From positions 248,001 to 312,000 of the forward strand of contig JAUIJE010000001.1 of NCBI GenBank assembly GCA_030431455.1: DNA of 64,000 bases. Reading direction: 5' to 3'. The notes below the pieces were generated by a model. That model worked only from the letters and a program-made list of their open reading frames with translations. It was not told the DNA's origin and made no database searches. A program made the translations under genes and the position numbers. Below, piece after piece: positions 1-64,000 of the stretch (positions within the stretch are counted from its first letter, which is position 1; each line of letters begins with the position of its first letter). This stretch comes from a bacterium (GTDB taxonomy: Bacteria; Myxococcota; UBA727; JAUIJE01).

Positions 1-30
1 TGGGCCGCCCCCGACGAAGGGAGCCGCTGA
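1..30 (+). CDS. C-terminal end of an upstream gene (partial)
   Basis: The reading frame ending WAAPDEGSR runs off the left edge and stops at the TGA at 28-30, which shares its last base with the ATG of the adaptor gene (TGATG). This is the usual picture of translational coupling in an RND efflux operon, so the missing gene may be the outer-membrane TolC-like channel. Only nine codons are visible and the identity is pure inference from position. Confidence 0.45.
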   Translation, partial: WAAPDEGSR

Positions 31-1100
31 TGCGCCACCGTCCCGCGGGCCGCGCGCCCGCCTTGCTTTTGTCCGCCTGGGCCCTGGTCGCGTGCGACCA
101 AACCGCCCCTGCCGCCGCGCCCACGCCGCAGCCCGCGGCCGCGGACGACGCGGCCACACCCCCTGCCAATGTCTATGCAGGACACTTCACCGCGGCGCGC
201 CCCCTCGAGGAGGTGCGCGAGCTGTTGGCGGTGGCCGAGACGGTGGCGCCCCCGTCGGCCACCCGGCTCTTGGCCGCGCCCTTCGCGGGCCGGGTGCAGC
301 GCGTCGACGTCGCCCCCGGCGACGAGGTCAAGGCCGGTCAGGTCATCGCGGTGTTGCTGCTGCCCGACCTCGGCGAGGCCGCGACCGACTACGTCATCGC
401 CCAGCGCACGTCACAGAGCCGGCAAAAGCGGCTCCAACAACTCGTGGCGCTGTCCCAGTCAGGCATGGCCCGGGCCAGCGCGGTCACCGACGCGGAGGTC
501 GCGGCCGCCGATGCCGAGGGGCGGTCACTGGCCGCCGCGGCCCGCTTGCGGGGGGCGGGCATCGATCCGGCGTCAGCCCAAAAGTGGGCCGAAGCCGGCG
601 GGCGCTATTGGCTCACCGCCCCCCACGAGGGGGTGGTGGTCGAGGTCATGGGCCACCCCGGAAGCGCGCTCCAGCAAAACGACCCGGTGGCGCGCCTCGA
701 GACCGCGGCCCCGGTCCGCGTCGAGGCCCACATCGCGCCCGCCCTGTGGGCCGCGGACTTCGCCGGCTTTGAGCTGATGCTCGACGACGCGGTGGTGCCG
801 ATCACCCCCTTGGCCGCGGCCCGCACGCTCTCCCCCAAGAGCGGAACCGCCCGGGTGTGGTTCAGCGTGGACGAGGCCGGCATCGCGGCCGGCCGCACCG
901 GGTTGGTGCGGCCCAAAGGCAAAGACCCGCTGTTCGTGGTGCCGGCCGACGCGGTGACCCGAACCGACGAGGGCGCGACCGTGGCGATCCGTGATCAAGG
1001 GACATTGGTCAGCCGGCCGGTCACGGTTCACGCCGAGGTCGCGGGTCTGGTCGTGGTCAGCGGGCCGGTGGCGGCCCAGGAGGTCGGCGTCCGTGATTGA
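30..1100 (+). CDS. RND efflux periplasmic adaptor lipoprotein (HlyD/CusB class)
   Basis: This 356-residue protein is a membrane-fusion adaptor linking an inner-membrane RND pump to an outer-membrane channel. The N terminus is a lipoprotein signal with lipobox LVAC (Cys about residue 22), followed by an Ala/Pro-rich linker. Residues about 80-125 hold the first half of a biotinyl-lipoyl-like domain (FAGRVQRVDVAPGDEVKAGQ), then an alpha-hairpin to about residue 185 and the second lipoyl half (APHEGVVVEVMGHPGSALQQ). A beta-barrel and membrane-proximal region follow. A GGGAG Shine-Dalgarno-like stretch precedes the ATG. The stop codon lies 3 bases inside the pump gene, so the two are cotranslated. 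The pump partner is of the heavy-metal class, which suggests metal export, but no His/Met-rich metal-binding extension is visible in the adaptor. The substrate is unknown. Confidence 0.88.
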   Translation: MRHRPAGRAPALLLSAWALVACDQTAPAAAPTPQPAAADDAATPPANVYAGHFTAARPLEEVRELLAVAETVAPPSATRLLAAPFAGRVQRVDVAPGDEVKAGQVIAVLLLPDLGEAATDYVIAQRTSQSRQKRLQQLVALSQSGMARASAVTDAEVAAADAEGRSLAAAARLRGAGIDPASAQKWAEAGGRYWLTAPHEGVVVEVMGHPGSALQQNDPVARLETAAPVRVEAHIAPALWAADFAGFELMLDDAVVPITPLAAARTLSPKSGTARVWFSVDEAGIAAGRTGLVRPKGKDPLFVVPADAVTRTDEGATVAIRDQGTLVSRPVTVHAEVAGLVVVSGPVAAQEVGVRD

Positions 1101-4100
1101 GCAGCTCTCGGTCGCGCCCCTGAAGTCGCGCAACGCGGTGCTCGGGGTCACGTTGGTGCTCGCGGTGGCGGCGGCGTTCTACGCCCGCGGGCTGAAGCTC
1201 GACGCGCTCCCTGACATCACCCCCAACCAGGTGGTGGTGTTGACCACCGCGCCCGGGTTCACCCCCGACGAGGTGGAGCTCTTGGTCACCCGGCCGGTGG
1301 AGGTCGCGCTGTCGGGCACCCCCGGGCTGGTGTCGCAGCGCAGCGTGTCCCGGTACGGGGTCTCCCAGGTGGTGGCGGAGTTTCCCGACGACGTGGACCC
1401 GTTTTTTGCGCGCCAGGTGGTGCAAGAGCGGCTGCTCACGGTCTCGTTGCCCGGTGGAGCCGACACCCCCGCGCTCGGGCCCCCCGCCGGCGGCCTCGGC
1501 GAGGTCTACCACTTCAGCCTGCGCTCCCCGGTGCGCAATGGGGCTGAATTGCTGTCGTTGGCGGAGGTCCGGGTGCGCCCGATTTTGGCCCGGGTGCCCG
1601 GCGTGGTCGAGGTCAACACCTGGGGGGGCGAGCGCATGGGCTTTTCTGTGGCGGTGTCGGCGGAAAAGCTCGCCGCCCGCGGCCTGACCTTGGCCGACGT
1701 GCAGGCGGCGTTGGAGCAGGCCCAAGGCACCCGCGCGGGCGCGGCGCTGCGCAACGGGCGCGGCCAGGCCTACGTGCGGGCGACCCGCCGCCCCCAGTCC
1801 CCCGACGAGCTCGGCGACGTCGTGGTGGGGCACGATCACAGCACCCACGCGGTGGTGCGCCTGTCCGACGTGGCCCGGCTCGGGCCGGCCCACTTTCCCC
1901 GGGTGGGGGCGGCCACCGGCGATGGCGAGGGCGAGCTGGTGTACGTGATGGTGCAGATGCTGCGCGGGGCCAACGCGCTGGAGCTGTCCCAGGCGCTGGA
2001 CGACCAAATGGCATTGGTCCGCCAGGCCCTGCCCGAGGACGTGGCGGTGGATGTGATCTACGACCGGGCCGAGATGGTCTCGGCCACCCTCGCCACGGTG
2101 GGCAAAAACCTCGTCGAGGGCGGGCTGTTGGTGATCTTCGTGCTGTTCTTGATGCTGGGCAGCGTGCGGGCGGGTTTGATCGTGGCCGCGGTCATTCCCC
2201 TCTCCATGCTCATTGCGCTGGCGGGCATGACGTTCTTGGGCATTCCCGGCAACCTGATGAGCCTGGGGGCCATCGACTTCGGGTTGCTCGTCGACGGGGC
2301 GGTGGTGGTCACCGAGACCCTCTTTCACGTACGCACCGAAAACGAGCCCAACGATGACGAGCCCCCCATGGGGCACAGCGTGCAGCGGGTGCTGCAGCGG
2401 GTGGCCCGGCCGGTGTTTTACGCGATGTTGATCATCGTCATCGCCTACCTGCCGATCCTGTTGTTGTCGGGGGTGGATGGGAAGCTGTTCCGGCCCATGG
2501 CCTCGACGGTGGTGATGGCCCTGCTGGCCGCGCTGGTGCTGTCGCTGGTGGCGGTGCCGGCGGCGATCGCCGCGTTTGTGCGGGACAAACACATCCCCGA
2601 ACGGCCGACCTGGCTCGCCCGCGGCATTCAGCGCGTGGTGATGGCGGCGTTGCGCACGGTGGCGCCTCGGCGGTGGGCGGTGGCGGCCGCGGCGGTGTTG
2701 CTGTTGGCCTTGGGGGGCGGGGCGGGGTTGATGGCGGGCACCGCGTTTGTGCCCCAGCTCGACGAGGGCGACTTGGTGATCCAGACCACGCGGTCTCCCG
2801 ACATCGACATCCACACCGCGGTGCGCGAAGCCGGCGCCCTCGAGGCCGCGGTCATCGCCGACGTGCCCGAGGTGAAGGCCGTGTACAGCCGCATTGGCAG
2901 TCCCGCGGTGGCCACCGACGTGATGGGCCTCGAGCAGGCCGACGTGTTTGTGCGGTTGTATCCCAAGTCCCAGTGGCGGCCGGGGGTGGACAAAGACACC
3001 ATCATTCAAGAGATGCAGAAGGCGCTGGACGATCGGGGGCTCGGGGGCGACCCGGCCTTCACCCAGCCGATTCAGATGCGGTTCAACGAGATGCTCGGGG
3101 GTGATGTCAGTGACATTGCGGTGAGCGTGTTCGGCGACGACCTCGACGAGCTCCGGGCCGCGGCCGAGCAGGTCAAGGCCGCCATCGAGGGCGTGCCCGG
3201 CGCGGCGGATGTGCGCATCGGGACGCCCCCCGAGGTGCCGGTGCGCGAGGTGGTGCCGGACCCCGTGCGCGCCCGGCGGGTGGGGCTGTCCGAGGTCGAG
3301 ATCCTCGACGCGGTGGCGGCGATCGAAGCGGGGGTCGAGGTGGGCGAGACCCTGCTCGGGACCCAACGGATTCCGCTCGTGATGCGGCTCGACGCCGACG
3401 TGCGGCCGTTCCAGCTCCCCGCGGTGCGCCTGGCCGTGCCCGGGGGCGAGCTGGTGCATTTGTCCGACGTGGCGTTTGTGAAGCCCCGGAGCGCGCCGTC
3501 GCTGGTGAGCCACAACGAGGGCCAGCGCCGGGTGGTGGTGGGGCTCAACGTGCGGGGGGCCGACCTCGGTGATGTCACCGCCGCGGCCCAGGCCGCGGTG
3601 GCGGGGTTGTCCCTTCCCGAAGGGGTCTGGCTCGCGTGGGGTGGCCAAGCAGAGACATTGGAGGCGGCCAAGCGGCGCATCATGCTGCTCATTCCGTTGG
3701 TGTTGGGCCTCATCGTGGTGGTGCTGCTGTTGGCCCTCGGCCGGTTGCGGTCGTCGATCATCGTGCTCGCCCACGTGCCCTTCGCCAGCGTGGGGGGCGT
3801 GCTCGCGTTGACGTTGCGGGGCATGCCGATCTCGATCTCGGCCGCGGTGGGGTTCATCGCGTTGTCCGGGATCGCCATCCTCAACGGGGTGGTGCTGATG
3901 AGTGAGATCCTGCGGCGCCAAGACGACGGCGCGTCGCCCCACGATGCCGCGTTGGACGCGGCCCGGGTGCGGGCCCGCCCGGTGATGATGACCGCGATGG
4001 TGGCCGCGCTGGGCTTTTTGCCCATGATGCTGTCGACGTCAGTGGGCGCGGAGGTGCAGCGACCGTTGGCGACGGTGATCGTGGGCGGCCTGGTCACCTC

Positions 4101-4185
4101 CACGCTGCTCACCCTGTTGGTGTTGCCGAGCCTCTATCCGTGGTTCGCGGGCGCGGCGGCCCCGTCCGACCAAGAGGACGCGTAG
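1093..4185 (+). CDS. Heavy-metal-type RND efflux pump, inner-membrane subunit (CusA/CzcA class)
   Basis: A proton-driven trimeric RND transporter of 1030 residues, the normal length for CusA/CzcA proteins. I start it at the GTG at 1093 because the protein from there reads VIEQLSVAPLKSRN, matching the family's N-terminal amphipathic helix before TM1; an ATG further upstream would add 34 unrelated residues inside the adaptor gene. Visible features are TM1 (LGVTLVLAVAAAFYARGLKL), the LPDITPNQV segment typical of heavy-metal RND pumps, two large periplasmic loops, and two blocks of clustered TM helices. The segment GVDGKLFRPMASTVVMALLA is the conserved HME-RND TM region. The start overlaps the adaptor stop by 8 bases. 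Cu/Ag, Zn/Co/Cd or another metal cannot be chosen from sequence alone. Confidence 0.92.
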   Translation: MIEQLSVAPLKSRNAVLGVTLVLAVAAAFYARGLKLDALPDITPNQVVVLTTAPGFTPDEVELLVTRPVEVALSGTPGLVSQRSVSRYGVSQVVAEFPDDVDPFFARQVVQERLLTVSLPGGADTPALGPPAGGLGEVYHFSLRSPVRNGAELLSLAEVRVRPILARVPGVVEVNTWGGERMGFSVAVSAEKLAARGLTLADVQAALEQAQGTRAGAALRNGRGQAYVRATRRPQSPDELGDVVVGHDHSTHAVVRLSDVARLGPAHFPRVGAATGDGEGELVYVMVQMLRGANALELSQALDDQMALVRQALPEDVAVDVIYDRAEMVSATLATVGKNLVEGGLLVIFVLFLMLGSVRAGLIVAAVIPLSMLIALAGMTFLGIPGNLMSLGAIDFGLLVDGAVVVTETLFHVRTENEPNDDEPPMGHSVQRVLQRVARPVFYAMLIIVIAYLPILLLSGVDGKLFRPMASTVVMALLAALVLSLVAVPAAIAAFVRDKHIPERPTWLARGIQRVVMAALRTVAPRRWAVAAAAVLLLALGGGAGLMAGTAFVPQLDEGDLVIQTTRSPDIDIHTAVREAGALEAAVIADVPEVKAVYSRIGSPAVATDVMGLEQADVFVRLYPKSQWRPGVDKDTIIQEMQKALDDRGLGGDPAFTQPIQMRFNEMLGGDVSDIAVSVFGDDLDELRAAAEQVKAAIEGVPGAADVRIGTPPEVPVREVVPDPVRARRVGLSEVEILDAVAAIEAGVEVGETLLGTQRIPLVMRLDADVRPFQLPAVRLAVPGGELVHLSDVAFVKPRSAPSLVSHNEGQRRVVVGLNVRGADLGDVTAAAQAAVAGLSLPEGVWLAWGGQAETLEAAKRRIMLLIPLVLGLIVVVLLLALGRLRSSIIVLAHVPFASVGGVLALTLRGMPISISAAVGFIALSGIAILNGVVLMSEILRRQDDGASPHDAALDAARVRARPVMMTAMVAALGFLPMMLSTSVGAEVQRPLATVIVGGLVTSTLLTLLVLPSLYPWFAGAAAPSDQEDA

Positions 4186-4207
4186 TCCCGCGTGTGTTTC
4201 GCCCCCC

Positions 4208-4233
4208 GTGCACACCCCCGATGGGGTGTGCAC
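4208..4233 (+). terminator. Perfect 11-bp stem-loop after the RND operon (terminator-like)
   Basis: GTGCACACCCC, then the loop CGAT, then GGGGTGTGCAC form an uninterrupted 11-bp stem with a tetraloop, 22 bases after the pump stop codon. There is no downstream T-run, so it is not a classical rho-independent terminator. It could be a rho-associated or 3'-end-stabilising hairpin, or part of the leader of the next gene. Confidence 0.5.
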
Positions 4234-4342
4234 CGGGTGTGGGCGCGCGGCCGGCCCGGGTCCGGCGCCACCGTGGCGGTGTGGGTACGGTTGTTGCTCA
4301 TGGGTCGGACGAGCTTCCCCAAGCCACTGGAAGGATCGCCCG

Positions 4343-5074
4343 ATGACCGGCTGGACCAGGACCGTGACCCTCAGCGCGCTGTGCTTGAGCGCGTGCAGCA
4401 CCCTCGAGGCCGAGGACTACGCACCCGAAGAGATCAACGCCGCCATCTTGGTGCAAGACGCGACCGACAACGATGAGCTCGACGTCACCGTCACCCTCGC
4501 GCCGCTTCGCCAGGGCGCGCAGACCACCTACTATTTGGCGCTGGCGGAAGGGGACACCATCGAGGCGGTGCACGATGATGTCACCGTCACCCTCGACGAG
4601 GTGCGGCTGCTGGGTCTGGTCCGGTACACCGCGCGGCTCGACGAGGTCGAAGGCGCGCCGGTGGCGGTCGTGGTGCGCCGGCAACGCGACCACCGCGCGC
4701 TGGAGAGCCAGGTGGTGATGCCGGACGACATGGGCCCGCTGGTCTTGGACGACGACGAGGTGTCGCGCGCGGAGGAGGGGCTCGCGGTGTCGTGGACCAG
4801 CGAAGGCGAACGCGGCGCGTTTGACGTGCGGGTGTCGAGCAACTGTTTTGAGACGGTGGAGATGACGTTGCCGGGCACCGCCCGGGGGTTCGCGATCGCC
4901 GCGTCGGACTGGGCGCGACCGACCCCCCGGTCGGGCGAGGAGGTGCCCGACGACTGCATCGGCTACATCCGGGTCGAGCGTGACCTCGATGGGCACGGGC
5001 TCGATGCGTTGTTCGGCGATGGCGCGGCCATCGGTCGTCGGCCGCGCGTGGCGCAGTTCATGTCGGTGCCGTGA
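4343..5074 (+). CDS. Uncharacterised lipoprotein
   Basis: A 243-residue putative lipoprotein. The ATG at 4343 is preceded by GGAAGGA at good spacing and opens a short signal sequence ending in LSAC (lipid-attached Cys about residue 18), which is why I reject longer upstream starts. The mature part is acidic and rich in predicted beta-strands (for example NDELDVTVTLAPL and DDVTVTLDEVRLLGLVRYTARL), with two cysteines (SSNCFETVE and DDCIGYIRVE) that could form a disulfide. I recognise no family. It follows the RND operon after a strong hairpin and is convergent with the acetyltransferase, so it is probably its own transcription unit. Small lipoproteins of this kind are common in myxobacterial-type genomes. 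Confidence 0.75.
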   Translation: MTGWTRTVTLSALCLSACSTLEAEDYAPEEINAAILVQDATDNDELDVTVTLAPLRQGAQTTYYLALAEGDTIEAVHDDVTVTLDEVRLLGLVRYTARLDEVEGAPVAVVVRRQRDHRALESQVVMPDDMGPLVLDDDEVSRAEEGLAVSWTSEGERGAFDVRVSSNCFETVEMTLPGTARGFAIAASDWARPTPRSGEEVPDDCIGYIRVERDLDGHGLDALFGDGAAIGRRPRVAQFMSVP

Positions 5075-5084
5075 GCGGGGCGGA

Positions 5085-6098
5085 TCACAGGTCCCGGCTG
5101 AGCCAGACTTGGTCGCGGACCCGCAGGCCGTGGTCCCAGATCTCGTCGGGGTAGCCGCGCGCGGGGGTGAAGTGGTCGCGCACCACGCGCTCCATCCGAA
5201 AACCGTGACGTTGGTAAAAGCGGAGGTTTTCCACGCTGGTGCTCGAGGTCGCGACCAGGATGCGGCGTGCCCCGTAGGCCCGCGCCCCGTCGACGCAGGC
5301 TTCGAGCAGCTTGCCCCCATAGCCATGTCCCTGCACGGCTTCGGCGGCGGCGATGTGGGTGAGCTCGGCGATGTCGTCGGTGTGGGTCACGATCGCGGCG
5401 GCGAGCAAGGTCTCGCCCCGGCGCGCGGCCCAGATGGTGCCGCGGTCGAGACTGGCCTCGATGTTCGACGCCGCGTCATCGGCGAGGGCGAACAGCGGCC
5501 GGTACGGCGCGGGGTTGGTGTTGGGGGACAGGGCGCCCACCACGAGCGGGGCGATGGTGGCGGCCAGGTCGCGCACCATGAACACACTGTCACTGTAGTC
5601 AGCGCTCGTGCCGAACCGCGTGGCCGCCTCCTCCGCGTCGAGCGCCAGGGGGGCAAAGCCGCTCTTTTTGTAGGCGCGGATGCCGCGGGGGTTGCGTGCG
5701 CTGGGCTGCAAGAACGCGATCTCCACACCCTCGTCGCGCAGGCGCGTACACAGGATTTCGGTGGCCAGCGGGGCGTGGCCGTGGCCGATGACGTCGGGGC
5801 CGCGCAGCCACATGTCGAGCTCGGTGACGCGCCGGCCGTCCGGGTCTTCGACAATGGGATTGTGGCAGATGTGCCCGACCCGCTCGCCCTGGTGCACCAT
5901 CAAGAACGACCGGCCCTGGTCCGGCTTTTCCCACGTCCAGTAGTGGTCGACGAAGTCGTCGCAGAACTCCTCGAGGTCCTCGGGAGGCTCCACGTCGGGG
6001 AACGTGGGGGGGCCCATCATGTGTTCAAGCACGCCGGGGGCCATCATCCAGGCGTACACCTGGGCGCGGTCATCGAGCGTGGGACGGACCAATCGCAT
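5085..6098 (-). CDS. Tandem GNAT-family N-acetyltransferase
   Basis: A 337-residue protein that appears to hold two GNAT acetyltransferase folds in tandem. The N-terminal half begins MRLVRPTLDDRAQVYAWM, includes LDMWLRGPDVIGHGHA near the acetyl-CoA loop, and ends in the typical GNAT C-terminal pattern RNPRGIRAYKKSGFAPL. The C-terminal half has LTHIAAAEAVQGHGYGGKLL, a good match to the acetyl-CoA pyrophosphate-binding motif (Q/R-x-x-G-x-G/A), followed by SVENLRFYQRHGFRMERVV. The first half has a weaker CoA motif and may be a degenerate or substrate-binding copy. The substrate is unknown; aminoglycoside-type and protein or small-molecule acetyltransferases are all possible. Confidence 0.85.
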   Translation of the reverse strand: MRLVRPTLDDRAQVYAWMMAPGVLEHMMGPPTFPDVEPPEDLEEFCDDFVDHYWTWEKPDQGRSFLMVHQGERVGHICHNPIVEDPDGRRVTELDMWLRGPDVIGHGHAPLATEILCTRLRDEGVEIAFLQPSARNPRGIRAYKKSGFAPLALDAEEAATRFGTSADYSDSVFMVRDLAATIAPLVVGALSPNTNPAPYRPLFALADDAASNIEASLDRGTIWAARRGETLLAAAIVTHTDDIAELTHIAAAEAVQGHGYGGKLLEACVDGARAYGARRILVATSSTSVENLRFYQRHGFRMERVVRDHFTPARGYPDEIWDHGLRVRDQVWLSRDL

Positions 6099-6149
6099 GG
6101 CGGTCGGTAAACCACGCGCGAACCGCGAACAATCCCCCGCGGGTTGGAC

Positions 6150-6920
6150 CTAGCCCGCCATCCAGGCGAACGTCGCGACCCCCATGGCGAACATCATCAC
6201 GTTCTCGGTCAAGGACAGGGCCCCCAGGGGAACGTTTTTGTCACCCCCGACACAGCCACATTTGAGGGCGCGTTTGTCGACGTACACCGCCTTGAACACC
6301 GAGACCGCGCCCAGTCCCCCGATGAAGGTGGCCACCGGAGCGGAGAGCACCGGAAAGAGACCGGTCAGCATCAGGCCCCCGGCGAGCAACTCCAAAAACG
6401 GGTAGACAAACGCGTACCGGGGCGCGCGCATGCCGAGCAGGTCGTAGGTGATGAAACGGTTCTGAAAGGCCACGAGGTCTTGCAGCTTTTGAAGGGCCAG
6501 CAACACCATCGCGATGGCCACAAACCGGCTGAGGGTGGTGACGGACACCAAGCTGGCCAATGTCAGGTAGTTGAGCGCCAGGGCGAGCACCAACGCCACC
6601 CCGAACGTGACCAGCACCGGCGTATAGGTCGTGCCTTCCTCCTCGAGCGGGCCGAGGTCGAGATGCGCCCGCAGCGCGTCGTAGCCACCGATGCGGTGGC
6701 CCCCGATGAACACCTGCGGGGTGGTGTCCACGTGGTGTTTGGCCTGAAACGCTTCGGTCTCGGCCCGGGTCTCCAGCCAACGGTCGTCGACGAAGTAGCC
6801 TTTGCGTTCGAGCAGGGCTTTGGCCTTCAGGCCAAACGGGCACAGGTGATCGTCCATCACCATGCGGTAGAGGACCGCCTTTTGGATGGGCGGGCGGTCG
6901 AAAAACAGGGAATAGCCCAT
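6150..6920 (-). CDS. Glutaredoxin domain fused to MauE/DoxX-like membrane protein
   Basis: A 256-residue fusion. I start at the ATG at 6920, preceded by a strong GGAGG; the frame runs on upstream without family similarity. Residues about 15-90 are a glutaredoxin/thioredoxin-fold domain with CPFGLKAK in place of the usual CPYC, so there is a single active-site cysteine, and TTPQVFIGGHRIGGYDAL, the cis-Pro and glutathione-site region. From about residue 105 there are four hydrophobic helices typical of MauE/DoxX-like redox membrane proteins, plus KCGCVGG near the last loop. MauE-type proteins support disulfide or cofactor maturation in the periplasm, so a role in thiol or haem-protein maturation for the adjacent cytochrome/molybdoenzyme cluster is plausible. 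It is separated from that cluster by a terminator and has a structured leader. Confidence 0.85.
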   Translation of the reverse strand: MGYSLFFDRPPIQKAVLYRMVMDDHLCPFGLKAKALLERKGYFVDDRWLETRAETEAFQAKHHVDTTPQVFIGGHRIGGYDALRAHLDLGPLEEEGTTYTPVLVTFGVALVLALALNYLTLASLVSVTTLSRFVAIAMVLLALQKLQDLVAFQNRFITYDLLGMRAPRYAFVYPFLELLAGGLMLTGLFPVLSAPVATFIGGLGAVSVFKAVYVDKRALKCGCVGGDKNVPLGALSLTENVMMFAMGVATFAWMAG

Positions 6921-6921
6921 G

Positions 6922-6975
6922 GAACCTCCGGGATGAATACATCCCAGTACACTGCATAGGCTGTGCCGGAGGTTC
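6922..6975 (-). promoter_or_regulatory. 5' leader with competing hairpins that mask the ribosome-binding site
   Basis: In the minus-strand mRNA, GAACCTCCGG (6975-6966) is perfectly complementary to CCGGAGGTTC (6931-6922), which contains the GGAGG Shine-Dalgarno just before the ATG at 6920. Between them lies a second perfect hairpin, GGGATG-TATT-CATCCC (6945-6930), that overlaps the first by two bases, so the two structures compete. This could be a translation switch. It is seen in sequence only; no known riboswitch family was recognised. Confidence 0.45.
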
Positions 6976-7038
6976 GGGTCCGATCGGGCGCGTGGCACCG
7001 AGACAAAATGCCCCACCGGGCGCTGCTGTCTCGCGGAC

Positions 7039-7074
7039 AAAAAAATGGCGCGTCGTTCCGAAGAACGCCGCGCC
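7039..7074 (-). terminator. Rho-independent terminator after the cytochrome c gene
   Basis: Reading leftwards, GGCGCG-G-CGTTC, loop TTCG, GAACG-A-CGCGCC forms an 11-bp stem with one internal mismatch (7074-7047). It is followed by one A and then seven consecutive T residues on the minus strand (7045-7039). It lies 37 bases beyond the stop of the cytochrome c gene at 7112 and should end the sulfur/molybdoenzyme transcript. Confidence 0.85.
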
Positions 7075-7111
7075 GGTGCTTCACGCTAGCGCGCCGACTC
7101 TAGCCCAAGGC

Positions 7112-7534
7112 CTACTTCTTGGCCGCCTTCTTCTTGGGAATGAACTCCCCCACGTAATAGGCCAGCCCCCAGCGGTCCTCCTCGGGGAGGTGGCCGTAGC
7201 CGACCATCGCGGTCTGGGGCACGCCGTTGCTCACGGTGAGGAAAATCTCCGCCGTGGACTGCCCCTGCTTGAACGCATCCTTGGCGAAGTTGCGCGGCGG
7301 GGGCTTGAGGGCCATGCCCGCGGGGCCTTGGCCGTCGCCCTTTTCGCCGTGACAGGCCACGCAGTAGAGCGTGAACGCTTGTTTGCCTTTGTCGAGCAAC
7401 GGCTGGGTCCGGGCGGGGGGCTTGGGCAGCTTGACCGCCTTTTTGGCCTCAGGCTCGGCCGCGGACAGGCCGCCGGCGACCAGCATCAGGGCGACCGCAC
7501 CGCCCCAGAGGGCTTTGAATGCACGAGCGTTCAT
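7112..7534 (-). CDS. Periplasmic mono-haem cytochrome c
   Basis: A 140-residue class I cytochrome c. It has a Sec signal peptide (positive MNARAFK, hydrophobic core, cleavage near GGLSAAEP), one haem c site CVACH (Cys 58 and 61, His 62) followed by GEKGDGQGPAG, and a likely distal Met ligand in PQTAMVGYG (about residue 109). The C terminus is lysine-rich (IPKKKAAKK). The ATG overlaps the stop of the Mrp-type ATPase gene (ATGA), placing it last in the molybdoenzyme operon, just before a terminator. It is the natural soluble electron carrier between the molybdoenzyme gamma subunit and the respiratory chain; that pairing is inferred from position. Confidence 0.92.
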   Translation of the reverse strand: MNARAFKALWGGAVALMLVAGGLSAAEPEAKKAVKLPKPPARTQPLLDKGKQAFTLYCVACHGEKGDGQGPAGMALKPPPRNFAKDAFKQGQSTAEIFLTVSNGVPQTAMVGYGHLPEEDRWGLAYYVGEFIPKKKAAKK

Positions 7535-8391
7535 GGGGAAACTCCTTCGTCGTTGTCGAGCACAATCGTGCCCCGAGACAGCAATGCCTCTGCAATCTGA
7601 TCAAACATCGCGCGCTGCGCGGGGTGGCCCATCGCGGCCACGGGTCGGCCGTCATCGGCCAGCGCCCCGATGTCCGGGTCGAGGGCGATCTCGCCCAAGA
7701 ACGGAACCGCGTAGTCCTCGGCCAGGGTGCGTCCGCCCCCTTGGCCAAACGGGTGGTGCACGGTGCCGGTGTCGGGGGCGACAAAGCCGCTCATGTTCTC
7801 GACCACGCCGGCCACGGGCACGTTCATCTCTTTCAGCATCCGCAACGCCCGGCGCACGTCGTCGGTGGCCACCGTCTGGGGGGTGGTCACCACCACCGCG
7901 CCGGCCACACAAAGCTCCTGCATCATCGTGAGCTGCACGTCGCCGGTGCCGGGGGGCATGTCGATGATCAACACATCCAGCGCCCCCCAATCCACGTCGT
8001 CACAGAGCTGAATCAGCGCGCTCACCGCCACCGAGCTGCGCCACGCCAAGGGCGTGTCTGCGTCCGGGGTGGTCATGCCCACGCTCATCACCTTCAGCCC
8101 GAAGTTCTCCGCGGGGATGATTTTGTCGTCGTCGTTCCACCGCATGCGCTCGTCCTGCAGCCCGAGCATGCGGGGCACGCTGGGCCCGTACACGTCCGCG
8201 TCGAGGAGGCCCACCGCGAGGTCGCGCTGGGCGAGCGCGGAGGCGAGATTGACCGCCACCGTGCTTTTGCCCACCCCGCCTTTGCCGCTGGTGGTGAGCA
8301 GGATGTTCTTCACCTGGGCGAGGCGACCGGCGGGCACCGCGTCGAACGGGGCCGCGGCCGAACGTTTGCCCGGGTCGAGCTGGATCAGCAT
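7531..8391 (-). CDS. Mrp/ApbC-type P-loop ATPase (iron-sulfur cluster carrier family)
   Basis: A 286-residue ParA/MinD-superfamily ATPase of the Mrp/ApbC/Nbp35 class, which binds and transfers iron-sulfur clusters in the cytoplasm. It has the deviant Walker A motif TSGKGGVGKSTVAVNLA, the switch region LLDADVYGPSVPRMLG, and LDVLIIDMPPGTGDVQL. ENMSGFVAPDTGTVHHPFG corresponds to the region where many Mrp proteins carry CxxC; here both cysteines are absent, so it may work as a variant or rely on other ligands. I start at the ATG at 8391, which overlaps the preceding TGA; a GTG three codons earlier is possible. The N-terminal DUF59 domain of long Mrp proteins is missing. Its place in the operon fits maturation of the beta-subunit clusters. 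Confidence 0.9.
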   Translation of the reverse strand: MLIQLDPGKRSAAAPFDAVPAGRLAQVKNILLTTSGKGGVGKSTVAVNLASALAQRDLAVGLLDADVYGPSVPRMLGLQDERMRWNDDDKIIPAENFGLKVMSVGMTTPDADTPLAWRSSVAVSALIQLCDDVDWGALDVLIIDMPPGTGDVQLTMMQELCVAGAVVVTTPQTVATDDVRRALRMLKEMNVPVAGVVENMSGFVAPDTGTVHHPFGQGGGRTLAEDYAVPFLGEIALDPDIGALADDGRPVAAMGHPAQRAMFDQIAEALLSRGTIVLDNDEGVSP

Positions 8392-8807
8392 CAGAGGCAC
8401 CCCTTGAACGCGCCCGCCTTGGGCCGCGCGGTGACGCTGTATTCTTCGACGTCGACGGTGGCGACCACGCCTTTGACCCCGGCCACGGTGCCCTCGAAGT
8501 CGATGCTGCCCCCGCCGGCGGCTTTTTCGAGCTCGTAGCGGTACACGTTCTTGGTGGAGATCTCGTACACGATTTTCTCGGTCACGTCGTAGACCACCAG
8601 CCCCTTGGCCATCTCGGCGAGGGGACAGTTCTCAATGTAACTGAGCTTTCCCTTCTCGCGCGCTTGCAGCGCACAGGACAAGGCGGTGACCTGGCCGCTG
8701 TACACCTCCACGTCATCGTCGACGTCGGGGACGGCGGGGCCCGCGGGCGCCGCGTAGGCGAAAGAGGAGAGAACAAACACCGAGGCGATCAAAAGCGCGC
8801 GCATCAT
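8391..8807 (-). CDS. Small secreted protein of unknown function in the molybdoenzyme operon
   Basis: A 138-residue protein with a clear Sec signal peptide (MMRALLIASVFVLSSFAYAA). The mature part has three cysteines (VTALSCALQ, IENCPLAEM and the C-terminal GAFKGCL) and a beta-rich pattern (GLVVYDVTEKIVYEIS, VKGVVATVDVEEYSVTARP). The start overlaps the gamma-subunit stop (ATGATGA) and its stop overlaps the ATPase start, so it is translated as part of the operon. I do not recognise the family. It is not a TorD/NarJ-type chaperone, since those are cytoplasmic and helical. A periplasmic accessory or metal/sulfur-binding role is only a guess from context. Confidence 0.8.
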   Translation of the reverse strand: MMRALLIASVFVLSSFAYAAPAGPAVPDVDDDVEVYSGQVTALSCALQAREKGKLSYIENCPLAEMAKGLVVYDVTEKIVYEISTKNVYRYELEKAAGGGSIDFEGTVAGVKGVVATVDVEEYSVTARPKAGAFKGCL

Positions 8808-9942
8808 TTCTCCGGGCGGGGTTTGAGGTAGGCCACCATGTTCAGCACCTGCTCTTTTGGCAGGGCGAAGGGGGGCATCTTGGAGTTGGTTTTGCCCCCG
8901 CCCATGTCGACGCTCCACGAAAAACCCGGGTTGTGGGGTAAGGCGCCGTAGGGGTCTTGGGGGCCGCCGACTTGGTGGTGGCGGTTTTTGTTGGGGTTGG
9001 GCACGAGGATTTGGTTGGGGTTGGTGATGGAGTCGTACAGGTAGCGGTAGGTCGCGATGCCGCCCACGCTCTGCAGAGACGGGGCGAGTTCGGCGGGAAC
9101 CAAGGCTTTGTCCCCCACATGGTGGCAGGCAATGCACATGGATTCGACCATCGCCTTGCCCGCGGCGGGGTCTCCATACTCCCCTTCGCCATACCCGAAC
9201 GAGAGTTCTTTTAGGTACGCGGCGTCGTCGTTCAGGCCCTGCAGATGTAGGGTCTTCCACGAGGTGAGCGCCTTGTTGCCGCCGCGCTCGTGGAGCGCGC
9301 CGTTCCAGACCGCGAACGCCACTGGGACCGCCCCGCGGGCGATGGTGTGGCCGTGGCTGGTCAAGCGGCGCACGAACACCGCTTGCCACATTTTCTGCGC
9401 GGGCGAATAGGTGATGTCGCCGTAAAAGCCGCCCACGTTCGTGCGGGTGAGCGAACCAAAGCCGGCGCCGGTGTACTCACGGCCGTAGGACCCGTCCTTC
9501 GCGGTGCGCAGGAGGTACACGAGCACGTTTTGCCCAGCATCGCCCATGCCGATGTAGGGCAGGCGCACCCCGCGGCCGAAGGTCACGGGCAGCTCCATCG
9601 CCGCGGCATCGCCAAATGAGGCTGCATCCGCCACCGGCCGGGTCTCGGTGTCATCGGGCCAGGTGAGCTTCACCGACAGGGACGTCCCGTCGTGCAGGGC
9701 CCGGACTTGGACCGGGGTGGGCGCGCGCAACAGGTGCGCGTTGGCGGTCTTGTCCGGCAACCGCATCGTGCGCTGGGGATGGGCCAACACCTCGTGCACG
9801 GCCGCGTGCGACCACGCGCGGTCATCCGCGCGTTTGGGCACCTTGGCCACCTTGGCGACCTCGATGCCCTCGGCGGACAGGTAGGCGGCCACCCCGGGAT
9901 CGGGGCTGCTCACCGCGGCCGCGACGACGAGAATTGCGCCAA

Positions 9943-9946
<4 letters not shown>
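8804..9946 (-). CDS. Molybdoenzyme gamma subunit: ethylbenzene-dehydrogenase-like haem b domain fused to cytochrome c
   Basis: A 380-residue fusion. A short signal peptide is followed, over residues about 30-250, by a domain like the haem-b-binding gamma subunit of type II DMSO-reductase-family enzymes (EbdC/DdhC/SerC). Recognisable pieces are VRALHDGTSLSVKLTWPDDT, MELPVTFGRGVRLPYIGMGD (candidate Met ligand), and GGFYGDITYSPAQKMWQAVFVRRL. The C-terminal ~115 residues form a cytochrome c domain with CIACH at about 268-272 and a likely Met ligand in NSKMPPF. Classical gamma subunits carry haem b only, so the fused haem c gives a built-in exit wire towards the soluble cytochrome two genes downstream. 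Both ends overlap neighbours by four bases. Confidence 0.85.
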
Positions 9947-10995
<1,049 letters not shown>

Positions 10996-10999
10996 GGTG

Positions 11000-13873
11000 T
11001 TAGGCCTTCTCGAAGTCGATGGTCGCCTCGTAGGCGTGTTGGTTGCCGTCCCAGTGGGTGCCGAACTTGAGATGCCCCCAACCGTCGGACAGCTCGAGCA
11101 CATTGAGCATGTCCGCGTTGAGTTGGTTGTGTCCTTGTTTGTTGCTGTACATGAACGGTTCCCAGCCGTGCTCCATGACGATGGCGTCCTTGGGCACCCC
11201 GGGGGTGAGCTTGGCCATCACCACCGCCGAACCCATCTTGTTGAACAGGCGCACGTCGTCGCCGTCCTTCACGCCCCGCGCGGCGGCGATTTCGGGGTTG
11301 ATCATCGCGTAGGGCTTGCCGCGCTGCAGGCGCAGCAACGTGGGGGAGGTCTTGTACGTCGAGTGGATGGACCACCGCGCGTGCGGGGTCATCAACAAGA
11401 AGGGGTGACGTTGCGGCCGCATGGGGGCGCGGGCGGTGGGCACGTGGGCGGCGGCTTCGATCCAGAGCGGGTGGTCGACGTAAAACGTGAGCCGGCCGGT
11501 GAGGGTGTGGAACCGTTCCTTGAGGAACAGGTTCCGCTCAAAGGTGTTGTACGGCTTGTCTTTGTACAGCGGGCTCGACTTGCCCGCGGAGTCGCCGAGC
11601 ACCAAAAATCCGCCCCGGTCGTACACGCTCTTGGTGTCGTTGGGCTTGAACTGGTCGACGTGCTCGAGCGCGTACTCCACCGCTTGGCGGTCGTTGCCGA
11701 GCACACCGTCTTTGGTGAACTCCCGCACCAGCTCGTCCATCTTGTGCACACCCGCTTCGGTGTGGGTCTCGTCTTTGACCTCGAGGAAACGCCTGTCTTT
11801 GGTCTTGGCGAAGCGCTCTTTGGCGATGGCCTCCATGCGTTGCACGATGAGGGTGGCGATCTCCCACTCGCTCTTGGACTCGCCCACCGGTTTGAGCCCT
11901 TTGGGCGGGTACGCGATGTTGGCATATCGGTGATAGCCGGGGTTGGTGCGGATGTCCCAGACCTCGTAGTGCGACGCACAGGGCAGGAGCACGTCGGCGT
12001 ACATGGCGAAATCGCTCATGCGGTAATCGCCGTAGGCCAAAAACTTCGCTTTCTCGAGGAACGCCTTTTTGTAGCTGCCCTTGTTTCGCCGGAAGCGCGC
12101 GTCGGCAAAAATCAAGAACGTCTCGAGGGTGGTCCAGTAGCTTTTGCCGTTCTGGTAGCCGTCGTCGTTCTTGGACTCGGCGAGCAGGCCCGCGATCTTC
12201 TCTTTGTAGGCCGATTTCGACAGGCCCGTGGCCCGCCGGACGTCGGCATCGTCGTAGTGGGTGTCGTAGTCGTTGAGTTGGTCGCCGAGCATGAACTCGC
12301 TGACAAAGCCCGAGGCGAACCGCTGCTTAAACTTGCCTTCGAACCCCGACAAGCCCGAGAGCCCGGTGATGTTCCACTCGTTTTCGGTGTTGAGCCCCCC
12401 TTCGGGGCCGAGCTTGCCCACAAACGCGGCCAGGGTGGAGATGGCGCGCTGGCTGAGCAGCCCGTTGAAGTGTTTGCCGACGGCAAAACCCATGGTGATG
12501 AGGGCGCAGCCGTCGGCGGTCAGGTCCTCGGCGAGTTGATGCACGACGCTCGGGTGCACCCCGGTGAGCTTTTGGGTCTTGGCCGCGGAGAACTGCCGCA
12601 GCTCCTGCCGGAACTGGTCGAACACCGTGATCGCCTGAACGGTGTGGCCGTCCTTGAGCTTCACCGGTCGTCGTCCACCGAGGGCGGGCTGGAGGTCCCA
12701 GCCAATGTCGCTCAGGCGGAGGGACTCGACCGCCGAGCCCTCGCATCCGGGAAGCGGCACAATGCGTTTGGACTTTTCGTCCCAGGCGAGGAAGACATCG
12801 TGGTGGGTGACCTCGTCGGGAGCGAACTGGTCGAGCAGCTTCTTGTCGACTTGGGCGAGGTCGATGTCGGCCAGCCGGATGAGCTTTTGGCTCTTTTTGT
12901 CGACGAGGAGCGGGAGGTCGGTGAAGGTGCGGAGGAACTCGGGCTTGTGGCGTTTGGTCTCGAGGATGCGGTGCAAAATCGCGAGGGCGAGGTGGCCGTC
13001 GTAGCCCGGTTTGACCGGGACCCACAGGTCGGCGTGCACACACGTCGAGTTGAACTCGGGGGTGATGACGATGGTCTTGGCCCCGTTGTATTTGCCTTCC
13101 CAGAGGTAGTGGGCGTCGGGGATGCGCGAGGTGTTGGGGTTGCAGCCCCAGAACACGTTCACGTCCGCTTGGTACATAAAATCGAACGTACAGCCGATGT
13201 TGCCTTCGCCGTAGACGACGCTCACCCCGGGGAACATGTCGCCGACGTAGGACGCGATGTAGGGACGCACCGCGCCGAGCAGGGTGCCGAGGCGTTTGAT
13301 CGAGGCGGCGCGGGCCTCGGTGAGGATGCCGGCCCCGACGTGCACGTAGTTCCCCTCGGGGCCGGTCTCGAGCATGGTGTCGTAGAGGTTGCGGGCGACC
13401 TCGTCGATGGCCTCGTCCCAGGTGATGCGTTTCCATTGGCCGGCGCCGCGGGGGCCGGTGCGCTTCAGGGGATGGAGCAGGCGGTCCTGCTCGTACATGA
13501 TTTGGGAGTGTTGGACACCCTTGTTGCAACCGCGGGGGTTGGCGTCGGGGATGTCGGGGGCGATTTGGGGATAGCGAGCGGATTGGTTCTCGCGGGTGAC
13601 TTTGCCGTCGTCGGTCCAGACCTCCCAGGCGCAGTTCCCCTGGCAGTTGACGCAGTGGTAGGCGTACCCCATGTCCGGCTGTTGGCCCTGGGTGTGGGCA
13701 AACTCCATGCGGTACATGTCCTCGGTGGACGCGGTGTCGGGATAGTCGGCCCGGGGGTCGTCGACCCGGACGGGGTCGGGGCGGACCCCCTTGGCTTGGG
13801 CTTCGCCGGTGGCGGCCCCGGCGGCCCCGAGGGCGAGCAGGCTTTTGACCATGTCGCGTCGAGACAGCGTCAC
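11000..13873 (-). CDS. Molybdoenzyme alpha subunit, type II DMSO reductase family (Tat-exported)
   Basis: A 957-residue catalytic subunit binding bis-MGD and one [4Fe-4S] cluster. I start at the GTG at 13873, which overlaps the upstream TGA and opens a Tat signal TLSRRDMVKSLLALGAAGAA; a longer frame has no similarity upstream. The cluster motif is HCVNCQGNCAWEVW with GCNKGVQ downstream. The segment YVGDMFPGVSVVYGEG holds an Asp at the expected place for the type II molybdenum ligand, and VFWGCNPNTSRIPDAHYLWE is the cofactor-binding stretch shared by NarG, EbdA, DdhA and SerA. The C terminus has the usual beta-barrel MGD domain (KPYAMINPEIAAARGVKDGD). The family oxidises or reduces nitrate, selenate, (per)chlorate, dimethyl sulfide or hydrocarbons; surrounding rhodaneses and a thiosulfate transporter favour a sulfur substrate here. 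Confidence 0.92.
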   Translation of the reverse strand: MTLSRRDMVKSLLALGAAGAATGEAQAKGVRPDPVRVDDPRADYPDTASTEDMYRMEFAHTQGQQPDMGYAYHCVNCQGNCAWEVWTDDGKVTRENQSARYPQIAPDIPDANPRGCNKGVQHSQIMYEQDRLLHPLKRTGPRGAGQWKRITWDEAIDEVARNLYDTMLETGPEGNYVHVGAGILTEARAASIKRLGTLLGAVRPYIASYVGDMFPGVSVVYGEGNIGCTFDFMYQADVNVFWGCNPNTSRIPDAHYLWEGKYNGAKTIVITPEFNSTCVHADLWVPVKPGYDGHLALAILHRILETKRHKPEFLRTFTDLPLLVDKKSQKLIRLADIDLAQVDKKLLDQFAPDEVTHHDVFLAWDEKSKRIVPLPGCEGSAVESLRLSDIGWDLQPALGGRRPVKLKDGHTVQAITVFDQFRQELRQFSAAKTQKLTGVHPSVVHQLAEDLTADGCALITMGFAVGKHFNGLLSQRAISTLAAFVGKLGPEGGLNTENEWNITGLSGLSGFEGKFKQRFASGFVSEFMLGDQLNDYDTHYDDADVRRATGLSKSAYKEKIAGLLAESKNDDGYQNGKSYWTTLETFLIFADARFRRNKGSYKKAFLEKAKFLAYGDYRMSDFAMYADVLLPCASHYEVWDIRTNPGYHRYANIAYPPKGLKPVGESKSEWEIATLIVQRMEAIAKERFAKTKDRRFLEVKDETHTEAGVHKMDELVREFTKDGVLGNDRQAVEYALEHVDQFKPNDTKSVYDRGGFLVLGDSAGKSSPLYKDKPYNTFERNLFLKERFHTLTGRLTFYVDHPLWIEAAAHVPTARAPMRPQRHPFLLMTPHARWSIHSTYKTSPTLLRLQRGKPYAMINPEIAAARGVKDGDDVRLFNKMGSAVVMAKLTPGVPKDAIVMEHGWEPFMYSNKQGHNQLNADMLNVLELSDGWGHLKFGTHWDGNQHAYEATIDFEKA

Positions 13874-14346
13874 AGGCAGCCTCCGCCGGCACCGGGTTTG
13901 GGGGGGACGTATTCGCCCGAGTCCTCGGGCAGGCCCTCGTCGGTCCAGCCTTCGATGCCGCCCTGCAGGTTGCGGGCGAGGGGGAAGATGGCTTGGCACT
14001 TTTTGAACGCGGCCGCGTCCCCTTCTTCGGACACGATGATGGTCGGGACCGCGGCGAGGATGTGCGGGCGGACCTCTTCGGCGGTCTTGTCGAAGTCACA
14101 CCCGGGGAAGGGGATGGCGCCGGGGACGTGGGTGTCGTCGAACTCTTCTTCGTCGTCGCGCACGTCGATGATTTGAATCGTGGACTTGGACTTGGCCAAG
14201 GTGCGGTAGAGCTCTTTGGGGGCGATGGGCAGCTCGGACTTGAGCGCGGCGTTTTCCATCCCGGCGGCGAGGAGCAGCCCGCTGAGCACAAAGATAGCGC
14301 CGAACCAGAGCCCAGGTTCGATCCACTTGTGGTTGGACACCATCAT
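13870..14346 (-). CDS. Membrane-anchored rhodanese-like protein lacking the catalytic cysteine
   Basis: A 158-residue protein: one N-terminal transmembrane helix (residues about 11-31, GLWFGAIFVLSGLLLAAGME) and a periplasmic rhodanese fold with IQIIDVRDDEEEFDDTHVPG and the C-terminal LQGGIEGWTDEGLP. The loop that normally holds the active-site Cys (VVYCxxG) reads TIIVSEEGDAAA, so sulfurtransferase activity by the standard mechanism is unlikely. Other cysteines are present (PFPGCDFDK, FKKCQAIF, and the C-terminal GGGCL). It may bind sulfane sulfur or act as a docking module. The start overlaps the 52-residue peptide gene and the stop overlaps the alpha-subunit GTG, so it is tightly coupled to the enzyme. 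Confidence 0.82.
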   Translation of the reverse strand: MMVSNHKWIEPGLWFGAIFVLSGLLLAAGMENAALKSELPIAPKELYRTLAKSKSTIQIIDVRDDEEEFDDTHVPGAIPFPGCDFDKTAEEVRPHILAAVPTIIVSEEGDAAAFKKCQAIFPLARNLQGGIEGWTDEGLPEDSGEYVPPKPGAGGGCL

Positions 14347-14501
14347 GGCGCGTCCCCTCCATCCGCCGCCGCGGGGGCGGGCTTGTCCGATTGGTCGTGC
14401 AGTTGGGTTGCCAGGTCTTGGTTCTGGGCGCGCAGGCCGAAGTAGCCGCCCACCAAGGCGAGCACGAACACGCCCAAAAACACCCGTACGTGTTTCTTCA
14501 T
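14343..14501 (-). CDS. 52-residue single-pass membrane peptide
   Basis: A short gene reading MKKHVRVFLGVFVLALVGGY, then FGLRAQNQDLATQLHDQSDK and an Ala/Pro/Gly/Asp tail ending DAP. It has a positive N terminus, one hydrophobic helix (about residues 6-22) and a hydrophilic periplasmic tail. The stop overlaps the ATG of the rhodanese-like protein (ATGA), and it begins 11 bases after the transporter stop, so it is embedded in the operon. Codon third positions are strongly G/C, as in its neighbours. No family recognised; an assembly or anchoring role in the membrane is possible. Confidence 0.65.
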   Translation of the reverse strand: MKKHVRVFLGVFVLALVGGYFGLRAQNQDLATQLHDQSDKPAPAAADGGDAP

Positions 14502-14512
14502 CGTCGTGCCCC

Positions 14513-15640
14513 TCAGTCGTAGACCTTGTCGCCCACCAGCTGGACCTGCGGCAGGTCAAAGCGGTGGGTCAACATGCGTGCGTTGCTGACCACCACGGAC
14601 ACGACGAAGAACGTGCCCGCCATCAAAAAACTGCCCACCGACAGCGTGGGCCAAGCCGCGATGAACGCCCCGGTGGTGCAGCCGCCGCCCACCATCGCGC
14701 CGAACGCCATCGAGGTCCCGGCCCCGAAATAGCGGGCCAAGGCTTTGCCATCCCAATGTTTTTGGACTGTGGCGTGGGCCGCGGCCTCGGACTTGAGCGA
14801 CACCAGCGACGCGACGAAGCCGCCGGGGAGCACGCCGACGAGCAACGCCGCGCGCCAGGCGATGCTCTCGTTGATCACCGGGACCGACTCCAGGGTGAAG
14901 CCGAGGGCGTCCGCGGCCCAACCCACCGCGGCCAAGGCCGCGCCCGAGAAGCCGAGATAGCCGTCCTGGGCGCTGGCCCAGACCACCAGGGTGCCGGCGA
15001 TGGCCCCCGACCAGGCCCAGCTCCATTCGCCCCGCACCCAATCGAGCAGGGTCTTGCGCTCGTGCACGGGGGCGTAGGACTTCTCGGGGGTCGCCCGGTC
15101 CACGGCAAAGGTGATCAACATGACCGCGGCCCCGAACACCAATGCCAATGCCTCGTACGGGATGCCCAGCCAGCCGTACAGCGTGACCGGCTTTTGCTGG
15201 CCGGCGATGACCCCGACCTCGACCAGCCAGCCCTTGAGGCCGTTGTACAGAAGGATGCCCACGAGCAGACCGAGCACCGAGGCCCAGCCGGTGAACTTCG
15301 TGTCCCCCGCGCGGCCTCCGGTGCGGGCCACACACGTGCCCGGGCACAACCCGGTGGTGCCCATGGCCAGCCCGAAGAACAGACCGCCCACGAGGTGCGC
15401 GGGCCCGAGGTAGGGCATGACCCGGGGGACCACGCCCCAGTCCTCGGCCACGCCGAAGACCCCGAACAGGCCGTACAGCACCGACGCGGTGGCGATGGCC
15501 ATGAACGCGAACTTCATGATCTTGGTGTCGCGCAGCGTGAGCATGCCCATCACGCGCGAGTAGCGGGTGGCGCCGACCTTATAGAGCACAGCGCCGAAGG
15601 CCATGCCCATCAACAGTCCGGTGGCAACAGCGGTGAACAT
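14513..15640 (-). CDS. YeeE/YedE-family thiosulfate/sulfur-compound transporter
   Basis: A 375-residue polytopic membrane protein of the YeeE/YedE (TsuA-like, DUF395) family, whose studied members import thiosulfate or related sulfur species through a chain of conserved cysteines. Two hallmark motifs are visible: GTTGLCPGTCVARTG (about residues 95-110) and MVGGGCTTGAFIAAWPTLS (about 315-335). They occur in the two internally repeated halves, each with four to five hydrophobic helices. I start at the ATG at 15640 behind GGAG. Its position between two rhodaneses and upstream of the molybdoenzyme points to shuttling of a sulfur donor or product across the inner membrane. Confidence 0.9.
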   Translation of the reverse strand: MFTAVATGLLMGMAFGAVLYKVGATRYSRVMGMLTLRDTKIMKFAFMAIATASVLYGLFGVFGVAEDWGVVPRVMPYLGPAHLVGGLFFGLAMGTTGLCPGTCVARTGGRAGDTKFTGWASVLGLLVGILLYNGLKGWLVEVGVIAGQQKPVTLYGWLGIPYEALALVFGAAVMLITFAVDRATPEKSYAPVHERKTLLDWVRGEWSWAWSGAIAGTLVVWASAQDGYLGFSGAALAAVGWAADALGFTLESVPVINESIAWRAALLVGVLPGGFVASLVSLKSEAAAHATVQKHWDGKALARYFGAGTSMAFGAMVGGGCTTGAFIAAWPTLSVGSFLMAGTFFVVSVVVSNARMLTHRFDLPQVQLVGDKVYD

Positions 15641-15687
15641 GGAGAACTCCTCGTCGAGCGCGCGCGTGGTGGGGCGGGAATGGGGCG

Positions 15688-16629
15688 CTAGGGTTGCTTG
15701 CCCAAGGGCAGGGACGCGTCGTTGCCCCATTCATTCCAAGAGCCCACGTAGAGCTTCACGTTGTCGTGGCCCGCCTGCTTGAGGGCGAGGTATTGGAACG
15801 AGCCGCGGCCGAGGCCGACGTGGCAGTAGCTGATCACGGTCTTGCCCGGGGCGTAGCCCTTTTTGCCCAGCTTCTGGAGCTGCTTTTTGAGCTTCTTGTC
15901 GTCGCGGAAGGTGGGTTCGCCGGCTTCGCCCTTCTTGTTGCCGGCGTACTTGGTCCAGGGGGAGAACACCGCGGTGGGAATGAACCCGCCGCGGGCCACG
16001 GTGCTTTCTTTGCCCGGATGGTCGAGCGCGGACTGCAGTGACTTTCCGGTGTACTGGTCGAGTTTGTGGCGGGCGTCGACGATGAAGTAGTGCCCGGGGT
16101 CCTCGGTGGCCTTTTTGACCTCGGCCTTGGTCGCGATCATCGACCGGTCGACGCTCGGTTTGAACGATTTGGCCGCGACCTTCGCGTGGCCCGATTCCAC
16201 CGGGCCCCCGGCCGCCTTCCAGCTCGCGAGGCCGCCGTCGAGGATCTTCACGTTCTTGGCGCCGTAGAGCTTGAGGAAGAACCACGTGCCGGTGGCGTTC
16301 ACTCCGGGACCGCCGTCATACACCACGACCTCGGTGTTGTTGTCGATGCCCAGCCCGCCGATGAACTTGGCGGCGGTGGCCTCGCACATCGGGAGCCCGT
16401 CGCACTTTTTGACGTCGTCGAGGTAGTGCAGGTCGTGCGCGTAGGCCTCGGCCGAGCCCTGGATGTGTTCTTTGCTGAAGTCTTTTTCGCCATCGGCGAA
16501 CACGAACACCGCTTGGCCCAATTTCCCTTTGGCGGTGTTGGCGTCGATGAGCACGCCATCGGCCCCGCCGGCGAGCGCGGCGGTGGACAGCAACAAGGTG
16601 GTCAACGTGACGGGAACGAATCGAACCAT
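15688..16629 (-). CDS. Periplasmic two-domain rhodanese (thiosulfate sulfurtransferase-like)
   Basis: A 313-residue secreted sulfurtransferase. The ATG at 16629 starts a Sec signal peptide (MVRFVPVTLTTLLLSTAALA). Two rhodanese domains follow. The N-terminal, non-catalytic one has TEVVVYDGGPGVNATGTWFF and VKILDGGLASWKAAGG. The C-terminal one has the catalytic loop VISYCHVGLGRGS with an active-site Cys, preceded by YFIVDARHKLDQYTGKSL. Length and layout match TST/MST-type rhodaneses. It transfers sulfane sulfur from thiosulfate or a persulfide to an acceptor in the periplasm. It lies 5 bases after the ArsR-rhodanese gene and 47 bases before the transporter gene, so it is probably in the same operon. 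Confidence 0.92.
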   Translation of the reverse strand: MVRFVPVTLTTLLLSTAALAGGADGVLIDANTAKGKLGQAVFVFADGEKDFSKEHIQGSAEAYAHDLHYLDDVKKCDGLPMCEATAAKFIGGLGIDNNTEVVVYDGGPGVNATGTWFFLKLYGAKNVKILDGGLASWKAAGGPVESGHAKVAAKSFKPSVDRSMIATKAEVKKATEDPGHYFIVDARHKLDQYTGKSLQSALDHPGKESTVARGGFIPTAVFSPWTKYAGNKKGEAGEPTFRDDKKLKKQLQKLGKKGYAPGKTVISYCHVGLGRGSFQYLALKQAGHDNVKLYVGSWNEWGNDASLPLGKQP

Positions 16630-16634
16630 GGCGA

Positions 16635-17363
16635 TTACCTCGATTTCTTGCGGGAGGAGGACGGCGATCGGCTTTGGCGGGCCCCGCGGGGTTGGCGTGT
16701 GCGCTCTACCCGCCAGCGGCGGCTGCGCATGTCGACGATGCCGAGGGGGAGGCGGTGGGCGCGCAGGCCGTGCTCGCGCAACACGCGCACCGCCTCGAGG
16801 GCGAGCACGCAATAGACGCCGCGGCAGTACACCACCAGGTCTTGGTCGCGGGGCAGCTCGTCGATGCGCGCGGCCACCTCGGGGAGCGGGATGTTGATCG
16901 CCCCGCTCATGTGGCCCGCGTCGAACTCGACGGGGGGGCGTACGTCGACGACGGTGGCTTTGCCGCTGCGCGCGAGCTCTTCGATCTCTTTGACGCTGAG
17001 GTCGTCGGGGATGTCGAGCACCGTGCGCCGGAGCTCAGCCACCTCGGCGAGCTGTTGGTCCGCCACCGTCTGCAGCGCGCACACGAACCGGCAGACGTTG
17101 TCGTTGGCCACCCGGTAGAACACCCGCTGGGCGTCCTTTTCGCTCTCCACCAATCGCGCCTCGCGGAGCTGCTTGAGGTGCTGCGAGACGTTGGCCGCGG
17201 TCAAGCCGAGGTGCGCGGCGATGTCGTCGACGCAGCGCGGTCCCTGCCGGAGCAGGTCGAGGATCTCGAGGCGGTTGGGGGAGGCGATGGCTTTGCCGAT
17301 GCGGGACAGCTCGGGGTAGTAGGCGTCCGCGATCGCGCGCTGGTCGGGTGTTTTCTTAGACAT
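16635..17363 (-). CDS. ArsR-family repressor fused to a rhodanese domain
   Basis: A 242-residue regulator. Residues about 15-105 form an ArsR winged helix (RLEILDLLRQGPRCVDDIAA, LTAANVSQHLKQLREARLVE). There is one Cys in GPRCVDD and a pair in NDNVCRFVCALQ. These are close to the two positions used by persulfide-sensing ArsR repressors (BigR/SqrR type), rather than a metal-site CxC. Residues about 130-220 are a rhodanese domain with VVDVRPPVEFDAGHMSGAIN and the active-site loop VVYCRGVYCVLALEA. ArsR-rhodanese fusions are known sulfur-linked regulators. Being first in the operon, it probably autoregulates the whole cluster, released by sulfane sulfur loaded by its own rhodanese domain. The last ~25 residues are Arg/Ser-rich and atypical. 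Confidence 0.9.
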   Translation of the reverse strand: MSKKTPDQRAIADAYYPELSRIGKAIASPNRLEILDLLRQGPRCVDDIAAHLGLTAANVSQHLKQLREARLVESEKDAQRVFYRVANDNVCRFVCALQTVADQQLAEVAELRRTVLDIPDDLSVKEIEELARSGKATVVDVRPPVEFDAGHMSGAINIPLPEVAARIDELPRDQDLVVYCRGVYCVLALEAVRVLREHGLRAHRLPLGIVDMRSRRWRVERTRQPRGARQSRSPSSSRKKSR

Positions 17364-17403
17364 CAATGAAATTGGTATTTGCGTGATTGCTTAAAAACAA
17401 GGC
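17364..17403 (-). promoter_or_regulatory. AT-rich promoter/operator region of the sulfur operon
   Basis: The 40 bases upstream of the ArsR-rhodanese ATG are much more AT-rich than their surroundings. On the minus strand they contain TTGTTT (17400-17395) and TACCAA (17377-17372), 17 bases apart, a weak sigma-70-like pair. Transcription would start almost at the ATG, so the assignment is tentative. No clean dyad for the ArsR protein was found. Confidence 0.3.
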
Positions 17404-17607
17404 ATTTCGTCGCCGCGCCGCGGCATGACGCCGCAGGGCCTTGAAATGACTTGCTTATTGGGACAGACCAGATCCGCGGGGCGTGTCGTATCGCCGCTGT
17501 GCGTCAAGCTGCGGATCCAACGTTGCCTTCACGTGACCCGGCGACCCACCCTCGAACTCATTTCGTGCATCGAGGCGCACCGCGCGCGCGCCCCGGGGCG
17601 AGGGCGC

Positions 17608-18534
17608 TCAGGGAAAGGTGAGGACCACGCTCCCGCGCTTGTGCTGCGAGTCCACCCGCGCGTGGGCGGTGGCCCCTTGCTCCCAGTCGTGGCGGCTGTC
17701 GATCACGGCGACGTACGCCCCCTCGGCCAGCCAGCCCACCAACCGCTCGACGTACGCGGGGTTCTCGTCGGCGGGACCGAACACCACGCGCTGTCGGCTG
17801 GTGACGTTCGCCCACAGGCCCGCGAGCATCTGGGGCAAGCCGCTCGCCACCAAACCCACGCGGCCGCGCGCGGTGGCGAGGCGCCGCACCTGCGCGACGG
17901 GGAGGCGGCCCACGGCGTCGACGACCACGTCCCAGCGCTCGTCGAGCTTTCCGATGTCTGTGCACGTGTAGTCGATGACGCGCGCGGCACCGATGGACCG
18001 CACCAACGCGGCGTTCGGCCCGCTGCAGACCCCGGTGACCTCCGCGCCGAGCAATCGCGCGACCTGCACACAGGCGACCCCCACCGACCCTGACGCGCCC
18101 ACCACCAACACCCGCTCCCCGGGTCGCACCTTCAGCTTGGCCTCGAGGAAGGTGAGGGCGGTGCACCCCCCGAAGGGCAGCGTCGCCGCCTCCTCGAACG
18201 ACACCCCCGCGGGCAAGCGCACCAGGCAGTGGTCGACGGACACGCACACGCGTTCGGCGTGCGCCCCCATGCGCAGGCCGGTCTGGCCGACGACGCGATC
18301 GCCGGGCGCGACCTCGTGCACGTCGGCACCAACCGCGGTGACGGTGCCGGCCACGTCGACGCCGAGCACCCGTTTGCGGGGGCGCGACCAACCCACCGCG
18401 AGCCGGCCGGGCAGGGCAAACCCGTCGGGGAACGAGGCCTGGCGCAGCCGGGCGTCGCCCGAGTTGACCGCGGTGGCGCCCTGTTGGACCACGACCTCGC
18501 GCGGTCCGGGCACGGGGTCGTCGACCGTGGCCAC
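17608..18534 (-). CDS. MDR-superfamily NAD(P)-dependent quinone oxidoreductase-like protein
   Basis: A 308-residue medium-chain reductase. The N-terminal GroES-like part contains VLGVDVAGTVTAVGADVHEV and PGDRVVGQTGLRMGAHAE; the Rossmann part has VLVVGASGSVGVACVQVARL. No zinc-ligand pattern is visible, consistent with the quinone-oxidoreductase branch. The first in-frame start is the GTG at 18534 and gives VATVDDPVPGPREVVV, so the usual first strand (about 12 residues) is missing: an in-frame stop at 18583-18585 and no other start lie upstream. It follows the tri-haem cytochrome by 48 bases in the same direction and is likely the last gene of the TetR-controlled operon. Substrate unknown. Confidence 0.85.
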   Translation of the reverse strand: MATVDDPVPGPREVVVQQGATAVNSGDARLRQASFPDGFALPGRLAVGWSRPRKRVLGVDVAGTVTAVGADVHEVAPGDRVVGQTGLRMGAHAERVCVSVDHCLVRLPAGVSFEEAATLPFGGCTALTFLEAKLKVRPGERVLVVGASGSVGVACVQVARLLGAEVTGVCSGPNAALVRSIGAARVIDYTCTDIGKLDERWDVVVDAVGRLPVAQVRRLATARGRVGLVASGLPQMLAGLWANVTSRQRVVFGPADENPAYVERLVGWLAEGAYVAVIDSRHDWEQGATAHARVDSQHKRGSVVLTFP

Positions 18535-18582
18535 GGAAAAAAGACCTGGCTGCGGACTTGTCCTGCGGACACATTGGGGTTC

Positions 18583-19821
18583 TCACCGGCGGGGAGACGA
18601 ACTCTCGAGGGCGCGGACATAGGCCACCAGCGGCGCCCACTCGTCGTCAGCGATGACGTCTTGGTACGACGGCATCTTGGTGCCAGTGACGAACGCAGAG
18701 GGCTCGCGCAAGAACGCGACCAACGACGCGTCCGTCGGGTAGCGCTCGTGCGCCTGGCGCAGGTCGCAAATGCCGACCCCGGTGTCACCGTGGCAAGCGT
18801 TGCATTGGTAGCGGCGATAGATCTGCTCCCCTTTGGGGGCGGTGGGAGCGATGTGCTCGAGGTCCCGGGGCACCGCGTGAACGAGGGGAGGCAAGGTCTT
18901 GAGATAGGCCCAGACCGCGCGCACCTCGTCGTCGGTGAGGTCGGGATAGGCGAGCATGGGGTACCGCAGCGGGCTTTGGTCTGGCCGCATGCCGGTGCGC
19001 ACGGCGCGGACGAACTCGTCTTTGCTCCAGGTGCCGATTCCGGTTGTCGAATCCATGGTGAGATTGGAGCCGTGCACCACGTGGCCGCGGGCGTCGAGCA
19101 CCGCGTTGCCGCCGCCCATGTAACCGGCGCTTCGTTCGGGTTGGGCCGGGTCGAGGGTGGGGAATGAAGCAGAGTGGCAGACAAAACAATCCGCCATGGC
19201 GGTGACGATGTATTTGCCGAGGGCCACCTCGTCGTCAGCGGGCGGGAGGGGAACGGGGGCTGGCGGCATGGTGTGGGCGGGAAAGGTGAAGGTGGCGAGG
19301 GCGCGGTACAAAAACGTCCACTCCGATGGCTTCGAGGGCGTGTCCTGGGGGCGCACCCACGGGTCGTCCGAGCGCAAGAACGCGATGATGGCGTAGAGGT
19401 CCTCGTCGGCCAAAAACGGGGAGGCCATGTACTGGCCCGACGACACCCCGTCGCGTTTGATCCCGGTGCGCAACAGAACAAAAAGCTCCCCGTCGGTGTA
19501 GGCCCCGGCCCCCGCGGTGGGATGTGCGGTGATGTTCGCGCTGTAGACCTGGCCAAACTCTGCGGGCTCGGCCGCGAGGTGCGTGCCGGTCAGGGCGTTG
19601 GTCTTTTGGTCGTAGTGACAGAGCGCGCAGCGCACGCGCACGAGCTTCCTTCCGCGCGCGACGCGTGCGGGCGTGACCTCCACCGTGAGGTCGGGGGCGG
19701 CGATGTCCCGGGTGATCGGCCAGCCGAGCTCGACGCGAAGCACCACGCCGACGACGGCGATCGCCAACAATCCGACAACCACCGCGGCCACGGTGAGCCC
19801 GCGCCTCAGGATGCGCTTCAT
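18583..19821 (-). CDS. Membrane-anchored tri-haem cytochrome c
   Basis: A 412-residue protein with one N-terminal membrane anchor (residues about 9-31) and three haem c sites: CALCH (65-69), CFVCH (about 200) and CNACH (about 345). This resembles the cytochrome subunits that feed or drain membrane alcohol/aldehyde dehydrogenases. I start at the ATG at 19821, which overlaps the TetR stop (ATGA), rejecting a much longer in-frame extension that runs inside the TetR gene. Candidate Met ligands lie in YMASPF, YPMLAYPD and TKMPSYQD, one after each haem. It probably passes electrons from a periplasmic dehydrogenase, perhaps in a pathway with the adjacent MDR and SRPBCC proteins. Confidence 0.9.
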   Translation of the reverse strand: MKRILRRGLTVAAVVVGLLAIAVVGVVLRVELGWPITRDIAAPDLTVEVTPARVARGRKLVRVRCALCHYDQKTNALTGTHLAAEPAEFGQVYSANITAHPTAGAGAYTDGELFVLLRTGIKRDGVSSGQYMASPFLADEDLYAIIAFLRSDDPWVRPQDTPSKPSEWTFLYRALATFTFPAHTMPPAPVPLPPADDEVALGKYIVTAMADCFVCHSASFPTLDPAQPERSAGYMGGGNAVLDARGHVVHGSNLTMDSTTGIGTWSKDEFVRAVRTGMRPDQSPLRYPMLAYPDLTDDEVRAVWAYLKTLPPLVHAVPRDLEHIAPTAPKGEQIYRRYQCNACHGDTGVGICDLRQAHERYPTDASLVAFLREPSAFVTGTKMPSYQDVIADDEWAPLVAYVRALESSSPRR

Positions 19822-20531
19822 GTGTTGCTCCTGGTCGCGGCGGGGTAGGGCACCAAGTCCGCGAACGACAAATCCGTCGCCACCTGGACGTCGATGGCGG
19901 GGGCGTCGACGAGCTGCTCGACCAATGTCGTGAACAGCCACCCCTTGTACTCGACGAAGGGCCAACCCGCGTCTTCCACCAGGGCGCGGTAGGGGGCGTG
20001 ACCACTGAGGAGGAACAGCATGTCGGTGGCCTTTTCGATGGGGAGGCCCGGCTTGAGCTGGCCGAGTTGAGCGACGCGTGTGATTTGAGCGAGCTGGGCC
20101 TGCCGTCGACCGGCGCCGATCCCCTCCCAGTACTCGGCGACGAAGGGGTCCGAGAGCGCGGCGGTGATGGGCGGCCAAAGCGCCGCCACCCGGTCGTAGA
20201 TGGTGGTCCCGTACTCGACCAGCAACGCGAACAGCCGCTGGGCGTCGGTGGACGACATCATCTCCACGAACCAGTCCCGCTCCGGCACGGGCACCGCGTC
20301 GTCGTCGCCGGCGGCCGTGACCTCCACAACCTCGACGAGCAGGCGCCCCTTGGTCTTGAACGTGTAGTAGAGCGTCTGGACCGCGACCTCCGCCTTGTCC
20401 GCGATCTGGGTCATCGCGGTGTCGGGGTAGCCCTGCGAGATGAACAGCTCCCGCGCGCTGTCGAGCATGCGCTTTCGGGTCTGCCGCGTGCGTTCGGCCC
20501 GGGTGGTGGGAGTGGTCTGGTCTGATGTCAT
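19818..20531 (-). CDS. TetR-family transcriptional regulator
   Basis: A 237-residue regulator. The N-terminal helix-turn-helix (residues about 20-65) includes RMLDSARELFISQGYPDTAM and MTQIADKAEVAVQTLYYTFK, the standard TetR DNA-binding signature; the rest is the variable helical ligand domain. It is divergent from the SRPBCC gene and shares a 63-base intergenic region with it that contains a perfect 20-bp palindrome. It is translationally coupled to the tri-haem cytochrome. Likely role: repressor of both its own operon and the SRPBCC gene, released by a small hydrophobic ligand. The ligand is unknown. Confidence 0.92.
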   Translation of the reverse strand: MTSDQTTPTTRAERTRQTRKRMLDSARELFISQGYPDTAMTQIADKAEVAVQTLYYTFKTKGRLLVEVVEVTAAGDDDAVPVPERDWFVEMMSSTDAQRLFALLVEYGTTIYDRVAALWPPITAALSDPFVAEYWEGIGAGRRQAQLAQITRVAQLGQLKPGLPIEKATDMLFLLSGHAPYRALVEDAGWPFVEYKGWLFTTLVEQLVDAPAIDVQVATDLSFADLVPYPAATRSNT

Positions 20532-20545
20532 TTGCCTAGTGTCCT

Positions 20546-20565
20546 CACTAGTGGTACCACTAGTG
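20546..20565. promoter_or_regulatory. Perfect 20-bp palindrome, probable TetR operator
   Basis: CACTAGTGGTACCACTAGTG is its own reverse complement over all 20 bases. It lies between the divergent TetR start (20531) and the SRPBCC start (20595). An extra half-site-like CTAGTG occurs just to the left (20537-20542). Position, length and symmetry fit a TetR-dimer operator controlling both directions. Confidence 0.8.
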
Positions 20566-20594
20566 AAATCAGGCTGTCAACCAAGGAGAGACCC

Positions 20595-21047
20595 ATGACT
20601 GCTGTGATCCGCAACGAGTTCGTGGTCGGGTGCACCCCGGAGCAGGCGTTCGACTTTTTGTCCGACCTCCGCAACGAGCTGAAGTGGAACCCCGGGGAGT
20701 GCGAGTCCGTGGAAAAGATCACCGACGGGCCGGTCGGGGTGGGCACGCGGTACCGCGCACGGTGGAAAGGGGGCCCGGAAAGCGAGGTCGTATGGGTTGC
20801 GTTCGAGCGGCCGCATTCGTGGCAAGCGCACGGCGACGGGGCCCTGGAGAGCCGCTTTTCATGCCGGGTGGAGCCGCACGCGGAAGGCGCGAAGGTGGTG
20901 TCGGAGCTGGAGCTGATCCCGCACGGCTTCGTCAAGCTGCTCTTTCCTTTGATCAAGCGGGGCTTCATCAAGGAGAACAAGGCCACGCCGGACAAGATCC
21001 GCCGGGCGCTGCGTGAGCATTGGGGGGACGAACAGGCCGCCGCCTAA
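20595..21047 (+). CDS. SRPBCC/START-like small-ligand-binding protein
   Basis: A 150-residue protein of the polyketide-cyclase/SRPBCC fold. The ATG at 20595 follows AAGGAG at ideal spacing. The typical opening is visible: VIRNEFVVGCTPEQAFDFLS, then NELKWNPGECESVEKI and VGVGTRYRARWKGGPESEV. Such proteins have a deep hydrophobic cavity and bind, transport or cyclise lipophilic molecules. Expression is probably controlled by the divergent TetR through the 20-bp palindrome. No catalytic residues can be assigned; a binding or protective role towards the TetR inducer is a reasonable guess. Confidence 0.85.
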   Translation: MTAVIRNEFVVGCTPEQAFDFLSDLRNELKWNPGECESVEKITDGPVGVGTRYRARWKGGPESEVVWVAFERPHSWQAHGDGALESRFSCRVEPHAEGAKVVSELELIPHGFVKLLFPLIKRGFIKENKATPDKIRRALREHWGDEQAAA

Positions 21048-21219
21048 GCGGACGGAAGGCCGGCGACATGTGGTGGGGGTGTAGAAGCGGCCCTGCTTCT
21101 CACGGGATGCGAACGGCGCGCGCCCGGAGGGCGCATCCGCGACGCGACCGCAGGGAGCCTGGAGCGGAAATCAACACGTGAACCCGCGCCCGCAGCCGTC
21201 GGCGAAGCCGACGCTGCGG

Positions 21220-21246
21220 CGGGTTCGATCCCCGGTCGCCTCCACC
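21220..21246 (+). repeat. Inverted copy of the tmRNA 3' end (T-arm and CCA)
   Basis: The plus strand reads CGGGTTCGATCCCCG followed by GTCGCCTCCACCA. This matches the 3' end of the minus-strand tmRNA, differing only in the two bases at the T-stem/acceptor junction. It points towards the tmRNA, so the two 3' ends face each other across a terminator hairpin. I could not find a 5' half to make it a complete tRNA or tRNA-Sec. A self-complementary hairpin (CGTCGGC-GAA-GCCGACG) lies just upstream. Confidence 0.6.
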
Positions 21247-21251
21247 AAAAA

Positions 21252-21277
21252 CAAACGCCGGCTCGCGCCGGCGTTTG
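21252..21277 (-). terminator. Terminator of the tmRNA gene
   Basis: A perfect 11-bp stem (CAAACGCCGGC / GCCGGCGTTTG) with a 4-base loop starts 5 bases beyond the tmRNA CCA end. On the minus strand it is followed by five T residues (21251-21247). It should terminate ssrA transcription; the plus strand lacks a T-run directly after the stem. Confidence 0.85.
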
Positions 21278-21281
21278 CCTT

Positions 21282-21651
21282 TGGTGGAGGCGGCGGGGAT
21301 CGAACCCGCGTCCGAAAGTCTTCTTCACAAAGTCTCTACACGTTTAGCTCGTGATTTATTTTCCGCAGGCTCCCCCACGAGCAGGGTCGTCCTGAAGAGG
21401 TCCCCCACCTTTTGTTTCGCGCGGTTCCCGGTGGAGAATGGAACTGCACTAGCCTGAAGAATGGCGCTGGGAACCCTCGACTCAGGCAACCGAGGTCCAA
21501 CGCGCTATCTCAACCTAAATTTAGGCTGCGACGGCGAACTCAACGTTGTCGTTGGCTTTTATAGTTTTCGTGATTTTTTTAAGCCGCGAATCACGGTCCC
21601 GGCACGTGCAACTCTGAGCGTCTAACCTCCGTCGAAATCCAAGTCGCCCCC
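21282..21651 (-). ncRNA. ssrA: Transfer-messenger RNA (tmRNA)
   Basis: A 370-base tmRNA that rescues stalled ribosomes. The 5' end is GGGGGCGACTTGG-ATTTCGACGG; the 3' end is CGGGTTCGATCCCCGCCG-CCTCCACCA with an encoded CCA. The two ends pair in a 7-bp acceptor stem with a G-U at the third pair, followed by the discriminator A. The proteolysis-tag frame runs from 21556 to 21521 on the minus strand and encodes ANDNVEFAVAA followed by TAA, preceded by the usual A-rich resume region (ACTATAAAA). The ANDNVE...AA pattern is typical of proteobacterial and related tags. A clear terminator follows. No good -10 box is visible right upstream, where an inverted copy of the 5' end sits instead. Confidence 0.97.
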
Positions 21652-21677
21652 GTGGGGGGCGACTTGGATTTCAACGG
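21629..21677. repeat. Inverted repeat mirroring the tmRNA 5' end
   Basis: The first bases of ssrA are repeated in inverted orientation immediately upstream. Arms of 18 bp are perfect (21634-21651 against 21655-21672), with a 3-base spacer; past one mismatch a further 4 bp pair. In a longer precursor RNA the leader would fold back on the mature 5' end and compete with acceptor-stem pairing. The copy occupies the place where a -10 element would be expected. Confidence 0.85.
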
Positions 21678-21872
21678 GCGTCGCGCGTTGCGCGCCGACC
21701 TCCGTCTCGTATTCCTGGTGCTCCAGGCTCACTGACGTTCGCGTCGCGCGACTCGCTCCGCTCGTGGGCCCAGTCGCCCCGAGGGTGTCCGGACAATACG
21801 CGCTTTGTGCGGGGGGACAAGGTGGTTCACACCGGCGCGGGCCCCAGCGCGGCCAGGGCCCCATCTCGGCCC

Positions 21873-22267
21873 CTACGCCCGCGCGCGGACCAGGCGCACC
21901 ACCGGGGCCAAGAGCATCGCGAGCACCAGCACAAACACCGCCAGCTGGGCGGCGAACATCGCACCCCTCGTACGCCCACGGGTGCACCACGGTGACGATC
22001 ACCCGTGCGACCCAGAGTCGACACCAGCAGCCCATAGACCGCCCGGCCGAAGCCCGTGTCGAACACCTCGCGGCGAAACACCAACAAAACTGTGGAGAGC
22101 CCTGTGAGCAGCCACGAGAAGAAAAAGTTCACCCAGTCGATCGACACCACCACCGCGCGGGGGGCGTCGGGCACGTAGCCGAACCAATCAAACTGGTACG
22201 GGATGACGAAATGCCACAGGCCAAACAGCAGGCTCACGGCCAGACCGGCCACCCCGGTGCGCGTCAC
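21873..22267 (-). pseudogene. Frameshifted small membrane protein at the end of the glycosyltransferase operon
   Basis: From the GTG at 22267 (GTGA overlap with the upstream glycosyltransferase stop) the frame encodes a convincing membrane protein: VAGLAVSLLFGLWHFVIPYQ, an IDWVNFFFSWLLTGLSTVLL helix and FRREVFDTGFGRAVYGLLVS. Continuity is then lost near 22015. A second frame continues with LWVARVIVTVVHPWAYEG, and a third, after about 21973, gives MFAAQLAVFVLVLAMLLAPV ending at TAG 21873-21875. The joined product would have about four helices and 130 residues. Each break corresponds to one extra base next to a G-run. This is either a decayed gene or two sequencing errors. Confidence 0.6.
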
Positions 22268-23460
22268 CGCGGCTCCATCTCGGCCTGGCCACGGTACACC
22301 GCCACCAGATCGCTGCGGGCGCGGTCCCAGGTGCGGTGTTCGAGCACCCAGGCTTGCGCCTGGGCCGCGGCCGCGCGCGCGGGGGCGGGGTCGTCGACGA
22401 CGCGGCGGAGCGCGCGGGCCAACGCGTCGGGGCGGTCGGGGGGCACGAAGTGCACGCCCGCGCCCCCGGGGGGGCAGACCTCGCGCACCGCGGGCAGGTC
22501 GGAGGCGATGAGGGGCACGCCCGCGGCGAGGGTCTCGAGCACCTTGAGCGGGCTGCAGCCCTGGGCGATGTTTCGCTCGCACGCGGTGAGCGGGGCCACC
22601 GAGGCGACCGCGCCGCGCAGTGCGCCGCCGAGCTCGGCCTTGGCCAGCCGGTGTCGAAAGTGCACGCGGTCGTCGAGGCCCCGCCGGCGCACCAGGCGCT
22701 GCAGGGGGCGCGTGGTCTTCTCCTTGGTCGACGAGCAGATCAGCAAGTCCACGTCGAGGTCGCGCACCCGATCGAACGCCCGCACGAGCACGTCGACCCC
22801 TTGCCACGGTTGCACCGCGCCGAAGTAGAGCACGTAGGGCCGCGCGATATCGGACGGCGCCGGCCCCTCGGGCACGGGCAGCGCGCCGTTGGGGATGATG
22901 GTGACGCGGCCGGGCGCGACCCCCCGGCGCCCGAGCATCTCGGCGGTGACCGCGGCCGGGACCACGATGCGATCGGCGCGCGAGAGGACGTCGTCCTCGA
23001 GGGCGCGGAGCTTCCCGAGGGTGCGTTCGGTCAAATGGGGATAGCGGCTGGGCAGCTCGATGGACGGCAAGCCGTTGACCTCAAAAAGCGTGCGTACGCC
23101 GGGCAGGCCCGCCTCCAGGATCGCCGCCCCCGAGAAGGGGTCGCGGAAGTGGGCGAGAGCGAGGGGCGGCTTCTGCTCGACGAGGAAACGCTGCAGGTCG
23201 TGGCCAAAGGCGAACGCGCGCTCGAGGTACCCAGGAATGGCCCGGGAAAAGCGCGCTACGGTGATGGGCCCTTCGCGCTGAAAGGGGGGCAGCGTGGGCT
23301 CGCCCACCACATACAGCAGCCCGGGCGGGACCTCGTCGAACAGCGCGCGGGCGAAATGAAAGATGTGCGTGGCCGCGCCCTTGGCCGACGGAAAGACGTC
23401 GAACGCCGCGTACAGGCTGCGGACCTTGGCGCCGTCGACCAGGTCAAGCGGCGAGGTCAT
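22264..23460 (-). CDS. Glycosyltransferase family 4-like protein
   Basis: A 398-residue GT-B glycosyltransferase. The ATG at 23460 gives MTSPLDLVDGAKVRSLYAAF; residues 15-30 contain the GT4 opening VFPSAKGAATHIFHFARAL. The nucleotide-sugar half has YVLYFGAVQPWQGVDVLVRA and the signature region GCSPLKVLETLAAGVPLIAS (E-x7-E-like in the GT4 pattern). It transfers a sugar from an activated donor to a lipid or glycan acceptor in the cytoplasm. It overlaps the upstream glycosyltransferase by 17 bases. With two other glycosyltransferases in the operon it probably helps build a cell-surface polysaccharide or glycolipid. Confidence 0.88.
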   Translation of the reverse strand: MTSPLDLVDGAKVRSLYAAFDVFPSAKGAATHIFHFARALFDEVPPGLLYVVGEPTLPPFQREGPITVARFSRAIPGYLERAFAFGHDLQRFLVEQKPPLALAHFRDPFSGAAILEAGLPGVRTLFEVNGLPSIELPSRYPHLTERTLGKLRALEDDVLSRADRIVVPAAVTAEMLGRRGVAPGRVTIIPNGALPVPEGPAPSDIARPYVLYFGAVQPWQGVDVLVRAFDRVRDLDVDLLICSSTKEKTTRPLQRLVRRRGLDDRVHFRHRLAKAELGGALRGAVASVAPLTACERNIAQGCSPLKVLETLAAGVPLIASDLPAVREVCPPGGAGVHFVPPDRPDALARALRRVVDDPAPARAAAAQAQAWVLEHRTWDRARSDLVAVYRGQAEMEPR

Positions 23461-24259
23461 GCACGCCCCGCATCTGTTGTCGACGGTGTCGCCACGGCTG
23501 GTCGTCGAAGCGCCGGGCGAAGGGCAGCGTGATGTGACGCGCCCCGGTGCGCGGGGCCTGCCGGCACGCGTTGAAGCCGGCCCCGCTGTAGATTCGGGCA
23601 TAGCCGGGCCGAATCGCGGGGTAGCGCAGCGGACGCCCGGTGAGGGCCGGGGCCTCGACCACCACGTGCACGGGGCCGGGCGCGGCGTGGGCGTCGCGCT
23701 CGGCGAGGTGGAGCAACGCCGCACACTCGTCGCGGGGGCCGCTGTGCACCACCAGCCAGGTGTGGGGCGGGGGCGCGGCCTCTTCTGGCGACGGGGGGTC
23801 CATCAGCGACAGGGCGTCGAACGACCCCGACCGTTGCCGCAGCCACGCCTCGTGCGCGGGGGCGAGGGGCTCGACGGCCCAACACGCGTCGAAGCGCGGC
23901 GCGTGCTCACCCACCGCGGCGTGATACGCGCCGAGCTGGAGCCGGCGCGCGACGTGTACCGTGCGCACGCCTGCTGTGCCGAGCGTCGCCCATTCTCCGC
24001 GCAGCCCGGCAGGGAACGCGTCGAGGTACACGGACTCGACCGGCCCGGCGCTGAGCAGGGCCGCGCCCGCCTCGACGAGGGAGCCCCGGTCACCGGGACG
24101 AACCACGACCACGTCGTGCGCGGCGGTGAACGGCACACGACAGACCTCGCGCGAAGTCGTCACCAGCGTCGCCCGCACCCCCGGGTGCAGGGTGTGCAAC
24201 ACCGCGAGGCCCCGGGTCACATGACCCAGGCCCGCCCCGGGGGCCCAGTAGACGATCAC
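23444..24259 (-). CDS. GT-B glycosyltransferase-like protein (MurG/UGT type)
   Basis: A 271-residue protein opening MIVYWAPGAGLGHVTRGLAV, the glycine-rich GLGHxxR motif of MurG- and UGT-type (GT28/GT1) glycosyltransferases. Near the C terminus, YSGAGFNACRQAPRTGARHI resembles the donor-binding G-G-x-x-x segment of that group. At 271 residues it is shorter than the usual 350-400, so one Rossmann half is reduced. The start overlaps the lipoprotein stop (ATGA) and the stop lies inside the next gene, so it is translationally coupled on both sides. Confidence 0.75.
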   Translation of the reverse strand: MIVYWAPGAGLGHVTRGLAVLHTLHPGVRATLVTTSREVCRVPFTAAHDVVVVRPGDRGSLVEAGAALLSAGPVESVYLDAFPAGLRGEWATLGTAGVRTVHVARRLQLGAYHAAVGEHAPRFDACWAVEPLAPAHEAWLRQRSGSFDALSLMDPPSPEEAAPPPHTWLVVHSGPRDECAALLHLAERDAHAAPGPVHVVVEAPALTGRPLRYPAIRPGYARIYSGAGFNACRQAPRTGARHITLPFARRFDDQPWRHRRQQMRGVHDLAA

Positions 24260-24942
24260 CAGCCTCTCCGCACCAACTCGGCGACCAAGATGTGGCGGGT
24301 CTGTTCGGACAGTTCGTCCATGAGCAGCGGTGCGAACACAATGCCGTTGGTCTTGCCCTTGCTCTCGAACAGCGTCTCCTCGCCGCGCTTGACCTTTACC
24401 TTGTCGTCATAGACCTTCACCGCGCCGAGCTCCTTGTCGTCGCGCTTGACCTTCACCTTGTCGCCGTGGGGCTTGGCCTTGTAGGCGCGCTCCCCCTCGT
24501 CGTCGAGCGAGACCTTCATCCCGTAGTCCTTCTTCTTCACCTTGGCCCACAACGCCCCGTCCACACCCTTGATCTTGAAGCCGTCGGCCCGGTCCTTCAC
24601 CACCGCCACCGCGCGTCCGGCGTCGTCGGCGTAGGTGGTCTTGTCGCCTTTGGTCTTGGCCTTGAGGGTGCCGGCCGCGGTCTTGAGCTTGACCCGGCCG
24701 TCGGCCTGCTGGACGGACAGGACCTCGGACTTGTCCGGGGTCTTGACCTTGATCTTCTCCCCCCATTCGGTGGGTGCGTCGTCGTCGGTTGTCGCGGTGG
24801 AGCCAGACGCGGGGGTCGCCGTCGCGGCGCGGCCGAGTTCGCCGGCCTTGTCCTTGCACGCACCGGCCAGCATCAGCCAAAGCGCCGCCCCCATCCCCGC
24901 CGCAAGTCGCGCCGCGCGGCGCGGCGTGTACAGTCTCTTCAT
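24256..24942 (-). CDS. Lysine-rich repetitive lipoprotein
   Basis: A 228-residue lipoprotein with lipobox LAGAC (Cys about residue 29). The mature part has a run of short beta-strand units rich in alternating Lys/Val and Asp: GEKIKVKTPDKSEVLSVQQ, DGRVKLKTAAGTLKAKTKGD, HGDKVKVKRDDKELGAVKV, DDKVKVKRGEETLFESKGK. This suggests a solenoid or beta-sheet surface, perhaps binding an acidic polysaccharide. It ends FAPLLMDELSEQTRHILVAE. It lies between glycosyltransferase genes with 4-base overlaps on both sides. Function unknown. Confidence 0.8.
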   Translation of the reverse strand: MKRLYTPRRAARLAAGMGAALWLMLAGACKDKAGELGRAATATPASGSTATTDDDAPTEWGEKIKVKTPDKSEVLSVQQADGRVKLKTAAGTLKAKTKGDKTTYADDAGRAVAVVKDRADGFKIKGVDGALWAKVKKKDYGMKVSLDDEGERAYKAKPHGDKVKVKRDDKELGAVKVYDDKVKVKRGEETLFESKGKTNGIVFAPLLMDELSEQTRHILVAELVRRGW

Positions 24943-26135
24943 CGTTCGTCCCCTTTTTGCCGTGAAGCGTCTTGTTCTACCTCGTCAAGCAACTGTGCAT
25001 AGGCGTGGGCCTCGCGCCCGGCCGTGAACGCCGCCGTCACCCGATCGCGGCCCGCCGCCCCCAGCGCCCGTCGCTGCGGCTCGTCGTCGTCGAGCACCCG
25101 GGCCAGCGCCTCCCGCAATGCCGCCGCTTGTCCGGGGGTGAACAGGTAGCCCTGCTCCCCGTCGTGCACCACATCGGGGATGCCGCCCACCGCCGCGGCC
25201 AACACCGGGATGCCGAGCGCCTGGGCCTCGAGCATCACGTTGGGCATGCCATCGAAGAAGGACGGCAACGCCACGACATCGAGCGCGGGATAGACCGACA
25301 GCAACTCCGAGCGGTCCAGAAACGGCCGCCGAACCACCCGGAGGGTCTCCGCCGCCTCCTGGAGGCACGCCTCGGTGGCCTCGTCGGCATGGCCCACGAC
25401 CAGAAACGAAAAGCGGCGCTCCCAGCCCGCGTCGATGACCGCCTGCAGCAACATCGTGGCGCCCTTTTTGGCCTTGAGCTGGCCGATGAGGCCGAGCACG
25501 ACCGGCGCGGGTTCATCGTCGTCGGCGCCGTCGAAGGGCGCGGTGAGCTCTTCGCGCAGCGCCTGGCTGTGGGCGAGCTCCGAGGGCAGCGGGGCCCAGT
25601 CGGACAACTCGATGCCGTTGGCGATGAAGCGCGTCTTGTCGGCGCACCCATACAGCTTGGCGCACTTCTCCAGCGCGTCCGACGAGACGGTGACCACGGC
25701 GGCGGCGTGGTCGATGGCCCGCTCCACGAGGTGGGCCCGCCGCGGCGAGAACATCCCCGCGTCGAGGTCGTTGCCGCGGAACAGCGTGATCAGCGGCGCG
25801 TCAAGCCAGCGGGCGAACGCGGGGCCCCCCGCCACCGGCAGATGACCCCCGTAGGCCACGACATGTGAATAGCGGCGGCCGGCGGCGGCGATGTCCAGCC
25901 AAAGGCGCTGCAGGGCGTAGGCGCCGTCGTCTGACCACGGGGCCTCGAAGCGGTCGCCGCCCACGTCCATGACCCGGCGATGCCGGGGATGTCGACGAGA
26001 AATGAACGCGACGTCGATGGTGCGCCCCATCGCGCGCAGGCCGGCCACGATGCGATCGCAGCTTTGGGCCATGCCCCCCCGCGCGGGCGGAAAGTGCTCG
26101 GTGAGCCACAGGATGCGGGGGGCCTCAGCTGTCAT
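24939..26135 (-). CDS. Glycosyltransferase family 4 protein
   Basis: A 398-residue GT4 enzyme. The ATG at 26135 gives MTAEAPRILWLTEHFPPARG, the classic GT4 N terminus ending in the GG of the acceptor domain. The donor half has LGLIGQLKAKKGATMLLQAV, DVVALPSFFDGMPNVMLEAQ (equivalent of the E-x7-E motif) and ALGIPVLAAAVGGIPDVVHD. It is cytoplasmic or peripheral and builds alpha-linked glycans. The start overlaps the cysteine-rich protein by 11 bases; the stop overlaps the lipoprotein start. The sugar and acceptor cannot be assigned from sequence. Confidence 0.92.
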   Translation of the reverse strand: MTAEAPRILWLTEHFPPARGGMAQSCDRIVAGLRAMGRTIDVAFISRRHPRHRRVMDVGGDRFEAPWSDDGAYALQRLWLDIAAAGRRYSHVVAYGGHLPVAGGPAFARWLDAPLITLFRGNDLDAGMFSPRRAHLVERAIDHAAAVVTVSSDALEKCAKLYGCADKTRFIANGIELSDWAPLPSELAHSQALREELTAPFDGADDDEPAPVVLGLIGQLKAKKGATMLLQAVIDAGWERRFSFLVVGHADEATEACLQEAAETLRVVRRPFLDRSELLSVYPALDVVALPSFFDGMPNVMLEAQALGIPVLAAAVGGIPDVVHDGEQGYLFTPGQAAALREALARVLDDDEPQRRALGAAGRDRVTAAFTAGREAHAYAQLLDEVEQDASRQKGDER

Positions 26136-26508
26136 AAAAATCCACGTCCCCGTCGGCGTCATGGTCGCGGTAGTCGCCGTCGGCGTGGTGCCGGAACGCC
26201 CGCGTGTCGTAATCGTCGTAGTGGTGGTGGCCGAAGTAATATGGTGCATAGCCGTAGCGGCCGTAGTACGAGCGGCGGTATTGGTGGCGCCAGGCCGAGT
26301 CCCGGGGCTCGTCCTTCGGCAGGTCAGTCTCGAACTTCGCCGCACACTCCGTGCACCGCACCATGCCGGCGGTGGGGCCGGTCTGGCTGCGGTGCAGATG
26401 TTCGTTGCACACGTAGCGACGACAAGCCCGGCACTTCACCGTCGCGGGCTGCTTGCAGTCCCGCAACACAAAGAACCCCTTGCGAACGCGACAACCTCGA
26501 TCGGTCAC
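26125..26508 (-). CDS. Cysteine-rich zinc-binding protein with a Tyr/His/Asp tail
   Basis: A 127-residue protein. I use the GTG at 26508 because it follows AAGGAGG and overlaps the upstream TGA (GTGA). Residues about 17-75 hold paired cysteines and a His (RDCKQPATVKCRACRRYVC, NEHLHRS, GMVRCTECAAKF), spaced like a small treble-clef or B-box-type zinc finger. The C-terminal 45 residues are unusual: Arg/Tyr-rich, then HHHYDDYDTRAFRHHADGDY and DHDADGDVDFYDS, an alternating Asp/His stretch that could bind metal. Located in the glycosyltransferase operon; function unknown. Confidence 0.7.
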   Translation of the reverse strand: MTDRGCRVRKGFFVLRDCKQPATVKCRACRRYVCNEHLHRSQTGPTAGMVRCTECAAKFETDLPKDEPRDSAWRHQYRRSYYGRYGYAPYYFGHHHYDDYDTRAFRHHADGDYRDHDADGDVDFYDS

Positions 26509-27350
26509 GATGCACCTCCTTGGGGCGATGCCGCCTTGTAGACGCGGCCGACGAGCCCGAGCACGTCGTCGACCGCGGGAATGGTGGGCGCGGCCGGGAT
26601 CTTCAGCTTCGACCGCATGGTGAACACGCTGCGCTTTTCGCCCTGTCGCACCCGCGCCCCGGGGATGGCGTCGGCGGCGTAGCGGTCCTGGCGAAGCTTG
26701 AGCGTCACCGTCACCAGGCGCTTGGTCTTGAACTTGGTCTTGTGTTTCATCTTTCCGCTGATGCTGCGCTTCCAATAGGAAAAGCGGCTCACCTCGTCTT
26801 CGATGCTCCACTGGAGCGCCGACCCATCGTGCAGGAGCATTTCGCCGCTGAACCAGGGGTCATGCCACAGCTTCCACTTGGTGTTGCGCCCGTGCCGTTT
26901 GATCTTGCTGACCTCGGGGGCCGTCCGGTCGTAGCCGCGCAAATCGAGGTGAAGGGTGATGCCGGACTTGGGGTCGCAGTCTTCGCCGATGAGGCAAATC
27001 AGCGGATACACGAACTCGCGCAGGTGGTTGGGCACGTCGACCGTTCGCAGCCGGAGCCACCAAAAAAAGCCCCCCACCACGGCCACGCCGAAGGGTGCAA
27101 ACTGCCACCAATGGACGTCCAGGCGGAGCTTGGCGAGCACAAACGCCAGCGCGAACGCGACGGGGATGCACGCGAGCGTCAGGACCCCCACGTTGAAGCG
27201 TTTTTTGTCGGCGGCTTTGTCGTACGCAGCCAGGACGGAGAACGAGCCCATCCAGGCCCGCGCCGTCCTCGTGCCGCTCACCACCCGGCTTCGGACGAAT
27301 TTCTGGTCCGACGGCGCGAGTTCGTCGAACTTTGCTGGCTCTTCAGTCAT
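26505..27350 (-). CDS. Uncharacterised membrane protein with two helices and a large cytoplasmic domain
   Basis: A 281-residue protein. The N-terminal ~55 residues are soluble, then two transmembrane helices (VGVLTLACIPVAFALAFVLA and WWQFAPFGVAVVGGFFWWLR) and a ~170-residue C-terminal domain with many basic residues and a repeated strand pattern (SGITLHLDLRGYDR, TKRLVTVTLKLRQDRYAADA). I start at the ATG at 27350, whose upstream TGA overlaps it. No family recognised. It is the first firm gene of the glycosyltransferase operon, divergent from the RCC1-like lipoprotein. Confidence 0.75.
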   Translation of the reverse strand: MTEEPAKFDELAPSDQKFVRSRVVSGTRTARAWMGSFSVLAAYDKAADKKRFNVGVLTLACIPVAFALAFVLAKLRLDVHWWQFAPFGVAVVGGFFWWLRLRTVDVPNHLREFVYPLICLIGEDCDPKSGITLHLDLRGYDRTAPEVSKIKRHGRNTKWKLWHDPWFSGEMLLHDGSALQWSIEDEVSRFSYWKRSISGKMKHKTKFKTKRLVTVTLKLRQDRYAADAIPGARVRQGEKRSVFTMRSKLKIPAAPTIPAVDDVLGLVGRVYKAASPQGGAS

Positions 27351-27499
27351 GACACCCCGATCCCATGGATGGGTCGGCGAGGGCAAGCGCGCAAGCTGAT
27401 CTGGGGTGGGGCCCGTCCGCCGGGGGTGCCCGCGTGGGTGAGCTCGATGATGTCGCGGGGGTGGGCCATGTGGCCGCCATGGGCGGTGCAAGTGTCCAA
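27347..27499 (-). CDS. Possible small Cys/His protein upstream of the membrane protein
   Basis: An open frame with strongly G/C-ending codons ends at a TGA overlapping the next ATG (ATGA). From a TTG at 27499, preceded by a GGGGGG run, it would encode 50 residues starting with DTCTAHGGHMAHPRDIIELT. Upstream, the same frame holds CIEC, so the whole may be a small zinc-ribbon remnant. The lack of a standard start and the overlap with the divergent promoter region keep confidence low. Confidence 0.3.
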   Translation of the reverse strand: MDTCTAHGGHMAHPRDIIELTHAGTPGGRAPPQISLRACPRRPIHGIGVS

Positions 27500-27549
27500 T
27501 GCCCCCCGGGGAGCCGTGCATTCGATACAGTCGGTGCCGCGAGGGGGCG

Positions 27550-28827
27550 ATGACGAACAAGAGCAGAGCAGCATCGGGCTTGGTCTTTGCGTGCGCATTG
27601 GGGTTGCCCATGGCCTGCGATGGGTCAGGGGGGCAGCGCGATGCGGCGACCGCCGCCGGCTTGGACGCGGGGATCTGCAATCCGCTGTCGTTCTGCGCGC
27701 CGGATGAGAGGGCGTCACTGACAGAGGATTGTTCCGAAGAAGAAGAACGATGCAGAAAGATTGCCGCCTGCGACGAAGCGGTGTTTTGCCGGCCTGCGGT
27801 GTCCGCCGACGCTGGACGAACCGGCCGCCCCGATGCGGGGCCCCAAGATGTCGACACCGAAGTGGGTTGGCTGCCGGTGGCGCCTTCGGCCGTCCGCCCG
27901 ATGTGGCAAGGCCAACAGAGGGTGTTGGTCGGCCCCAATGGGACTGAGTGTGACGCCAAAATTGCATTGGCAGTGGGTGACCAGGCTGTTTGTTATACGC
28001 ACAGCAGTGGTCCCCTGTTGTGCGCGGGACGGGTCTTCGAGCAGACCTATGGCCCCGCGTTCACGGATACGGGGCTGAGTCACGTCGACCAGCTGTTGCT
28101 GTCGTTCACCGCGAACGCGGAAAACGGAAATGGGATCGTCGCTGTGACCGGCGCTCGTGTGTACGTGATGGGCAAGAACACCATCTACGGGCGGTGGGGT
28201 CAGGGGGACACTGCGGACCTCCCGGCGTTCACGCTTTGGGGGACGTTTGAGAACGTAGCGGCCGTGACCACCGGCACCTTCGACCGGATTTGTGCCAAGC
28301 TCACCGACGGTTCGGTCTGGTGCAGCGGATACGGCTCAGGAATGACGCCTACGTTCGAGGGCGAAGCCGACTGGGTGTGGGAGAGCGACTCCGGTGACCT
28401 GTCGTTCAACGACTTCGGGGTGTGGCGTGTCTCGCCGTTCCGGGCCGAGTGCGTGATTCGCCAGAGCGGGCTGCAGTGCGGCGTTGACGGCCCGCCTCAT
28501 GGCGCCACGGGCCACGTGGTGGCCGGCGGCCGGCGAGAAGTCGAGGGCGGCGCCTTCGACGCCGGCAGCAGCGTGTGTTGGCTAGATGATGAAGCGGTGG
28601 TGCGTTGTGGTGCGGGGGCCGGACACGCAGCCATGTTCGCCCCGGGACGCGTGTTGTTTCTGGCGATGCAGTACTACACGGATTCGATGTGTGCGGTGTA
28701 CGACGACGGGTCGTTGTGGTGCGTCGGGAGCAACCAGATGGGCAAGCTGGGCGTGACCGGCGCGAGCCTGTCTGTCGCGACCGAGGTCCAACCTCCAGGC
28801 AGCGTTCGCATCGGTTGCGGGCTCTAG
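27550..28827 (+). CDS. RCC1-repeat-like lipoprotein
   Basis: A 425-residue lipoprotein with lipobox LPMAC (Cys about residue 21), then Asp/Ala/Gly-rich spacers and a cysteine-containing EGF-like stretch (CNPLSFCAPDERASLTEDC). The body looks like a degenerate RCC1-type beta-propeller: blades end in patterns such as VYVMGKNTIYGRWGQGDTAD, ICAKLTDGSVWCSGYGSG and MCAVYDDGSLWCVGSNQMGK. Such surface lipoproteins are abundant in myxobacteria and relatives. The ATG at 27550 follows GAGGGGG. It is a lone gene, divergent from the glycosyltransferase operon. Function is unknown; ligand or protein binding is likely. Confidence 0.82.
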   Translation: MTNKSRAASGLVFACALGLPMACDGSGGQRDAATAAGLDAGICNPLSFCAPDERASLTEDCSEEEERCRKIAACDEAVFCRPAVSADAGRTGRPDAGPQDVDTEVGWLPVAPSAVRPMWQGQQRVLVGPNGTECDAKIALAVGDQAVCYTHSSGPLLCAGRVFEQTYGPAFTDTGLSHVDQLLLSFTANAENGNGIVAVTGARVYVMGKNTIYGRWGQGDTADLPAFTLWGTFENVAAVTTGTFDRICAKLTDGSVWCSGYGSGMTPTFEGEADWVWESDSGDLSFNDFGVWRVSPFRAECVIRQSGLQCGVDGPPHGATGHVVAGGRREVEGGAFDAGSSVCWLDDEAVVRCGAGAGHAAMFAPGRVLFLAMQYYTDSMCAVYDDGSLWCVGSNQMGKLGVTGASLSVATEVQPPGSVRIGCGL

Positions 28828-28940
28828 TGTCCACGGACGAGACGCCCGATCGGGCGCTCGTCGTGGCCCTGCCAGCGCACGCCATCGTTGAACTTGAGAG
28901 GCGCATTGGTTTTGGCAGGGCTGTCCCGGTCCCTTCCCGT

Positions 28941-29584
28941 TCACGGTTGGCGCGCTCGCCGAGTCCCGGGGCCCCCACGCGAGTTGCACCAGAGCACATC
29001 GAGGTGCGGCGGGGTGACGTCTGGGTCGGGACCGGTGACACAGTCGAAGCCGCCGTCCACGCCGAGCGCGCCCACCCCGAGCTCCCAGTTGGCGCACCAG
29101 ATGCCGAGGGCCACCGGCGCATAGAACCGCGACCCGGTGGCGGCGCAGAACGCGACCTCGCGCAACCGCGGGGGTTGCTCGTCGGTGCGCAACACCGCAC
29201 GCGTGGTTTGGCCGTTGTACGAAGACGGGCCCCAACGGCGCGATTCGAACGCCCGGGCGAATGGTGCCAAGCGGGGCGCGGCCAGGTCGGCGGGGTGTGC
29301 CAGGCCGTCGTCGGTGAAGAACAGCTCGCGGCTCGGTTTGCGCCGTCGCATGAGGCGCGAGAACGTGCGCACAACCCCACCGCCCATGTGGCCAATGCCA
29401 ACAACGCAATCAGCGACGTGGGGCCGAGCGGAATCAGATACTGCAGCCAACCGGTGAACTGCAGCCGCTCCTTGGTCCTGACCATGCCCGCGGCCGCGCG
29501 GCGCAGGAATCGTGTCGGCACCCGCTCGAGGATGGCGCGTTCGTTGGCGCCGAATCCCGCCAGGTCGTCGTCGGTGTCGTTCAC
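28941..29584 (-). pseudogene. Frameshifted membrane-anchored protein downstream of the AraC gene
   Basis: The ATG at 29584 overlaps the AraC stop (ATGA) and encodes MNDTDDDLAGFGANERAILE followed by a transmembrane helix (LQYLIPLGPTSLIALLALAT). The sensible reading then switches frame at the G-run at 29375-29378. Continuing one frame over gives VVRTFSRLMRRRKPSRELFF, a soluble domain including RLAPFARAFESRRWGPSSYN and FYAPVALGIWCANWELGVGA, ending at 28941. Inserting one G into the run restores a single ~214-residue protein. It is either a real frameshift, a programmed event or a homopolymer sequencing error. No family recognised. Confidence 0.65.
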
Positions 29585-30504
29585 CCTTGGCGGCCCTTGC
29601 GGTAGGCGGCCGGGGTCGTGCCGTGCCAGCGACGGAACGCGCGGTAGAAGGACGCGTTCTCGGCGTAGCCGAGCAGGTAGGCGACCTCAGACAGTGACAT
29701 GCGGGGGTCGTCGAGAAGCAGGTCGGCCATCGTGCGCCGGGTGTCCTCGAGCACGTCGGCGAACGAATGCCCGAGGTCGGCCAAGCGGCGTTGCAGGGTG
29801 CGTTGGCCGAGGCCCATCGCCCGCGCGATCTCGCCCGCGGTGGGCGCGCCGTGCAAAAGCTCCGCGCGGATTTTGGCGCGGACGTCCTGGAGCAGCTCGG
29901 GCTCGTCCGCGGTGGTGCCGCTCGCTTTGTGCAGCACGCCTTGGAAATACGCCGCCAGCTCCTCGTCGGCGGTGACCACGGCTGTGCCCAATGCCGCGGC
30001 GTCGAGCTCGAGCTGGGCCTGGGGCGCGCCGCCCTCGACCGGTGCGCCCAGAAAGGCGCTGTACGCGTCGCGCTCGTCGTCGGGCATGTCCGTCCGGCGC
30101 GAACGCATCACGTACACGGTGGGCGGTTCGGCCGCGATGGTGCGCAACAGGTGCACGGCGATGAGCATCGCGTAGTCCGAGATGAGCTTGCTCCCGAGGC
30201 GCGGCGGGCCCACGCGGTGTTCGGTGATCACCAGGCGGTCGTCGTCGAGGGTGACTTCGTAGCTGGCGGTGCGGTTGGTCAGGTGCTGAAAGCGGCCGTG
30301 GCACGCGATGGCTTCGGCCAACGTGGCGCAGCTGCGACAAGCGAGTCCCACCGCGCCCAGGCTCGAGGCGGTGTGGCTCTTGGCCGCGGCGAGCACGAAC
30401 CGGTGGTAGTCCGGCTTTTGCACCATCAGCTCCATGTGCTGGTACGTGGACGTGCCGCTGACGGTGGCGCCTGGCGCCGCGAGGTCCTCTGCGCGCCAGC
30501 CCAC
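29581..30504 (-). CDS. AraC-family transcriptional regulator (arabinose-binding-like N-terminal domain)
   Basis: A regulator with a C-terminal AraC helix-turn-helix pair: AGEIARAMGLGQRTLQRRLA, then MSLSEVAYLLGYAENASFYR, and FRRWHGTTPAAYRKGRQG. The N-terminal ~190 residues resemble the domain found in OruR/ArgR-type AraC regulators (GAVGLACRSCATLAEAIACH). The first conventional start is the GTG at 30504 (307 residues). However, the frame stays open to 30630 and the upstream codons look coding (SEPDIDATNVRPAFEVSLQF), so the true start may be a CTG at 30597. It is translationally coupled to the frameshifted gene and divergent from the small membrane protein and START-domain pair, which it may regulate. 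Confidence 0.88.
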   Translation of the reverse strand: MGWRAEDLAAPGATVSGTSTYQHMELMVQKPDYHRFVLAAAKSHTASSLGAVGLACRSCATLAEAIACHGRFQHLTNRTASYEVTLDDDRLVITEHRVGPPRLGSKLISDYAMLIAVHLLRTIAAEPPTVYVMRSRRTDMPDDERDAYSAFLGAPVEGGAPQAQLELDAAALGTAVVTADEELAAYFQGVLHKASGTTADEPELLQDVRAKIRAELLHGAPTAGEIARAMGLGQRTLQRRLADLGHSFADVLEDTRRTMADLLLDDPRMSLSEVAYLLGYAENASFYRAFRRWHGTTPAAYRKGRQG

Positions 30505-30714
30505 TTCTCGCTCAATGTCGGCTTCGGTGGCGCCGAACTGCAGGGAGACCTCAAACGCAGGACGGACGTTCGTGGCATCGATGTCAGGTTCGGACAGAGA
30601 ATGACAGGCTCGGTCAATGGCCTGGGGGCGTCAACCAGGCACAGTTCTCTTCTCACCCCGGGACGGTCGGCCCCGAGGCCGCGGCCCAGGACACCGTCGA
30701 CAAAGGAGAACCTC

Positions 30715-31158
30715 ATGGACGACAAAACCCTCAAACTCATCCGGACCATCTTCATCGCCGGCGCGGGGTGGAACCTCATCGGCGCGGTGTTCGGCTATTT
30801 CAACACCGCGTTCACGTTCGAACACTTCTTTGGCCGAGCGCTCACCGACCCCTTGATGCACCAAATCTACCAAGGCGCCTGGGGCACGACGTTTGTCTAC
30901 TTCTTCGGCTACCTCATCGTGGCCAAAGACCCGATCAAACACATGGGCATCGTCATCGTCGGCGGCATCGGGAAGGTCGGCTACGCGATGAAGCTCCTCC
31001 AGCTCTACACCGCGGGCTTGGCCGAACCCGTGGTCTGGATCGTCATCGTGGGCGACTTCTTCTTTTGCCTCGCGTTCGCTTGGTACTTCTACAAGCTCTA
31101 TCAGGCACCCCGGGCAACGCCTCACCTGAGCCGCGCCGCCGTCGGGGCGGCATCATGA
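30715..31158 (+). CDS. Small four-helix membrane protein of unknown function
   Basis: A 147-residue protein beginning at the ATG at 30715 behind AAAGGAG. Four hydrophobic segments are visible: TIFIAGAGWNLIGAVFGYFN, QGAWGTTFVYFFGYLIVA, HMGIVIVGGIGKVGYAMKLL and PVVWIVIVGDFFFCLAFAWY. The pattern resembles small DoxX/DUF-type integral membrane proteins. Its stop overlaps the next ATG (ATGA), so it is coupled to the START-like lipid-binding protein. The pair may handle a lipophilic compound under the divergent AraC regulator; that is inference from position. Confidence 0.8.
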   Translation: MDDKTLKLIRTIFIAGAGWNLIGAVFGYFNTAFTFEHFFGRALTDPLMHQIYQGAWGTTFVYFFGYLIVAKDPIKHMGIVIVGGIGKVGYAMKLLQLYTAGLAEPVVWIVIVGDFFFCLAFAWYFYKLYQAPRATPHLSRAAVGAAS

Positions 31159-31745
31159 ACGCACTGTTCTCTTCGGCCCTTTGTCTGCTCTTGTCGTCGT
31201 CCGCGGCGGCCCCCGCGTGGACGCCCAAAGCCGCACGCGGCGGCATCGAGGTGTACACCGCGTCCATCGCGGGCAGCGAATACGTGGCATTCAAGGCGGT
31301 GACCGTCTTGGACGCATCCCCCGCCGAGGTACTGCGCGTGGTCGAGGACCCGTCCGGCTACGCCGACTGGTTCGCGTACACCGAGACCGCCCGCGTGCTC
31401 GACGAGAAAGGGGCCGAAAAGCTCCTGTACATGGAGACGCAGTTCCCGTGGCCGTTTTCCAACGAGGACATGGTGTACCGATTGCGTCGCACCGCCGATG
31501 GACAGACCACGCGCATCGACCTCGAGGGCGTGCCTGGGCAGTTGCCGGTGCGCAATGGCATTTACCGGATGAAAAGCGCCCGCGGGCACATCGAGGTCAA
31601 GCCGGTGGGGGCCAGGACCGAGGTCACGTACGTGATGCACACCGAGCTCGGGGGCCGCATCCCCCTCTGGATGGCCAACGAGAACATCCACGAGATGCCC
31701 CTGCGCACCCTCGGCGCGCTGCGTGCCCGGGTGGTCGCGCAATGA
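31155..31745 (+). CDS. Secreted START/SRPBCC-domain protein
   Basis: A 196-residue protein with a Sec signal peptide (MNALFSSALCLLLSSSAAAP) and a START-like lipid-binding domain: GGIEVYTASIAGSEYVAFKA, PSGYADWFAYTETARVLDEK, FPWPFSNEDMVYRLRRTADG and the C-terminal HTELGGRIPLWMANENIHEM. Bacterial relatives bind lipids or sterol-like compounds in the periplasm. The start overlaps the stop of the four-helix membrane protein, so the two are a coupled pair. Confidence 0.87.
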   Translation: MNALFSSALCLLLSSSAAAPAWTPKAARGGIEVYTASIAGSEYVAFKAVTVLDASPAEVLRVVEDPSGYADWFAYTETARVLDEKGAEKLLYMETQFPWPFSNEDMVYRLRRTADGQTTRIDLEGVPGQLPVRNGIYRMKSARGHIEVKPVGARTEVTYVMHTELGGRIPLWMANENIHEMPLRTLGALRARVVAQ

Positions 31746-31797
31746 CACTGTGCGCTTTGCCCGTGCGTTGTCGCGGGCAGGGCGGTACGCTGGGCGC

Positions 31798-32253
31798 ATG
31801 GCTTCACCCACCATCTGGCTCGACGCGGACGCGTGTCCGAAAGCGGTGAAAGAAATCGTGTACCGCGCGAGCGAAAAGCGGGGGCTCGACGTGCGGGTGG
31901 TGGCCAACAAGGCCCAATACGTGCCCCGGAGCGAACGCGTGCACATGATTCAGGTCCCCGGCGACCCCGACGCGGCCGATGACTTCATCGCCGAGCACGC
32001 GGCGGCGGGCGACATTGCCATCACGCAGGATATTCCGCTCGCGGCGCGGTTGGTGCCGAAACGGGTGGTGACGTTGAGCCCGCGGGGCGACGAGTTCGAC
32101 GAGGACAGCATCGGCGAGCGGCTCAGCATGCGCGACTTCATGACCGACCTGCGCGACGCAGGCGTGATGACGGGCGGGCCGTCCGCGTTTGGGCCGAAGG
32201 AAAAGCAGAAGTTCGCCAATGCGTTTGATCGGGCGCTGCAGCGGGCGGGGTAG
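31798..32253 (+). CDS. YaiI/YqxD family protein (UPF0178, DUF188)
   Basis: A 151-residue protein of the conserved YaiI/YqxD family. Signature segments are TIWLDADACPKAVKEIVYRA near the N terminus, DDFIAEHAAAGDIAITQDIP and the C-terminal RDAGVMTGGPSAFGPKEKQK. The family has a PIN-like fold with conserved Asp residues and is suspected to act on RNA, though its function is not settled. The first ATG in good context is 31798. It is the last ordinary chromosomal gene before the defence island, only 39 bases from its first frame. Confidence 0.92.
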   Translation: MASPTIWLDADACPKAVKEIVYRASEKRGLDVRVVANKAQYVPRSERVHMIQVPGDPDAADDFIAEHAAAGDIAITQDIPLAARLVPKRVVTLSPRGDEFDEDSIGERLSMRDFMTDLRDAGVMTGGPSAFGPKEKQKFANAFDRALQRAG

Positions 32254-32292
32254 GGCCAGGGCAGGGAGCCGTGTTGAACGTCACGCTCATCG

Positions 32293-33477
32293 GTGACGCG
32301 CAGAACAAGATGCGCGACGGCACGTCCTACGCGTGTGGTTGGCGAGTTCCTTCAGTCATGGGTCCTACACGATGGCCGGCTTGTTCGGTGCGATCGGTTC
32401 AGAGGCCTTGCGCGCCGCGACCGCCCAGAGGTGTTGTGTCCTTGGTGCCTGCAGCCGGTTGTGCTGGAACTCGGGGAAGTGAAGGCTGCTTGTTGGCGAC
32501 ATCGCGAAGGCGACGACTGCATTTCTGGCGAACGGGAATCTGACGAGCATCGCGCGGCGAAGCAGCGGTTGTTTGAGTTCCTGCGCGATTGTGCGCCGCG
32601 TACGATTGCCCTGCTGCATCTTTGCCACAAGTGCGGCTCCAGCTGCCGACGTGCGGACCTGGACGTACCCCGCGGTACCGTACTGCTCGAGCGCGCCTTT
32701 GGTTCAGTCCGCCCCGATGTCGCCATCGAGCGCGACGGTTCCTGCTCGTTCGCCTTCGAGGTTGTGCACACAAACCCCGTTTCCGCGCGGAAGGCGCGCA
32801 CTTACCTTCGAGATTGCGTCCCTTGGGTCGAAGTCGATGCCCGCGCGGTTCTGGCGACGGAGCGGCTTGACGACGGGCTGCCAATGCTGCGACGCGATGG
32901 GGAAGGCTTCCGTCTTTGTTCACGCTGCGCCCGTGGCCCGCGCCACATGCGCGCCGCGTACGGGGAGGTGAATCCAGGCGTCCACGGGCCGCCACCCTGC
33001 GACGACGTGCATGTCGTGCTCGCCATCGCCACGTGGCATGCAAGGCGCGTGTGCGGGGAGGTCGGGCTGTCGCTTGACCAGGCCTTGCACGACTGGGAGC
33101 GGGCGGCCCCGATGCTCGTCGGCTACCTGAATCGTTTGGCTCCCGGCGCTGAACGGGTTCTGCGCATCTGTGCTTTTCGCCACGGCGAAGCCCGGGTGAG
33201 TTTTCATGTCTTGAGAATGACCCACTCAGGATTGGTCCTCGAGGCTGTCGGACTCGGCTCGGTGCAAGTCGGTACGGGGCTCGGGCGGGCGGAGGCCAAC
33301 GCGCGAGTGCGCGACCGTCTATCCTCCGGTGTAAATGCCACCGCTCGTGTCATGGCACCCCAGAAGGTTGGCCGTTGGGCGCCTCGGCCAGGCGTGCTTT
33401 CGGCGAACGATGTGTTCGGTCGTTCAGCGGCTCGTTTTCCATCGGAAGCGCGCACAGAACCGCTGGTTTCTGCTTAG
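32293..33477 (+). CDS. CoiA-like zinc-ribbon/nuclease-fold protein, first gene of the defence island
   Basis: A 394-residue protein resembling competence CoiA-like proteins. It has a zinc-ribbon-like CPWCLQPVVLELGEVKAACW with downstream His, the family's RESDEHRAAKQRLFEFLRD segment, a second Cys cluster (HLCHKCGSSC), and a nuclease-like core RPDVAIERDGSCSFAFEVVH. The last matches PD-(D/E)XK spacing (Asp, then E-x-V) but lacks the terminal Lys, so catalysis is uncertain. A third Cys pair is FRLCSRCARG. The start is uncertain: GTG at 32293 is the longest, but family resemblance starts at about VVGEFLQSW (a GTG about 14 codons later). It immediately precedes the AddB-like gene and is probably cotranscribed. 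Confidence 0.65.
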   Translation: MTRRTRCATARPTRVVGEFLQSWVLHDGRLVRCDRFRGLARRDRPEVLCPWCLQPVVLELGEVKAACWRHREGDDCISGERESDEHRAAKQRLFEFLRDCAPRTIALLHLCHKCGSSCRRADLDVPRGTVLLERAFGSVRPDVAIERDGSCSFAFEVVHTNPVSARKARTYLRDCVPWVEVDARAVLATERLDDGLPMLRRDGEGFRLCSRCARGPRHMRAAYGEVNPGVHGPPPCDDVHVVLAIATWHARRVCGEVGLSLDQALHDWERAAPMLVGYLNRLAPGAERVLRICAFRHGEARVSFHVLRMTHSGLVLEAVGLGSVQVGTGLGRAEANARVRDRLSSGVNATARVMAPQKVGRWAPRPGVLSANDVFGRSAARFPSEARTEPLVSA

Positions 33478-33491
33478 CGCCGCGGCGCCGC

Positions 33492-36356
33492 GTGCCGCAC
33501 CTGGATCGAGGCGTAGCGTTTCATCCCCGCCCACCGCGAGGTGTCGGCAGCGTTGACGAATTCACTTCTGGTGCGCCGCATCGCCTCGACACCCGCCGGT
33601 TTGGTCCGGGAGACCACCTTCACGAAGCGGTGGTGTTCGACCGTGAGGCGCGGTTGGTCGTTGACGAACGATCGAGGTATCCCAAGATTGGGGGTCGGGT
33701 GCGCGTTCAATTTGATCCAAATTTCGACGGCGGAACTGTCCTGGCATGGCAGCAGACACCGCAGTTCGGCGTGACCGCAACCGGTCCGAGAGGTCTTCTG
33801 GAGCTACTCGAAACTGCCTTGGGGCTCGGCGGTCAGCACGCCGACACAACAACCCGCCTGTTGGCCTTGGTCCGGCGCCTGCCCGAGCACGAAGGCTTTT
33901 GGAGCGCTTCGGCGGAGCGAGACCCATTCGGAACGGGTCGACGGCTTCTCAACTGGTACGACACCTTGAGTGCCTGGGGCTGGACTGGGCAGGTCAAACA
34001 CGGACGTCTCGGTCCGCTCGCAGACGTCTGCGGCGACCTGCCGCTTGGCATGGTTGGACGATTGCACATCGTCAATCGCGCACTTGGCGACGTCCAATCC
34101 CCCATCGAGTGCCTCACGCTCTATTCGGGGCGCGAAGTCTTCGCTCCCCTTTGGAGACACACCATCTCGTGCTTGGAGAGGCGCGGCACCAAAGTTGTTG
34201 TCGCCCCTGCCGCTGCGGCCGCGGCGCCTCCGGACACAAATCTTGGCCGCATTCAGCGCGCGATGGGCACGAGCGCCAATGCCGCACTCGATCCCGGCTG
34301 CCCCTCGCTCGTGCTCTACCGCCCCTACGGTCCTGTCGAAGCGGCCGACGCCACCGCCGCGATGGCGCCGACACTGGGATCGTCGCTGATCGTGATTCAG
34401 GGCGACTCGACTTTGGACGATGCGTTCTATCGGTTCGGCGCTCCAACGATGGGAACTGCGCGGGCCAGTCGAACCCGCGCGGTGGCGCATTCGGCGCTCC
34501 ACATTCTCCCACTCCTCTGTGAGCTGCAGTTCGGGTCGGCCGATCCGCAACGCGCGGCGGAGCTCTTGAGCCTTCCCGAATCACCTGTGCCGGCGCGGTT
34601 TCGGCGAGCGCTTGCCCGCGTTCTCGATGACGTTCCCTCCCTCCGGAGCGCTGCTTTTCACGAATGTCTGGCTACGCTTCTGGCGCGCAACCCCGATGTG
34701 GCGAAGCGCGAACAGGTAAAATCCCGCCTCGACACGGTCTTATTCGCCTCGGATGCCACCGGGGCGCAGCAGGTCCGCGTGGCTCAGCTTCGGAGCTGCG
34801 TTCAAATCACACGAGAGCTCGCGACGGCGGCGTATCAACGTGCGCTCCGCAACGATGGCCTCGTCGATCCAACCCTTGAAGAATCCGCGTTCGACGCGAC
34901 CGAGGCGGATGATTGGCGCGCTGTGCTTTGGCAGTGCGACACCTTCGAGCGCGCGTTTCAAGCACTCGGGGGCGGCACCTTGTCGCGGCCACGCGTTCGG
35001 CAAGCTCTTGAGCTGAGCCTTCCCCCGTCTGTGAGGTCGTCGTTCCGCGACCAGGTTGGCACTGTTTCGTTGGCGCGCCCCGGAGCGTTGGCCTCCCGCG
35101 CGCAGACGGTGCTTTGGTGGAACTTCTCCCGAGAGCACATCCCGGCGCCAACGGTCGTCCCGCTGACCGACGACGAACAATCCGCATTGCGGGCCGCCAA
35201 CATCGGGGTGGTCGAGCCCCACGTCGTGTCGCGCCATCGTGCAGCCCAGGCCCGTCGTGCCGTTTTGCACGCAGGTCATCGGCTGATCCTTATCTGTCCA
35301 CAGTTTGGCGCTGACAACGAGCGGCTGCACCCACACCCGCTCTGGGACGAAATCAGCGCATGCGTCGAACACGGAAGCGCTTCATTGCTTCAAACCGAAA
35401 CGCTGTTCGCGGCGTCGGAAGCCAAGCAAGTCAGCCTTCGCTCTTTGCCAAAGCCGTGGCGGGATTTTGAGATCGGTGCCGGCGTTGTCCCCGAGCGCGA
35501 GGCCGAATCGCCCTCGAGCGTGTCCAAATACATCGGGTGCGAGCTGCAACACGTTTTGACCTACGCCGCGCGGTTGCGCGCAGGGCCAAGCTTCGAACTT
35601 CAACTGAGCCCAAGAGTTCTCGGGGGAGCGGCGCATGCGATCTTGGAACACCTGGGGCGGGAGGGTGCGTATGAGCGCAACGCGGGCGAGGAGGCAGCAG
35701 CGCTCTTCGACGAGGTCATCGCTGATCATGTGGCCCAGCTTCGAGACCCTGCACGACGGGGTGAATACGACGAGCTGCGAAGCGCTGTCGTTGATGCCGC
35801 AGCACACATGGCGCGGCTCGTTCAAAACGACGGGTTCACTGTGCATCACGTCGAAGAACACGTGGAAGGCCTCCTGAACGAAATCTCGCTCGGGGGTCGG
35901 CCGGACGTCATTCTCAAGGACGCTGCAGGGCGCCTGCTCGTGGTCGATTTTAAGTTTGGCGGCGAATCCTCCCGCAAGGATGAGCTCCGGAATGGCGCTG
36001 CAGTTCAGGTCGCGGCCTACGCGCAACTGCTGGAGAAGGAGTCTGAGGGTCCCGTTGCCGTCGCGTTCTATGTGCTTCGCAACCGGTCGCTTCTCCTCAG
36101 CGATGCGATCACGGCGCTGGGTACACATATCGAGGGCCCCTCGCCGAAAGAGACGTGGGATGCCGCCGCGTTCACCTTTGCGGGGCGTCGTGCCGCCCGA
36201 GGCGCAGGCCTCGTGACCGCTCGAGGGGTGGGCGAGCCCGATTTGGTCGTACGACGGTCGCAGCTGCGCCAAGACCGCCTCGAGCTGGCCCCTCCGTGTC
36301 GGTACTGCGACTACGCTGTGCTTTGCGGCAAAGCGTTCGCCGAAGGGCAGGCGTGA
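33492..36356 (+). CDS. AddB-like PD-(D/E)XK nuclease with iron-sulfur cysteines
   Basis: A 954-residue partner of the AddA-like helicase. The C-terminal region is an AddB/RecB-type nuclease: SKYIGCELQHVLTYAARL (about 680-697), GGRPDVILKDAAGRLLVVDF followed by KFGG (Asp ... Asp-x-Lys, about 803-820), a QVAAYAQLLEKESEG segment, and PPCRYCDYAVLCG near the C terminus. One upstream Cys plus C-x2-C-x5-C is the AddB-type [4Fe-4S] arrangement. There is no Walker A, so unlike canonical AddB it lacks even a pseudo-helicase P-loop; the middle holds LLNWYDTLSAWGWTGQVKHG, seen in many AddB-like proteins. The GTG at 33492, after the upstream stop, is my choice; earlier in-frame codons overlap the CoiA-like gene. 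Its stop overlaps the AddA start (GTGA). Confidence 0.75.
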   Translation: MPHLDRGVAFHPRPPRGVGSVDEFTSGAPHRLDTRRFGPGDHLHEAVVFDREARLVVDERSRYPKIGGRVRVQFDPNFDGGTVLAWQQTPQFGVTATGPRGLLELLETALGLGGQHADTTTRLLALVRRLPEHEGFWSASAERDPFGTGRRLLNWYDTLSAWGWTGQVKHGRLGPLADVCGDLPLGMVGRLHIVNRALGDVQSPIECLTLYSGREVFAPLWRHTISCLERRGTKVVVAPAAAAAAPPDTNLGRIQRAMGTSANAALDPGCPSLVLYRPYGPVEAADATAAMAPTLGSSLIVIQGDSTLDDAFYRFGAPTMGTARASRTRAVAHSALHILPLLCELQFGSADPQRAAELLSLPESPVPARFRRALARVLDDVPSLRSAAFHECLATLLARNPDVAKREQVKSRLDTVLFASDATGAQQVRVAQLRSCVQITRELATAAYQRALRNDGLVDPTLEESAFDATEADDWRAVLWQCDTFERAFQALGGGTLSRPRVRQALELSLPPSVRSSFRDQVGTVSLARPGALASRAQTVLWWNFSREHIPAPTVVPLTDDEQSALRAANIGVVEPHVVSRHRAAQARRAVLHAGHRLILICPQFGADNERLHPHPLWDEISACVEHGSASLLQTETLFAASEAKQVSLRSLPKPWRDFEIGAGVVPEREAESPSSVSKYIGCELQHVLTYAARLRAGPSFELQLSPRVLGGAAHAILEHLGREGAYERNAGEEAAALFDEVIADHVAQLRDPARRGEYDELRSAVVDAAAHMARLVQNDGFTVHHVEEHVEGLLNEISLGGRPDVILKDAAGRLLVVDFKFGGESSRKDELRNGAAVQVAAYAQLLEKESEGPVAVAFYVLRNRSLLLSDAITALGTHIEGPSPKETWDAAAFTFAGRRAARGAGLVTARGVGEPDLVVRRSQLRQDRLELAPPCRYCDYAVLCGKAFAEGQA

Positions 36357-39300
36357 GCGCGGTGAACGCGACTCTCCTTGAACGCATCCGCGTCATCTCG
36401 GCCAGTGCCGGGAGCGGCAAGACGTACCGCCTCACCCAAGAACTGACGCAAGCCATCATCAACGACGGCATCCACCCGTCTCGCATCATTGCCACGACGT
36501 TCACGCGGAAGGCTGCCGCCGAGCTCAGTGAAAGGGCACGACTCGCCTTGATCCGTGCAGGCCGCGTCGAGGATGCGGAAGCCCTCGACGCCGCGCGAAT
36601 TGGGACGGTCAACGCCGTGTGCGGCCGCCTCGTGTCCGATTTCGCATTCGAGCTCGGCGTGTCCCCGACCAGCGACGTTCTCGACGAGAAGCGTGCTGCG
36701 GAGGGATTCAAGCGTTGCCTGGCAGAGGTCGTGACCGCCGAGGAACGAGACGTGCTCGAAACAATCACCGCGCGATTCAATGACTTTGCGTGGCGCGAAG
36801 ACGTGCGGGCGGTGGCAGAGCAAGCGCGAACCAATGGGGTGAGCGCCGAAGCTCTACGTGGCTCGGCCGCGAGTTCATGGTCGCTCTTGGGGGCGGTGCT
36901 CGAAGAAGCGGAGCCAGGCACTGACCTCGACGCGGAGCTTCAGGCTGCCATCGAGACGTTCCTCGCCGATGCGCAAGTGAGCCTTGACGGCGGACTCAAG
37001 CGAGGGGCCAAGGGACTACGCAGCACCATGGGCACCTACGGCGGGATCGTTCGGGCAAGCCGGTACGGACGCTTGAAGTGGAGTCAATGGATCAAAGCCT
37101 GCAACGTGAGCACCACGAAAGCGTCTGAAGCCCTCGTAGCACCCATCAAGGCTGTCGCAGCGAGGTTCGGACAGCACCCTCGGTTCCACGAGGACCTCAA
37201 GACCGCGACGCATCTCGTCTATGCGTTGGCGGCAAGGTCCCTGGATGCGTACCAATCGTTCAAGCAAGATCGCTGCGCCATCGACTTCATCGATCAAGAG
37301 ACATTGGCGCTCGAACTCCTCCAACGGTCCGATGTCTTCGAGCGGTTGAGGCGTGAGGTGGACGTCGTCTTTGTGGATGAGTTTCAGGACACGAGTCCAC
37401 TTCAGCTCGCCATCTTTCTCAAGCTCGCAGAGCTCGCAGACAAAAGCGTCTGGGTCGGCGACCAAAAGCAAGCAATCTTCGGCTTTCGCGGCACCGATCC
37501 CGCTCTCATGGATGCCGCGGTCGACGCAGTGGCTGCCTCTGATGCCGGTCACGTCGACACCCTCAAGACGTCATACCGCTCCCGACCCGCGTTGGTGGAT
37601 ACGACCAGCGCTCTATTTGTTGCTCCCTTCGCCGCGCAGCGCATCACCGCAGACCGGGTCTCCCTCACGGCAGCGGCAACCGACGACGAAGCCGTTGGGC
37701 CGGCGTACGAACGTTGGGTGCTCGCAGAGTCAACACCGCAAGACAAAATGGCGATGTGCTTGGCCAATGCCGTGCATGAGATGCTCCAGGACGACAGTGT
37801 TCGCGTTCGTGATGGCGCCACAACGCGCGTGGTCCAACCAGGCGATGTCGCCATCCTCTGTCGTCGGAGGAGAACGGCGCTGTTGGTGGCGCGAGCCCTC
37901 AGCGACCGCGGCGTCCATGCCGCTATGGCGAAGACCGGCTTGCTCTCGACGGCCGAAGGCATAGCGGCTGCCGCGGCGCTTCGCCTTTGGGCAGACGATC
38001 GCGACACCCTGGCGGCGGCAGAGCTCCTGCGTCTGACCGAGTACGCGGACGACCCCAACGGGTTTTTGCTCGCAGTGCTCGAGGACGCGCAACTGCCGGC
38101 GGCGGCCAGAACCTATTCCCCGGTCTTGAACACAGACCTCGTGCGGCGCATCGCAAAAGAGCGGGAGCGATTCCCTCTGGCCTCCGGCATCGAGGCATTT
38201 GACCGCATCGTCGATGCCATCGACCTCCGTACGCTTTGTGCCTCGTGGGGCAACGCCGATGCCCGACGCGCCAACATCGATGCCATGCGGGGACACATCA
38301 TTGCGCAGGCAGGGCGCGCTCTCGTCGACGGCACCTCTACGTCGCCGGCGGCGATGTGGGCTCACCTCAAGAATCTGCAAGCCACAGAGGAAGACAGCCA
38401 AGCCGTCGTCAGCGGCTCCAATGCTGTTTCAGTGATGACCTGGCACGCCTCGAAGGGGTTGGAATGGCCGGTCACCGTCCTGTACGAGCTCGAACGGGAC
38501 CGAAAGTCGGCGGCCTGGGGGGTGAGTGCGGAGATGGTGCCGGGCCAAGCGCTCGACTACCGAGACCCTCTGCAATCGCGCTGGGTGCGGTACTGGCCCC
38601 ATCCCTTTCACCCCTCGAACGCGCGGTCGCCCGTTCACGACAGGTTAAACGCCAGCTCCCAGCATCGTGACGCCGAGGACCGTCGCTTCCGCGAAGACCT
38701 TCGCCTGCTGTACGTGGGCTGGACCCGGGCGAAAGACCGCCTGGTGCTGGCTGGCGCGGAGCGCGATCTCGAGAAGGGTGTGCTGCGGACACTGCGAGAC
38801 GCGAACGACAACCTCGTGTTCGCCGATGTCGACAAGACTTCGTCGGCGAAGACACAAACGGTTGCCTGGGCAGGCCACGATGTACCCGTCGTCGTCCGAC
38901 AAGCGGACTCGACCCCTCATTCGAAACCACCCCTGGTGCCTGGACGTGTCTTGGTTGCGCCAGGTCCGCGCAACCACCCGCCGGCCCATCGACGGCCTTC
39001 TGACATCTCGAGGCCCGGCGCGGTGGGGGAGGTCACGCGCTTGGGAGCGCCTCTGCCCTCGCACGAGCGACGCGACCAGGAACAGGCCCAACGGTTTGGT
39101 AGTGCTCTTCATGGTTTCTTGGCGGCGGATGTGCTGTACGTGTCCAGCGGGGCACCCAAACGCCGTCGTCGCGACGTCGCCCTGGGGCTGTTTCGACGCT
39201 TTTTGGGAGCAGCTGGTGATGACGATGCCTGTCTCGCCTACGCGGATGACGCTTTGGTGGCGAGCGACCGCTTGCACGAAGTGGTCGCGAAACGGTGGCC

Positions 39301-40075
39301 AGGTTCCCGCGAGCGGCCGACGACATGGCGCGCCGAGTGGCCGATTCACCATCCGCAACCCAACGGCACTGTGGTGCGAGGGGCCGTCGACCTCGTGCTC
39401 GACACCGTAGAAGGCCTTGTCATCGTCGACCACAAATCGTTCTCGGGGTCAGTCGAGGAAGCCGCCGCAAAAGCGGCGACATTCGCGGGGCAGCTCGAGG
39501 CCTACGCCGCGGCCATTGCCGCAGCCACGGGGCGTCCCATCCTCGGCACGCTGGTGCACATGCCGCTGCACGGCCTCCTGCTGGACGTATCGTCGACGAG
39601 CGCTGATGCCTTGCCACCAGTCGCACGAAGGGCTCGCTCGGTGGCGCTCACGCCCGCGCAGGTTCCGCTCACGGGTCGCGTGCACCTCATCCTGGCGGTG
39701 CTGCGGGCGGAGGTTGAAGGCTACGCGTACGAGGGCGCGGACGAGCCGCAACGAGACAATTGTCTGCGCACCGCCGTGTTGCTCGGTCTGTGTGGCCGGC
39801 TCTACGACCTCACCCCCCTCGGTGTCGCGGCATTGCGCGCCACGGACCGCTTGGATGCAGAGCGCGCGGTGGTGCAGGGCTTTTTGACCTCGGACGTCGC
39901 CCAAGCGTGGGTAGCGTGGGCGGGCAAGGCCGCTTTGGTCCACGTGGACGAGGAAACCGCGGCAGCGTTTCTGGAAGATGCCACCGGGATGAGCGCACGG
40001 CGGGCCAGGGTACGCGGGCGAGCGCTCCGGCGTCTGCACAGCGTCGTACGAGGCGTGGAAAGGCTCAACGGATGA
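36353..40075 (+). CDS. AddA-like UvrD-family helicase-nuclease
   Basis: A 1240-residue superfamily 1A helicase fused to a nuclease. Helicase motifs in order: I ISASAGSGKTYRL (about 15-27), Ia IATTFTRKAAAELSERARL, II VVFVDEFQDTSPLQLA, III SVWVGDQKQAIFGFRGTDP, IV LKTSYRSRPALVD, V VSVMTWHASKGLEWPV, VI LRLLYVGWTRAKDRLVL (about 781). The nuclease domain has RFGSALHGFLAADV and GAVDLVLDTVEGLVIVDHKS (about 1008-1027) with GQLEAYA, a complete Asp ... Asp-x-Lys set. About 130 extra residues at the C terminus look like a winged-helix module. GTG at 36353 overlaps the AddB-like stop and places Walker A where AddA has it. Likely an end-dependent DNA helicase-nuclease acting with the AddB-like protein on invading DNA. 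Confidence 0.85.
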   Translation: MSAVNATLLERIRVISASAGSGKTYRLTQELTQAIINDGIHPSRIIATTFTRKAAAELSERARLALIRAGRVEDAEALDAARIGTVNAVCGRLVSDFAFELGVSPTSDVLDEKRAAEGFKRCLAEVVTAEERDVLETITARFNDFAWREDVRAVAEQARTNGVSAEALRGSAASSWSLLGAVLEEAEPGTDLDAELQAAIETFLADAQVSLDGGLKRGAKGLRSTMGTYGGIVRASRYGRLKWSQWIKACNVSTTKASEALVAPIKAVAARFGQHPRFHEDLKTATHLVYALAARSLDAYQSFKQDRCAIDFIDQETLALELLQRSDVFERLRREVDVVFVDEFQDTSPLQLAIFLKLAELADKSVWVGDQKQAIFGFRGTDPALMDAAVDAVAASDAGHVDTLKTSYRSRPALVDTTSALFVAPFAAQRITADRVSLTAAATDDEAVGPAYERWVLAESTPQDKMAMCLANAVHEMLQDDSVRVRDGATTRVVQPGDVAILCRRRRTALLVARALSDRGVHAAMAKTGLLSTAEGIAAAAALRLWADDRDTLAAAELLRLTEYADDPNGFLLAVLEDAQLPAAARTYSPVLNTDLVRRIAKERERFPLASGIEAFDRIVDAIDLRTLCASWGNADARRANIDAMRGHIIAQAGRALVDGTSTSPAAMWAHLKNLQATEEDSQAVVSGSNAVSVMTWHASKGLEWPVTVLYELERDRKSAAWGVSAEMVPGQALDYRDPLQSRWVRYWPHPFHPSNARSPVHDRLNASSQHRDAEDRRFREDLRLLYVGWTRAKDRLVLAGAERDLEKGVLRTLRDANDNLVFADVDKTSSAKTQTVAWAGHDVPVVVRQADSTPHSKPPLVPGRVLVAPGPRNHPPAHRRPSDISRPGAVGEVTRLGAPLPSHERRDQEQAQRFGSALHGFLAADVLYVSSGAPKRRRRDVALGLFRRFLGAAGDDDACLAYADDALVASDRLHEVVAKRWPGSRERPTTWRAEWPIHHPQPNGTVVRGAVDLVLDTVEGLVIVDHKSFSGSVEEAAAKAATFAGQLEAYAAAIAAATGRPILGTLVHMPLHGLLLDVSSTSADALPPVARRARSVALTPAQVPLTGRVHLILAVLRAEVEGYAYEGADEPQRDNCLRTAVLLGLCGRLYDLTPLGVAALRATDRLDAERAVVQGFLTSDVAQAWVAWAGKAALVHVDEETAAAFLEDATGMSARRARVRGRALRRLHSVVRGVERLNG

Positions 40076-40162
40076 ACTCGAGACGGGGCCGGGCACGAGG
40101 GAGCTGGACGCGGTATCACCAGGGCCGCTCGGAGGAGCGCTCATCGCAGGAGGGGCTGGGCG

Positions 40163-40738
40163 ATGTCTAAGACCGTGGCGCTGACCAACATGGAGCTCGA
40201 TGACATCCTGACCGCACAGCTCGTGGTCGCTTGGGCGGGCGAGGGGGGTGAAGCCAAGCGCCTCGGGTGGTGGCGCACGGACATGTGCAGCGAGTACGGC
40301 GGCGAGGACTTGATGAAGCGTTTGACGCCGACGACCTGGCCATGGGCGGTGCTCGAAACCGCGCGGGAGGCAGCGCGGCGCACGGAGCAGGGTGTGGTGG
40401 AGAAGGACCACAGCCCCGATGAGGTGTTCAGTCTTTATCGCATGGGCTTTGCCATCGATGAGCAGCTGGACGAAAGGCTCGATGCACACCGTCGGTCGGG
40501 GAAACTCCCGCTGGAAGCTCTTCCCGGGCTTGTCGAGCTGCTCGAGGGCAACTGGTCCGCGGACAAGATGGCCGATTGGGTCACGGGGCACGGCGATGCC
40601 TCCACCACAACGGAACCGCTCGGCCAGAAGCTCACCGGTCAACCGCCGGCATCGATCGAGCTACGCACCAAAAAGCTCATCAGCGCCTTGGTCCCGCTCC
40701 GAGACGACTACCCGTTTCCCCATTGGAGGCTTTCGTGA
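40163..40738 (+). CDS. brxE: BREX type 6 protein BrxE
   Basis: A 191-residue protein in the exact place of BrxE, the gene that distinguishes type 6 BREX. It is helical and soluble, beginning MSKTVALTNMELDDILTAQL and including EAKRLGWWRTDMCSEYGGED, LMKRLTPTTWPWAVLETARE and SPDEVFSLYRMGFAIDEQLD. The ATG follows CAGGAGGGG. The stop overlaps the BrxA GTG (GTGA). Its biochemical role in BREX is not established. Assignment rests on size, position and the order of the following genes more than on a motif. Confidence 0.8.
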   Translation: MSKTVALTNMELDDILTAQLVVAWAGEGGEAKRLGWWRTDMCSEYGGEDLMKRLTPTTWPWAVLETAREAARRTEQGVVEKDHSPDEVFSLYRMGFAIDEQLDERLDAHRRSGKLPLEALPGLVELLEGNWSADKMADWVTGHGDASTTTEPLGQKLTGQPPASIELRTKKLISALVPLRDDYPFPHWRLS

Positions 40739-41525
40739 CGGTGTCATCGGCCTCCCGCCCTCGCGAGGAAACGTCCGTGCACACACGCATCCTGAAGTGT
40801 GCGCTCGAAATCGATGACACGCGCGCGTACTGGGCCCACGGCGCTCGCGCCGAGCGGGACCGCACGCCGAAAACCGCCTTCGATGAGGCTTGGTTTGGCT
40901 CAAGGAGCATGAAGCGCGTCGAGGTGTTGATCACCAACTTCCGTGCGCGATTCGATGCGTTCCCCCCTTCCTTGCCCGTCCTGTCGGCGTGGAAAGACAT
41001 GGAGCCGAAAACACGCGGCATCGTGTGCCATTGGCACATGCAGCTGTCGGATCCGCTCTACCGGCGCTTCACGGGCGAGTACTTGGTGGAGCGTCGGGAC
41101 CAGACCGACACCGTTACCCGCGATGCTGTGCTCAAGTGGGTGAGCAGCGAAGGTGCAGAGCGCTGGACGATGCCCACCCGCATCCAGTTTGCGTCTAAAC
41201 TCCTGTCGGTGGCGTACGCAGCAGGATTGGTTGGCGGCAACCGGGACCCCAGGCCCTTGGTGTACCCACGGGTCGAAGACGATGCGCTGACGTATCTGAT
41301 GTATTTGCTGCGCAGCGTTGCGTTCGAAGGAACGCTGGCGAACAATCCGTATCTCGCTTCCGTCGGCCTCGACGCGGGATTTGCCACCGACCGTCTGAGG
41401 GGCCTGAGTGCCCTGTCGTACCGACGCCAGACTGACCTCGTGGAAGTCGACTGGGCGTTTGACACGCTCGAAACCTGGGCCGCGGGCACCGTGCACCAAG
41501 AGCGCGCCAATGTCGGGAGCTACCT

Positions 41526-41529
<4 letters not shown>
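40735..41529 (+). CDS. brxA: BREX protein BrxA (DUF1819)
   Basis: A 264-residue BrxA-family protein, a small helical DNA-binding component of BREX complexes. Visible pieces are TRILKCALEIDDTRAYWAHG, KRVEVLITNFRARFDAFPPS, DPLYRRFTGEYLVERRDQTD (the core SDPLYRRFTGEYL pattern is typical of the family) and LVEVDWAFDTLETWAAGTVH. I start at the GTG at 40735, which overlaps the BrxE stop; upstream in-frame codons are BrxE's shadow. The stop overlaps the BrxB ATG. Confidence 0.88.
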
Positions 41530-42155
<626 letters not shown>

Positions 42156-42165
42156 GACCTAGACC

Positions 42166-45100
42166 ATGAGCAAAACGAATACGCCCATGCGCGAGCTGTT
42201 TGTTTCGGATGTCACCCGGGACATTCCGCCGGTGGTCTATTTCCACGAACAGGACCCGTTGCGGGTGGCCTCGGAGATTGACGAATACATCATCACGGGC
42301 GGCTGGCCCGACGAGCATCCCAACCACCGCAGGGTCCCAGACGGCATTCACGAGCAGTACGTCAAACTCCTCACCAACATCAAAAAGGAACTCGACAAGA
42401 CCGGCGGCCCCGCGTTGCCCACCGCATGGATCTCGGGCTTTTATGGGTCAGGGAAGTCGAGCTTCGCGAAGCTCTTGGGCATGGCCCTCGATGGGACTGC
42501 ATTGCCGGACGGGCGGTCGGCGGCCGACGCCTGGCTCAAACGCGACATCTCCCCCCGCCGAGACGAACTCGCGGCGGCATGGTCGGCGTTGCGCGGTCAA
42601 ATCGACCCCATCGCCGTCGTGTTCGACATTGGCGCGGTGGGTCGCGACAACGAACACATCCATGCGGCGATCGTGCGGCAGGTGCAGCAGCGGCTGGGCT
42701 ACTGCAGCAAAGACGCGTTGGTCGCCGACTTCGAGCTCGGGCTCGAACGACGCGGTCAATGGCAGGACTTTCTGAAAGCCGCAGAAAAGGCTCTGGGAAG
42801 ACCCTGGGATGACGTCAAAGACCGCCCTCTGGCCGAAGAAGAGTTCTCGCAGGCGATGCATGAGCTTGAGCCCGAGCGATACGAAGACCCCATGGCTTGG
42901 ATCGCCAGCCGGGCGGGCATGAAGTCAGCGAAAAACTCCCCAGAGGAGGCCGTCACCGCCATCGACGACATGCTGAAGTTCCGGCAGCCGGACGCCACCC
43001 TGTTCGTGGTCGTCGATGAGGTCTCGCAGTACGTGCTTTCGCACAAGGACCGCGTGGACCGTTTGCGCGCGTTTGCGAGCGCGCTGGGCGCAAAGCTCCG
43101 GGGCAAGGCGTGGCTGTTGGCCCTGGGCCAACAGAAGGTCGACGAGGAAGCGGGCGATTCATTTTTGGTGTGGGCCAAGGACCGATTTCCGCCCAACCTG
43201 CGGGTGCACCTCTCGGCGACCAACATCCGCGATGTGATTCACCAGCGGCTGCTGCGCAAAACTGAGGCTGCCGCCGCCTCACTGTCAAAGCTGTTCGATC
43301 AACACCGGGCCAATCTCAAGCTCTACGCCTATGGGTGCGAGGGCATCTCGTCGGAAGAGTTCGTCGAGACCTATCCTCTATTGCCCGAGCACATCGATCT
43401 ATTGCTGCAGGTCACTTCGGCGCTTCGCACCCGTTCGAGCCGCGCGCAGGGCGACGACCAAGCGATTCGCGGGTTGCTGCAGATGTTGGGCGAGCTCTTT
43501 CGCTCACAGAATCTCGCCGACGCTGACGTGGGCACCCTGATTTCGTTCGACATGATCTACGAGGTCCAACAGACGGCGCTCGGCTCCGATGCCCAACACA
43601 GCATGGCCCGCATCCTCAACCAGTGTGCCGAAGACGAGGACCCGCTGCTCGTCCGCGCCGCGAAGGCCGTGGCCCTGCTCGAACTCGTGTCCGACACATT
43701 GCCCACCACCTCGGACCTGGTGGCGAAGTGTCTCTACGACCGACTCGATCGCGGCGACAACAAGAAGTCGGTCGAGGCCGCGCTCGAAGAACTCAAGCAA
43801 CGCAACCTGCTCGGCTATTCAGAAAAGACGGGCTACAAACTGCAGTCGAGCGCGGGCGAGGAGTGGGAACGGGACCGCCGCGACATTCCGGTCGCCACCG
43901 AGAAGCTGAGCGACATCGTGAAGGGCGCGCTCGACGAGCTGCTCGCACGGCCGGAACGGCCCAAGCTTGAAGGCACGCCTTTTCCGTGGGCGGGGCGTTT
44001 TTCCGACGGGCACCGCCACGATGACGTCGTGCTCAAGGACCCGCGCGATGGCCGGGCGGTGTGGGTCGATTTTCGATACCTGGCCAAGGACGACCGCAGC
44101 GATTCGGCTTGGGCCAAAAGAAGCGACGAAAGCGCTCTCGCCGACCGCATCGTGTGGGTGTGTGGCGAGCCAGATGAGCTGAAAGACAAAGCCCGCGAAC
44201 TCGCGCGGTCGCAGGCGATGGTGCGCCGCTTCAAACCGCGCAAAGAGTCATTGAGCCAGGCCAAAAAGCTCCTTCTGCAGCAGGAAGAAAACCGCGTCGA
44301 AGACCTGCAAAAGGCGGTGATGGAAGCGGTGGCATCCACCTGGCTCGCAGGCCGAATCTATTTCCGGGGCGAGTCCATCGACCCCAAGAGCCTGAGCGAT
44401 GGGTTCACGTCTGCGCTCTTTGCGGCGGCGGAAAAGAAGTTGCCGGTGCTGTTCGACCGGTTCGTGGGCACCAACATCACGCCCTCGGAGCTCTCGGTTC
44501 TGCTCGATGCGGAGCTGTCGGGGCCTTCGAGCAAGTTTTTGCCTGAAGAGCTCGGCTTGCTTGAACTCGACGGGGGCAAATACGTCTCGTCGTGCGAAGG
44601 GGTGGTGCCCAAGCGCATCCTCGAGTTTTTGGACGAACACGATGGAGCCGCGGGCTCGACCCTCGACAAAGCGTTCGGTGGGCCGCCCTATGGCTACTCG
44701 TTGGCGGTCATCAAGGCCTGTACCGCGGGTCTGTTGCGCGGCAGCAAGGTGAAGGTCCAGACCGAAAGCGGCGCGAACCTCACCGCGATTCGCGACGCCA
44801 ATGTGCGTGATGTGTTCGAAAAGGACCGCGACTTCAAGCGCGCGACCTTCTACCCCGCGGGTGACGACGACATCGGGTACGCCACGCGGTCACGCATCTG
44901 CGCTTTTTTCGACAAGCGGCTCGAGGTCAAACTCAATCGAGAAGACAACGCCATTGCCGACGCTGTACAGCAACATTTCCCGCACCAGCTCGACCGCGTG
45001 CGCGCGCTGGAGCGCTTGCTCAAGTCACTCCCTCCCAAGACCGAAATCCCTGACAAGCTGGGCGCGCTCGAGGACGCCTTTGTGCAATGCCTCAAGAACG

Positions 45101-45815
45101 TCCGCCTGACCCAGCCCACTGTGCGGGCAGTCAAACGCCACTTGGATGCGCTGCACGATGGGATGCAAATCCTCGGACACTTCACCGCCGAACTGACCGA
45201 CGACGTGGTCGCCGACCTGCGCGCGGCCGCCGATGTGCGCGATCACGAAATCGAACAGCTGCAAAAGGCACACGTCGCCCACGAGGGCCTTTTGCAGCAG
45301 GTGGACGACGTGCTCGCCCAGCTCGACAGCAAAAAACCCTGGCAAGGCCTTGCCGACATCGCAGATGCGCTCTCGGCGGTGAAGGACGCGTACAAGGCCG
45401 AACGCAAGCAGCGCATCCTTCTGCAAGAAGAACAGGCCCAAGCCGCGCGGTCCCGGCTGAAGGCGCGGGCCGGCTTTGCCACGCTGACCGCCGACCAGGC
45501 GCACAAGGTGCTGCGGCCGATCAAAGACGCCCAGGCCCAGACCGGCGAAGACGCCTACGCCCCGACTCTGCTCCAGCTCAAAGAAGGCTTTGAGGCCAAG
45601 CTGCGCGAAGCCGAGGACCACGCCAACGACATCCTCGACCAGCTCTTGTCCGAAAAACCCGGCGACGAAGGCGTCACCGTCGAGAAGGTGCGCATCACGC
45701 TCAAGGGGCGTGAAATCTCGACCCAGGCAGAACTCGACGCGCTGCTCGACGAGGTGCGATCGCGCATCGAGGACAAACTCGACGAAGACAAAGGCATTCG
45801 CGTGAGGATCATCTC

Positions 45816-45819
<4 letters not shown>
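42166..45819 (+). CDS. brxC: BREX P-loop ATPase BrxC
   Basis: A 1217-residue giant ATPase, the BREX motor/scaffold. The N terminus RELFVSDVTRDIPPVVYFHE is characteristic of BrxC/PglY. Walker A is SGFYGSGKSSFAKLLGMAL (about residues 88-106) and Walker B is ATLFVVVDEVSQYVLSHKDR (about 280-299). The middle contains winged-helix-like regions (LTPTTSDLVAKCLYDRLDRG-type, here LPTTSDLVAKCLYDRL), and the C-terminal third is a long coiled coil with many Glu, Lys and Gln (residues about 1030-1150). It probably couples ATP hydrolysis to recognition of unmethylated DNA with PglX and PglZ. ATGA overlap with pglX. Confidence 0.93.
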
Positions 45820-50276
<4,457 letters not shown>

Positions 50277-50323
50277 ACTGGGTAAGTATATGTTTGTGAA
50301 GGATTTTTCGCTGATTTCGAGGA

Positions 50324-50345
50324 TAAGGTAAAAAGTTTTACCTTA
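50324..50345. promoter_or_regulatory. AT-rich 22-bp inverted repeat inside the BREX operon
   Basis: TAAGGTAAAA-AG-TTTTACCTTA has perfect 10-bp arms and a 2-base centre. It lies in the 79-base AT-rich gap between pglX and the inserted ATPase gene, the only such low-GC gap in the island, 10 bases before the ATPase ATG. It could be an operator, an insertion footprint, or a weak terminator/promoter unit carried in with the ATPase gene. Confidence 0.7.
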
Positions 50346-50355
50346 CGGGTACGCC

Positions 50356-51816
50356 ATGTGGGATTTCTACGGACGAGCCAAAGAAAGAGCACAGATGCAG
50401 AGCATCTTGTCTCGCCGTCGATGGTTCTTCGCCCGCATCACAGGTCGGAGGCGCATCGGCAAGACGACCCTCGTGCAACGCGCTCTTCGCGAGGTCGACG
50501 GGATTCCCGTCCTGTATGTCCAGATTCCCGACTCGGCTCCCGCGGGCGTTCTCGCCGCCGTGGGGAGTGCGATGGAGATTTTCGAGCTGACGCGGCACTA
50601 CGAGCCTCCAAAAACGCTGCTTCAGCTCGCTCACCTCATCCAAGACCTGGCCCGCGCGGGCTACGTCGTCGCCCTGGATGAGTTTCAGTACTTCAGTCGG
50701 AAGCCGTTGTTTGAGTTCACCTCGCACCTTCAAGCGGTGGTCGATGAGCTCTCGGCGCAGGCCGCAGACGTGCCCGGCGGGTTGGTGGTGCTCGGGTCGT
50801 TGCATGCTGAGCTGGTGGCGCTGCTGGAGGACCGACAGGCCCCGCTCTACAACCGAACCACCGATCACATCGAACTCGACCACCTCGACACCGCCTCGGT
50901 GTTGACGATTCTGAAGGCGCACGCCGACACCACATCCGAGCGATTGCTGTTCTTGTGGAACCTCTTCGAAGGCGTCCCCAAGTTCTATCGGGATTGCTTC
51001 GAACAAGGGGTCATCGGGTCTGACCGCCGCGCACTGCTGCGCAAGATGTTCTTTCAATCGTCATCACCGCTGCGCACGGAGGCAGAGAACTGGTTCTTGA
51101 GCGAACTCCGCGGGCGTTACGACGTGGTGCTCAAGTTCGTCAGCAAGAACCCCGGTTGTACCAACGGTGACATCGTCGCTCATGTGCGGGAAATCTCCGT
51201 GGAGAACGCAGACCAGGTCGGTGGTCATCTCAAGATTCTGCGCGACAAGTACCGCATGCTCGAGCGCAAGGTGCCGATCTTCGCCCAGGCGACATCCAAG
51301 AAGGGGCGCTACTACATCCGCGACAACTTCCTCCGTTCGTGGCTGGCTGCCCTGGCAGACCCGGTGGCGGCGCTCAACTTCCGTCCCGAGGAGCAGCTTG
51401 TCGAGAGGGCCGACGAACGATTGAAGGTGGCGGAGGGCTATGCACTGGAGCGGCTCGCGGCCCAGCTCTATGAAGAGCGGAGTCGCCTTGGCATCGGCGA
51501 TTTTGCCCTGACCAAACGCATCGAGGGGTATTGGAACAAGGCCGAGACCGAACTCGACTTGGTGGCTCTCGATGAGGAGAGCAAAATCGTTCGGTTCGGT
51601 ACCTGCAAACGAAACGCCGACAAGCTCCTGCCCGACCTCAAGAACTATGATGGGCACATCCAGAGGTTCTTGGATGCCCACGCGCGCTTGCAGACCTGGC
51701 GCATCGAGCGTGTGGCGATCGCGCCGAACATCCCACAGAGTCTGCGACCCCAGCTCGAAAGAGCGGGGTATCGCCCCCAAGATCTCGCCGACCTGAGCCA
51801 GGGGCTGATGCCATGA
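50356..51816 (+). CDS. Archaeal-type AAA ATPase with DUF234-like C-terminal domain, inserted in the BREX operon
   Basis: A 486-residue STAND/AAA-type ATPase. It opens MWDFYGRAKERAQMQSIL, the F-x-G-R-x-x-E-hook of this family. Walker A is ARITGRRRIGKTTLVQRALR (about 29-48) and Walker B is YVVALDEFQYFSRK (about 104-117); a winged helix around residues 265-330 follows. The C-terminal DUF234/PD-(D/E)XK-like domain includes RIEGYWNKAETELDLVALDE and VRFGTCKRN, that is, E-x-D-L-V-A and F-x-x-C-K. That is close to the nuclease-like core of such ATPases. It is not a canonical BREX gene. The 79-base low-GC gap before it and the ATGA coupling to pglZ suggest a later insertion that kept the operon working. 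Confidence 0.85.
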   Translation: MWDFYGRAKERAQMQSILSRRRWFFARITGRRRIGKTTLVQRALREVDGIPVLYVQIPDSAPAGVLAAVGSAMEIFELTRHYEPPKTLLQLAHLIQDLARAGYVVALDEFQYFSRKPLFEFTSHLQAVVDELSAQAADVPGGLVVLGSLHAELVALLEDRQAPLYNRTTDHIELDHLDTASVLTILKAHADTTSERLLFLWNLFEGVPKFYRDCFEQGVIGSDRRALLRKMFFQSSSPLRTEAENWFLSELRGRYDVVLKFVSKNPGCTNGDIVAHVREISVENADQVGGHLKILRDKYRMLERKVPIFAQATSKKGRYYIRDNFLRSWLAALADPVAALNFRPEEQLVERADERLKVAEGYALERLAAQLYEERSRLGIGDFALTKRIEGYWNKAETELDLVALDEESKIVRFGTCKRNADKLLPDLKNYDGHIQRFLDAHARLQTWRIERVAIAPNIPQSLRPQLERAGYRPQDLADLSQGLMP

Positions 51817-54665
51817 GGTCTGAGGTCCGCGCTGCGCCCGTCTCCGCTGCCCTTCGCGCCGAGGTGTCTTCTTCGGTGCAGAAGCATGGCTTGGTCGTGT
51901 GGCTCGATGCCGAGTCGAGGTACGACGCCTTTGTCGATGCGCTCCTGGTCGACGACGGACCCCCTTTCTCGGTGGTCGCCTTTCGCGGGAGCTTCTTGGA
52001 GACGATGCTGGCGCTGGAGCCGCTGACGGCGGGGACCGATCCGCCGCGTGTTCTGGTGCATCTGCCCGGGTTCAACAATGACACTGTGCGCGTCACACCT
52101 TTGTACGACTTGTTCGCCGCTGGCACGCGGTTCGAAAAGGCGCTGCCGACCCTGGTGACCGAAGCGGCCGCAGGGTTGGTGCAAGCCGAGCTTGTCGACG
52201 GGTTTTTGGCCCAAGGCGACGTGACCCTCGAGGCCGCGGATGGGTGGCTCGCGAGCCAGCTGGCGGACGAGACCGGCGGCATCGCGTCCGAGCTGCAACG
52301 CGCAGGTTTTCCTGGCTTCATCAGTCGACTGCTGGAGCGCGGCGCCGGGCGCTATGTCGCGACCGAAGAGACCAGGGCAGCCCTTGCCGACTTCTTGTCT
52401 CGGCGCCTCGGCATTGCGTCGTCGTGGTGGGAAGACCTCGGGAAAAGTGGTGAGGGTGCCGGCGACTATGCGTTCGTCGCGTCGTCGTGGGTGCTCGCCG
52501 TGGAATACGTGCACGACTTGACCCATCCGCCGTACGACGAGCGATTGGCCCCCCTCAAAGCCCTGCCCAAAGCCACGGTCGAAAGGTGCCAAGCCCTCGC
52601 GCAGTACCTGCGTGAGCACCATGCGGAGCACTACCAGCAGTCCGCGGACAACACCGAAGAGCTTTTGGTCATCGACCAGCAGAGCGCGCGGGCCGAAGAC
52701 CTGGGTCAGGTCGACACATTCAAGTTCGAGGAGCAGCGCATCTTCGATGGCACCATCGCGGCACTGGAGAGCGGCCAGTACGCCATGGCCCACGAGTGGG
52801 CGCAGCTCCGTGCGGCCGGCGGCTCATTTTGGCTTCAGGGTGAGCCCAACCGCATCGCGGCGTGGTCGCTGCTCTTGCATGCCGCGGAGTTGGGGGTTGC
52901 CCTCGACGGGGCCTCAGAGGCCCCCACGAACGCCACGGTGGCGGAGGTGGTCGATGCCTATGTTGCACGCGGGGTGGCCGTCGACGGCGCGCATCGACGG
53001 CTCGAACAGCGGCGCTTGGTGCTTCATCCACATTTGCCCGCGTACCACCGCATCCGAGCCTGCCTCAACGAGATGCGGTCCCGCTGGCGCTCGTGGGCCG
53101 ATCAATGGGCCGACGCGTTCAACGCGGCTTGTCGTACGCACGGCTTTGTGGCCGAGAGCGCCTTGCAGCAGCGGCGGCTTTTCGACGACGTGGTGATGCC
53201 GCAAGTCGAGGCGGGCACGGTGGCGTACTTCGTCGTGGATGCTCTTCGCTTCGAGATGGCCGAAGAGCTCAGACGTTCGATCGGCGACGAAGCGCGGTCG
53301 ATGATCACGCTTCGGCCAAGACTCGCCGAGCTGCCGACCGTCACCGAGGTGGGCATGAACGCCCTGGCTCCCGTCCATGACGGCGGCGCTCTGCACCCCG
53401 AAGTGAAGGGGGGCAGTCTCAAGGGGTTTCAACAAGGTGCGTTTCGCGTGTTCGACCCCAAAACGCGGCAAAAGGCGATGCACCAGCGCGTCGGTGGCAC
53501 CCAATGTCCCTGGATGAAGCTTGGCGATGTGTTGGCCCGCGACGAAAAGAAGCTCAAAGAGACCGTCTCGAAAGCCCGGCTGCTGGTGGTGCACTCGCTG
53601 GAGATCGACAACGCGGGCGAAAAGGGCCTCGGTCCCTCTGCCTTCGACCATGCACTTCAGGATCTCAAAGCGGCTTGGCGGTTGCTCCGAGACGCTGGCG
53701 TACAACGGTTTGTCATCACGTCGGACCACGGCTTCTTGCTTCTGCACGGCGGAGGCCAACAACCAATCAAACACGGCAACAAGAAGACCCCCAATCGACG
53801 CTACGTGCTCTCGGCGGCGGAGGCGGACCATCCCGGCGAGTTGCGCGTTTCGTTCAAGGAGCTCGGCTATCAGGGCGACAACTTGCAGCTGATGATGCCG
53901 GAGACGACGGCGCCGTTTGACATCGGCCAGCGCGACACGTCGTTTGTGCATGGGGGCAACAGTCTGCAGGAGCGGGTCATCCCCGTGCTCACCCTCGAAC
54001 ACGAGGGGATGCGCGGGGGCGATGGTCTGACCTACCGCATCCAGGCCAAGGCCGGCGATGGTCTCTTGGGCATGCACTGCATCGAACTGACGGTGATGCC
54101 CACAGGGCCGCAGGCGGGCTTGTTCGGCGGGGCCGAGAGCGTGGAACTTGGGTTGCGGCCCCAGGACCCGGCGCGAAGCCTCGTTGTGGTTCCTTGCCAG
54201 ACCCGCCCCGAAGGCCATCTACACGGCAGCGTCATCCATGCTCCGGTGGGAAAAGAGATCGAACTTTTCTTTCGGGTGCAGGGCCCTGAACAAGGACGGC
54301 AACAAGTCGAGCTGCACCACACCGGTGCGGCCGTCGACGTCGAGCCTTGCACCGTGGCCGGCCGGTTTGCCGTCGAGGTCTTGGGTCTCGCCGCCTCAGA
54401 GCAAACGGGGGAGGCCGAGGGGCCCGCCTCCGACAAGATGGCATGGCTCAGCGAGTTCGACGACGAGGGGGTGCGCGATGTGTTTAGGCATTTGGCCGAG
54501 CACGGCAACCTGACCGAGTCGGAAGCGGCCAAGATGGTGGGCGGGCCGAGGGCGTTGAGACGGTTCTCGCGGAACTTTGAAACGTACCGGCAACGACTTC
54601 CGTTCAACGCGCGCATCGAAACGGTGGCCGGCGTGAAGCGCTACGTCCGCGAGGGCGAACGATGA
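51813..54665 (+). CDS. pglZ: BREX alkaline-phosphatase-superfamily protein PglZ
   Basis: A 950-residue PglZ, the signature BREX protein. The alkaline-phosphatase-fold core shows GTVAYFVVDALRFEMAEELR (about 466-485, metal-binding Asp) and FVITSDHGFLLLHGGGQQ (about 634-651, Asp-His). The N-terminal third is helical. The last ~72 residues (from AWLSEFDDEGVRDVFRHLAE through VAGVKRYVREG) are a discrete winged-helix-like domain shared with the zinc-ribbon protein three genes downstream. It acts as a metal-dependent phosphodiesterase/nuclease in related systems and is essential for BREX. Start overlaps the inserted ATPase stop (ATGA). Confidence 0.95.
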   Translation: MRSEVRAAPVSAALRAEVSSSVQKHGLVVWLDAESRYDAFVDALLVDDGPPFSVVAFRGSFLETMLALEPLTAGTDPPRVLVHLPGFNNDTVRVTPLYDLFAAGTRFEKALPTLVTEAAAGLVQAELVDGFLAQGDVTLEAADGWLASQLADETGGIASELQRAGFPGFISRLLERGAGRYVATEETRAALADFLSRRLGIASSWWEDLGKSGEGAGDYAFVASSWVLAVEYVHDLTHPPYDERLAPLKALPKATVERCQALAQYLREHHAEHYQQSADNTEELLVIDQQSARAEDLGQVDTFKFEEQRIFDGTIAALESGQYAMAHEWAQLRAAGGSFWLQGEPNRIAAWSLLLHAAELGVALDGASEAPTNATVAEVVDAYVARGVAVDGAHRRLEQRRLVLHPHLPAYHRIRACLNEMRSRWRSWADQWADAFNAACRTHGFVAESALQQRRLFDDVVMPQVEAGTVAYFVVDALRFEMAEELRRSIGDEARSMITLRPRLAELPTVTEVGMNALAPVHDGGALHPEVKGGSLKGFQQGAFRVFDPKTRQKAMHQRVGGTQCPWMKLGDVLARDEKKLKETVSKARLLVVHSLEIDNAGEKGLGPSAFDHALQDLKAAWRLLRDAGVQRFVITSDHGFLLLHGGGQQPIKHGNKKTPNRRYVLSAAEADHPGELRVSFKELGYQGDNLQLMMPETTAPFDIGQRDTSFVHGGNSLQERVIPVLTLEHEGMRGGDGLTYRIQAKAGDGLLGMHCIELTVMPTGPQAGLFGGAESVELGLRPQDPARSLVVVPCQTRPEGHLHGSVIHAPVGKEIELFFRVQGPEQGRQQVELHHTGAAVDVEPCTVAGRFAVEVLGLAASEQTGEAEGPASDKMAWLSEFDDEGVRDVFRHLAEHGNLTESEAAKMVGGPRALRRFSRNFETYRQRLPFNARIETVAGVKRYVREGER

Positions 54666-54674
54666 GGGACGACC

Positions 54675-56018
54675 ATGACTGAGCTCAGCAAACGCGACAT
54701 CGAACACATCTTCGAAAAGCTGCGCAACGGCCTCGTGCCGGAGCGTGCGGTCGAGGCTTTTGCGGTGGGCATTGAGAAGCGGCGCGACGAGCTCAAGCGA
54801 CAACTCGATTTGGTGAGCAGCAAGAAAGGCAATGAGGGAAACACAAAGTTTCTGCGAGGCGCATACGGGTGTGGCAAGACCTTCACCGCGCGGCTGGCCA
54901 TTCACGATGCGCAAAAACGCGGCTTTGCCACCAGCTTTGTGGTGGTTTCGGACAACGACCTCCGCTTTCACCAGTTCGACGAGGTCTACCGCAAGGTCAT
55001 GAACGAACTGAGCACGGAGTCGTGCGAGCGTGGCGCGTTGGGTGACATTCTCGATCGCTGGATCGGCGAGGTGGAGGATGGACTGATCGACGGCGGGGAG
55101 GACGACTCTGCCCCCGACTTTGACGAAAAGGTGCGCAAACGGATCGACGCAGATCTGACCGCCGCGACCGGGGGCAAGATCCCCCAAGACTTCATTCGCG
55201 TCGTTCAGACCATTTTTGACCTCAAGCAAAAGGGCGAGACCGCGGAAGCCGGCGCGTTGATCAGTTGGCTTTCCGGAAGTCCCAATGTTGCGGCTTCGGC
55301 AAAGCGCGCGGCCGACATCAAAGGGGACATCGGCAGCCGCGCAGCCCTCGACTACCTGCGTGGCGTCTTGGAAATCGTCAAGGCCGCCGGCTATGCAGGG
55401 TTGGTGATCGTCATCGACGAGGCGGAGACGATTCTGCGGATGCCCCGCAAAGACTCGAGACACAAATCGCTCAACGGCATCCGGCAGATTGCCGATGCTG
55501 CAGGGTCATTTCCCGGGATGTTGTGGGTCTTTACGGGGACCCCTGAGTTCTTCGACAGCAAACGAGGGGTAGAGGGTCTCCCACCCTTGGCCGACCGACT
55601 GCGCTTTCAGAAAAGTGGTGCGTTCGCGAGCCTGAGACAGCCTCAGCTCGAACTCAAACAGTTCGACGCCCAGCGCCTGAAAGAAGTCGCGCTGAAGCTT
55701 CGTGAGCTTTTCCCCACCAAGGACCGGCGCCGTCTTGAGGCGAAGGTCAGCGATGAGTTCATCGGGATGCTTGTCGACCAGGTCACACAGGGGTTCAAAG
55801 GGCACGTGGGTGTGGTGCCACGGACCTTCCTGCGCGAGTTTTTGAACCAAATGGATTTGGTCGAGCAGGAAGGGGACGAGTACGACCCAGCTGCGCAGTA
55901 TTCGTTCGCCGCCCGTGAGCTCACGCCGGAAGAGAAGGCGGCCATGGAGGGGAGAGGACCGACCGACCCCGCCACCGATGAGGACGACGACTTCATCCCC
56001 GCCGCGGAGGTCTTTTGA
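54675..56018 (+). CDS. brxD: BREX ATPase BrxD
   Basis: A 447-residue ATP-binding protein of the BrxD family (DUF2791), found in BREX types 2 and 6. It begins MTELSKRDIEHIFEKLRNGL. Walker A is FLRGAYGCGKTFTARLAI (about 60-77), Walker B is GLVIVIDEAETILRMPRKDS (about 240-259), and sensor-like MLWVFTGTPEFFDSKRGVEG follows. The ending is acidic (TDEDDDFIPAAEVF). It lies 9 bases after pglZ and its stop overlaps the TTG start of the helicase, so brxD and brxHI are translated together, as expected for functional partners. Confidence 0.93.
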   Translation: MTELSKRDIEHIFEKLRNGLVPERAVEAFAVGIEKRRDELKRQLDLVSSKKGNEGNTKFLRGAYGCGKTFTARLAIHDAQKRGFATSFVVVSDNDLRFHQFDEVYRKVMNELSTESCERGALGDILDRWIGEVEDGLIDGGEDDSAPDFDEKVRKRIDADLTAATGGKIPQDFIRVVQTIFDLKQKGETAEAGALISWLSGSPNVAASAKRAADIKGDIGSRAALDYLRGVLEIVKAAGYAGLVIVIDEAETILRMPRKDSRHKSLNGIRQIADAAGSFPGMLWVFTGTPEFFDSKRGVEGLPPLADRLRFQKSGAFASLRQPQLELKQFDAQRLKEVALKLRELFPTKDRRRLEAKVSDEFIGMLVDQVTQGFKGHVGVVPRTFLREFLNQMDLVEQEGDEYDPAAQYSFAARELTPEEKAAMEGRGPTDPATDEDDDFIPAAEVF

Positions 56019-58726
56019 GCGTTTTCGCTCGTTTCGCCCCGCGCTTGCAGGAGGCCATCGTTGGCCGGCTCGGCTGGTCGAGCCTCAGACCCGTGCAAGA
56101 GCAGGCGGCAACGGCGATGCTCGACGGCAAGAACACCGTCATTCTTGCACCGACGGCAGGTGGCAAGACCGAAGCGTCGATGTTTCCGGTGCTCTCGAAG
56201 ATGGTGGAGAAACCTCCCGAGTCGGTGAGCGCGCTTTACATCGCTCCCATCAAGGCACTGCTGAACAACCAAGCGGCGCGCCTCGGTACGTACACGGAGA
56301 TGGTGGGACTTCGTCGTTTCCTGTGGCACGGGGATGTCGGTCAGGCAGACCGCAAAAAGTTCATCAACGACCCCGCGGCGTTGTTGATGACCACGCCGGA
56401 ATCACTCGAGGTCATGTTGATGTCAGCGCGGGTGCCCGCACCGCGGCTTTTCTCCGACCTGCGCTTCATTGTCATCGACGAGGTCCACGCGATGGCGGGG
56501 ACCGATCGCGGCGCCCACCTCATGAGCGTCATCGAGCGGATTCGGCGTCTGACGGACAATGACATTCAGCGCGCGGGGTTGAGCGCCACCGTGGGCAACC
56601 CCGACGCTATTCTTACTTGGCTCACGGGGACGTCGGAACGCGGCGGTGAGGTGATTGACCCTCCCAAGAAAAAGACCGCGCGTCAGCTTGCGGTATACCT
56701 CGAGCCGACCGAGATCGACCTTGCCCGGCACGCTGCGAAAAAGGCGTACGGGCACAAGAGCTTGATGTTCTGCGAGACGCGGGCCACGAGCGAGTCGATC
56801 GCAGACCACATGCGCAATCGCCGCACGGAAGTGCATGTACATCACAGCTCGGTGTCGCTCGAACAGCGCCAAGAGGCCGAGGCGAAGTTCGAAAAAGGGG
56901 AGAACACGGCCATCGTGTGTACGTCGACAATGGAACTCGGCATCGACGTCGGTGACCTCGACTACGTATTCCAAACCGGGGCTCCGTCCACGGTGAGCTC
57001 GTTCCTGCAACGGATGGGACGGACCGGGCGACGGCCAAACTCGACACCCAACATGACGTTCTTCTGCCTGGACCAGGAGCACGTCCTGCAGGCAGCAGCG
57101 TTGATCGAGCTGGCCAAGGAGGGGTGGGTCGAGCCCGTCGAGGTCCAGACACGATGTTGGCCTGCGCTGGTTCATCAGACGTTCGCCATCACGATGGAAC
57201 GAGGAAGCGTTCCGCGGACCGAGCTGTGGAATCAACTCAGGCGGGTGCCGGACTTTTCCGGCATCGACGACGATGAGTTCGACGAGATGGTCGACCACAT
57301 GGTGAGCCGCGCGTTCCTGTTCGAGAGCAGCGGCCGACTCGCGATGGGAGAACAGGCCGAGCGCTCCTATGGGCGACGCAACTGGATGGAGCTGTACGCT
57401 GTGTTCAGCACGCCCCAGTACTACCGCGTGTTCACGGGAAGCGGCGCCGACATCGGCTCGCTGGAGCAGAGCTTCATCGATCGCCTGGTCGAGGACATGT
57501 CGAGCTTCTTGCTCGGGGGACGTGCGTGGTTGGTGCAACACATCAATCACAAGAAGCGACAAATCACTGTCACCCCGGCGCCGCGCGGAAAGAAGCCAAG
57601 CTGGGGCGGCTTCGTCCCCAAGCTGTTGGGGTATGAAGTGTGTCAACGCGTAGCGACGCTTCTCCGTTCGGATGCCAGCATTGGGTATCTCGATGATGTG
57701 GCGCGGGCGATGCTCGACGAGGACCGGGCAGAGATGCGGTCGCTCCTTCTCAATACCACCCACGCCATCCAGCACGACGAAGACGGCCTCCGTTGGTGGA
57801 CGTACGCGGGCGGACGCATCAACCACACGTTGAAATATGCATTGGCGGAAAGCGCTGGGTGGAAGGTGGTCGCGGACAACTATCACGTCCGCATCGAGGG
57901 AGGGGCAACCCAAGGCGCCCTGGAAGAGCAGATCCAGAAGCTCAGGACGGAGGACTTCTGGAACGACATTGAACTATGGAAAGGCATCATTTCTCGCCTG
58001 CCGCCGTATCGGCTGTCGAAGTTTCAAGCCGCGCTGCCTCCGCGGTTCGAGAGTGAGACCATCGGGCGCTACATGCTCGATGCTGAAGGCACCCGTCGTT
58101 TTCTGAGCGCTGGAAAGGACGGAGCCACAGCATTTGAGTCGGCCATTTCAGCGTGGCGCCCGAAGGTACAAGAGGACCTCGACCTACCTCCGGCAAAGCT
58201 CGAACGGTCGGTTCGGCTTGTCGACGACCAGGCGGAGGCAGGGGACATCTGCCGGCGCCTGCGGAATGAATCCTACGTGGCGCTCGACATCGAGACGACG
58301 CTTCTCGAGCACGCCATCTGCGTCATTCAGCTGGCGACGCACACCGGTGTCTTCGTCCTTGATGCGCGCGCGTTGTCTGACCTCTCCCCGGTGGCGGAAC
58401 TGCTCGAGGATGCGGGCGTCACGAAGATCATTCACAACGCGGCGTTCGAGCGCGACTGTTTCGCCCAGATGAACATCAGCATTGCCAACGTGTTCGACAC
58501 CATGGTCGCTTCGAGGAAGCGGCGCGGCCGAGAAGCTGCCGGCGGCCACTCCCTCAGGGCTGTGTGCGCCCGAGAGTTGGGCATTGCCCTCAACAAGAGT
58601 GAGCAGAAATCGGACTGGAGGCAACGACCCCTTTCAGACGACCAGCTCAACTATGCGGCCCTCGACGTCGACGTCCTGATTCGGCTGTGGGACGTCTTCG
58701 AACCTCACGCGGAATCGGCGAGCTGA
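56015..58726 (+). CDS. brxHI: BREX Lhr-like helicase BrxHI with C-terminal RNase D-like exonuclease domain
   Basis: A 903-residue protein starting at a TTG that overlaps the brxD stop (TTGA). Residues 1-~600 are an Lhr-type superfamily 2 helicase: Q region LRPVQEQAATAM, motif I TVILAPTAGGKTEASM (about 43-58), motif II FIVIDEVHAMAGTDRGAH (about 150), motif III AGLSATVGNPD, and motif VI QRMGRTGRRPNS. Residues about 750-895 are a DEDDy 3'-5' exonuclease: SYVALDIETTLLEH (DxE), KIIHNAAFERDCFA, NVFDTMVASRKRRGRE and DDQLNYAALDVDVLIRLW (Tyr and Asp), as in RNase D. All four acidic residues and the Tyr are present, so it looks active. The fusion would couple unwinding to 3' strand digestion. Confidence 0.92.
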   Translation: MSVFARFAPRLQEAIVGRLGWSSLRPVQEQAATAMLDGKNTVILAPTAGGKTEASMFPVLSKMVEKPPESVSALYIAPIKALLNNQAARLGTYTEMVGLRRFLWHGDVGQADRKKFINDPAALLMTTPESLEVMLMSARVPAPRLFSDLRFIVIDEVHAMAGTDRGAHLMSVIERIRRLTDNDIQRAGLSATVGNPDAILTWLTGTSERGGEVIDPPKKKTARQLAVYLEPTEIDLARHAAKKAYGHKSLMFCETRATSESIADHMRNRRTEVHVHHSSVSLEQRQEAEAKFEKGENTAIVCTSTMELGIDVGDLDYVFQTGAPSTVSSFLQRMGRTGRRPNSTPNMTFFCLDQEHVLQAAALIELAKEGWVEPVEVQTRCWPALVHQTFAITMERGSVPRTELWNQLRRVPDFSGIDDDEFDEMVDHMVSRAFLFESSGRLAMGEQAERSYGRRNWMELYAVFSTPQYYRVFTGSGADIGSLEQSFIDRLVEDMSSFLLGGRAWLVQHINHKKRQITVTPAPRGKKPSWGGFVPKLLGYEVCQRVATLLRSDASIGYLDDVARAMLDEDRAEMRSLLLNTTHAIQHDEDGLRWWTYAGGRINHTLKYALAESAGWKVVADNYHVRIEGGATQGALEEQIQKLRTEDFWNDIELWKGIISRLPPYRLSKFQAALPPRFESETIGRYMLDAEGTRRFLSAGKDGATAFESAISAWRPKVQEDLDLPPAKLERSVRLVDDQAEAGDICRRLRNESYVALDIETTLLEHAICVIQLATHTGVFVLDARALSDLSPVAELLEDAGVTKIIHNAAFERDCFAQMNISIANVFDTMVASRKRRGREAAGGHSLRAVCARELGIALNKSEQKSDWRQRPLSDDQLNYAALDVDVLIRLWDVFEPHAESAS

Positions 58727-58729
58727 ACG

Positions 58730-59776
58730 ATGAGCTGGGAAGAAGACAGCGATGAGTTCGTCAGCCCGGACTCCGGGCGCGTGACGGGTAGAATCTGCAT
58801 TCGCTGTGCAGGAACGCTCTTCAAGACCTCGCCGACGTGTCCACACTGTGGCGCGGACGTCACTCGAATGGCGCTCGAAGAGAAAGAACGCCCACCGTCA
58901 CGGTCAAAAGTGCTTCAAAAGGCGAGGGCGGAGGCGTTCGGTGACGATGACGAGGTGACCGTCCTGCACCATGGGGGCAAAGGCGGAGGTGGGCATCTGC
59001 GAAAGGCGGCGCGGGCCGCGCCACCGAGACCCATGGCCCGAGAAGGGGTGCGTTCGGCCCTTCGGCGTCTGACCCTCAGACGTCACGAGGGAATCGGCGA
59101 CATGCACTGCGTTCGTGGAAAGCTGTCCGACCCGCGTGGCGAGCCTGTGCTCGCACAGCTTTTTGCCGTCGCGGAATCGGACGTGGCCATCGAGATTTGT
59201 CACGTGCGGCCCTCCGGTTGGCGACTTGGTGCCAAGCTTCTGCTTACTCCGTCCGAGGAGTTTGAGGTTCTGTTTCGACTCCTTGCGACTGAAGCCACGG
59301 AGACACGCATCGAGATTCGAACCCTCGAAGAGTCCGAGCATTCTCTGAGCGCGACCATACCGAGCACGTTCGTCACCGAGGCTCGGCAAGCGCGTGTCGC
59401 GCCCTTGGCCGTGCCCTCGGAGCCGGAAGAACCTGACACCACCTGGCCCTCGGGGCCGGAGGAGCCCGACGCCAATCATGACAAGCCGGAGCCCTCAGGT
59501 CGCGTTGAACCGGATGAATCAAAGCACGCGTGGAGCGCGGCCATCGAGGATCCCGGTACGCGGCGTGTCTTTCTTCACATCGCCGAGCACGGCGTGATCA
59601 CCGAAGAAGAGGTCGTGAGGATGGTCGGCGGACAGCGCGGAGCCCGGCGCTTTGCCCGGGCTTTCGAGAGCCACGCTCTTCATGTTCCATTCGAGGTGCG
59701 GATCGAGTCGGTTGCCGGCGTGAAGAGGTACACCCGCGTCGGCGGAACCGCCGACCTGACCAAGGGGGGAGCATGA
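58730..59776 (+). CDS. Zinc-ribbon protein with a PglZ-type C-terminal domain
   Basis: A 348-residue protein linking BREX and McrBC. Residues about 23-44 form a zinc ribbon (ICIRCAGTLFKTSPTCPHCG, two CxxC pairs). A basic linker follows, then a beta-rich domain (about 100-220; ICHVRPSGWRLGAKLLLTPS) and a Pro/Glu/Ser-rich hinge. The last ~72 residues, from AWSAAIEDPGTRRVFLHIAE to SVAGVKRYTRVG, align without gaps to the PglZ C terminus: I count about 40 of 72 identical by eye, including MVGG-x-R and RRF-x-R. It starts 3 bases after brxHI and overlaps mcrB (ATGA). No named family; probably an adaptor that uses the shared domain to join the PglZ complex. Confidence 0.85.
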   Translation: MSWEEDSDEFVSPDSGRVTGRICIRCAGTLFKTSPTCPHCGADVTRMALEEKERPPSRSKVLQKARAEAFGDDDEVTVLHHGGKGGGGHLRKAARAAPPRPMAREGVRSALRRLTLRRHEGIGDMHCVRGKLSDPRGEPVLAQLFAVAESDVAIEICHVRPSGWRLGAKLLLTPSEEFEVLFRLLATEATETRIEIRTLEESEHSLSATIPSTFVTEARQARVAPLAVPSEPEEPDTTWPSGPEEPDANHDKPEPSGRVEPDESKHAWSAAIEDPGTRRVFLHIAEHGVITEEEVVRMVGGQRGARRFARAFESHALHVPFEVRIESVAGVKRYTRVGGTADLTKGGA

Positions 59777-61863
59777 ACGTAGAGGATTGGCGCGAACGCC
59801 TTGCACAAGCCCGTGCCGACAGTTCCTACATGGCTGCTTTCGCGGACAACCAGGAACGTCGGAAGGCAGCAATGCCCGAGATTGCCGCACTGTTCGACCG
59901 CTTCGATGCGGGCGAAGTACCGGTCGACGAGCTTCGGTACGTCTTCGACACCCGCACGAGGACCCAATGGGACGTCCTGGGGCTCAAGGGTTTGTCGGGG
60001 GCGATGTTCCTCAATCAACTGGTGAAGCACCTCCCTGACCACCAAGAAGAGCTGGCAACCAGGTTGCGCGCCCTGCTCAGTCCGCCAAACAACGCCGCGG
60101 ACGGCAAGGCGAAACTCGAAGCGTTCCACAGCTGGTTGAAGGGGCTTATCGCGGAGGGGGTGGCCTCCGGGCGCAGCATCTCGCCAGGACGGCTTCCGTT
60201 CTTCACCAGCGCCGTCTGGCATCTTCGCGGGGCCACAGATTGGCCCATCTACTATCAGTCAGCGCGCGATGCGATCGATGAGTTCACCGAGTTCGAGTTC
60301 GACCGAAAAGACCCGGTCGCAAGCTATCTCGCATTTCGCACAGAGTTTGCGCGGCTGCAGGCCGAGCTCGGCTGCAGCCACTGGGAGCTTGCCCGACTTT
60401 GCGCGCGGCTCGTCGATTACGAATACGACCACAAGGTGGCCACCGCCAAGGACGCGACTCAAGTCAACGATCGACGAGAGCCTCGGACTTGGCTCTATGC
60501 GCCCGGTCAGCGAGCGATGAACTGGGACGAGAACTTCGCGAACGGATACATGACCCTTGGCTCGGCCGATGCAGGCGACCTGTCGCGCTACGAGGACAGT
60601 GAGCAGATTCTCGCGACTCTTTGGTCGCGCGAACCGACAGGGCCGAAGCCGAACAACGCGGCGCACGCCTGCTGGCAGTTTGCCCACGAGATGGAGCCTG
60701 GCGATGAGGTCATCGTCAAACGAGGGCGGGGCACCGTTCTCGGCTTTGGCAAGGTCGCTGGCGCGTATGAGTTTGACCCATCAAAAGGTGAATACCCACA
60801 CCGCCGAAAGGTGGTTTGGTGGGCCCAACGCGGAGAGCTCGAGTTCCACAAAACAAAGTTGGCGATGAAGACGCTGACCGACATCACGCGGTTTCAGTCG
60901 CTCGTGGACGACCTCCACCAACTCCTTGCTCAACTGGACCCGAAGGTCGCCACGGAAGTGGAGTCCGTCGAACCCGACGACGCAGCATCTCCGTATAGGC
61001 TGGAGGACGCACTCGAGGATCTATTTCTGGACCGTGCGACGGTGGAAGATGCGCTTCAGCTTCTGGCCCGAAAGAAGAATCTCGTGCTGCAGGGACCCCC
61101 TGGCGTCGGGAAGACCTTTGTGGCTCAGCGGCTTGCCTATGCTCTATTGGGTGCAAAGGACAAATCCAGGGTGTCGATGGTGCAGTTTCACCAATCATAC
61201 GCGTACGAGGACTTCGTCCAGGGGTACCGGCCGTCGGAGGATGGTGGCTTTGCTCGTTCAGATGGCCCTTTTCTGCGTTTCGCGAGCCTCGCGCTTCAAG
61301 ATGATTCCGGTCCCTACGTACTGATCATCGACGAGATCAATCGCGCCAACCTCAGCAAGGTCTTTGGCGAGCTGTTGATGCTCCTAGAAGCGGACAAGCG
61401 TTCGGATGAGTGGGCGCTCCAGCTTGCCTACTCCCGGGAGGGCGAAGCACCGTTCTTCATTCCGGACAACCTCTACATCATCGGAACCATGAATACGGCC
61501 GATCGCTCTCTCGCATTGGTCGACTACGCTCTTCGACGTCGGTTTGCGTTCGTTGACATCGCGCCGCGGTTCGGCGCAGAGACGTTCGGACGTCATCTCG
61601 CGGTGCGAGGTGTGGAGGCGTCGACGCGAAAGCAGATCAGCCAACGCCTCGCTGCTCTGAACCAGAAGATCGGGGAAGACCAGGACCTTGGAGCGGGGTT
61701 TCAAATTGGTCATAGCTATTTCTGCGATCCCGATGCGGACGCCGGCGACGTCTGGTTCGAGCGGGTGGTCAAGACGGAGGTCGAGCCCCTTCTGCGAGAA
61801 TACTGGTTCGATAGCGACGAGAAGGTCGAACAAGCGCTCCAACTGCTCCTGGGGGAGGAGTGA
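59773..61863 (+). CDS. mcrB: McrB-like AAA+ translocase with an N-terminal PUA/EVE-like module
   Basis: A 696-residue McrB-type motor. The AAA+ core has Walker A LVLQGPPGVGKTFVAQRLAY (about 438-457), the substrate-loop FHQSYAYEDFVQGYRPSEDG, Walker B YVLIIDEINRANLSKVFGEL (about 516-535) and the McrB signature YIIGTMNTADRSLALVDYAL (about 570). GTP rather than ATP use is expected for McrB. The middle, residues about 256-360 (GYMTLGSADAGDLSRYEDSE, MEPGDEVIVKRGRGTVLGFG, KVVWWAQRGELEF), resembles an EVE/PUA-like module of the kind that recognises modified bases. The first ~240 residues are helical. I start at the ATG at 59773 overlapping the zinc-ribbon gene. With mcrC it forms a modification-dependent restriction enzyme. 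Confidence 0.92.
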   Translation: MNVEDWRERLAQARADSSYMAAFADNQERRKAAMPEIAALFDRFDAGEVPVDELRYVFDTRTRTQWDVLGLKGLSGAMFLNQLVKHLPDHQEELATRLRALLSPPNNAADGKAKLEAFHSWLKGLIAEGVASGRSISPGRLPFFTSAVWHLRGATDWPIYYQSARDAIDEFTEFEFDRKDPVASYLAFRTEFARLQAELGCSHWELARLCARLVDYEYDHKVATAKDATQVNDRREPRTWLYAPGQRAMNWDENFANGYMTLGSADAGDLSRYEDSEQILATLWSREPTGPKPNNAAHACWQFAHEMEPGDEVIVKRGRGTVLGFGKVAGAYEFDPSKGEYPHRRKVVWWAQRGELEFHKTKLAMKTLTDITRFQSLVDDLHQLLAQLDPKVATEVESVEPDDAASPYRLEDALEDLFLDRATVEDALQLLARKKNLVLQGPPGVGKTFVAQRLAYALLGAKDKSRVSMVQFHQSYAYEDFVQGYRPSEDGGFARSDGPFLRFASLALQDDSGPYVLIIDEINRANLSKVFGELLMLLEADKRSDEWALQLAYSREGEAPFFIPDNLYIIGTMNTADRSLALVDYALRRRFAFVDIAPRFGAETFGRHLAVRGVEASTRKQISQRLAALNQKIGEDQDLGAGFQIGHSYFCDPDADAGDVWFERVVKTEVEPLLREYWFDSDEKVEQALQLLLGEE

Positions 61864-62948
61864 CCACAACGGTAGAGCCTGAAGACTTTGGCGGCGTACC
61901 CGTCCGCAATGTCTACTACCTCCTTTGCTACGCCTGGCAGCGCCACGAGGCGCTGACGGCGCTCCCCGTCGGGGCAGAGTACGCCGAGCGCCCGGTTGAT
62001 CTCTTTGCGTTGCTCCTCACCGACGGCGTCGCCAGGGCACTCAAGCGCGGCATCGCACGTGAATACGTGCAGATGGAAGACTGTCTGAGACGGCCTCGTG
62101 GAAAGTTCGACGTCTCGAAGACGGTCAAAGAAGGCCTCTTGCTCGATGCGCAGGTTGCTTGCTCCTTTGATGAGCTTTCTCCAGATACGCCCGAGAACCG
62201 GATTCTGAAGGCCACCTTGCGTCTCCTGTTGAGGGACCCGCACCTCGCCGCGGCGGTGAAGCAGTCGTGCCGTCGGCTCGTCGCGCGACTTGCTGGCGTG
62301 GCGGACGCGCCGTTCACTCTCCGAGAGCTGCGGCGCGTCCGCATCCATCGCCACAACCAGGACTACCGATTCCTGATGAGTTTGTGCGAACTGCTCCATC
62401 GCCTTTGGATTCCTGGCGGCGGCGGCCCGGGACAGTTCTCCGACATCCGTCGTGAGCCGCAACTGTTGGGGCTTCTCTTCGAGGAGTTCCTGCGCAGTCT
62501 GTGGAAGCGCGAACAAGCAACGTGGCGGATCGCTCGAGAGACCCTGAAGTGGGACCTCGATGAAGAAACGTCCTTCGCACGCATGATGCCGTCCATGAAC
62601 ACGGACATTTCGCTTTCGTGCGGAGCGTCGCGCGCCATCGTCGAGTGCAAGTGGACCAAGCGTCCATACGAACGGGATGACGGTTCTAAAAAGCTCCGGT
62701 CGACCCACCTCTATCAATTGTTCGCCTACCTCAAGAACGCTGAGGCCCGAGGAGCGCCTTACGCGCGCTGTACGGGCGTGCTCGTCTACCCCTCTGTCGG
62801 CGAGGACGTCCGGGCCGACCTGAGCCTTCAGGGGCACCGTGTGCTCGTCAGGAGCGTTGACCTGGGGCAGCCCTGGGATGCCATTCGCAGACAGGCCCTC
62901 GCGGTGCTGCCGCGGCCCACCTCGGAAGGCGCAGTCCGCACCCCCTGA
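61860..62948 (+). CDS. mcrC: McrC-like nuclease subunit
   Basis: A 362-residue McrC. The N terminus GVPVRNVYYLLCYAWQRHEA is typical (NIYYLLCYAW in many homologues); YVQMEDCLRRPRGKFDVSKT and FDELSPDTPENRILKATLRL follow. The nuclease core is MNTDISLSCGASRAIVECKW (about 245-264): Asp, then Glu-Cys-Lys, the PD-(D/E)XK set. It starts at a GTG overlapping the mcrB stop (GTGA). McrC stimulates McrB hydrolysis and makes the double-strand cut. It is the last gene of the defence island. Confidence 0.93.
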   Translation: MTTTVEPEDFGGVPVRNVYYLLCYAWQRHEALTALPVGAEYAERPVDLFALLLTDGVARALKRGIAREYVQMEDCLRRPRGKFDVSKTVKEGLLLDAQVACSFDELSPDTPENRILKATLRLLLRDPHLAAAVKQSCRRLVARLAGVADAPFTLRELRRVRIHRHNQDYRFLMSLCELLHRLWIPGGGGPGQFSDIRREPQLLGLLFEEFLRSLWKREQATWRIARETLKWDLDEETSFARMMPSMNTDISLSCGASRAIVECKWTKRPYERDDGSKKLRSTHLYQLFAYLKNAEARGAPYARCTGVLVYPSVGEDVRADLSLQGHRVLVRSVDLGQPWDAIRRQALAVLPRPTSEGAVRTP

Positions 62949-62971
62949 CCCCACATCCCGTACACTCCCCC

Positions 62972-63538
62972 ATGGCCAAGCGACGCAAACAGTTCTCCCA
63001 CGTCATCAGCAAGGTCTCGTTCGACGGGCGCGTGCTCGAGGTGAAAGGCCGCATGCGCCTCGCGTGGATTCTCCTCCTCGCCATGACCGCGGCCATGGTC
63101 GGCGGCGCGGTCCTCGCTGAAAAAGCGCCGATCTTCGTGCGCATCCTCATGGGCCTCGGCGCGTTGCTCACCGGCTACGGGGTGGTCGACACCCTCTTCG
63201 GCGAGTCATACCTGCGCTTTGACCTCGACACCCGGCGCGTCCAGATCCGCAAGGGCAACCCCTTTGGCAAGGTCGCGTTCGACGGCCGCGCAGATGCATT
63301 GCAGAAGCTCTACGTGAGCCGCATCCGGGCCGGCAAAGGCCCGGCCCAGGTGCAGCTGTACACGATTGTGCTCGCGGCGACTTTTCCCGAGGCGTTCGTC
63401 AACTTCCCGCTCGAGATGGCGAGCTATCCCGAGGCGGCGGCGGACAAGAAGGTCGCGGAGTGGGAACAGAAGTTGCGCTTGGCCGCGCCGGTGCCCGACG
63501 AGACCGCGGCGGCCGTGCCCACGTTCACCCGGTCGTGA
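62972..63538 (+). CDS. Uncharacterised membrane protein
   Basis: A 188-residue protein with two hydrophobic helices (AWILLLAMTAAMVGGAVLAE and ILMGLGALLTGYGVVDTLFG) flanked by a short basic N terminus and a ~110-residue C-terminal domain with strands (YLRFDLDTRRVQIRKGNPFG, PAQVQLYTIVLAATFPEAF) that looks PH-like. G/C-ending codons return to the host style here, suggesting that the island ends at mcrC. It converges with the sulfatase gene and overlaps it by 14 bases. Confidence 0.75.
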   Translation: MAKRRKQFSHVISKVSFDGRVLEVKGRMRLAWILLLAMTAAMVGGAVLAEKAPIFVRILMGLGALLTGYGVVDTLFGESYLRFDLDTRRVQIRKGNPFGKVAFDGRADALQKLYVSRIRAGKGPAQVQLYTIVLAATFPEAFVNFPLEMASYPEAAADKKVAEWEQKLRLAAPVPDETAAAVPTFTRS

Positions 63539-64000
63539 CCTCGAACGCGACCCCTTGCAGGGGGTCAGAGTTGGCGGCCATCTGGTCCTCCAGCCGCGTG
63601 CGCATCTCGTCGAGCACACTTTCGTAGGCGCTGTCCGCGACGAGGTTGTCCCGCTCGTTTGGGTCTTCGTCGAGGTCGTACAGCTCCTCGGGCACGCGCG
63701 GCCGGGTCCACGGCTGGTCGTCGCGTGTCACCAATGCCTCGGCCCAGGGCACGCCTTCGAGGTCGTCGAGCCCGATGGGCGCGTCGTTGAGGTTGCGCAC
63801 GTACTTGAAGCGTTCGGTCCGCACCGCCCGCATGGGGATGTAGTCCTTGTGGTAGGTCATCTCGGAAAAGAGCGCCCCGCGCGGCATGGCATCGGGGTGG
63901 CCGGTGCAGAGGCCCATCAACGAATGTCCCTGCAGCGTGTCCGGGACGGCGATGCCGCACGCTTCCAGAATCGTGGGCATGAGATCGATGGTCGAGACCA
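63525..64000 (-). CDS. Sulfatase, C-terminal part (cut by window edge)
   Basis: The C-terminal ~158 residues of a type I sulfatase/arylsulfatase; the frame stays open to the right edge. Visible: STIDLMPTILEACGIAVPDT near the edge, GRALFSEMTYHKDYIPMRAV-like segment (here PRGALFSEMTYHKDYIPMRA), VRTERFKYVRNLNDAPI, and the family's typical ending VPEELYDLDEDPNERDNLVA. The catalytic CxPSR motif lies beyond the window. It hydrolyses sulfate or phosphonate esters; substrate unknown. Confidence 0.88.
   Translation of the reverse strand, partial: VSTIDLMPTILEACGIAVPDTLQGHSLMGLCTGHPDAMPRGALFSEMTYHKDYIPMRAVRTERFKYVRNLNDAPIGLDDLEGVPWAEALVTRDDQPWTRPRVPEELYDLDEDPNERDNLVADSAYESVLDEMRTRLEDQMAANSDPLQGVAFEVTTG

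Follow-up and report, generated by a model that had tools for sequence, protein, structure and literature searches.

The znr gene, which immediately follows the last gene of a complete BREX type 6 locus, encodes a paralogue of PglZ without the nuclease domain: as judged from alignments and structural models, ZnR consists of a zinc-ribbon head joined to the two C-terminal domains of PglZ. Since it combines a putative zinc-binding head with the end domains of PglZ and lacks the nuclease, ZnR is probably an accessory subunit of BREX. Our leading explanation, which we hold tentatively and with somewhat less than even confidence, is that this subunit docks on the BREX complex where the PglZ tail attaches, most likely at BrxD-BrxHI. 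The open-licence papers on BREX that were searched contain no mention of a zinc-ribbon PglZ-tail protein.

Within the window (the whole stretch of 64,000 nucleotides that was analyzed), the BREX genes are arranged as brxE-A-B-C-pglX-S27-pglZ-brxD-brxHI and continue without a gap into znr, mcrB, and mcrC (Table 1). The znr gene starts 3 nt past the brxHI stop codon, the mcrB start codon lies inside an ATGA overlap with znr, and mcrC in turn overlaps mcrB; the placement of znr between brxHI and mcrB given in the preliminary description is thus confirmed. Judging from these junctions, the brxHI-znr-mcrB-mcrC genes are translationally coupled. The GC content at third codon positions (GC3) is 0.74-0.80 in the BREX genes, 0.69 in znr, 0.71 in mcrB, 0.75 in mcrC, and 0.89 in the next gene, a pattern that is only suggestive of an acquired island, with a slight difference between the BREX core and the genes znr and mcrB. 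Two large upstream genes at 33375-40075, encoding a PD-(D/E)XK nuclease protein and a UvrD helicase with a PD-(D/E)XK nuclease (an AddAB-like pair), have the lower GC3 of the island. Other type 6 loci carry different inserts at the pglX/pglZ, pglZ/brxD, or brxD/brxHI junctions, which suggests that the positions between type 6 genes, here occupied by the PDC-S27 gene, serve as cargo slots. The additional domain of BrxHI is RNase D-like (residues 734-897) and is also found in the BrxHI of a type 2 chimaeric locus described below.

Table 1. Genes of the BREX type 6 locus and its downstream neighbours, with the domains of ZnR and of the PglZ tail (positions in the window).
Feature	Position	Strand	Basis
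brxE	40163..40738	+	PDLC02495, E=1.4e-68
brxA	40633..41529	+	profile match; start codon not settled
brxB	41526..42155	+	profile match
brxC	42166..45819	+	profile match
pglX, BREX type 6 methyltransferase	45816..50276	+	NF033455, 1931.5 bits (cut-off 900)
ATPase/DUF234 gene (PADLOC candidate PDC-S27), inserted between pglX and pglZ	50356..51816	+	profile match
pglZ, BREX type 6 phosphatase/nuclease family	51813..54665	+	NF033443, 1036.5 bits (cut-off 400)
PglZ Ig-like domain (within pglZ)	about 54030-54380	+	model
PglZ winged helix (within pglZ)	54432-54659	+	model
brxD, AAA+ ATPase	54675..56018	+	profile match, tree
brxHI helicase, extra C-terminal 3'-5' exonuclease domain	56015..58726	+	profile match, tree
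znr, ZnR-PglZ-tail protein, 348 aa	58730..59776	+	ORF translation, BLASTP, profile searches
Zinc ribbon motif C23-x2-C26-x10-C37-x2-C40, N-terminal head	58796..58849	+	sequence; Pfam sub-threshold; low pLDDT
Ig-like beta-sandwich, ZnR residues 112-215, homologous to PglZ 740-856	59063..59374	+	sequence and model
Acidic/proline-rich linker, ZnR residues 216-262	59375..59515	+	AlphaFold model, mostly low confidence
ZnR C-terminal winged helix, residues 263-338, common to PglZ	59516..59743	+	alignment and model
mcrB, AAA/GTPase-type subunit	59773..61863	+	profile match
mcrC, McrBC nuclease subunit	61860..62948	+	profile match

The relationship between ZnR and the PglZ protein of the same operon is evident from BLASTP (E=1e-26), which aligns ZnR residues 86-338 with PglZ residues 714-948; the alignment begins at PglZ residue 714, the N-terminal region of PglZ being absent from ZnR. 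A Pfam search finds no match to the PglZ catalytic domain PF08665 in ZnR, and its score against the BREX_PglZ_6 model NF033443 is 99.4 bits, below the cut-off of 400. The strongest similarity is in the winged helix, where 40 of 72 residues are identical between ZnR 267-338 (59528-59743) and PglZ from residue 877 (54441-54659), including the motifs MVGGxR and RIExVAGVKRY present at both C-terminal ends; in shuffle tests, the C-terminal piece reaches a z-score of 43. This identity had been reported in the preliminary description with matching motifs and coordinates. The shared stretch is longer than was described there, since the beta domain that precedes the winged helix is also homologous (z=8.7 when taken alone). 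The identity of the Ig-like domains is 20%, and their strand order is equal in the AlphaFold models.

The AlphaFold2 model of ZnR comprises an Ig-like beta-sandwich at residues 112-215 and a winged helix at 263-337, which are connected by a linker (216-262) that is probably flexible; pLDDT is mostly 85-95 per block in the first of these domains and mostly above 90 in the second. In the model of PglZ, a beta domain (740-856) is followed by a low-confidence hinge (858-873) and a winged helix (874-946), and the secondary-structure elements of both tail domains occur in equal order in the two proteins. The similarity that was expected to extend to folded structure therefore does so in predicted models, which were built on 16-18 homologues and are not fully independent, as the alignment for ZnR consisted of PglZ tails. 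Foldseek relates the beta domain of ZnR to Ig-like sandwiches of the adaptor appendage, MSP, and beta-galactosidase, and whole PglZ to Acinetobacter PglZ (9zn5) and PorX; the winged helix has no significant match among PDB sequences that would assign it to a known family. The N-terminal head is poorly predicted (low pLDDT). Its putative zinc ribbon is read from two CxxC knuckles, C23/C26 and C37/C40, and scores 17.8 bits against DZR_2 (cut-off 27), with zf-ChsH2 also below threshold.

The two shared domains differ in conservation. Between the operon PglZ and its type 6 orthologues, 57% of the winged helix, 56% of the catalytic core, and 38% of the Ig domain are conserved; between ZnR and PglZs the values are 52-55% for the winged helix and about 20% for the Ig domain. 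ZnR keeps 19 of the 21 winged-helix columns that are conserved in PglZ, compared to 19 of the 51 others (p=2.7e-5, to be taken as a guide since the columns are not independent). Because of this conservation and the retained columns, the winged helix seems to be equally constrained in ZnR and in PglZ. On the winged-helix tree (72 columns, weak support), ZnR is placed within the type 6 PglZ tree, in the broad group of its own PglZ and not as its sister. We rejected a recent origin of znr by copying of its own pglZ, because the nucleotide identity of the two is about 59% and ZnR is not a sister branch of this PglZ (with weak support in a short alignment).

We compared all loci fetched against a winged-helix profile, and nearly all copies collected terminate type 6 PglZs. 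This search for the domain alone, which had been suggested as a check, revealed it also on proteins that are not PglZ: the carriers of this kind are ZnR, a 250-aa protein, and a helicase-nuclease. Two further candidates for short carriers were discarded, one (L003) being a PglZ cut by the contig end and the other (L050) a frame of PglZ interrupted by masked sequence. Profile comparison gives no detectable relation of the tail to Shango SngA or to the ordinary PglZs of type 2 (probability at most about 5%), and a shared tail was rejected for both. BrxD and BrxHI (54675-58726) resemble Shango SngB and SngC, so that a helicase-ATPase module may be common to the BREX and Shango defence systems.

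A probable partner of the winged helix is suggested by a chimaeric PglZ (L069/L074), whose core is of type 2, whose C-terminal winged helix is of the type 6 family, and in which no Ig domain is recognisable. The best BREX models for its locus (L074) are PglW, type 2 PglX, PglY, and PglZ_2, the PglW and PglY scores being below the cut-offs. The BrxD and BrxHI proteins of this chimaeric locus fall inside the type 6 clade, where BrxHI groups with the genome's own type 6 BrxHI (support 1.0), whereas the winged helix is missing from 13 sampled type 2 loci with ordinary type 2 BrxD and BrxHI, including several close relatives. Thus, the winged helix goes with the type of BrxD-BrxHI and not with the PglZ core. 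However, the chimaera is one event, and in most loci the part of pglZ that encodes the tail lies next to brxD. One recombination could therefore move the tail and brxD together without a functional match, although in the chimaeric locus a PLD-family gene separates pglZ from brxD. The genome in question holds both a type 6 BREX locus and the type 2 chimaera (L074/L075, G209:C104; L078, G209:C40).

We found no account, in the open-licence BREX papers searched, of how BrxD and BrxHI are connected to the BREX core. In Acinetobacter BREX, a fragment of PglZ comprising residues 1-98 co-purifies with BrxB, and a map-docked model puts the Ig-like C-terminal domains of PglZ at an implied dimer interface (PMC13326643). 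The nuclease activity of PglZ requires metal (PMC12205998). ZnR lacks the DNA-cutting part of PglZ and, by analogy with the type 1 PglZ, also the part for BrxB binding, and would neither cut DNA nor bind BrxB as PglZ does, while it retains the Ig-like domain that presumably contributes to PglZ-PglZ pairing in the type 1 BREX model. The winged helix would bring ZnR to the site of the PglZ tail, most likely the BrxD-BrxHI helicase module or DNA held there, Ig-to-Ig pairing with PglZ possibly assisting, and the docked protein would present its zinc ribbon as an accessory subunit. A weaker further suggestion is that ZnR also links this complex to McrBC, whose two genes follow znr. The adaptor role suggested in the preliminary description thus holds in part: both tail domains, the conserved residues, and the two other non-PglZ carriers give good support to the view that ZnR is a zinc-ribbon carrier of an attachment unit derived from PglZ, and its attachment to the BREX complex is supported indirectly, as the winged helix accompanies type 6-like BrxD-BrxHI even where the PglZ is of type 2.

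The main competitor of docking is a direct role in DNA binding, in which ZnR, with its zinc ribbon and winged helix, would bind DNA and load BrxHI or McrBC, or act as their sensor, while docking on no BREX protein. Type 2 PglZ is also said to end in a winged helix, and the wHTH domains of BREX were interpreted as DNA-binding (PMC12839542). The winged-helix fold of the model also favours this role. The invariant residues of the domain are two arginines in or near the third helix and a KR pair in the wing, which could indicate DNA binding equally as well as docking; however, most copies carry a net charge of no more than about +1 to +2. A further argument for DNA binding is the helicase-nuclease carrier, in whose genome no BrxD is detectable. 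The winged helix is therefore not tied to BrxD alone, and the strict claim that the tail equals a BrxD partner is weakened. On the other hand, the association of the winged helix with the type of BrxD-BrxHI in the type 2 chimaera speaks against DNA binding, and we consider this explanation rather unlikely.

ZnR could also serve as a brake or decoy: as a PglZ tail without catalytic activity, it would compete with PglZ for the complex and so tune nuclease activity or stoichiometry, with no link to McrBC. Its possession of the tail without the nuclease core and N-terminus, together with the preserved winged-helix residues, would suit such a role; the zinc ribbon and the coupling to mcrB would be superfluous for a decoy and the Ig domain of ZnR is strongly diverged, so that we regard this possibility as improbable.

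Evidence for a connection to McrBC comes only from the adjacency of the genes, the 4-nt overlap, and slightly similar GC3, on which basis ZnR may couple McrBC to the BREX complex; of the proposed adaptor role, this recruitment is the weaker part. No zinc-ribbon/PglZ-tail gene lies beside five other McrBC pairs examined. McrBC was found near no other type 6 locus examined. The first 230 residues of McrB (59773-60471), a candidate specificity or interaction region, have no Pfam match, and their matches on plasmids are limited to one haloarchaeal sequence. The same overlap, and the GC3 of znr that is nearer to that of mcrB than to most BREX genes, would fit a third component of an McrBC cargo that has its PglZ tail by descent only and works with McrBC independently of BREX. 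We find this very improbable, since the tail branches among those of type 6 PglZs and has preserved the residues conserved in them; ZnR as a standard McrBC component was rejected by its absence next to the five other McrB genes.

The architecture of ZnR is a singleton so far, because no second zinc-ribbon/PglZ-tail protein was found. Such proteins are absent from 195 genomes of its own phylum and from about 400, 400, 400, and 300 genomes of the phyla of the Thiocapsa, planctomycete, Streptomyces, and acidobacterium carriers, respectively. Scans of 85k species genomes by short peptide patterns, which have limited reach, gave no relative of full-length ZnR and PglZs only for the winged helix. 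Viral contigs contain no match, and the two matches on plasmids are both PglZ-sized proteins and not full-length relatives of ZnR. This isolation would fit a non-functional leftover of a pglZ duplication, an explanation to which we give the least credence of all, as the reading frame is intact and translationally coupled, a zinc ribbon was acquired, and the Ig domain diverged yet the conserved winged-helix positions were kept, which points to long purifying selection.

Under the docking explanation, a winged helix that moves with the type 6-like BrxD-BrxHI and is reused on non-PglZ proteins is a precise, testable candidate for the link of BrxD-BrxHI to the BREX core, and its reuse suggests a physical route for attaching extra effectors of BREX loci, beyond co-location. 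In a broader and unlikely version of this proposal, the PglZ winged helix would be a portable docking tag that loads effectors (PglZ, zinc-ribbon/McrBC, the 250-aa protein, and the helicase-nuclease) onto a helicase-ATPase machine such as BrxD-BrxHI, with McrBC as a plug-in effector of BREX.

Several known systems share parts of this arrangement. The two genes downstream of znr are mcrB and mcrC of the McrBC type IV restriction systems. Among PglZs of BREX type 2, the chimaeric member belongs to the same winged-helix family as ZnR, while the C-termini in the other 13 sampled loci are unrelated or undetectably related. The helicase-nuclease (L026 13496-19762, G161:C187; PADLOC PDC-S37-like) has the same C-terminal winged helix; unlike ZnR, it is a 2,088-aa enzyme that combines an M48 peptidase, a helicase, and an MTES_1575 nuclease domain, and its contig ends just downstream. 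The 250-aa protein (L006 1030-1782 / L019 18852-19604, G031), whose gene separates pglZ from brxD in another type 6 locus, is a second protein that carries this winged helix on its own; its N-terminal region is unassigned and, unlike in ZnR, the Ig-like domain and zinc ribbon are not recognised. Finally, the PglZ of BREX type 6 (NF033443; PADLOC PDLC02548) is homologous to ZnR in both the Ig-like domain and the winged helix, whereas in ZnR a zinc ribbon stands in place of the alkaline-phosphatase-like core and the N-terminal region.
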